A DNA stretch of 33,593 nucleotides. Source: a bacterium (lineage in GTDB: Bacteria; Cyanobacteriota; Sericytochromatia; S15B-MN24; VGJW01). The first letter of the stretch is position 1. The number at the start of each line of letters is the position of its first letter. Positions 1 to 33,593 of the stretch are shown here, in pieces. Location: NCBI GenBank assembly GCA_021781555.1, contig JAJXWQ010000039.1, forward strand, positions 1-33,593, written 5' to 3'. Both the position numbers and the translations under genes were made by a program. The notes under the pieces are model-generated. The model was not told the origin of the DNA. It saw nothing but the letters and a program-made list of their open reading frames with translations, and did not search any database.

Positions 1-980
1 GATCTGCGCTGCAAGGGCTCCCGGCACTGTGGGCTTCGAGGACACCATGGCTCAAGGTTCGCCCGATGAGCTGGCGCGAGCCCGTCATCAAGGAAGCCAG
101 CTCCCTGTTGTGGCCAGCGATCTTGTCGTCGAGCATCGGCACGATCAATGCCTTCATCGGCACCTTCTTCCTGTCGAAGGCGGGCAATGGCGCCATCTCG
201 TCGTGGGCGTACGCCAACGTCATCTACCAGCTCCCCCTCGGCACGCTGCTGTCTTCGCTGCTGGTGCCGCTGTTCCCGCGCCTGACCGCCGCGGCGGCGC
301 GAGAGGATTACCCGGCGCTCCGGGCCCTGCTGGATCGCGGCGTGGCCGTCGTGAGCCTGGTGGCCATTCCCCTGGCGGCCGGACTTTCCGTCCTGGCCAT
401 CCCGATCGTGCGCCTGGCTTTCGACCGCGGCGCCTTCGCCCGTACCCACGCGACGGCGCCCACGGCACTGGTCCTGGCGATCCTGTGCCTCGGCCTGGTG
501 GCGTACGCGCTGCGAGACGTGCTCGTGCGCGTGTTCTATGCCATCAACGACGCCCGGACGCCCCTCCGGGTGAGCCTGATCTCCATCAGCCTCAACGTGG
601 TCCTCAACGCGATCTTCATGTTCGTCTTCAAGCTCGGGCTGGCCGGTATCGCGCTCTCCACCGCGCTGGTGACCTGGGCCAATTTCCTCCAGATCGCCTG
701 GGCGCTCCAGCAGCGGCTCAAGGAGCACGACCCGGTCCACGCCGCCTCGGCCGGCCCCATCCTGTGGTCGGGACGGGCGGACCTTCTCAAGGTCCTGATC
801 GCGGCAGGGGTCGCCGGAGCCCTCGGGCGCTGGCTGGTCCTCTTGCACTGGCCCCATGGCAAGCTCTTCGTGCTCGCCGAGATCCTCGTGGTCAGTGTGG
901 GTGGCCTGCTGGCATACGGGGGGGTCCTCCTGGGGCTCGGTCTACGGCCCGATGGTATATTGAAACGTGCCCGCGCCTAG
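1..980 (+). CDS. murJ: MurJ lipid II flippase, 3' part (5' end outside window)
   Basis: The reading frame is open from base 3 with no stop, so the gene begins before the window; about 325 C-terminal residues are present. MurJ/MviN (MOP superfamily) flips lipid II across the inner membrane for peptidoglycan synthesis. The stretch ending in LPLGTLLSSLLVPLFPRL matches the family's conserved LPLG...LP.LSR segment, and SSSIGTINAFIGTFF before it corresponds to the helix with the family's 'QIN' signature. At least six hydrophobic helices follow, and the tail is short and basic (LKRARA). An internal ATG at 66 could be mistaken for the start, but upstream residues in the same frame still read as MurJ. 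No neighbour is obviously linked to it. Confidence 0.88.
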   Translation, partial: SALQGLPALWASRTPWLKVRPMSWREPVIKEASSLLWPAILSSSIGTINAFIGTFFLSKAGNGAISSWAYANVIYQLPLGTLLSSLLVPLFPRLTAAAAREDYPALRALLDRGVAVVSLVAIPLAAGLSVLAIPIVRLAFDRGAFARTHATAPTALVLAILCLGLVAYALRDVLVRVFYAINDARTPLRVSLISISLNVVLNAIFMFVFKLGLAGIALSTALVTWANFLQIAWALQQRLKEHDPVHAASAGPILWSGRADLLKVLIAAGVAGALGRWLVLLHWPHGKLFVLAEILVVSVGGLLAYGGVLLGLGLRPDGILKRARA

Positions 981-1074
981 CGGGCACCTGGATGGACAAG
1001 GGGTGTCGGAACACGTCCGCTCGGCTCCTGGGCGGCCGCTGCCGGGTTGCTTGGCGATCCCCGAGGATCGCGAG

Positions 1075-1557
1075 ATGAGGGCCATGCCTAAGCTGGTGAG
1101 TGACGATCGCGAGGTCTCGTCTGCGCTGGCGATCGAGTTCTCCCAGGTCGTGTCGCGCTCCGGCCTCTGGCTCCCTTACCGCCTGGAGATCACGGCGGGG
1201 CACCGACGAGCCGCGCTCGAGGATACCGACGGGCAGATCGGTCGGTGCTGGCTGGGTCTGTCGCCCCAAGACGAGCTCGGGCACCTCGTCCGCCGCCTCG
1301 ATACCCTCGTGGCGGGCACGGCGCCGAGACTGCGCTTCGAACCGGCGGAACCCAATTTCTCGCTCGAGATCGAACGGGCTCCCGAGGGCTGGGTCGTGGT
1401 GTGCTGGCTCGATGCGGGTAATCAGATCTCGGACCACTTCACGTGGGACGCAATGGGGGTGCGGTTCTTTACAAATCTCACGGCTCTCGGCGAATTCCGC
1501 GATGCCCTGGCTCGCGAATCCAGCCGATGGTCTAACGGAGCCGCGGAGCGGCGTTAG
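1075..1557 (+). CDS. Unknown protein, about 160 aa, WapI-immunity-like C-terminal half
   Basis: Soluble, acidic protein with no signal peptide or membrane segment. The second half (FEPAEPNFSLEI, then GWVVVCWLDAG, then a Phe-rich strand and ALGEFRDAL) resembles the small beta-rich WapI-type immunity fold (pattern EPsl.l.i...g..v.V.l...f.....L..F...L), but this is only a pattern impression. GAGG at 1062-1065 supports the ATG at 1075; a second ATG at 1084 is an alternative. It lies 46 bp before the DUF4388 gene on the same strand and may be co-transcribed with it. No toxin gene is nearby, so an immunity role is not supported by context. Confidence 0.6.
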   Translation: MRAMPKLVSDDREVSSALAIEFSQVVSRSGLWLPYRLEITAGHRRAALEDTDGQIGRCWLGLSPQDELGHLVRRLDTLVAGTAPRLRFEPAEPNFSLEIERAPEGWVVVCWLDAGNQISDHFTWDAMGVRFFTNLTALGEFRDALARESSRWSNGAAERR

Positions 1558-1603
1558 GCTCCATCCGGGTTGGTCTGGCAAGCGTTATCCCAAACGAGGA
1601 CTC

Positions 1604-2440
1604 ATGAAAATCCTGCTCGAGGGCAACATTTCCTCTATCAGCTTTCCCAATCTCATCCAGCTGCTTCGCATGGAGCAGAAGACGGTCAAGCTCGAGCTGA
1701 CCCGCGTCGAGGTATCGCAATCCGCCGAGATGTACTTTCTCAAGGGCAACCTCAAGTCCGCCACGGTCAACTCGATCCGGGGCGATGACGCGATGTTCCG
1801 GATCACCACGTGGTGGACGACCGGAGAGTTCAAGGTCCTCGCGGTCTCGGACGACGATGTGCCCGATGCCAATGTCACCCGTCCGATCGACTTCCTGCTC
1901 ATCGAGGCCATGCGGCGCATGGACGAAGACCAGGCCTTCCACGGTCTGCTACCCGACCTCACGAGCGCGCTGAGCTTCACCCAGGAGGCCCTCGAGGCCT
2001 TCGAATGGGATCGTTCGGAGCCACCAGAGTGGATCCCCCACTGGATGCGCCGTCTTCCGCGCAGCTTCTCGGTGGCCCAGCTGTTCGACCTTTCGGAGCT
2101 CGGTCACCAGGAAACCTGCAACTCCCTCAAGGCCTTGCTCTACACCAACGGCGCCTTCGCCCACACCGGCGACGACGATCCAGCGTACAAGCCGATCGAA
2201 CGTACGCGGTTCGACTCGTTCGCCCTCATCGTGATGGAATTCGTGGGCTATGACGTGGCCCGCAACCTCGTCGAGACCTCGGTCCAGGAGATGGGGATCG
2301 TCGACATGGAAAACCTGACGTTCGGCCAGATGGTAGACCTGTCCGATCGCCTCGGCATGGCGATCAGTCGAATGGTCGGGTTCGATCAGGGCCAGGACGC
2401 CATGCGCAAGCTCCGGGCCCGCATCACGAGCTTGCTTTAG
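1604..2440 (+). CDS. DUF4388 (PatA-like N-terminal) domain protein
   Basis: 278 aa, cytoplasmic. Residues 1-85 follow the DUF4388 pattern: an LEGNISSISFPNLIQLLRM start, then a 'YFLKGNLKSATV' strand pair (function: a ligand or output module in gliding, chemotaxis-like and heterocyst regulators such as PatA), then a Trp-rich WWTTGEFKV end. The remaining about 190 residues are helical and unassigned, with 'SFSVAQLFDLSELGHQETCNSLKALLYTNGAFAH' arranged like a second, winged-helix-like copy of the module. The start at 1604 is chosen because AAACGAGGA lies just upstream and the domain begins there; the frame is open further upstream but that part overlaps the previous gene. The TAG stop is directly followed by a palindromic repeat. 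Confidence 0.82.
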   Translation: MKILLEGNISSISFPNLIQLLRMEQKTVKLELTRVEVSQSAEMYFLKGNLKSATVNSIRGDDAMFRITTWWTTGEFKVLAVSDDDVPDANVTRPIDFLLIEAMRRMDEDQAFHGLLPDLTSALSFTQEALEAFEWDRSEPPEWIPHWMRRLPRSFSVAQLFDLSELGHQETCNSLKALLYTNGAFAHTGDDDPAYKPIERTRFDSFALIVMEFVGYDVARNLVETSVQEMGIVDMENLTFGQMVDLSDRLGMAISRMVGFDQGQDAMRKLRARITSLL

Positions 2441-2524
2441 AGCCTGGGCGGTTCGAACGAGTCCCTCTGCGCGGTCGCTACGCTGCGCAACCGGGCCCCG
2501 TTTGACTCCTCGGGCCAGGCTCCA
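2441..2524 (+). repeat. Palindromic intergenic repeat, copy 1 (long form)
   Basis: Fills the whole gap between two convergent genes, from the base after one TAG stop to the base before the other stop. Ends are inverted repeats AGCCTGG (2441-2447) and CCAGGCT (2515-2521). Inside are arms TTCGAACGAGTCCC and GGGCCCCGTTTGAC, and a central TGCGC...GCGCA hairpin with the shared core around GGTCGC.ACGCTGCGCAACC. Reference copy for the long form. The position suggests a bidirectional 3'-end structure. Confidence 0.85.
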
Positions 2525-3154
2525 TCACGGGGGGTGCGGGAGCACGAGCACCATCCGGTAGGGGTTTCGCGGCTCCGGAGAGGCGATCACGAGTTCGTGA
2601 TCGGCCACCACGATGGCGATGCGGTAGCGGTACGGCGAGAGCTGAAACTGGACGAGCTGGCCTGTGACCGTCCAACCGTCCGGCAAGAGATCGCTGCGCA
2701 CGAGGAGCTCCACCAGGTCGACCAGGGTGTCGGCCCGGGGATACTCGTTCACGCCCCGGATCGCGCCGTCGAAATAGCCGTCGAGCGCGACCCGCAGCAT
2801 TTCCAGGCGCAGGCGCGCCTGTTCGAGCGGATCGGCACGGGTCGTCAAGGGCGGCAGCGTCACGCCGGGAGGCACCGGCACGACCCAGCGATTTCCCGCC
2901 GAATCGAGCAGCACGCCGTAGCTCCACCCAGGCGGCAAGGGCAACGGCTGTCCGGACCCGGACGAGGCGGCGGAAGGCGAGGCGGCGGGGGTCGGCTCAG
3001 AAACGGCCCGCAGAGAGTTCGACGCGACCGCACGAGCCAGGCCAGGCCCGACCGACACGGAGGCCGACGCCCCAGCCTGCGGACTGGGCGTTGCCGAGGC
3101 AGCGAAGACGACCATGGCCGAGAGCAACCCGAGCATGGCATCCACACTGGGCAA
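2525..3154 (-). CDS. Exported unknown protein, about 205 aa, possibly pseudopilin-like
   Basis: The N-terminus (MLGLLSAMVVFAASATPSPQA) reads as a signal peptide with no strong positive charge, followed by a low-complexity Ser/Ala/Pro stretch to about residue 70. The C-terminal about 115 residues are ordered. The order 'LEMLRVALDGYF', 'NEYPRADTLVDLVELL', 'LLPDGWTV' and beta strands resembles the globular part of type IV pilins/pseudopilins (helix, YP, short segment, strands), but no prepilin peptidase motif or long hydrophobic helix is present. Start is uncertain: TTG at 3154 or ATG at 3136, neither with a good ribosome site. Function unknown. Convergent with the DUF4388 gene. Confidence 0.65.
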   Translation of the reverse strand: MPSVDAMLGLLSAMVVFAASATPSPQAGASASVSVGPGLARAVASNSLRAVSEPTPAASPSAASSGSGQPLPLPPGWSYGVLLDSAGNRWVVPVPPGVTLPPLTTRADPLEQARLRLEMLRVALDGYFDGAIRGVNEYPRADTLVDLVELLVRSDLLPDGWTVTGQLVQFQLSPYRYRIAIVVADHELVIASPEPRNPYRMVLVLPHPP

Positions 3155-3169
3155 TGCCGCCGCACCCGC

Positions 3170-3188
3170 ATAGGGCCTGACGCCCTAT
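3170..3188. promoter_or_regulatory. Inverted repeat upstream of the exported protein gene
   Basis: ATAGGGC and GCCCTAT are perfect 7-bp arms around CTGAC. The site lies 16-34 bp upstream of the TTG start at 3154. It could be an operator. On the + strand it is followed by AGG and five Ts, so it also looks like a weak + strand terminator, although no + strand gene ends close by. Confidence 0.4.
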
Positions 3189-3190
3189 AG

Positions 3191-3237
3191 GTTTTTCAAT
3201 TTGAACGGGCCCGGTTTGACTCACCGGGCCCGGAGCC
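3191..3237 (+). repeat. Palindromic intergenic repeat, copy 2 (short form)
   Basis: TTTGAACGGGCCCGGTTTGA joined directly to CTCACCGGGCCCGG: the outer arms of the family without the inner TGCGC hairpin segment. Located between the permease gene (stop at 3301, - strand) and the next gene on that strand. Confidence 0.75.
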
Positions 3238-3300
3238 CAACCAGGCGAAAGCGCCCTGACTTTGTTGCCGCACCCAGGCAGTGGGCCAGCGTCTACTTCC

Positions 3301-4860
3301 TCAGGATTGCCCGCCAGCTGGAGTCGACTCCCGCAAGGCCTGAACGCGGCTGTGATGACGGCCATAACCGAAGTAAATGACCAGTCCGATGACGAGCCAG
3401 ACGACCAGACGGATCCAGGTGGCAAGGGGCAAGGCCGCCATCATCAAGAGAGACACCGTGATGGCGAGGATCGGGACGAGGGGGACCAGCGGAGTGCGGA
3501 ACGGTCGCGGCAAATCCGGCCGGCGAACGCGCAGGATCCAGACCCCGGCGCTGACGATGACGAAGGCCAGGAGGGTTCCGATGGAAACCAGCTCCCCCAG
3601 CACGGAGATCGGGTAGAGGGCAGCCAGGACGGCAACGACGGATCCCACCACGATCGTCGACAGGAAGGGCGTGCGGAAACGGGGGTGGATGGCTCCGGCC
3701 CAGCGGGGGAGCAGGCCATCCCGGGACATGGCGAAGAAGATGCGAGACTGCCCGAGGAGCAGGACGATCATGACGCTGAACAGGCCGAGCACGGCCCCGG
3801 ATTTGACGAGGAAGGCTCCCCACTGGACGCCCGTGGCGTCGATTCCGACTGCCACCGGGGCCGCGACATCGAGGGCCGAGTAGTTGACGATGCCCGTCAG
3901 CAGGCCCGAGACGGCGATGTAGAGGAGAGTACAGATGACCAGGGATCCGAGGATGCCCCAGGGCATGTCGCGCTGTGGATTCTTGGCCTCCTGCGACGCC
4001 GTCGAAACCGCGTCGAAGCCGATGTAAGCGAAGAAGATGACGGCGGCAGCGCGGGCGACTCCGCTCCAGCCGAACTTGCCGAACTGACCGGCATTGGGCG
4101 GGATGAAGGGATGCCAGTTGGCGGCCACGATGGCGGGGTGATGAAAAGCGAACGCCGCGGCAATGGCGATGAACGCCAGGACGATGGCCACCTTCAGCAC
4201 GACGATGGCCGACGTGACGTTGGCCGACTCGCGGATCCCGAGGATCAAGAGCGCCGAGACGGCGGCGATGCCGACCACAGCCACCAGGTCGAAGAGGCCG
4301 GTCGCGTGCGGCAACGTGGCGGGGTCGATGCCCAGTCGGTGCAGGGTGGGCAGCAACGTGCTCAACACCTCCCAGCGGTGGTCGTACAGCACCATGACGG
4401 TGCCGGGCGTGGCGATCAACTGCGGCGGAATGAGGATGCCCCTATCCTGCAGAAAACTCACGACGTACCCGCTCCACCCGCTCGCCACCGTCGACGCCCC
4501 GAGTGCGTACTCGAGGATGAGATCCCAGCCGATGATCCACGCGACGAGTTCGCCCAGCGTGGCGTAGCCATAGGTATACGCGGACCCAGCCAGCGGGATC
4601 AGCGCCGCGAACTCGGCGTAAGAAAGGCCGGCCAGAGCGCTCGCCAGGCCGGCGATGACGAACGACAGGACGATGGCGGGTCCGGCGTACCGAGCTGCGG
4701 CCTCGCCCGTGAGCACGAAGATGCCCGCACCGATGATGCCCCCGACGCCCAACGTGATCAGGTTGATCGGCCCCAGGGCGCGCCTGAGCGAGTGCTCGCC
4801 GGTCTCGCCGGCTTCGTTCCGCAGGACATCCAGGGGTTTGGTTGCAAATAGATCGGGCAT
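3301..4860 (-). CDS. APC-family amino acid permease (cationic amino acid transporter type)
   Basis: 519 aa, 12 or more hydrophobic helices. The start is the classic APC pattern: a short cytoplasmic N-terminus with LRRALGPINLITLGVGGIIG, then GAGIFVLTGEAA (helix 1 unwound GxGIF substrate-binding motif), then 'YAEFAALIPLAGSAYTYGYATLGELVAWIIGWDLILEYALG', typical of the CAT/YfnA-like branch that takes up basic or branched amino acids by proton symport. 'FFAYIGFDAVSTASQEAKNPQRDMPWGI' is the conserved helix 6-7 segment. Length is normal for the branch. No Shine-Dalgarno sequence precedes the ATG, but a promoter-like pair lies 11 nt upstream. The exact substrate cannot be read from sequence. Confidence 0.92.
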   Translation of the reverse strand: MPDLFATKPLDVLRNEAGETGEHSLRRALGPINLITLGVGGIIGAGIFVLTGEAAARYAGPAIVLSFVIAGLASALAGLSYAEFAALIPLAGSAYTYGYATLGELVAWIIGWDLILEYALGASTVASGWSGYVVSFLQDRGILIPPQLIATPGTVMVLYDHRWEVLSTLLPTLHRLGIDPATLPHATGLFDLVAVVGIAAVSALLILGIRESANVTSAIVVLKVAIVLAFIAIAAAFAFHHPAIVAANWHPFIPPNAGQFGKFGWSGVARAAAVIFFAYIGFDAVSTASQEAKNPQRDMPWGILGSLVICTLLYIAVSGLLTGIVNYSALDVAAPVAVGIDATGVQWGAFLVKSGAVLGLFSVMIVLLLGQSRIFFAMSRDGLLPRWAGAIHPRFRTPFLSTIVVGSVVAVLAALYPISVLGELVSIGTLLAFVIVSAGVWILRVRRPDLPRPFRTPLVPLVPILAITVSLLMMAALPLATWIRLVVWLVIGLVIYFGYGRHHSRVQALRESTPAGGQS

Positions 4861-4871
4861 TCTGGGGAGAA

Positions 4872-4900
4872 ACGCTAGCAGAACTCAAGTTCCCCAGCAA
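4872..4900 (-). promoter_or_regulatory. Likely promoter of the permease gene
   Basis: On the - strand: TTGCTG (4895-4900), 17-nt spacer, TAGCGT (4872-4877), then 11 nt to the ATG at 4860. Predicted leader is only a few bases and no ribosome site is visible. Confidence 0.5.
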
Positions 4901-4943
4901 GGTCCAGGGCCCGTGCAAACCGCCGGCGAGGGCGCGGCCGTTG

Positions 4944-4952
4944 TGATAGTCT
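4944..4952 (+). promoter_or_regulatory. Extended -10 promoter, leaderless geometry
   Basis: TGATAGTCT is an extended -10 (TGn plus TAGTCT) exactly 6 nt before the ATG at 4959. No -35 or Shine-Dalgarno sequence is evident. Confidence 0.5.
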
Positions 4953-4958
4953 ACGAGC

Positions 4959-5516
4959 ATGCACTCGACGAATCGCACTCTGGCCTGGCGCGTGGCTCTT
5001 GCAACGGTATTCCTGCTGGGGGGGGCCCTTTCCGTCGGGGCCCGTCCGGAGGCAAGCCGTCCGGCCCGGCCCCGACTCGCCAAGGCGGCCCTGCCGGCCC
5101 CGCCGCCCTGGCCGCGACCGACCGGCACCCTCATGCGCATCCACGCCGCCGGCCTGCAAGCGGGGCGTGCTGAGGGCACCGTGCTCCACATCCACCAGCA
5201 CCTCGACGTCTTCTACAATGGCCGGCGCGTCGTCGTTCCAGCAGGTATCGGCCTCGGGGCGGGTTTCTACTCCGAGGTCCACACCCACACCACCAGCGGG
5301 GAGATCCACGTGGAGAGCCCCGTCGTGCGAACCTTCACCCTGGGGGAGTTCTTCACCGAGTGGGGCGTCCCGCTCAAGGGCGCCAGGGTGTACGTGAACG
5401 GCCGCAAGGCGCCGGATCCTCAGGCCGTCGTCCTGCGCGACAAGGAGGAGATCGCCGTGGTCTTCGGCAAGCCGCCGGCGATCCTTCCCCGCGTCTATCC
5501 TGGCTACCGCCTGTAG
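4959..5516 (+). CDS. Exported His-rich conserved protein
   Basis: 185 aa. Signal peptide at residues 1-28 (basic start, hydrophobic VALATVFLLGGALSVGA), a Pro/Ala/Arg-rich spacer to about residue 55, then one compact domain. The domain has HIHQHLDVF (His77, 79, 81), the strand 'VVVPAGIG', VHTHTTSGEIHVESP (His108, 110, 117) and FTLGEFFTEWGV. I recognise this layout from a conserved extracytoplasmic family in Actinobacteria and related groups, sometimes beside thioredoxin-like or copper-handling genes. The clustered histidines suggest metal binding. Function is not established; the metal role is inference. Convergent with the zinc-ribbon gene 34 bp away. Confidence 0.75.
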   Translation: MHSTNRTLAWRVALATVFLLGGALSVGARPEASRPARPRLAKAALPAPPPWPRPTGTLMRIHAAGLQAGRAEGTVLHIHQHLDVFYNGRRVVVPAGIGLGAGFYSEVHTHTTSGEIHVESPVVRTFTLGEFFTEWGVPLKGARVYVNGRKAPDPQAVVLRDKEEIAVVFGKPPAILPRVYPGYRL

Positions 5517-5550
5517 GCCGTTCCGGGGAGTCCCTCGGGATACCGCGGTT

Positions 5551-6120
5551 CTAGCCGCGCTGCTTCCAGTAGACCCGGACGAACTCCTCGTCCGGGATGA
5601 AGCGGATATCCAACTCGCCGCCGAGATCCCGCTGGATCGCCTTCCCGATGGTCTCGGCAAGCCACTGGCTCGTGGTCTCGATCTCCATCTTGGTCCCCGC
5701 GGTGTGCCAGGACACGACCCGGTGCACCGGATCATCCCGGCGCGAGTCTTCCAGGATGTTGTAGACGAGGTTCCGGATCTCGTCCTCCTGCCCGCGCACG
5801 GCCTGGCCTTCGAGCCGGACCCAGCCGTCGACCCGGCCCGCACGCACGCGAGCGCAGCCCGGGCACAGCGTAGGCTCGATGGCGCGGCCGGCGGCATTCC
5901 GGATCCGGGCGATCGTCTCGGGATCCGTAACCCAGCGCTTTTCCGCCGAGACCGCAGCGCAGGCTGAGCAGACGCGCACCGCCCCTGGGGTCCGCTTGCG
6001 CACCCGCTTGCGGCGCTCGGTATCGGTCCGATCGCGCCCGATCTGGCCGGTCATGTCCAGGGCGTCGGACCGCCGGTTCCAGCTGGACCGGGGCCGGGTG
6101 GAGATGTTCTTGCCAGACAT
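5551..6120 (-). CDS. BCAM0308-family zinc-ribbon protein
   Basis: 189 aa, basic N-terminus. Two CxxC pairs (Cys51/54 in VCSACAAVSAEKRW and Cys86/89 in LCPGCARV) form a probable zinc ribbon. They are followed by 'GWVRLEGQAVRGQEDEIRNLVYN', VHRVVSWH and TSQWLAETIGKAIQ, ending FVRVYWKQRG. This order (C..C-RW, CPaC, G.v.L.G, N.E, T..LA..iG.A, vRv.W.R) is that of the BCAM0308 family, distantly like the NMD3 N-terminus. Its role is not established. The start is decided by GGGGAGGA just upstream of the ATG at 6120; the frame also runs upstream through a repeat, which is not coding. Confidence 0.82.
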   Translation of the reverse strand: MSGKNISTRPRSSWNRRSDALDMTGQIGRDRTDTERRKRVRKRTPGAVRVCSACAAVSAEKRWVTDPETIARIRNAAGRAIEPTLCPGCARVRAGRVDGWVRLEGQAVRGQEDEIRNLVYNILEDSRRDDPVHRVVSWHTAGTKMEIETTSQWLAETIGKAIQRDLGGELDIRFIPDEEFVRVYWKQRG

Positions 6121-6184
6121 GCAATCCTCCCCTCTGTGGCCGGGATATCCCGACCCGGGACGCGGGAACGAGACGCCGGCTGTA

Positions 6185-6237
6185 CCTTTTGCCGTTTGAA
6201 CGGGTCCCGTTTGACTCCTCGGGCCCGATCCAGGCAA
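6185..6237 (+). repeat. Palindromic intergenic repeat, copy 3 (short form)
   Basis: CCTTTTGCCGTTTGAACGGG, then TCCC fused directly to GTTTGACTCCTCGGGCCCGA. The inner hairpin of the long form is cleanly absent. Lies 15 bp downstream of the small CxxC gene (- strand) and 64 bp upstream of the zinc-ribbon gene. Confidence 0.8.
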
Positions 6238-6252
6238 CCGCGGTCACCGTGG

Positions 6253-6519
6253 CTAGCCATCCGGCGTCTTGCGCAAGCTGTAGCCCAGATGCCGCACGCG
6301 GTCGTGGATCTCCTTCGAGCCCACGACTGCAGCCACGAACTTGACGACGACGGTTCCCCACACGTCGTCTGGACCGTCGAGCCGCTCCGGAGGCGGCTGG
6401 ATGTGAACCGCCACGACCCCATCTACAGCTGACAGCCCGTCGAAGAGACGCCGCGCGCAGTAGTTGCATGCCAGCTCCTCGACATCGAATCGGATCTCGT
6501 TCATCTTGCTCGCGATCAT
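6253..6519 (-). CDS. Small HMA-like CxxC protein
   Basis: 88 aa. FDVEELACNYCARRLFDGLS has a CxxC at residues 18-21 at the start of a helix. It is followed by 'VDGVVAVHIQPP', a strand 'TVVVKFVA' and the helix 'KEIHDRVRHLGYSL', the beta-alpha-beta-beta-alpha-beta order of heavy-metal-associated (HMA) domains. The loop between strands 2 and 3 is longer than usual. A metal or redox role is inference. Its ATG overlaps the stop of the upstream ROK kinase (ATGA), and GGGGGAGA lies about 8 nt upstream, so the two genes are translationally coupled. Confidence 0.7.
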   Translation of the reverse strand: MIASKMNEIRFDVEELACNYCARRLFDGLSAVDGVVAVHIQPPPERLDGPDDVWGTVVVKFVAAVVGSKEIHDRVRHLGYSLRKTPDG

Positions 6520-7520
6520 CGGCCTGTCTCCCCCCCTCCACGGGTTCCACCCAACGCTCCGGATTCAGTGGCCAGGCGCCCGGCGGTCCTGGCCAGGAGC
6601 ACGGCGCCGATGATCGGAGCTTCGCGGCCGAATTCGGCGGGAGCCACCTCGTGGGGACATTCCATGCCCCAGTCTCCATGGCGCCGGACGACCTCGCGCA
6701 CCCGGGCCGGCAGGGTCGGGATCGCCCGGACCACGCCTCCCCCCAGGACGACGCGGTCCGGATCGAGAAGCGTGACCGCGTTGGCGATCACCAGACCAAG
6801 GGCGTCGGCGCTCTCCGCGATCGCCCGCAATGCCAGGGAATCCCCCGCGCTCTCGGCGCGCCCGATCTCCTCGGCCGTGACCCCGCCGCCGGCCGTCATC
6901 TGGATCTCCGACGGTTCACCGGCCAGCAAGGCCCGCATGACCCGATGACACAGCGCCGGCCCCGACGCGATCTCCTCCAAGCGGCCCCGGCGCTGGCCGA
7001 AGCCGTTGGTCCCCCCGACCGGGAGAAAGACCCGCCCTAGCTGGCCGGCGGCGAAGTGGCGCCCCTCGTACAGCCTGCCGTCCAGGACGAGGCCGGCCCC
7101 GACCCCCGTTCCGACGTACACGCCGAGCAGCGACTCGGCCCCTTTTCCCGCACCTTGCTGCCACTCGGCGACGGTCGCCAGACCGTTGTCGTTGCCGATG
7201 AAGACATCCCACGGCAGCCGGGCCCTCAGCTCGTCCCGCAAGCGGACACCGTGCCATCCCAGTGCGGGAGAGGCTTTGACGGTGCCGGTCTGGCGGTCGA
7301 CAACCCCGAATACCGCCACGCCGACCCCCAGGACCGAGGCCGGCGGGATGTCCCGGGCCACGCGACGGGCGATCGCCGCCATGGCGTCCACGGTCCGACC
7401 CACCTCCCAAGGCGCCGCTACCGGCTCGCGCTCCAGTCGGATCACGCGACCGTCCGTGTCGGTGAGGCCGGCCGAGAGCTTCGTGCCGCCGAGGTCGATG
7501 CCGATCAGGTGGTATGCCAT
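6516..7520 (-). CDS. ROK-family sugar kinase, zinc-site variant
   Basis: 334 aa, cytoplasmic. The N-terminal phosphate-binding motif IGIDLGGTKLSAGL is intact, as are the catalytic region 'FIGNDNGLATVAEW' (Asp of the ND pair) and the second phosphate motif 'YVGTGVGAGLVLDG'. ROK kinases phosphorylate glucose or related hexoses (glucokinase, N-acetylmannosamine kinase, fructokinase). Here the family's AGE.GH and CxCGxxGCxE zinc motif reads AAGQLGRVF and 'NGFGQRRGRLEEIASG': all zinc-ligand cysteines and the histidine are missing, and the sugar-binding Glu is Gln. No HTH is present, so it is not a ROK repressor. Substrate unknown; it may have changed specificity. Coupled to the CxxC protein by a 4-bp overlap. 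Confidence 0.85.
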   Translation of the reverse strand: MAYHLIGIDLGGTKLSAGLTDTDGRVIRLEREPVAAPWEVGRTVDAMAAIARRVARDIPPASVLGVGVAVFGVVDRQTGTVKASPALGWHGVRLRDELRARLPWDVFIGNDNGLATVAEWQQGAGKGAESLLGVYVGTGVGAGLVLDGRLYEGRHFAAGQLGRVFLPVGGTNGFGQRRGRLEEIASGPALCHRVMRALLAGEPSEIQMTAGGGVTAEEIGRAESAGDSLALRAIAESADALGLVIANAVTLLDPDRVVLGGGVVRAIPTLPARVREVVRRHGDWGMECPHEVAPAEFGREAPIIGAVLLARTAGRLATESGALGGTRGGGETGR

Positions 7521-7587
7521 CTTCCGAAACTTTTCGTTACAATCCTCTCACCCGCCGGAGGTCCTCACAACGCCTGGAAGCTGGCCT

Positions 7588-7662
7588 CGGCGCGGTCGCC
7601 TTGCCGCGCAACCGGGCCCCGTTTGACTCATCGGGCTCGATCCGATCCAGGCCGGGAGCACT
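7588..7662 (+). repeat. Palindromic intergenic repeat, copy 4 (long form, left arm lost)
   Basis: GCGCGGTCGCCTTGCCGCGC, AACCGGGCCCCGTTTGACTC, ATCGGGCTCGATCC and GGGAGCACT, ending immediately at the TAG stop (7663-7665, - strand) of the DUF5335 gene. The GTTTGAACGGG arm is not recognisable on the left. Confidence 0.78.
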
Positions 7663-8022
7663 CTAGTCGAAGCGGACGATGGTCTTGACGGTGGCGCAAG
7701 AAGAAGGATCGACGCCCTCGATGTCGAGTGCCAAGGGTTCACCCCGGGCGCCTTCCTCGACCCAGATGATCTGAGCGTTCAGGCGCTGCACGAGGCGATC
7801 CCCCGTGACGTCGTCACCGACCTCGATGTCGAGACTTCCTCCTTCCGAGCCCTTCTCCTCGTAGAAGATGGCTTGCAAAGGCGCGTGTTCGGCAACCGGT
7901 TCAACGCCCGTCTCCTCGCTCTGGACCGTCACGGTGACGTGTGGATGCTCGGCGTGGGCGCGATGGCTCAGCGAGTTGAAGTAAGGACTCCACTGTTCCT
8001 TCGGGATCTTCCGGGTGGTCAT
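7663..8022 (-). CDS. DUF5335-family protein
   Basis: 119 aa, acidic, soluble. MTTRKIPKEQWSPYFNSLSH at the start, 'HVTVTVQSEE', 'APLQAIFYEE', 'DRLVQRLNAQIIWVEEGARG', and 'LDIEGVDPSSCATVKTIVRF' at the end match the DUF5335 layout (T+.ip..eW..ff..ls; v.v......; PL..i; I..p..i; lqIes.dg..tll+F). Function is not established for this family. AAGGAGG 7 nt upstream fixes the ATG. It follows grpE by 67 bp on the same strand, so it is probably the third gene of the dnaK-grpE operon, suggesting a stress context. Confidence 0.8.
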   Translation of the reverse strand: MTTRKIPKEQWSPYFNSLSHRAHAEHPHVTVTVQSEETGVEPVAEHAPLQAIFYEEKGSEGGSLDIEVGDDVTGDRLVQRLNAQIIWVEEGARGEPLALDIEGVDPSSCATVKTIVRFD

Positions 8023-8089
8023 GGCATGCCTCCTTGATCGGCCGTGTGACCCTGGGGCCCTCGGCCCAACCGAGCCCGGTCCGCGGCAA

Positions 8090-8734
8090 TCAAGGGCCCT
8101 CGACCGGCTCGGAAACTCCCTCCACAGGCTCGACCGGGATCCGCGCTTCGCGCCTCGGCGGGATCCGGTGCGGGCCCGAGGGCTCGCCTTCGCCCAGCCC
8201 GACCACGACCCGGGCTGGTCGCAAGAGGTCACCGTTCAGCGTGTAGCCCGGCTCGACCTCCTTGACCACGCGGTCTGCAGGACCGGCCTCGCCCCCCACC
8301 GCCTCGTGGCAGCCGGGATCGAACCGCTCCCCGGCGCATTCGAGCCGCGCGACCCCCTGACGGCTCAGGATCTCGTCCAGATGGCGCCGCACGATCCGGA
8401 CACCGCCGAGGACGGACTCCGCGCTCTGGTGGGACAGGGCGCGATCCAGGTCGTCGGCGACCGGCAGGAATGCCCGCAGGATCCGCTTGCGGTCGGCCGC
8501 TTGCTGCTCTGCGGAACTGCGTTCGGATCGCTTGCGCACGTTGTCGGTCTCGGCGGCCTGGCGCAAGAGGCGATCGCATTCGCGGTCGTGCTCGGCGATC
8601 TTGGCGTTGAGGCTGGCCCTGGCCTCCTTGAGCTCCAGCCGGCAGCGGGCCAGCTCCTCCTCCAGGTCGGTCTCGGCCACGTGTTCTCGGGCCGGACTCA
8701 CCTGCGGGTGAAAGCCTTGGAACTCCTCGTCCAT
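8090..8734 (-). CDS. grpE: GrpE, nucleotide exchange factor of DnaK
   Basis: 214 aa. A helical dimerisation region (EEELARCRLELKEARASLNA, then 'NVRKRSERSSAEQQ') precedes the four-helix segment ILRAFLPVADDLDRALSH and the beta-wing 'FDPGCHEAVGGE...RVVKEVEPGYTLNGDLLRPARVVVG', all standard GrpE. GrpE releases ADP from DnaK. The about 30-residue tail rich in Pro, Glu and Arg is unusual and probably disordered. GGAGGAAAG upstream supports ATG 8734 over a GTG at 8752. Located 52 bp after dnaK on the same strand. Confidence 0.93.
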   Translation of the reverse strand: MDEEFQGFHPQVSPAREHVAETDLEEELARCRLELKEARASLNAKIAEHDRECDRLLRQAAETDNVRKRSERSSAEQQAADRKRILRAFLPVADDLDRALSHQSAESVLGGVRIVRRHLDEILSRQGVARLECAGERFDPGCHEAVGGEAGPADRVVKEVEPGYTLNGDLLRPARVVVGLGEGEPSGPHRIPPRREARIPVEPVEGVSEPVEGP

Positions 8735-8786
8735 GACCTGTCTTTCCTCCACGCGGTTCAGTCGCCGAAGCTGCCGGCTGCCCGCT

Positions 8787-10607
<1,821 letters not shown>

Positions 10608-10645
10608 CTCCGCCTCCCAGCTCGGGGGTCTTGGACGACGCTCAA

Positions 10646-10674
10646 AGACTAGCAAATCGGATCTAATTTGACAG
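10646..10674 (-). promoter_or_regulatory. Likely dnaK operon promoter
   Basis: On the - strand: CTGTCA (10669-10674), 17-nt spacer, extended -10 TGCTAGTCT (10646-10654). This gives a leader of about 30 nt before the dnaK ATG. It resembles a housekeeping rather than a heat-shock sigma-32 promoter. Confidence 0.5.
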
Positions 10675-10773
10675 GAAACGAGCGTCCGGTTTGGCAAAAA
10701 GCAAAGTAGCGAAGCGCCTGGCTATCTGGGATATCCTGAAAGGATCGAATCCCCTGCGCCGCACATCCCCCCC

Positions 10774-10793
10774 GCCCGGGCCACCTCCCGGGC
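10774..10793. other. Hairpin in the nucleotidyltransferase leader
   Basis: GCCCGGG, CCACCT loop, CCCGGGC: a perfect 7-bp stem in the region between the divergent dnaK and cca-type genes. No T-run follows, so it is not an ordinary terminator. The rest of 10675-10863 shows no further feature. Confidence 0.35.
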
Positions 10794-10863
10794 CCTCGCC
10801 GTTCGCGCAGCGGCCTGGTCGCCCGCAGCTCGGCGGGCGGGCCGTTGAGGAGGCGCCCGTCAC

Positions 10864-12429
10864 ATGGCCGTTGATCCGCAAGGGCACGCCGTCTCATCCC
10901 TGCAGCAGCTGGTGCAGAACAACGACGTCCTGCGCGCCCTCTGGCAGACCGAGGGACTGCCCGACCTGGCGTTGGTGGGCGGTGCTGTCCGGGACCGATT
11001 GCTGGCGCGCACGCATCCAGACTTCGACCTGTGCGTCGCCGGCGATCCCGAGCCGGTGGCCCGTAGTCTGCAGCGCCGCTTCGGCGGGACCTGGTACGTC
11101 CTGGATCCGGACTTCGGGGTCTACCGGTGCAACCTGGCGCAAGCCCCGCGAGCCGATCTTCCGGAAGCACCCTGGCCTTCCGGGCGGGCGATCCGCGGCA
11201 TCGCGGCCCGGGGCCTGGTCGGGCCAGACGAGGGCGCAGGCGAACCCGCAGGGTCGGGTTCGACCACCGTCGATCTGGCGAAGCGCCAGGGCGATACCTG
11301 GCAGGCCGACCTCGAGCGCCGCGACCTGACCATCAATGCCATGGCCGTTCTCCTCCGCGACCGGGGCCAGCCGGTGCCACGGATCGGCCTTCTCGATCCC
11401 CTGGGGGGGCAGGCCGATCTCGAGAGCCGGACGATCCGGGCGGTATCCCGCCAGGGGCTCGAGGCCGACCCGCTGCGCCTGTTGCGGATCTTTCGCCTTG
11501 CTGCCACGCTGGCATTCAGCGTCGAGCCGCAGACGCGCCAGTGGGCGGCCGAACTGGCCGGCCGGCTCTCGCAATCGGCATCCGAACGGATCCGCGACGA
11601 GCTTTTCCAGATTCTCTCGGTCCCCCGTTGCGACCGGCATGTGAGGGAACTCGAAGCGACCGGCCTCCTGGCGGTCATCCTGCCCGAGCTCTTCGAGCCG
11701 GGCGAGGCCGTTGCCCGGACCCGCCCTCGCGATCTCGCACTGCGAGTCGAGACCCTGCGCTGTCTCGACGATCGCATCGCCAACCTGGACCACTGGGCTC
11801 CATCCCACTCGGACCTCGCAGCACCCTACCTGGCGGCTGGCTTGATCGCCGGCCACGGCCGCAAGGCCCTGGCGGCACTCGGCATCCTCCTGGGCGGTCC
11901 CGATCGCGCCACGGCCCAGCGCAGCGGCCATCGCCTCAGACTCGCGACCGCCGAGGTCCGGTGGCTCATGGCCCTGGGCCGGGGGCGGGAGCGCTTCGAA
12001 GAGCTGTGGACTTCGGGGGCCTCGGGGGCACGGTTACTCCGTCTCTTCCGCGATGCGAAGGATGCGGCCGTGGCGGCGGCCCTCTGCGGCGTGGCCGAGG
12101 GCCAGGCGATGGCGGAGCACGCCTCCGAACCGGCCGAGGCCCAGCGGCGCGACGATCGTGCAAAAGCCGCCAGCACGGTCCTGGCGGAGGCGCGCCATCC
12201 CACGGTGACGGCTGCGGTGCCCCCGCTGGTAAGGGGCGACGAGCTGATGCGTGCCCTCGGTCTCGAGCCGGGCCCTCAGGTAGCGAACCTGCTCGAGCTG
12301 ATCGCCGAAGCCCGCGCCGACGGGATCGCGACGACGGGCGAGGAGGCGATTGCCCTGGGCCGTCGCTACCTGACGAAAGCGCGAGGGGCGGGCCAGCCAG
12401 CGACTGCTGGGGAAGGATCTCAAGCCTGA
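10864..12429 (+). CDS. cca: CCA tRNA nucleotidyltransferase / poly(A) polymerase family
   Basis: 521 aa. The class II nucleotidyltransferase head is clear: ALVGGAVRDRLLARTHPDFD (GG and the D-x-D metal ligands, residues 37-56), ERRDLTINAMA (151-161), 'LLDPLGGQADLESRTIRAV' and 'EADPLRLLRIFRLAATLAF' (RNA and nucleotide binding). It adds CCA to tRNA 3' ends, or A only in some relatives. Residues about 92-133, between the third strand and the ERRDLT motif, carry a Gly/Ala/Pro-rich insert not usual for the family. No HD phosphohydrolase motif is evident in the C-terminal helical part. GAGGAGG 10 nt upstream supports the start. A short GGGCG/CGCCC hairpin at 12430-12443 and a TTTT follow the stop and may end transcription. 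Confidence 0.88.
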   Translation: MAVDPQGHAVSSLQQLVQNNDVLRALWQTEGLPDLALVGGAVRDRLLARTHPDFDLCVAGDPEPVARSLQRRFGGTWYVLDPDFGVYRCNLAQAPRADLPEAPWPSGRAIRGIAARGLVGPDEGAGEPAGSGSTTVDLAKRQGDTWQADLERRDLTINAMAVLLRDRGQPVPRIGLLDPLGGQADLESRTIRAVSRQGLEADPLRLLRIFRLAATLAFSVEPQTRQWAAELAGRLSQSASERIRDELFQILSVPRCDRHVRELEATGLLAVILPELFEPGEAVARTRPRDLALRVETLRCLDDRIANLDHWAPSHSDLAAPYLAAGLIAGHGRKALAALGILLGGPDRATAQRSGHRLRLATAEVRWLMALGRGRERFEELWTSGASGARLLRLFRDAKDAAVAAALCGVAEGQAMAEHASEPAEAQRRDDRAKAASTVLAEARHPTVTAAVPPLVRGDELMRALGLEPGPQVANLLELIAEARADGIATTGEEAIALGRRYLTKARGAGQPATAGEGSQA

Positions 12430-12442
12430 GGGCGAAACCGCC

Positions 12443-12546
12443 CTGGGCCTTTTGCAGTTTGCCCGGGGCCCTCTGCGCGGTCGCTTCGCTGCGCAACCGG
12501 GCCCCGTTTGACTCATCGGGCTCGATCCATTCAAACCGGGAGCAGT
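12443..12546 (+). repeat. Palindromic intergenic repeat, copy 5 (long form, tandem unit 1)
   Basis: First of two head-to-tail 104-bp units, CTGGGCCTTTTGCAGTTT to GGGAGCAGT. Differs from the next unit at only three positions that I can see (GCCC for GAAC in the left arm, and the last-but-one base), so the duplication is recent. Confidence 0.88.
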
Positions 12547-12650
12547 CTGGGCCTTTTGCAGTTTGAACGGGGCCCTCTGCGCGGTCGCTTCGCTGCGCAA
12601 CCGGGCCCCGTTTGACTCATCGGGCTCGATCCATTCAAACCGGGAGCACT
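12547..12650 (+). repeat. Palindromic intergenic repeat, copy 6 (long form, tandem unit 2)
   Basis: Second 104-bp unit. Contains the complete set: CCTTTTGCAGTTTGAACGGG, the TGCGCGG...CTGCGCA hairpin, GGGCCCCGTTTGACTCATCG, CGATCCATTCAAACC and GGGAGCACT, ending exactly at the TAG stop (12651-12653, - strand) of the peptidoglycan-binding gene. Confidence 0.88.
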
Positions 12651-14510
12651 CTAGCTGGCCTTGGCGCCGGCCTGGAGCTTGCTCATGATGAGCTGGAGCG
12701 TGCTGCGATCGGCGTATTCGTTGACGGCCCAGTTGCCATCGTCTGCGCGGTAGCTCTGGTGGATGCCGTTGGCCTTCTTGAAGGCGACGACCGCGTTGGC
12801 CGTGGCCGGGTCGTAGGAACCCGTCACGCTGACGCCGTAGCCCCACCGCGACAACACGGTCTGCAAGTCCTTGATGGCCGAGGTCTGGGTGCTGCCGGGG
12901 CCGAGCGTGCCGTCGGAAACGTACTTGCCGACCTCCGCCATGAAAGCCTGCACGTTGGCTGGTGTGGGATAGAGGTGATACTGCTGCGCGAGGGCGGCCT
13001 GCTGGGCAGACAATCCGGTGGCAGCGGGCTGGGGCTGACCGACCGAAGCCGGGGTATAGGGGGCCGAGGGAGCCGAGGCGGGCTGGGAAGCGGCCTGCTG
13101 CTGCAGCTTGGCCATGATCCGTTGCAGGGTCTGCGGATCCGCATACTCGTTGACCGCGTAGGTGCCGTCGGCGGCCTGGTAGGTCTGATGCAGACCGTTG
13201 GCCTTCTTGAAGGCCATCACCGCCTGGCTGGTGGCCGCGTCATACTGGCCGCTGACCGACACGCCGTACCCGAGCCGCGAAAGCGCGGTCTGGAGGTCGC
13301 GAATGGCCGAGGTCTGCGTGCTGCCAGGGCCCAGGGCGCCGGCGGTCTGGTACCCCTTGATCTCAGCGATGAAGGCGTTGACGTTCGCCTCGGTATCGAG
13401 GAGGTTGTACTGCCTGGCGATGGCATCGTAGTTGGTCTGCGGCTGGCCAGGTGCCTGGGTCGGTGCCGGGTTGGAACTGGGATTCGACGTGGGCTGAACC
13501 GCCGCGGCAAGCTTCTGCATGATCAGGTTGAGCGTCTGGGCGCCGGCGTATTCGTTCACGGCCCAGTTGCCATCGGTCGCCTGGTAGGTCTGGTGGATCC
13601 CGTTGGCTCGCTTGAATGCGATGACACCCTGTGAGGTGGCCGAGTCGTACTGGCCCGTCACGGGGATGCTGTAGCCGAGCTTATCGAGGGCCTTCTGGAG
13701 ATCGGTGATGGCCGTCGTGTTGGCGCTGCCAGGCCCCAGCGTGCCGTCGGTCTGGTAGCTCTGGATCTCGGAAACGAACGCGCTGACGTTTGCCTGCGTG
13801 TCGAGCAGGCCGTACTGCTTGGCAATGGCGTCGTAGTTGACGGTCGGCTGGCCGGGCGAAGAGGTGGTCGTGGGGGCGGAGACCGGCACACTCGCGACCT
13901 GCTGCTGGAGCTTGGCCATGATGAGCTGCAGGGTCTGCTGATCCGCGTACTCGTTGACGGCCCAGGTGCCGTTGGCGGCCTGGTAGGACTGATGCAAGCC
14001 ATTGGCCTGCTTGAACTGCGTGACAGCCTGCTGCGTGGCAGAATCGTACTGGCCGGTCACAGGCACGTTGTAGCCGAGCTTGGCCAGGGCCTTTTGCAGG
14101 TCCGAGACGGCCGTCGTGTTGGTGCTGCCGGGCCCGAGGGCGCCGTCGTTCTCGTAGCCTTGCACCTCGGAAAGGAAAGCCTGGACGTTGGCCGCCGTCG
14201 GCAACAGCTGGTACTGCTGGGCGATCGCCGCCTGCTGGGCATCGAGTCCGGACGTCGACGAGGCCGTCGGCGTCGTGTTGCTGGAACTCCCCCCGAAGAG
14301 GTGGCCCAGCCAGGAGAACAGGGTCTTCACTGCGCTCACCAATCCGTTCCAAATCGACGTAAGGACATTCGCAACCTTGATGGTTTCCGGGCTCACCTGC
14401 GTGGTGGGCGCCGCCTGAGCTTGCGTGGCGGGAGCCACGACCGACTGCGAGGCAGGGGCCTGGTACGCGGGAATCGGGAACTGGTTCGAGTAACCGGAAA
14501 TCACATCCAT
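12651..14510 (-). CDS. Peptidoglycan-binding-repeat protein, four units
   Basis: 619 aa. Four near-identical units at about residues 89-204, 224-337, 359-472 and 499-615, joined by Pro/Ser/Thr/Gln linkers. Each has Q(Q)Y.LL.T.ANV.AF..E, then D(G/A).LGPGS, then a PG_binding_1-like core (DLQKALAKLGY, VTGQYDSAT, AVTQFKQANG), then HQ(S/T)YQA.(N/D)G.(W/Y)AVNEYAD..TL. The core normally binds peptidoglycan. There is no Sec signal peptide: residues 1-45 are Pro/Gln/Ala-rich and residues 47-73 (VANVLTSIWNGLVSAVKTLF, then SWLGHLFGG) form an amphipathic helix. AAGGAG directly abuts the ATG at 14510, so GTG at 14504 (codon 3, 6-nt spacing) may be the real start. Export route unknown. Confidence 0.85.
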   Translation of the reverse strand: MDVISGYSNQFPIPAYQAPASQSVVAPATQAQAAPTTQVSPETIKVANVLTSIWNGLVSAVKTLFSWLGHLFGGSSSNTTPTASSTSGLDAQQAAIAQQYQLLPTAANVQAFLSEVQGYENDGALGPGSTNTTAVSDLQKALAKLGYNVPVTGQYDSATQQAVTQFKQANGLHQSYQAANGTWAVNEYADQQTLQLIMAKLQQQVASVPVSAPTTTSSPGQPTVNYDAIAKQYGLLDTQANVSAFVSEIQSYQTDGTLGPGSANTTAITDLQKALDKLGYSIPVTGQYDSATSQGVIAFKRANGIHQTYQATDGNWAVNEYAGAQTLNLIMQKLAAAVQPTSNPSSNPAPTQAPGQPQTNYDAIARQYNLLDTEANVNAFIAEIKGYQTAGALGPGSTQTSAIRDLQTALSRLGYGVSVSGQYDAATSQAVMAFKKANGLHQTYQAADGTYAVNEYADPQTLQRIMAKLQQQAASQPASAPSAPYTPASVGQPQPAATGLSAQQAALAQQYHLYPTPANVQAFMAEVGKYVSDGTLGPGSTQTSAIKDLQTVLSRWGYGVSVTGSYDPATANAVVAFKKANGIHQSYRADDGNWAVNEYADRSTLQLIMSKLQAGAKAS

Positions 14511-14568
14511 CTCCTTGAACGTCCCTGGACTTGTCTTTGATATGGGTCAGTTATCCCGAACTCGAAGT

Positions 14569-14581
14569 GAAATTCGGTAAA
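14569..14581 (-). promoter_or_regulatory. Shared upstream motif, copy 1
   Basis: On the - strand TTTACCGAATTTC, 58 nt before the start of the four-unit protein. The paralogue has TTTACCGGCTTTC at nearly the same distance (11 of 13 identical). Possibly a promoter element or regulator site common to both. Confidence 0.4.
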
Positions 14582-14614
14582 CACAAGACCAAGGGAGATT
14601 TAAAGAAGGAGATC

Positions 14615-14646
14615 AAAAACACTCCCGGCCGTCTGGCCGGGAGTGT
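14615..14646 (-). terminator. Rho-independent terminator of the two-unit protein gene
   Basis: A 12-bp perfect stem, ACACTCCCGGCC with GGCCGGGAGTGT, around a 4-nt loop. On the - strand it is followed by TTTTGATCT. It lies 56 bp past the stop at 14702 and separates the two paralogous genes into distinct transcripts. Confidence 0.82.
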
Positions 14647-14701
14647 GCAGTGGAAAAGTAGCAGCGAAAAGTAGGAAGGGAATCAGGGGCTCGCCGGGAG
14701 C

Positions 14702-15739
14702 CTAGCTGTTGGGCAGACCGGCCTGCTGCATCATGAGCTTGAGCGTCTGCGTATCGGCGTACTCGTTGACGGCCCAGTTGCCATCGGCCGCCTTGTAGGT
14801 CTGGTGCAGGCCGTTCTTCGTCTTGTAGGCGATGACCGCCTGGCTGGTGGCCTGGTCCCAGGTTCCGGTCGGGTTGACGGCCGAGAATCCGAACTTGTCG
14901 TGGAGGAGCTGCTGGAGCTGCTTGATATCCGCGGTGTCGGCGCTGCCGGGCCCCAGGGCGCTGCCGTTCTGGTAGCCCTGCACCTCGGTCAGGAACGCCT
15001 GGACATTGGTGGGATCGGCAAGCAGCCCATACTGCTGCGCGATGGCCTGCCAGTTCTCGACACCGCTGGTGGGCTGGCTGACGGGGGCAGCAGGGGTCGA
15101 CTGCCCGGCCGTCGGATTACCGGTCGACGCAGGCGTCTGGCCCTGCATCAGCTGCCGCATCTCCGAAAGCGTGTTGTTGTCGACGTAGGCGTTGACCGCC
15201 CAGCTACCATCGGCCATCTGGTAGGTCTGGTGGATGCCGTACTTCTGCTTGAATGCGATGACGGCACTGGACGTGGCCTGGTCCCAGGTGCCCGAGGGAT
15301 GGACGGAATAGCCCCAGCTCGCCAGGGCCTGCTGGATCTGGGTGATGGCATTGCTCGAGGGACTCCCCGGACCCAGCGTGCCGTCCTGCTCGTACGAACG
15401 CGCCTCGACCAGGAATGCCTGGACGTTGGCCTCGGTCGGCAGGAGATTGTACTGCTGGGCCACCTGCGCCGACGTGGAGTCCAGAGCCTGGGTCGACTGG
15501 CTGCTACCGAAGAGCTTGTTCCAGACGCCCTTGAAGAAGCTGACGACTCCGCTCCAGATGCCCGCGAGGACGCTCAGGAAGCTCGAACCGGTCGAGGTCT
15601 GCGCCGTTACCGGACCCGGGCTTGCGACCGGCGAGGCCGGCGAGGCGACCGAGACGGGCGCCAGCACCGGCGGCGTGGGCGTGGGGCCGCCTGCATAGGC
15701 ATAGGGGCTCGGGCGCCTGGAGCCGATTGCCGAAACCAT
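14702..15739 (-). CDS. Peptidoglycan-binding-repeat protein, two units (paralogue)
   Basis: 345 aa, same design as the four-unit neighbour. A Pro/Ala/Ser-rich N-terminus (about 1-50) precedes an amphipathic/hydrophobic helix (53-77: FLSVLAGIWSGVVSFFKGVW). Two repeat units follow at about 90-200 and 225-342 with ANVQAFL.E, LGPGS, TGTWDQATS.AVIA(F/Y)K and HQTY..ADG(S/N)WAVN. The first unit is more divergent (VNAYVDNNTLSEMRQL). No Sec signal peptide. AGGAGG 5 nt before the ATG is a strong ribosome site. It ends with its own terminator, so it is not in an operon with the four-unit gene although both probably arose by tandem duplication. Cell-wall association is inferred from the repeat core. Confidence 0.85.
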   Translation of the reverse strand: MVSAIGSRRPSPYAYAGGPTPTPPVLAPVSVASPASPVASPGPVTAQTSTGSSFLSVLAGIWSGVVSFFKGVWNKLFGSSQSTQALDSTSAQVAQQYNLLPTEANVQAFLVEARSYEQDGTLGPGSPSSNAITQIQQALASWGYSVHPSGTWDQATSSAVIAFKQKYGIHQTYQMADGSWAVNAYVDNNTLSEMRQLMQGQTPASTGNPTAGQSTPAAPVSQPTSGVENWQAIAQQYGLLADPTNVQAFLTEVQGYQNGSALGPGSADTADIKQLQQLLHDKFGFSAVNPTGTWDQATSQAVIAYKTKNGLHQTYKAADGNWAVNEYADTQTLKLMMQQAGLPNS

Positions 15740-15790
15740 GGGGGCCTCCTGTGACTGTAGGATCTGGGCTCCTTGTCGGCGGCCGCGACC

Positions 15791-15803
15791 GAAAGCCGGT
15801 AAA
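15791..15803 (-). promoter_or_regulatory. Shared upstream motif, copy 2
   Basis: On the - strand TTTACCGGCTTTC, 51 nt before the start of the two-unit paralogue; see the matching site at 14569. Confidence 0.4.
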
Positions 15804-15889
15804 GCGATAGCTAAGGGGGGTTCAACCCTGTGTTAAATCCACCACGCGACCGCCGCTGGCCCAGTTCACGCTCCGATCCCCAAAGCGTG

Positions 15890-15895
15890 TAGTAT
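15890..15895 (+). promoter_or_regulatory. -10 element, leaderless geometry
   Basis: TAGTAT exactly 6 nt before the ATG at 15902, with TG just before it and no Shine-Dalgarno sequence. TTCACG at 15865-15870 is a possible -35 with a 19-nt spacer. Confidence 0.5.
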
Positions 15896-15901
15896 AGGCG
15901 C

Positions 15902-18900
15902 ATGCGCCGCTTTGTCCTGCTGGCCGTTGCCTTCTGGTTGCTGCTCGGCACCCAAGCCCGAGCCGCGGCGCTGTTTTCCCCTTCCATGCACTGGCGAACG
16001 ATCGTCACGCCGCATTTCCGGGTGAACTATCCGGCGGGGTACCACGCGATCGCCCAGCGCGCCGCCGAGTTCGCCGAGCAGGCCCACGCCAAGCTCGCGG
16101 CCTACATGCACTCTGAGCCGAGCCAGCGCACCGAGCTCACCTTGCTGGACAACGAGGATGCGGTCAACGGCCTCTCGCTGCCCTATCCCAACAACGCCGT
16201 ATACATTTACCTCTCGGCCCCCGACGAGGACGACATCGAGTTCAGCCAGTACGACGACTGGTTGAAGACGGTCATCACGCACGAATACACCCACACCCTG
16301 CACTTCGAGACCCTCGGCGGCATCACGGCCGCAGCCGACAAGATCTTCGGCCGGCTGTTCTTCCCCAACCTCATCCCCGGCGAGCCCTTCTTCCTGGTGG
16401 AAGGCATCGCGGTCACGGACGAGACCCGGTTCACGACCGGTGGCCGGGGGCGGGGCGACGGCTTCGGCATGATCCTGCGCACCGCGGCGCTCGCGGGCCA
16501 CCTCTTGAACATCGATCAGGCCGGCTCCTACGACCTGTACCGGTGGCCCGGAGGGTCCGTCGTCTACATCTATGGCACGTATTTTTACAAGTACGTCCTC
16601 CGGCACTACGGGCCCGACAAGCCGCCGAAGATCTTCCATGCCTATGCCGCCGAGCCCTGGCTTGGCATCAACAGCGCCTTCAAGAAGGTGCTCGGTCGCG
16701 ACTGCTATCAAGTCTGGGACGAGTTCATTGCCGACATCAAGCGGCGATCCGAACTCGAGAAACGCCAGATCATGCAGCACCCGCTCACGGCCTACAGCAT
16801 GGTGACGGATACCGGCCGCTACCACCGGCATCCGGCCTACCTTCCCGACGGCAGGCTCATCTACGCCGAGGTCACCGGCAACTCCACTCCCCACGTGGTC
16901 GCCCTCGGGCCCGGGGCCAAGAAGACGCGTCTGTTCACCAAGTCACCCTTCGGCATCATGACCCCGTCACCCGACGGCAAGTACCTCTACCTCGACGGGC
17001 AGGCCGACGACGATTCCTACCACTCGTTCAACGACCTGTTCCGCTACGACTTCGCGCAGCACCGGATCGTCCGCCTGACCCGGGACAAGCGCATGAACAG
17101 CCCCGCCATCGCTCCGGATGGCAAGCGGATCATGGCCGTCGTCAACCGCGGCTACACGAACGACCTCGCGATCCTCGACACCGGCGGCTCGATCCTGTCG
17201 TTCCTGACGCACAACACCCGCCGTGTCCAGTACTCGGGCCTCACCTGGAGTCCGGACGGCAAGTGGGTCGCGGCCTCGGTCTGGAAGGACGGCTGGCGCG
17301 ATATCGCCCTGATCAACCCGTCCACGGGGGCTCTGACGTGGCTCACGCGAGACGATGCCGCCGATTACGATCCGGCCTGGTCCCCCGACGGCAAGTGGCT
17401 GGTGTTTGCGTCCGATCGCACCGGAGTCTTCGACCTTCACGCCATCCGGATGAGCGATCGCAAGCTCTTCCAGGTCACGAACGTCCTCACCGGGGCTCTC
17501 GAGCCGGCATTCAGTCCGGATGGGAAGACCCTGGCCTTCACCGTGTACGACTGGAAGGGCTACGACATCGCGACGATGTCTTTCGACCCCGCCGAATTCC
17601 GGCCGGATTCGAGCGTCATCTACCGGGCGAACGACGCCGGCGGAGCCTTCACGCTCGAGACCAACGCCTCGGCCAGCACGGCCCTGCCAGAGGCGAAGGT
17701 CGGGGAGTTCATCCCGGAGCAGACGCAGGTCGCCACCGATGTCGAACCCCCGATCCTGCCGGAATTCGCAACCCACTCCTACAATCCCTGGCCGAGCTTG
17801 CGGCCCAAGGCCTGGGTTCCAAATCCCTTCCTCTTCGACGAGAAGGGTGGCGGCCTGGGGGTGTCCATGGCCGGCAGCGACGTCCTCTTGCAGCACACCT
17901 TCAGCGCGACGGTGGGGCTAGGTGGCAGCTTGCGGCCCCAGTACGCCATCTCGTACACGAACGACGTCTGGGCACCCACGATCGGGCTGTCGGTCTCGGA
18001 TCTCCCGACCGAGTACGCGCTGTCCACGAACGTGGGATCCATCACGACCTGGCGGAGGCAGATCGGGCAGGCCGTTTCCGTCACCTATCCCGGCATTCCC
18101 AACGCGCTGCTGGGCAATCTCTTTGTCACGGGTGACTACCTGACCGCAGGTCTCTCCCACCTCCAGACCCTCGATCTCGGTTCCTTCGATTCCTCGGGAA
18201 ACCCGATCAGCCTGGCGGGCTCGAGCGGGAGCAGCGCCGCCGCCCCCTCGGTCGCGGCTGCCCTGACCAATCCCCCCGGAGTACCCCACCTGGGCGACAC
18301 GACCGAGCTCGACCTGCGCTACCAGCACGCGAACGACTACGCGTACGGCTACTCCGTGAGCCCCGAGAGGGGGTCGCTCCTGGCAGTCGACTACGTCAAG
18401 TCCAGCCCCCTGTGGGGTAGTATCGTTTCCTACGATCACCTGGACGTAGACTACCGCACCTTCATCAAGGCCCCGTTCCCCCACCAGGTCCTGGCGTTGC
18501 GATGGACCGCCGGGCTCAACCTGGGCGATCCCACGGGCGGCTTCGAGCTCGGCGGCTTCCAGTCGTCCTATCCGGTGAACATCGTCGACGCCCGGGCCAT
18601 CGGTCCCTTCAACCAGGTGCCTCTCCGTGGTTACGGGCTCGAGGGCGGCGACCGGATGTTCGCGCTGAACTCCGAATATCGCTTCCCCTTGGGCGAGATC
18701 CAGCGCGGCGTCGGGACGCTGCCGATCCTGTTCTCCCGCTGGTACGGGGTCGTCGGCTATGACATCGGCAATATCTGGACGGGGCCGTATCCGGCCAACA
18801 ACCTCCGCCAGTCGGTCAGCCTCGAGGCGCGCCTGCAGCTGGTCGTGATGAACGTGCCCCTGGAGCTCCGCGTGGGGCTGGCCCAGGGCACCGGCCCGCT

Positions 18901-19012
18901 GGGCCCCGTCTCGATGATCCCGGGCTCCCAGCGGCCCACCGCGTCCTGGGTGCTCGGCACCAACCTCATGCCCCCGCCCGACCTCTACTGGGATGTCGGC
19001 ACGTTTTTCTGA
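15902..19012 (+). CDS. Secreted metalloprotease-propeller-outer-membrane barrel fusion
   Basis: 1036 aa in three parts. (1) Signal peptide MRRFVLLAVAFWLLLGTQARA, then a gluzincin (peptidase MA-like) domain: HEYTH zinc motif at His127-Glu128-His131 and the third ligand Glu167 in FFLVEGIAV. (2) About residues 300-570, a TolB/PD40 beta-propeller with repeated 'SPDGK' blades (for example SPDGKWLVFASDRTG). (3) From about residue 640 to the end, a beta-barrel: alternating strands, 'YTNDVWAPTIGLSVSD', RGYGLEGGDRMFALNSEYRF (the Omp85/surface-antigen RGY...EYRFPL motif) and a C-terminal aromatic strand ending FF. Predicted as an outer-membrane-anchored protease; which side the protease faces cannot be told. 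A paralogue begins at 30744. Substrate unknown. Confidence 0.85.
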   Translation: MRRFVLLAVAFWLLLGTQARAAALFSPSMHWRTIVTPHFRVNYPAGYHAIAQRAAEFAEQAHAKLAAYMHSEPSQRTELTLLDNEDAVNGLSLPYPNNAVYIYLSAPDEDDIEFSQYDDWLKTVITHEYTHTLHFETLGGITAAADKIFGRLFFPNLIPGEPFFLVEGIAVTDETRFTTGGRGRGDGFGMILRTAALAGHLLNIDQAGSYDLYRWPGGSVVYIYGTYFYKYVLRHYGPDKPPKIFHAYAAEPWLGINSAFKKVLGRDCYQVWDEFIADIKRRSELEKRQIMQHPLTAYSMVTDTGRYHRHPAYLPDGRLIYAEVTGNSTPHVVALGPGAKKTRLFTKSPFGIMTPSPDGKYLYLDGQADDDSYHSFNDLFRYDFAQHRIVRLTRDKRMNSPAIAPDGKRIMAVVNRGYTNDLAILDTGGSILSFLTHNTRRVQYSGLTWSPDGKWVAASVWKDGWRDIALINPSTGALTWLTRDDAADYDPAWSPDGKWLVFASDRTGVFDLHAIRMSDRKLFQVTNVLTGALEPAFSPDGKTLAFTVYDWKGYDIATMSFDPAEFRPDSSVIYRANDAGGAFTLETNASASTALPEAKVGEFIPEQTQVATDVEPPILPEFATHSYNPWPSLRPKAWVPNPFLFDEKGGGLGVSMAGSDVLLQHTFSATVGLGGSLRPQYAISYTNDVWAPTIGLSVSDLPTEYALSTNVGSITTWRRQIGQAVSVTYPGIPNALLGNLFVTGDYLTAGLSHLQTLDLGSFDSSGNPISLAGSSGSSAAAPSVAAALTNPPGVPHLGDTTELDLRYQHANDYAYGYSVSPERGSLLAVDYVKSSPLWGSIVSYDHLDVDYRTFIKAPFPHQVLALRWTAGLNLGDPTGGFELGGFQSSYPVNIVDARAIGPFNQVPLRGYGLEGGDRMFALNSEYRFPLGEIQRGVGTLPILFSRWYGVVGYDIGNIWTGPYPANNLRQSVSLEARLQLVVMNVPLELRVGLAQGTGPLGPVSMIPGSQRPTASWVLGTNLMPPPDLYWDVGTFF

Positions 19013-19085
19013 GCAGCCCACTGCGGGCGCCGGACCCGGGTATCTCGACCCGGCGTCCACAGCCCGGGTGGACGCAGGCAAGTTG

Positions 19086-19094
19086 TGGTAGCAT
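19086..19094 (+). promoter_or_regulatory. Extended -10 element before the WYL gene
   Basis: TGGTAGCAT. It overlaps the first ATG (19093) and lies 10 nt before the in-frame ATG at 19105, which argues that translation starts at 19105 on an almost leaderless mRNA. Confidence 0.45.
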
Positions 19095-19683
19095 GCCTTC
19101 GCAAATGACCGAGCCTTCTCACATCCCCCTTCGCCTCAGCCTGGACGAGGCTGTGGTTCTGCTCATCGGCGTCAAGCTGCTGGGCGAAATGGTAGAGAGC
19201 ATCGAGATCAACGGCACCTCCCATGGGCACCTGATCTCCGACCTCGCCAGCAAGCTCGGCCAGGTCATTCCCGAGGATCTGCGCCACGTGACGGGCGAGA
19301 TCGTCGAGGACATCCTCGTTTCCAATCTCAATGGAATCGACGGCGTCCAGGCGCAGGACGACGAAGAGGAGTACCCGGCTCCGATGTACCCGATCGAGAC
19401 CACGTTGCCGGTCCTGGTCGAGGCCATCGAGAAGCGCGTCAGCGTCGATGTCACCTACTACTCGATGGCGACCGAAGAGATCGCCAGGCATCGTCTCGAT
19501 CCTTACGGGATCAAGCAGGTCGGGGATCTGTACTGGCTCGTCGCCTATGCCCACGAGCGCGACGAGCGCGCCGTTTTCCGGGTCGATCGCATCAAGGAGC
19601 TCGCCAAGACCGCCGCGAGCTTCGAGCGCCCTTCGGGGTTCAAGATCGACGAGTTCTTCGCCGACGATCCGCAGGACTGGTAA
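19093..19683 (+). CDS. WYL-domain protein without a DNA-binding head
   Basis: 196 aa (192 if started at ATG 19105). Residues 1-75 (PLRLSLDEAVVLLIGVKLLG, then 'HLISDLASKLGQVIP') correspond to the helical middle region seen in PafB-like WYL regulators. Residues about 103-190 are the WYL domain: LPVLVEAIEKRVSVDVTYYS, 'RHRLDPYGIKQVGDLYWLVAYA' and FRVDRIKELA. The winged-helix that normally precedes these parts is absent. WYL domains sense nucleic-acid or nucleotide ligands. The start region shows no coding for a helix-turn-helix upstream, so this is a genuinely headless form rather than a mis-called start. It may act by binding a partner regulator (inference). Convergent with ppc. Confidence 0.78.
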   Translation: MPSQMTEPSHIPLRLSLDEAVVLLIGVKLLGEMVESIEINGTSHGHLISDLASKLGQVIPEDLRHVTGEIVEDILVSNLNGIDGVQAQDDEEEYPAPMYPIETTLPVLVEAIEKRVSVDVTYYSMATEEIARHRLDPYGIKQVGDLYWLVAYAHERDERAVFRVDRIKELAKTAASFERPSGFKIDEFFADDPQDW

Positions 19684-19698
19684 GCCACCCGGCGGCCA

Positions 19699-19759
19699 GC
19701 CCCGCGCAACCGGGCCCCGTGTGACTTCTCGGGCCCGATCCATCCAAGCCGAGAGCGCT
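19699..19759 (+). repeat. Palindromic intergenic repeat, copy 7 (partial)
   Basis: CCCGCGCAACCGGGCCCCGT, GTGACTTCTCGGGCCCGATC, CATCCAAGCC and GAGAGCGCT, ending at the TAG stop (19760-19762, - strand) of ppc. The left arm and most of the inner hairpin are missing. Lies between the convergent WYL and ppc genes. Confidence 0.75.
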
Positions 19760-22528
19760 CTAACCGGAACCGTGAAGACCTGCGGCGACGCCGTTGATCG
19801 AGATGACGAGGGCGCGTTCGATCTCCTGGACCCGGCTCGGATCGGCACCGGGCCCCAGGGATCGCTTCCGACGCAGAAGTTCGACCTGCAAGAACGAGAG
19901 GGGATCGATGTAGGGGTTGCGCAGGGCGATCGATCGCTGCAGCATCAAGTTGTGATCCAGCAACCGCCGCTGCCCGGTGATCGCCAGCACGGCCGCCCTC
20001 GCGGCGTCGAACTCGGAGGCGATCGCCTGGTAGAGTCGATCGCCCACGCGCCGGTCCACGACCAGATCCGCATACAGACGAGCGATCCCGAGATCGGCCT
20101 CGGCCATGGAGACGGCCACGTTGTCGACCAGCAACCGGAAGAAGGGCCAGGTTCGATACCAGCCAGCCAGGCGCTCGAGGCCGTCTTCGCTTGCCGCCAG
20201 GTGGCCACCGAGGCCCGCGCCGGCGCCATACCAGCCCGTCAGGCCGAAGCGGCTCTGCTGCCAGGCGAAGTTCCAGGGTATGGCGCGCAGCTCCGCGAAA
20301 CCGCCCCCCGCACTCCGCAGCACCGGTCTCGAGCCGATGTTCAGCTCGGAGATCTCGGCGATCGGCGTCGCCTGCCAGAAGAAGGTAGGCAGATCCGGAT
20401 CCTCGACCAGGCGGCGATAGTGCCGGAAGGCGCGCTCCGAAATCTCCTCCAGGGCCTGGTCCCGGGCCGGATCCACGGGCTCGGGATCGGCCAGGGTGGC
20501 CGACAGGACGGCTCCGATCGCCAGCTCCAGGTTTCGGTGGGCCAGCTCGGGCAGCCCGTATTTCCAGTGCAGGACCTCGCCCTGCTCGGTCAGGCGGATG
20601 GCAGCGCGAACCGACCCGGGGGGCTGCGCCAGGATGGCCTGGCGGGTCGGTCCCCCCCCGCGGGAGATCGTGCCGCCCCGTCCGTGGAAGAGCGGCAGGT
20701 GGATGCCGTGGCGATCGGCCACCTCGACCAGGGCCCGCTGGGCCTTGAAGAGCTCCCAGTTGGAGGTCATGATGCCGCCGTCCTTGTTGGAGTCCGAGTA
20801 TCCCAGCATCACCTCCTGGCTGTCGTTTTGCACCGTTTCCCGGTACGCCGGCTCCCGCAACAGGGCATCCAGCACACCGGCCGAGCGGCGCAGGTCCTCG
20901 ATGCGTTCGAACAGCGGGACCACCGACAGCGCGCACGTCGCCCGGCTGGCGACCTGGTAGAGCCCCGTCTCCTTGAGTACGACCAGGACGGCCAGCACGT
21001 TCGACACGTCTCGGGTCATCGACAGGATGACCGTGCCGATCGCGTCCTCGCAGGTCTGGCGCCGGGCCCGGCTCGCCGCGTCCAGCGACTCGAGCGTCCG
21101 GCGGGTCGGGTCCGAGAGCTCCGCCCAGCTCGCCCGGTTCGGTCCAACAAGCCCCGGCCGGGCCAGTTCCGACCGCAGGATCGCGACGCGATCGGGCTCC
21201 GCCAGCGCGAGAAAATCCCCGGCAACGCCCGCTCGCGCCAGGAGTTCGGCAACCGCACCATCGACGTCCCGGGCGTGCTGGCGGATGTCGAGGCGGGCGA
21301 AGTGCAGCCCGCACGCGCGTAGCTCCTCGAGGATCGGCGCCACGGCCTCCCGGGCCAACCGCCCGGCGCGATGAGCCCGGAGCTCCCGGTCGACCAGGCT
21401 CAGATCCCCCACAAAAACCGACTCGCTGACACGGCCCGAGAGTTCTTCCTCCAGCAGCGCGACGAACCTTCGGTAGGGCTGACCAGCCAGCTTGGCACGG
21501 GTCCCGTCGCCGTCGGCTCGATCCGGGCCCTGGCCCGAGCCGAGCTCGCGCTCCAGCTCCGCCTCGCGGGCCGCCAGCAAGGTGGACTGGTCGGCCAGAT
21601 CGGGAGCGAGCGACAGCGCATCGTAGAGCTCGGCCAGCCGGCGCCGGTAATGCTCCAGGATGCGTTCCCGGCGCAGCGCGACCGAACGGACGATGACGTC
21701 GGGCGTGACGGCGGGGTTGCCGTCCTGATCGCCCCCGATCCAGGTTCCCAGGACGACCCCACCGTGGGGCCGGCAGGCCGGATAGTAGCGAGACAAAGCC
21801 GCCTCGAGCCCGGCGAAAACGCGAGGAATCTCGGCCAGCAGCACGTCCAGGAAGTACAGGCTGTGGTTGATTTCATCGAAAACCGAGGGCCGTACCGAGC
21901 GCATCAGATCCGTCTGCCAGAGACTCTCGAGCTCGGCCCGGATCGCAGCGTCGGCCGCAAACTGATCTGCGGCGGTGCGATCGCAGCGGTGCCGCTCGAG
22001 CAGCCGTTCGGAGATGCGACGGATCTTCCGCAGCACCGTCAACCGGTTGGGTTCGGAGGGATGCGCGGTGACGGTGAGACCGACCCTGAGCGCATCGAGG
22101 ACGGCCTGGACGCGCTCGGGCGAAACCTTGCGGGCGCAGAGCTCCGAGAGAACGTCGCCGAAGGAGCCCGGCTGCGGCGGCAGCTCGGGATCGGCCATGA
22201 TCTGGCGACGGCGGCGGATCCGGTGGACCTGCTCGGCCAGGTTCACCAGCTGGAAGTAGAGGGCGAAGGCCCGCAGGACCGCGGTCGCGGACGGAAGATC
22301 CAGGCCGCTGGCAATCTCGGCGATCCGGGCCTGCCGCTCGGGTGTCGGATGAACCCGCTGGCGCTTGCAGAGGACTCGCAACCGTTCCTCGCTGTCGAAG
22401 ACGCCCGGCGGTGCCTGCTCCCGGATCGTGTCGCCGAGGAGGTCACCGAGGTACCGTATATCCGCGCGCAGCTCCGTGTCCCGCTCGGGCGGCTCAGTCC
22501 GCGGGCTGCTCCCGGTCACGATCGCCAT
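19760..22528 (-). CDS. ppc: Phosphoenolpyruvate carboxylase
   Basis: 922 aa, full length. Makes oxaloacetate from PEP and bicarbonate. Catalytic motifs are present with small changes: TAHPSEPNRLT (usually TAHPTE..R), GTWIGGDQDGNPAVT (usually GGDRDGNP), 'GYSDSNKDGGIMTSNWELFKAQ', FHGRGGTISRGGGP, 'RAIPWNFAWQQSRFGLTGWYG' and the C-terminal SINGVAAGLHGSG. ATG 22528 is chosen because the family N-terminus starts there; the frame is open 84 bp upstream through a repeat remnant. There is no ribosome site, but an extended -10 lies 8 nt upstream. It supplies C4 units alongside the methylmalonyl-CoA genes that follow on the same strand. Confidence 0.95.
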   Translation of the reverse strand: MAIVTGSSPRTEPPERDTELRADIRYLGDLLGDTIREQAPPGVFDSEERLRVLCKRQRVHPTPERQARIAEIASGLDLPSATAVLRAFALYFQLVNLAEQVHRIRRRRQIMADPELPPQPGSFGDVLSELCARKVSPERVQAVLDALRVGLTVTAHPSEPNRLTVLRKIRRISERLLERHRCDRTAADQFAADAAIRAELESLWQTDLMRSVRPSVFDEINHSLYFLDVLLAEIPRVFAGLEAALSRYYPACRPHGGVVLGTWIGGDQDGNPAVTPDVIVRSVALRRERILEHYRRRLAELYDALSLAPDLADQSTLLAAREAELERELGSGQGPDRADGDGTRAKLAGQPYRRFVALLEEELSGRVSESVFVGDLSLVDRELRAHRAGRLAREAVAPILEELRACGLHFARLDIRQHARDVDGAVAELLARAGVAGDFLALAEPDRVAILRSELARPGLVGPNRASWAELSDPTRRTLESLDAASRARRQTCEDAIGTVILSMTRDVSNVLAVLVVLKETGLYQVASRATCALSVVPLFERIEDLRRSAGVLDALLREPAYRETVQNDSQEVMLGYSDSNKDGGIMTSNWELFKAQRALVEVADRHGIHLPLFHGRGGTISRGGGPTRQAILAQPPGSVRAAIRLTEQGEVLHWKYGLPELAHRNLELAIGAVLSATLADPEPVDPARDQALEEISERAFRHYRRLVEDPDLPTFFWQATPIAEISELNIGSRPVLRSAGGGFAELRAIPWNFAWQQSRFGLTGWYGAGAGLGGHLAASEDGLERLAGWYRTWPFFRLLVDNVAVSMAEADLGIARLYADLVVDRRVGDRLYQAIASEFDAARAAVLAITGQRRLLDHNLMLQRSIALRNPYIDPLSFLQVELLRRKRSLGPGADPSRVQEIERALVISINGVAAGLHGSG

Positions 22529-22536
22529 CGCCGCCG

Positions 22537-22545
22537 ATGCTACCA
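22537..22545 (-). promoter_or_regulatory. Extended -10 element of ppc, leaderless geometry
   Basis: On the - strand TGGTAGCAT, 8 nt before the ATG at 22528. Same nonamer as before the WYL gene. Confidence 0.45.
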
Positions 22546-22550
22546 CGGAG

Positions 22551-22612
22551 AGTCGAACGGGGCTCGATCGCTTCGCTGCGCGGCCGATCCAAAGAACCCG
22601 TTCGAACTGCAC
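22551..22612 (-). repeat. Palindromic intergenic repeat, copy 8 (degenerate)
   Basis: Outer arms GAGTCGAACGGG and ACCCGTTCGAACTGCA enclose ATCGCTTCGCTGCGCGGC. Relative to the arms, the inner hairpin is in the opposite orientation to other copies. Lies between the epimerase stop and the ppc start. Confidence 0.6.
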
Positions 22613-22657
22613 GAGATGGGGCGGGGATCGGGCCTGGCGCCCGGAGGACGAGCCAGC

Positions 22658-23059
22658 TCAGCGCGAGCAGAGTTCCAGCAAGACCCCGTGCGTGCTCTGG
22701 GGGTGGACGAAGGCGATGCTGGCATGGCCGGCTCCGGACCGAGGGGTCTCGTCGATCAAGCGGCAAGCCCCCGCCTCGAGCTCGGCCAGGCTCCCGGCGA
22801 CGTCCTCCACCCGAAGGGCCAGGTGGTGGATGCCCTCGCCCCGACGCTCGAGAAACCGGGCGATCGGAGAAGTGGCCGCGGTTGGTTCGAGCAACTCGAT
22901 CCGGTTGTCCCCCGCGGCGAACACCGCGGTCCGGACGCCCTGGTCCGGGACCTCCTCGACCTCGAGGAGCGTCAGCCCGAGGACGTCCCGGTAGAAGGGC
23001 ACGGACTCGTCCAGATTCCGGACGGCGATGCCGACGTGGTCGATGAGACGTGGATGCAT
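22658..23059 (-). CDS. mce: Methylmalonyl-CoA epimerase
   Basis: 133 aa, one VOC domain pair. [20 protein letters not shown], '[26 protein letters not shown]', 'NRIELLEP', [15 protein letters not shown] and '[23 protein letters not shown]' match the epimerase subfamily, with metal ligands His8, Glu near residue 60, His84 and the terminal Glu. It converts (2S)- to (2R)-methylmalonyl-CoA. ATG 23059 is chosen: an extended -10 (TGGTATGCT) sits exactly 6 nt upstream and homologues start here; ATG 23092 is an alternative. It lies next to the mutase gene on the same strand, the usual pairing. Confidence 0.9.
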
Positions 23060-23065
23060 TTCCCG

Positions 23066-23074
23066 AGCATACCA
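23066..23074 (-). promoter_or_regulatory. Extended -10 element of mce, leaderless geometry
   Basis: On the - strand TGGTATGCT, 6 nt before the ATG at 23059; no Shine-Dalgarno sequence. It implies a promoter inside the short gap after the mutase gene. Confidence 0.45.
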
Positions 23075-23118
23075 GCTCCCGCCCAGCAACATCCGCTCGC
23101 CCCCGAGTGGGGGCCCCG

Positions 23119-24723
<1,605 letters not shown>

Positions 24724-24755
24724 GTTTGTAACCTGCACTTGTTTCTTTGTTCAAC

Positions 24756-24772
24756 CTATAAACAATTTATAG
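24756..24772. promoter_or_regulatory. AT-rich perfect palindrome, operator candidate for the mutase
   Basis: CTATAAA-CAA-TTTATAG, perfect 7-bp arms around 3 nt, 33 bp upstream of the mutase ATG. It sits in an AT-rich island (24720-24778) in an otherwise GC-rich sequence and may overlap the -10 region. Looks like a TetR/GntR-type operator. Confidence 0.5.
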
Positions 24773-24779
24773 TTTTTCG

Positions 24780-24845
24780 GCTGGAACGGGTTCCGCGATG
24801 CGGTCGCTGCGCTGCGCAAGTGGCCCTGGCTCGCAGCTCCGGGCC
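24780..24845 (+). repeat. Palindromic intergenic repeat, copy 9 (degenerate long form)
   Basis: GGCTGGAACGGGTTCC, GCGGTCGCTGCGCTGCGCAA and CTCCGGGCC align with the left arm, inner hairpin and right end of the long form, with many changes in the right arm. Lies between the biotin carboxylase stop and the mutase start. Confidence 0.6.
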
Positions 24846-24874
24846 AGCCGGCATGGTGCCCTCGGGTCATCACG

Positions 24875-26611
24875 CTAGGCCTTGATCACGGCCAGCAGCG
24901 AACCGCCCTCCACGGTCTGACCGGCCGCCACGGCGAGTTCGGAGACGACTCCGGCATGCGGGCAGGCGATCTCGGTCTCCATCTTCATCGCCTCGAGCAC
25001 GACGACGATCTGACCGGACTCGACCGCCTGGCCGGCCTCGACGAGCACCCGCTGGACGGTGGCGTGCATGGGAGCCGTGAGCGTCCCATCGCTGCCCTGG
25101 CTCGATGCCGAGGAGGAGGCGGGGCGCTTGCCAGCTGGCCTGGCTCCGGATCGTCTGGCCTTGGCCGCCGCATCCGCCACGCGAACCGAAAAGCGCCGGG
25201 GCCCGACCTCGACCTCGAAGGTGCGAAATTCGAGCGGAACCGGGGTCTCTACGGGCTCGCGCTGCGGAGCTGCGAGTTGCTTGAGCTCGGCCGTCGACAG
25301 CGCCGTCCCGACGAAGTGGGTCGACAGGTTCCCCGCGACGAAATCCGGATGCGCCAGGGCCTTGAGGTGGAAGGGAATCGTCGTAGCGACGCCGTCGACG
25401 CGCATCTCCCTCAAGGCCCGGACCATGCGGGCGATCGCCTCGTGGCGGTCTTCGCCCCAGGCCACCACCTTGGCGATGAGCGAATCGTACTGCTCGGGAA
25501 TCTTCCAGCTGGTGTCGGGCGCGGCGTCGTCGACCCGCACCCCGGGGCCAGCCGGCCGGCGGTAGAGGGCGACCTGGCCGGGATCCGGCCGGAAGTCTGC
25601 GGCGGGATCCTCGGCGTTGATGCGACATTCGATGGCCCAGCCGCGGATGGCTCGCTCCGCGAGTTCCGGACGCAGCCTGGCGCCTGCGGCGATCTGGATC
25701 TGCTCCTTGACCAGATCCACGCCATAGACCGCCTCGGTGATCGTGTGCTCGACCTGGATCCGGGTGTTCATCTCGAGGAAGAAGAACTTGCCTTCCGAAA
25801 ACAGGAACTCTACCGTGCCGGCGCTGTCGTATCCGACCGCCCTGGCCAGCTGCACGGCCGCCTCACCCATGGCGTGGCGGGTCGCGGCGTCGATCGCGAC
25901 CGATGGACACTCCTCGATGAGCTTCTGGTGCCGGCGCTGGATCGAGCATTCCCGCTCGCCCAGGTGGATGGCCGCACCGTGCTTGTCAGCCAGGAGCTGC
26001 ACCTCGATGTGCCGGGGCCGGGGCAGGTACTTCTCGAGGTAGATCTCGCCCGAGGCGAAGTAGCGCTCGCCTTCGCGCCGGGCTCGCTCCATCGCCTCCT
26101 CGACCAACCCGGGGCCTTCGGCAACCGCGAAACCACGTCCACCGCCGCCCGCGGCGGCCTTGATGGCGATCGGCCAGCCGACCCGATCGCCGAAGGCAAC
26201 CGCCACCAGAGGATCCAGCAGGGGCTCGGTCGTTCCCGGGACGATCGGCACGCCCGCAGCCTCTGCGACCCTCCGAGCCTGCGTCTTGCTGCCCATCTGC
26301 TCGATGGCGTCCGGGCAAGGACCGATCCACACCAGGCCGGCCGCCTGGCACGAGCGGGCGAAATCGGCATTCTCGGCCAGGAAGCCATAACCGGGATGCA
26401 CGGCGTCGGCGCCGGCCTCGCGGGCGATGGCCACGATCTCGTCGGCGGCCAGGTAGCTCGAGACCAGATAGCTTTCGTCGGCCTCGGCTGCGTGCCGCGC
26501 AAAACGATCGGGTTCGGTGAAGACCGCTGCGACGGAGATCGCGAGTTCGCGGCAGGCACGCAGCACGCGCAGGGCAATCTCGCCCCGGTTGGCGATGAGG
26601 ATCTTGTGCAT
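24875..26611 (-). CDS. Acyl-CoA carboxylase alpha subunit (biotin carboxylase plus BCCP)
   Basis: 578 aa. Biotin carboxylase: MHKILIANRGEIALRVLRAC, 'HPGYGFLAENADFARSC', the ATP-grasp Gly-rich loop KAAAGGGGRGF, 'HIEVQLLADKHG', 'ERECSIQRRHQKLIEECPS', 'FFLEMNTRIQVEHTITEAVYGVDLV' and 'ECRINAEDP'. A linker of low complexity precedes the C-terminal biotinyl domain with EAMKMET (biotinylated Lys). This fusion is typical of propionyl-/acetyl-/methylcrotonyl-CoA carboxylase alpha subunits. The mutase and epimerase nearby favour propionyl-CoA. No carboxyltransferase subunit is in the window. ATG 26611 is the family start; its ribosome site is weak, and a TAGCAT at 26711-26716 (- strand) may be the -10, giving a leader of about 95 nt. 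Confidence 0.94.
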   Translation of the reverse strand: MHKILIANRGEIALRVLRACRELAISVAAVFTEPDRFARHAAEADESYLVSSYLAADEIVAIAREAGADAVHPGYGFLAENADFARSCQAAGLVWIGPCPDAIEQMGSKTQARRVAEAAGVPIVPGTTEPLLDPLVAVAFGDRVGWPIAIKAAAGGGGRGFAVAEGPGLVEEAMERARREGERYFASGEIYLEKYLPRPRHIEVQLLADKHGAAIHLGERECSIQRRHQKLIEECPSVAIDAATRHAMGEAAVQLARAVGYDSAGTVEFLFSEGKFFFLEMNTRIQVEHTITEAVYGVDLVKEQIQIAAGARLRPELAERAIRGWAIECRINAEDPAADFRPDPGQVALYRRPAGPGVRVDDAAPDTSWKIPEQYDSLIAKVVAWGEDRHEAIARMVRALREMRVDGVATTIPFHLKALAHPDFVAGNLSTHFVGTALSTAELKQLAAPQREPVETPVPLEFRTFEVEVGPRRFSVRVADAAAKARRSGARPAGKRPASSSASSQGSDGTLTAPMHATVQRVLVEAGQAVESGQIVVVLEAMKMETEIACPHAGVVSELAVAAGQTVEGGSLLAVIKA

Positions 26612-26818
26612 CTGAGGCAGGCTCAACCGCTGGACAGGCACAGGGCGGCGCCAGGCCGGGCCCGTGCAGGATCGGGAAGCAAGCCACCGGGCGGACCCGG
26701 CGACCAGCTCATGCTAGCCCACTTTTGAAAACTGGCGAGTCCCTGCGCCAGGAGCCAGCGCCGGTGCGTCGGCTGCGCCCCCGAAAGGAGTCGTCAGACT
26801 CGTTGGGCGCCCGCCGCC

Positions 26819-27565
26819 CTACCGGAGCGCCGCCTCTTTCTTGAAGACGTGATGTTGCCCCGGTTCGAGCACCACGACCCGGGCCCGGCTGCCGACCCGG
26901 CGGACGAAGTCCTCGGGCTTGCCCGGCAGGGCATCGAAGGTGCTGTGGTGCATGGGAATCACCTGCTTCACGCCGAGCATCTCCACGGCCCTGGCCGCAT
27001 CGGCGGGATCCATGGTGTAGAGGTCGCCAATGGGCAAGAGCGCGAGGTCGGGGGCATAGCGCTCGCCGATCAGGGCCATGTCGCCGAAGAGCGCGGTATC
27101 GCCGGAGTGGTAGACCTTGGTCCCGTCCTCGAAGGTCACGACGAAGCCGGCAGCCTCGCCTCCGTAAACGATCTGGTCGCCATCCTGAATGCCGCAGCTG
27201 TGCCGGGCATCGACCATCCGCACCGTGATGCCCGCCGGACCGTTCGAGCTGCCGGCCAGAACCGGGATGTTGCCGCCCTTGTTCATTCCCTGGAGGTTCT
27301 CGACGCCCTTGCCGGCGAGCCAGAGGCTGGTCTCGTGGATGCACACCACCAGGCAACCCGTCGCTCGGGCGATCTGTACAGCATCCGAGATGTGGTCGAA
27401 GTGACCGTGGGTGATGAGCATCAGATCGAGGCGATCGAGCTGCTTGAACCCGTCCGGGCATGCCGGGTTGCCAAGGGTCCAGGGATCGACCAGGATCCGC
27501 TTGCCACCAGGAGAATCCATCAAGAAGGTGGAATGGCCGAGCCAGGTGAGCTTGAGATCGGGCAT
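26819..27565 (-). CDS. MBL-fold metal-dependent hydrolase, UPF0173 (UlaG/YtkL-like)
   Basis: 248 aa. MPDLKLTWLGHSTFLMDSPG, 'ILVDPWTLGNP', the metal motif THGHFDHISDAV (HxHxDH), 'GNIPVLAGSSNGPAG', 'HSGDTALFGDMALIGERY' and 'QVIPMHHSTFDALPG' are the UPF0173 series. Family members are cytoplasmic two-metal hydrolases of unsettled substrate (UlaG is an L-ascorbate-6-phosphate lactonase). GGAGGAAAG just upstream fixes the ATG at 27565. Nothing nearby points to a specific substrate. Confidence 0.92.
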   Translation of the reverse strand: MPDLKLTWLGHSTFLMDSPGGKRILVDPWTLGNPACPDGFKQLDRLDLMLITHGHFDHISDAVQIARATGCLVVCIHETSLWLAGKGVENLQGMNKGGNIPVLAGSSNGPAGITVRMVDARHSCGIQDGDQIVYGGEAAGFVVTFEDGTKVYHSGDTALFGDMALIGERYAPDLALLPIGDLYTMDPADAARAVEMLGVKQVIPMHHSTFDALPGKPEDFVRRVGSRARVVVLEPGQHHVFKKEAALR

Positions 27566-27677
27566 CTTTCCTCCAGTTGGCGAGTCCACGACGACTCCAG
27601 CGCGTCACGGGGCCGGGAACTGCGCCCCGCCACCCGCTCGCGAGGCCACCAGCTACGAGCAGGCGTTCGCCTCCGTC

Positions 27678-27686
27678 ATGCTAGCA
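27678..27686 (-). promoter_or_regulatory. Extended -10 element, candidate promoter of the MBL gene
   Basis: On the - strand TGCTAGCAT, about 110 nt before the MBL ATG. Belongs to the same extended -10 set seen elsewhere in the window. Confidence 0.35.
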
Positions 27687-27734
27687 CCCCGAACGCGCCG
27701 GACCCGTCCTCGAGAGCTCGCGAAGAGATCAGAA

Positions 27735-27860
27735 CCGGCCCGAGGAGTCAAACGGGACCGGTTGCAAAGCGGTGCCGGACGCACGGGAACGCGGCGAGAG
27801 CCGCTTCCTCGACGGCTGTTGTGCGTACGGCACGACCGCGCAGAGGGACCCGTTCAAGAG
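27735..27860 (-). repeat. Palindromic intergenic repeat, copy 10 (enlarged loop)
   Basis: On the + strand GGCCCGAGGAGTCAAACGGG ACCGG at the left and GACCGCGCAGAGGGACCCGT TCAA at the right are normal. The inner hairpin is replaced or interrupted by about 67 bp (27767-27833) of unrelated GC-rich sequence. It starts a run of three copies filling much of 27566-28083, a 518-bp divergent gap that holds nothing else but promoters. Confidence 0.75.
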
Positions 27861-27883
27861 CTGCACAGGCTCCAGCGAGGAGC

Positions 27884-27948
27884 GGGCCCGAGGAGTCAAA
27901 CGGGGACCGGTTGCGCAGCGAAGCGACCGCGCAGAGGGACCCGTTCAA
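27884..27948 (-). repeat. Palindromic intergenic repeat, copy 11 (long form, tandem)
   Basis: GGGCCCGAGGAGTCAAACGG, GGACCGGTTGCGCAGCGAAG, CGACCGCGCAGAGGGACCCG, TTCAA. Together with the 26-bp linker AGAGCTGCACAGGCTCCAGC GAGGAG it forms a 91-bp unit repeated exactly: positions 27834-27924 equal 27925-28015 except for the copy 10 loop boundary. Confidence 0.85.
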
Positions 27949-27974
27949 GAGCTGCACAGGCTCCAGCGAGGAGC

Positions 27975-28050
27975 GGGCCCGAGGAGTCAAACGGGGACCG
28001 GTTGCGCAGCGAAGCGACCGCGCAGAGGGACCCGTTCAAACGACAAAAGG
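27975..28050 (-). repeat. Palindromic intergenic repeat, copy 12 (long form, tandem)
   Basis: Same sequence as copy 11, offset by 91 bp, then CGACAAAAGG, the mirror of the CCTTTTGC edge seen in copies 3, 5 and 6. Its end leads straight into the TATAGC upstream of the amidohydrolase. Confidence 0.85.
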
Positions 28051-28056
28051 TATAGC
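28051..28056 (+). promoter_or_regulatory. -10 element of the amidohydrolase gene
   Basis: TATAGC directly after the last repeat copy. A start about 7 nt downstream would give a leader of about 20 nt that includes the AGGAGG at 28073-28078. Confidence 0.4.
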
Positions 28057-28083
28057 ATGGCGGCCTGTCTCGAGGAGGTTCCT

Positions 28084-29262
28084 GTGCCAGCAGCCATGCT
28101 CGAATCCGACGTCCAGCGGATCGCACCCCTCATCACCGAGATCCGTCGCACGCTCCACGCGTACCCCGAACCTGGATTCGAAGAGGAGCAGACGGCACGG
28201 CTCATCGTCGACAAGCTGTCCGGCCTCGGCCTCGAGATCGCGACGGGCCTGGCCAGGACAGGCGTCGTGGCGACGCTCAAGGGCGCCCGACCGGGCAAGA
28301 CCGTGCTGGTGCGAGCCGACATGGACGCGCTGCCGGTCAAGGAGGAGACCGGCGCACCCTATGCGTCCAGGCGCGAGGGCTTCATGCACGCCTGCGGCCA
28401 CGATGGCCACGTCGCCGTCCTGATCGGCCTTGCGCGCCTGCTGGCGAGCAAGCGCGATCGGATCGCCGGCACGATCAAGTTCGTGTTCCAGCCCGCCGAG
28501 GAGGGCCCGGGCGGGGCGCAGCCGATGATCGCCGCGGGCGTGCTGGCCAACCCCACGGTCGACGCGGCCCTCGGTTTCCACCTCTGGAACAACCTCCCGG
28601 TCGGGCAGATCGGCGTGCGCCCCGGGGCCATCATGGCGGCCACCGACGAGATCGAGATCGCGGTCAAGGGCAAGGGGGGCCATGGCGCCAAGCCGCACCT
28701 CTCGGTCGACGCGGTCGTGGCGGCCGCCCACGTGGTGACGGGCCTGCAAAGCATCGTATCCCGCACAATCAACCCGCTCGAACCCGCCGTCGTCACCATC
28801 GGAACCATCAACGGGGGCTTCCGCCACAACATCATCGCCCCCGAGGTCCGCATGACCGGCACGGTCCGGACCTACGATCCCGCCCTGCGCGAGCAGCTGC
28901 CCGGCCGCATCGAGCGCGTCGTGCAGGGAGTCTGCGAGGCCATGGGCGCAACCTGCTCGGTGAGCTTCAATCCCGTCTACCCGGCCACGCTCAACGATCC
29001 GGCGATGACCGAACTCGTGCGCAAGGCGGCGGTGACGGTCGTGGGCGACGAGCAGGCCATCCTCTGCGAGCCCTCGATGGGCGGGGAAGACATGTCGTAC
29101 TTCCTCTCGGCGGTCCCCGGCTGCTACTTCTTCCTCGGCTCGGCCAATTCCGCTCGCGGGCTCGACCAGCCCCACCACAGCCCCCTCTTCGATTTTGACG
29201 AGAGCGCCATGCCCATCGGCGTGCAGGTGCTCCAGCAGGCCGTCTTCGACTTTCTGGGCTGA
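28084..29262 (+). CDS. M20-family amidohydrolase (N-acyl amino acid / hippurate hydrolase type)
   Basis: 392 aa. 'RRTLHAYPEPGFEEEQTA', 'VLVRADMDALPVKEETGAPY' (first metal Asp), 'MHACGHDGHVAVLIGLARLL' (metal His), 'FVFQPAEEGPGGAQPMIAAG' (catalytic Glu pair), the dimerisation domain with 'KGKGGHGAKPH', and 'EPSMGGEDMSYFLSAVPG' near the end match the YtnL/AmaA/HipO branch. It removes acyl groups from amino acids in the cytoplasm. GTG 28084 is chosen because AGGAGG lies 5 nt before it; ATG 28057, in the same frame, has no ribosome site and overlaps the -10. No signal peptide. Confidence 0.93.
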   Translation: MPAAMLESDVQRIAPLITEIRRTLHAYPEPGFEEEQTARLIVDKLSGLGLEIATGLARTGVVATLKGARPGKTVLVRADMDALPVKEETGAPYASRREGFMHACGHDGHVAVLIGLARLLASKRDRIAGTIKFVFQPAEEGPGGAQPMIAAGVLANPTVDAALGFHLWNNLPVGQIGVRPGAIMAATDEIEIAVKGKGGHGAKPHLSVDAVVAAAHVVTGLQSIVSRTINPLEPAVVTIGTINGGFRHNIIAPEVRMTGTVRTYDPALREQLPGRIERVVQGVCEAMGATCSVSFNPVYPATLNDPAMTELVRKAAVTVVGDEQAILCEPSMGGEDMSYFLSAVPGCYFFLGSANSARGLDQPHHSPLFDFDESAMPIGVQVLQQAVFDFLG

Positions 29263-29396
29263 TCTCGGCCAGACCGTTCGGCCCTCCGCTCTTCCCTTTG
29301 AGCCTAAGGTTCAGTTAAGCAGAAACACATTTCTCCTCCCGGCCCCCGATAAGCTCCTCGGAATGCTCGCGGACGAGCGCGAGGGAGGAGTAGACG

Positions 29397-30662
29397 ATGC
29401 GGATCGGGACGACGGCGGCGACGCGCCAGAAGAGCGCCCGGCCCCGAGCCCTCGGCCAGCCGAGCGCAAGCCTCTTCAGCGGCCGCGACATGCTGGTCCG
29501 CGCTCGCGAATCGAGCCTCGCCTCCCGGGCGACAGCGACCGGCAAGGGGGCCCTGGCAGCGGCCGAAAACGGACTGAGCTGGCTCCTGGGCGAGGCCAAG
29601 CAGGGCTTCACCGACTTCTCGCATGGCCTGCAGGGCCTGGTCTTCGGGGTCAGTTTCAAACCCTTCCAAACGCGAACGATCACGAACGATCCCGGCGATG
29701 CCAATCATCCCGACTCCGAGGATCTGCAGCAGGCGCAGCAGGACACGGCGGCCAACGCCGCGGTCGAGGCTGCAGCGGTCGCCAAGCTCTCGCCCGGCGA
29801 CCAGAAGAAGTACGCCGCCCTGGTGGTGCTCACCGGGCCGACGGCGGCCAACCCCACCGGCTTCCCGCTCGCCCGGCGCGCCGTGCAGCAGATGCTGCTG
29901 GCGGGCACGCTGATCGGCCAGCAGGATCTCGCCGGCGGGAACCGGCTGCTCGACAACCTTTCCACCCTGGCCACCGAGCCCCTGGCCAAGGGGATCGACC
30001 GGGCGACCATCGTCAGCCAGACGGCGATCGAGGTCCAGAACCCCGCCCGCATCGACCAGCAGGCCAAGGGGACCTGCGTGGCGACCACGGCCGGCATCCT
30101 CCTGGCTCGCCTGCACCCCGCCGAGTACGTCCGCCTGATCGCGGGTCTCGCCACGCCCGCTGGCCAGGTCAAGATGGCCGGCGGTGACACGCTCACGCGG
30201 GTCAGCGACTGGAACAACGACAACGACGGCGATCGCACCACCAGCCAGCGGCTGCTGGCCCCGGCCCTGATGAACGATGGGCAGTTCCCGCTGTTCCACT
30301 ACGACAACTCGACGGATCGCGACAAGATCGGCCCCATTCCGGTCGGAGGTGGCCTCATGGCCTCCGGGTCCGCGCACATCAACAGCGAGCTCGAGGGACA
30401 TCCCTACGACGCCCACACCGTCTTCTTCTTCGACCGCAACTCCGACTGGAACGCGGTCAAGGAGGCGCTGGCCGAGGGCAAGGGTCCGATCCCCGTGGGC
30501 GTGATGTGGTCGGATTCCGACGGCAACGTGGGGGGCCACGAGCTCCAGATCGACAAGGTCGCGAACGGCACGGTCTCCTACCTCAACCCCTGGGGCCAGT
30601 ACGAGACGATGTCCGAGGCCGAGTTCGAAAAGCATCTGACCGACGCGGAGATCCCCGCGTAG
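29397..30662 (+). CDS. Putative papain/calpain-like cysteine protease
   Basis: 421 aa. Residues 1-50 are basic and Ser/Ala-rich, with no Sec signal peptide; 51-85 (GALAAAENGLSWLLGEAKQG, then 'FTDFSHGLQGLVFG') form an amphipathic helix. The second half has the order of a papain-fold triad: QQAKGTCVATTAG (Gln221 six residues before Cys227, as the oxyanion Gln and catalytic Cys are in papain), VGGHELQIDKV (His381) and SYLNPWGQYE (Asn397 in NPWG, as in calpains). I know no named family for it; the protease call is inference from the triad. GGGAGGAG 6 nt upstream fixes the start. It lies 81 bp before the second protease-barrel gene on the same strand. Confidence 0.7.
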   Translation: MRIGTTAATRQKSARPRALGQPSASLFSGRDMLVRARESSLASRATATGKGALAAAENGLSWLLGEAKQGFTDFSHGLQGLVFGVSFKPFQTRTITNDPGDANHPDSEDLQQAQQDTAANAAVEAAAVAKLSPGDQKKYAALVVLTGPTAANPTGFPLARRAVQQMLLAGTLIGQQDLAGGNRLLDNLSTLATEPLAKGIDRATIVSQTAIEVQNPARIDQQAKGTCVATTAGILLARLHPAEYVRLIAGLATPAGQVKMAGGDTLTRVSDWNNDNDGDRTTSQRLLAPALMNDGQFPLFHYDNSTDRDKIGPIPVGGGLMASGSAHINSELEGHPYDAHTVFFFDRNSDWNAVKEALAEGKGPIPVGVMWSDSDGNVGGHELQIDKVANGTVSYLNPWGQYETMSEAEFEKHLTDAEIPA

Positions 30663-30743
30663 TACCGCGCCCCGGACGCGCCCCGAGCGCTGCCTGGCAG
30701 GCTGCCGGTTAGCCTCCTCCGAGACCGTGGTACGCCATGGCTT

Positions 30744-33593
30744 ATGCGAGCCCTTGGCGCCCTCGTCCACGTCTGGCAAGCCTTCTCGGGCGGGGGCCGG
30801 CCCCGCTCGCGGGAGCGGGCCGGCGCGAGCTCGGCGCGGCGCGTCCGCCTGGCGCTCCTGGCCGGGTTCTCGGTATCGCTCTGGCTCAGCTCGGGCGGGC
30901 CATCGCAGGCCGCAACCTTCGTCCCTCCCGGGATGACGTGGCGAACGATCAAGACCCCGCACTTCGACGTCAACTATCCGATCGAACTCGAGCCCATCGC
31001 CCGCAAGGCTGCCGTATGGGCGGAGAACGCGTACGAGCGCTATGCCCCGTACTTTGGTCGCACGAACGACCGCACCGAGGTCACGATCCTCGACACGATG
31101 GATACGACCAACGGTTTCGGCACGGCCTTTCCCGAATCCAGGCTGACGTTCTTCGCCACTCCGCCGTCCCCCGACGAGGAATGGTACGTCGGGCGGTATG
31201 ACAACTGGCTCAAGATGATCGTCAGCCACGAATACTGGCACGTCATGCAGGCCCGGGCGACGGCCGGCCCGCTCGAGATCCCGGGCTTCGTGAACTCGAT
31301 GCTCACGCGTGCCTTCCTGCCGGATTTCTCGGCCCTGGTCAACCTCGACTTCCTGCCGCCATTCCTCAAGGAGGGCATGGCCGTCTACCAGGAAAGCCTG
31401 ATGACCGGTGGCGGCAGGGCCCTCGAGGGCCAGTTCGACATGGTCCTGCGCTCGGCGTTCCTGGCGCACAAGCCCCTGACGCTGGATCAGGTGGCGGGCT
31501 ACTATTCGCTCGACTGGGCCCCCGGTGCCGGGGAGTACGTGTACGGAGAGGCCTTCTGCCAGTACCTGGCCCGCAAGTACGGCGATTCGGCGGGCGGCAA
31601 GCTCACGCGCGACCTCGGGCAGTTCCCGTGGGGCGGCATCAACCTGGCGTCGGTCCGGGCCTTCGGCAAGAGCCTGTATGGCCTCTGGGACGACTCCATG
31701 GCCTACTACACCCGGCGCTACCAGCGCCAGGCCGCCGAGATCCGCCAGCTGCCCCTGACGCCACTGCGGCCGATCACTTTTTCCGGCCGCAACCATCGGC
31801 ATCCTCACTGGCTGAACAACCACACCCTGCTCTACAACCGCTGGCCGCTCGACAAAACCGCCGGCCTCGTCGAGCGCAAGCTGGACGGCTCAGCAGCTCG
31901 CTTCCTGGTGCCCAAGCGCTCGGACGCCGACTACTCGCTGTCCGCAGATGGCCGGTACGTCTACTTCTACGCCGATGGCGACAGTCCGCCCGATTGCGAG
32001 TTCCACGACATCTTCCGCTACGACCTGAAATCCGGCACGGTCCGCCAGATCACCCACGGGCTGCGGGCCTCGTTCCCCGCTCCCTCGCCCGACGGCAAGG
32101 AGATCCTGGCGGTGCTGAACGGCGGCGGTCGCAATGACCTGGCCATGCTCGACGACAGCGGCAAGGTGCTCTGGCGTATCCAAGAGCCCCTGTTCAGCTC
32201 CCTGGCCGATCCCGTGTGGTCGCCAGATGGCACCAAGGTGGCCCTCTCGCGCTGGATCCACGGCCGCACCAACGTGGTGATCTTCGACGTCCAATCCCAC
32301 GAAATGACGGTTCCAGCGCCTGACGACGCCGTCGAGGTCTTCCCCGCCTGGTCCCGGGACGGCAAGTTCCTCCTTTTTGCCTCGGATCGCACGGGCGTCA
32401 TGAACATCCACGCGGTACGGCTCTCCGATGGCGCCCGGTTCCAGGTGACCAACGTGCTGGGCGGGGCTTTCGACCCCTCGGTGTCTCCGGACGGCAAGAC
32501 GATCGCCCTGGCGGACTACGGCGCCAAGGGCTTCGACATCAAGGTGATGCCCTACGATCCGGCCAGCTGGATTCCCGAGAGCGCCGCCCCGACCGCCAAT
32601 GCCCTGGGCCACCCGCTCGGGGCCAGGCTCGCGGTCGGCCCGAGCACCGCGGTGGTCCGCGCCTCCCTGGGCGCTCCGAGCGCACCGCCGACTCGGCCGT
32701 CACGCTACCCGACCCTCTTGACCCAGCTCGGCCTGGAGGACGTCAAGTACCTTCCTTCGCTGCATCCACGCCACGATCCGCTGCTCGAGCAGGCGGCCAA
32801 GGCACCGAGCTATCCCTACAATCCGCTGGGTACCCTGGCGCCGCAGCTCGTCTACCCGCGCCTGGTGATGGACACGAGCGTCTACCCGGGATTCAGGTTC
32901 CCGGGCCTGTCCGCCGACCTCAACGGCGGCGGTGCCCTGCTGGCGCTGCAAACCTACGGGCAGGACGCCCTGCACCAGCACTTCTACTTCGCGACGCTCG
33001 GGATCGAGACGGCGATCCACCAGCCATTCTTCAGCCTGGCCTATGCCAACGACGTCTGGGCCCCCACCTTGGGCATCGGCGTGGCCCTCAACCCCGCCAC
33101 GATCGTGCCCTTGCAGACCAATCAGGGCATCGCGCTGTTCGGTCGTGAGAGTCGCTCCCTGTCTCTATCCGCCACGTACCCGGCGATCGAGTCGACGCTC
33201 CTGGACAACTGGCTCACCGGCACGCACTTCACCCTGGGCGTCAACCTGCAGAATTTCGACCAAGTCGTCTACAACGCGTCGAACGGCGATGCCACCAGCC
33301 TGGGCTCCCAGCTCCTGCCCGTCTCGGCCGGCGTGGAGCTCCCGAACGAGATCAACAGCGTCGCGTTGTCGGTGCAGTCCAACGAGGCGGTACGGCCCTA
33401 CCGACCGATCAGCGACGTCGGGGGTCCGCTCTGGGCCGCCGGTATCGAGAACGCGAATCCCCTCATCGGTAGCCAGGCCTCCTATACCAAGGCCTGGGGC
33501 GACGTCCGCTACTTCGTGCCGACGATCGGGCGCCAGGTCCTCGCCTTGCGTGTCTTCGGCGGCACGTCGTTCGAAATTCCGCAGCTCGAAGAT
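30744..33593 (+). CDS. Secreted metalloprotease-propeller-barrel fusion, paralogue (3' end outside window)
   Basis: 950 codons, open to the window edge. A 33-residue basic lead precedes a Sec signal (RRVRLALLAGFSVSLWLSSG, cleavage near SQAA). Gluzincin domain: SHEYWHVMQ (His162, Glu163, His166) and FLKEGMAVYQE (Glu210). The propeller at about 340-620 carries SPDGK/SRDGK blades, including FASDRTGVMNIHAV, nearly the same as in the first protein. The barrel begins near residue 710 with 'YANDVWAPTLGIGVAL', parallel to YTNDVWAPTIGLSVSD there. ATG 30744 is the only good start in frame before the signal peptide; the ribosome site is poor. Likely an outer-membrane protease of the same type; the closing strands are not visible. 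Confidence 0.83.
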   Translation, partial: MRALGALVHVWQAFSGGGRPRSRERAGASSARRVRLALLAGFSVSLWLSSGGPSQAATFVPPGMTWRTIKTPHFDVNYPIELEPIARKAAVWAENAYERYAPYFGRTNDRTEVTILDTMDTTNGFGTAFPESRLTFFATPPSPDEEWYVGRYDNWLKMIVSHEYWHVMQARATAGPLEIPGFVNSMLTRAFLPDFSALVNLDFLPPFLKEGMAVYQESLMTGGGRALEGQFDMVLRSAFLAHKPLTLDQVAGYYSLDWAPGAGEYVYGEAFCQYLARKYGDSAGGKLTRDLGQFPWGGINLASVRAFGKSLYGLWDDSMAYYTRRYQRQAAEIRQLPLTPLRPITFSGRNHRHPHWLNNHTLLYNRWPLDKTAGLVERKLDGSAARFLVPKRSDADYSLSADGRYVYFYADGDSPPDCEFHDIFRYDLKSGTVRQITHGLRASFPAPSPDGKEILAVLNGGGRNDLAMLDDSGKVLWRIQEPLFSSLADPVWSPDGTKVALSRWIHGRTNVVIFDVQSHEMTVPAPDDAVEVFPAWSRDGKFLLFASDRTGVMNIHAVRLSDGARFQVTNVLGGAFDPSVSPDGKTIALADYGAKGFDIKVMPYDPASWIPESAAPTANALGHPLGARLAVGPSTAVVRASLGAPSAPPTRPSRYPTLLTQLGLEDVKYLPSLHPRHDPLLEQAAKAPSYPYNPLGTLAPQLVYPRLVMDTSVYPGFRFPGLSADLNGGGALLALQTYGQDALHQHFYFATLGIETAIHQPFFSLAYANDVWAPTLGIGVALNPATIVPLQTNQGIALFGRESRSLSLSATYPAIESTLLDNWLTGTHFTLGVNLQNFDQVVYNASNGDATSLGSQLLPVSAGVELPNEINSVALSVQSNEAVRPYRPISDVGGPLWAAGIENANPLIGSQASYTKAWGDVRYFVPTIGRQVLALRVFGGTSFEIPQLED

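Follow-up and report, generated by a model that had tools for sequence, protein, structure and literature searches.

A zinc metallopeptidase domain, a TolB-like propeller, and an Omp85-type barrel joined in a single polypeptide of a Sericytochromatia genome and its relatives in many bacterial phyla

Gene and domain architecture

The window (the whole stretch of 33,593 nucleotides analyzed here) spans all of contig C51, from a genome of 3.82 Mb that is 98.7% complete. An open reading frame (ORF) on its forward strand (positions 15902 to 19012), with a coding-like GC3 of 0.89, encodes a 1036-aa protein that consists, according to the ORF list, Pfam, and an AlphaFold2 model, of a signal peptide, a gluzincin metallopeptidase domain, a six-bladed propeller, and an Omp85-type barrel. 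The predicted Sec-type signal peptide (residues 1 to 22, MRRF...GTQARA-A; positions 15902 to 15967, forward strand), with cleavage read as MRRFVLLAVAFWLLLGTQARA-A, is recognizable in the sequence and coincides with low pLDDT values at residues 15 to 22; no lipobox Cys is found in these 22 residues. The full-chain model, built from a 68-sequence alignment, has a mean pLDDT of 87.4 and a pTM of 0.89.

In a Pfam search with the query protein alone, PD40 was the sole match above the cutoff (E-value of 2.9e-24), and the combined NCBIfam and Pfam searches of this single protein detected nothing besides the propeller. Among 41 diverse relatives searched against Pfam at E-values up to 0.1, PD40 was found in all 41, Omp85 (PF01103) in 21, and Peptidase_MA_2 (PF13485) in 9, with best E-values of 1.2e-14 for Omp85 and 6.2e-8 for Peptidase_MA_2; the curated Peptidase_MA_2 model has no match in the query itself and is matched above the cutoff by a paralogue on contig C18 of the same genome. 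The sequence-only reading had proposed that a protease, a propeller, and a barrel follow one signal peptide in one polypeptide, and profiles, AlphaFold2 modeling, and fold searches agree on this point, confirming that all three are joined in a single 1036-aa chain. The full-chain structure prediction that it had suggested as a check places 16 strands at residues 637 to 1033 and puts both HEYTH and E167 on helices. The suggested profile check gave a divided answer: the query is positive for PD40 and negative for Peptidase_MA and Omp85, and matches to all three occur among the relatives. The self-anchored design that had been drawn from the fusion is likewise backed by profile matches, the predicted structure, and fold comparisons. 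Zinc distances and barrel closure were read from predicted secondary structure and fold matches and have the standing of model-based predictions.

The metallopeptidase domain (residues 23 to 300; positions 15968 to 16801, forward strand) is alpha/beta in the full-chain model, and its assignment to the clan MA(E)/gluzincin fold comes from a stand-alone model (pLDDT 92.7, pTM 0.91), Foldseek, and the Peptidase_MA_2 matches in relatives. In the PDB, Foldseek ranks M1 aminopeptidases, an M61 peptidase, and collagenase G highest (E-values of 4.4e-5 to 4e-4, probability 1.00, TM-scores of about 0.41 to 0.55 by query length), and a sequence profile of the domain weakly matches a cold-active M1-type aminopeptidase (E-value of 0.0073). 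The domain has the HExxH...EG zinc site and helix arrangement in common with Peptidase_MA_2 and with M1, M61, and collagenase G, but here it is fused to a propeller and a barrel. Conservation and the model identify the zinc-binding and catalytic motif HEYTH (residues 127 to 131; positions 16280 to 16294, forward strand) in a predicted helix at residues 120 to 135, and invariance in the alignments points to E167 of E167-G168-I169 (EGxA motif; positions 16400 to 16408, forward strand), in a predicted helix at residues 163 to 176, as the third zinc ligand; the sequence from E167 onward is EGIA. HExxH and a putative Glu ligand on a later helix, the arrangement expected of gluzincins, are thus both present in the domain. 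The distance from H131 to E167 is longer than the His-to-Glu spacing of M1 peptidases, which we take to be 18 residues.

In 18 homologues collected by a whole-genome search with no motif filter, H127, E128, H131, E167, G168, and A170 are invariant, and HExxH is present in 30 of 30 homologous ORFs gathered by profile. E167 and G168, neither of which was selected for, are conserved in 68 of 68 sequences of the larger alignment; the invariance of HExxH in that alignment is discounted, because the underlying scan patterns included HE[YF]TH and it is therefore partly built in.

The six-bladed TolB/PD40 beta-propeller (residues 306 to 587; positions 16817 to 17662, forward strand) was recognized by Pfam, profile search, the model, and Foldseek. 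The AlphaFold2 model has six blades of four strands each, the full-length profile matches TolB with an E-value of 6.4e-34, and TolB ranks first in the Foldseek search with the full chain; the query does not pass the TolB equivalog model TIGR02800 (90.8 bits versus a cutoff of 343). The fold and repeat sequence are those of TolB and other PD40 propellers, but TolB itself is a stand-alone periplasmic component of the Tol-Pal system without a protease or a barrel. The propeller is followed by residues 588 to 636 (positions 17663 to 17809, forward strand), where the alignment and the model indicate a disordered linker and a Y-x-P-W-x-S-L-x-P-K motif with an invariant Y627. Model confidence is very low for residues 578 to 613, which are probably disordered.

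The remainder of the chain (residues 637 to 1036; positions 17810 to 19009, forward strand) is a predicted 16-stranded barrel of the Omp85 superfamily, as judged from the strand list (16 predicted strands within residues 637 to 1033), profile and Foldseek comparisons, and PF01103 matches in relatives. The C-terminal part of the full-length family profile matches the Deinococcus BamA structure 8xnb (E-value of 8.8e-8), as does the full chain in Foldseek (E-value of 6.1e-8). Conservation marks two motifs: R909-G910-Y911 (positions 18626 to 18634, forward strand), which is the RG(F/Y) motif of Omp85 proteins and lies in L6, the loop joining strands 11 and 12, and E-Y-R-F-P at residues 925 to 929 in strand 12 (positions 18674 to 18688, forward strand). 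In the 68-sequence alignment, R909 is found in 67 sequences, G910 in 66, and Y911 in 61 (with Phe in 4 more). Both R909-G910-Y911 and E925-Y926-R927-F928-P929 match what we take to be the L6 and strand-12 motifs of Omp85 proteins. Because the strand number is even and the topology that of Omp85, both ends of the chain would be on the periplasmic side. No POTRA domain was detected by Pfam in the query or in the 41 relatives, and the peptidase and propeller occupy the N-terminal part. The Omp85 superfamily is defined by its barrel, and POTRA-less subfamilies are listed in the main text of a survey of the superfamily (PMC4104836).

Copies, gene neighborhoods, and distribution

The genome carries three copies of the three-domain gene. 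The second one, also in the window (positions 30744 to 33593, forward strand), has the same architecture and an intact HEYWH...EGMA; 950 aa of its product are seen, and the C terminus is cut by the contig end. The third copy, on contig C18, encodes a protein in which all three domains were matched (Peptidase_MA_2 at 44.7 or 41.2 bits in two scans, with a cutoff of 32.4; Omp85 at 24.2 bits in the genome search and 21.8 bits in the protein scan, with a cutoff of 24). The three copies are about 35% identical. In a maximum-likelihood tree they fall into three old, distinct lineages, and orthologues of each are present in further genera or families of the order; a recent duplication was rejected on the basis of this tree. 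In another member of the order (locus L040, genome G009, contig C23, about 2672 to 8907), two three-domain genes lie side by side in divergent orientation. Directly upstream of the second copy, positions 29397 to 30662 (forward strand) encode a 421-aa protein without a Pfam match; in its C-terminal part (GTCVATTAG...GGHELQIDKV...YLNPWG), Cys, His, and Asn follow one another in an order that resembles papain-like cysteine peptidases. Elsewhere in the window, the ORF at positions 1100 to 2440 (forward strand) has its likely true start at about 1600 (MKILLEGNISSISFPNLIQLLRMEQKTVKLE...), and its product presumably resembles a PATAN/DUF4388-type domain protein.

A WYL-domain gene (positions 19093 to 19683, forward strand) begins 80 bp downstream of the three-domain gene, and two genes with PG_binding_1 repeats (positions 12651 to 14510 and 14702 to 15739, reverse strand) are transcribed divergently from it; both of their products carry a common LGPGS...AVNEYAD repeat. 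In three further genomes from the order (loci L040, L122, and L041/L123, the last two designations belonging to the same contig), WYL and peptidoglycan-binding-repeat genes likewise accompany the three-domain gene; beyond the order, they do so in none. The flanks of 80 relatives contain no neighbor gene common across phyla, so that a shared operon partner was rejected and the WYL and peptidoglycan-binding neighbors are considered order-specific. The genome also encodes a separate, typical Omp85/BamA candidate (a 779-aa frame on contig C31), a BamB-like propeller that falls below the cutoff, and M48 peptidases.

At least 466 relatives were confirmed in a scan of species genomes, for which the 18-sequence alignment was too diverse as a seed and a different alignment was used. 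The best 80 of these are nearly all full-length single ORFs of about 900 to 1500 aa (one, L109, is cut by a contig end, and the N termini are inflated in some GC-rich loci). Among the matches listed, these 80 come from Nitrospirota, Gallionella and other Nitrosomonadales, Myxococcota, Geomonas, Spirochaetota, WOR-1/Saganbacteria, WOR-3, Poribacteria, and Cyanobacteriota; the phyla of the relatives include Cyanobacteriota (Sericytochromatia), Nitrospirota, Myxococcota, Pseudomonadota, Thermodesulfobacteriota, Spirochaetota, and others. Outside this genome, the closest named relatives among the matches listed are MAGs from the Sericytochromatia/Tanganyikabacteria group of Cyanobacteriota (UBA8530, RYN_339, S15B-MN24, and K_Offshore_40m_m2_103), and the named non-MAG carriers include Geomonas, Anaeromyxobacter, and Polyangium. 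Of 292 genomes of the phylum Cyanobacteriota, 16 yielded a match to the protease domain, all of them in the class to which the window belongs. Twelve genomes from other phyla have one strong copy each, accompanied in 4 of the 12 by one or two weak extra matches. The earlier suggestion of two paralogues within 15 kb holds if it is taken to mean two copies in the window altogether, not two besides the gene at 15902 to 19012, and the description of an expanded system was an overstatement: the copies are old and only about 35% identical, most other phyla have a single close copy, and no neighbor is conserved.

Relation to known Omp85 proteins

Outer membranes rely on Omp85 barrels for insertion and translocation. 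The databases searched contain no family name for the three-domain design, and a partial literature search, covering articles without their supplements, returned no paper describing an HExxH peptidase in the WD40-Omp85 group. PF00149, which we take to be a metallophosphatase family rather than an HExxH peptidase, is the family assigned to the Omp85 "Metallo" subfamily, which likewise combines an enzyme domain with an Omp85 barrel, but for which the main text describes no propeller (PMC4104836). In 2014, Heinz and Lithgow gave the name WD40-Omp85 to a subfamily with an N-terminal TolB-like propeller, an Omp85 barrel, and no POTRA domain (PMC4104836). In the 1036-aa protein, too, a TolB-like propeller stands ahead of an Omp85 barrel, and as a POTRA-less Omp85 protein with a propeller it fits this subfamily as described in the main text, which, in contrast to what is seen here, mentions no preceding metallopeptidase. 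PlpD and other patatin-Omp85 (type Vd) proteins have the same order of an N-terminal enzyme and a C-terminal Omp85 barrel; however, PlpD has a patatin-like lipase and a POTRA domain in place of the metallopeptidase and propeller, and no patatin domain was matched by Pfam in the query or the 41 relatives. BepA (M48) is likewise an HExxH peptidase proposed to work at the site of outer membrane assembly, but it belongs to another peptidase family and is a protein on its own, with no barrel attached.

Proposed function and alternative explanations

The predicted export signal, the gluzincin fold with conserved zinc ligands, the six-bladed propeller, and the 16-stranded barrel, all supported as parts of one polypeptide by sequence and modeling, lead us to favor, with moderate confidence, an outer-membrane-anchored periplasmic zinc metallopeptidase with a propeller gate, whose substrates would be unfolded or misassembled envelope proteins. 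The chain would be exported by Sec, and its C-terminal barrel would insert into the outer membrane, placing the TolB-like propeller where the barrel opens to the periplasm. There, the propeller could capture unfolded or misassembled polypeptides, or limit their access, and hand them to the HEYTH/E167 zinc site. The propeller job of BamB/TolB and the protease job of BepA at BAM, which are split elsewhere, would thereby be held on one tether. BepA is a Zn peptidase that acts on an outer membrane protein at BAM (PMC8423444), and in PlpD, also an enzyme-Omp85 fusion, the enzyme domain is exclusively periplasmic (PMC11116518). Periplasmic rather than surface placement is favored by the even-stranded Omp85 barrel and, purely by analogy, by the PlpD precedent; that side of the membrane, the proteolytic activity, the substrate class, and the gating by the propeller are all deduced features of this proposal. 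Since a typical BamA candidate is encoded elsewhere in the genome, the protein would represent an added function, and since M48 peptidases are encoded as well, envelope proteolysis need not depend on it. That no neighbor gene conserved between phyla hints at a substrate or partner counts against the periplasmic peptidase.

The strongest rival is surface display, in which the Omp85 barrel would export its own protease and propeller in a type Vd-like manner, and the enzyme would digest external proteins or process surface proteins. An enzyme followed by an Omp85 barrel is the layout seen in type Vd proteins, the long, probably disordered linker (residues 578 to 613) would suit threading, and many carriers among the matches listed are environmental bacteria, some of them presumably from predatory or degradative lineages. 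We nevertheless know of no precedent for the transport of two folded domains, about 560 residues, through a barrel of the Omp85 type, and no processing site or release signal is seen in the protein. FplA of Fusobacterium has been classed among the type Vd autotransporters (PMC5724010), but PlpD, whose enzyme domain stays in the periplasm, is the prototype of that class, and we regard self-export as rather unlikely.

Less probable still is a factor for outer membrane protein assembly or translocation, with the barrel inserting proteins, the propeller serving as a built-in BamB, and the protease being secondary. Such a role would agree with the retention of the Omp85 motifs across the 68-sequence alignment and with the BamA-BamB-like fusion that Heinz and Lithgow proposed for WD40-Omp85 proteins (PMC4104836). 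It sits poorly, however, with the absence of a POTRA domain and with the typical BamA candidate on C31, on account of which a replacement of BamA was rejected; the zinc site, moreover, is so strictly conserved that peptidase activity would be expected to be central. That the architecture itself was misread, as an annotation or assembly fusion or as a degenerate, inactive protease fold, is very improbable: Pfam sees only PD40 in the query, but the single-ORF layout recurs in relatives from many phyla, the zinc residues are invariant in the 18 homologues, and the fold is predicted with confidence for both the full chain and the protease domain. The conserved full-length layout contradicts this explanation, which is largely refuted.

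Implications

The periplasmic peptidase may exemplify a widespread, unnamed class of outer membrane machines. In these, a propeller gate and a zinc protease would be attached to the Omp85 barrel itself for self-contained quality control or processing of outer membrane proteins, independent of BamB- or BepA-type partners; we put this generalization forward tentatively, as somewhat less than an even prospect. The fusion of a conserved metallopeptidase to an Omp85 barrel in multiple phyla suggests that envelope proteolysis has been built into the Omp85 scaffold, much as a lipase was in PlpD. The Geomonas, Anaeromyxobacter, and Polyangium strains that carry the three-domain gene allow direct testing, and an Omp85 protein found in multiple phyla with a conserved metallopeptidase gives the uncharacterized WD40-Omp85 group a concrete, testable function.
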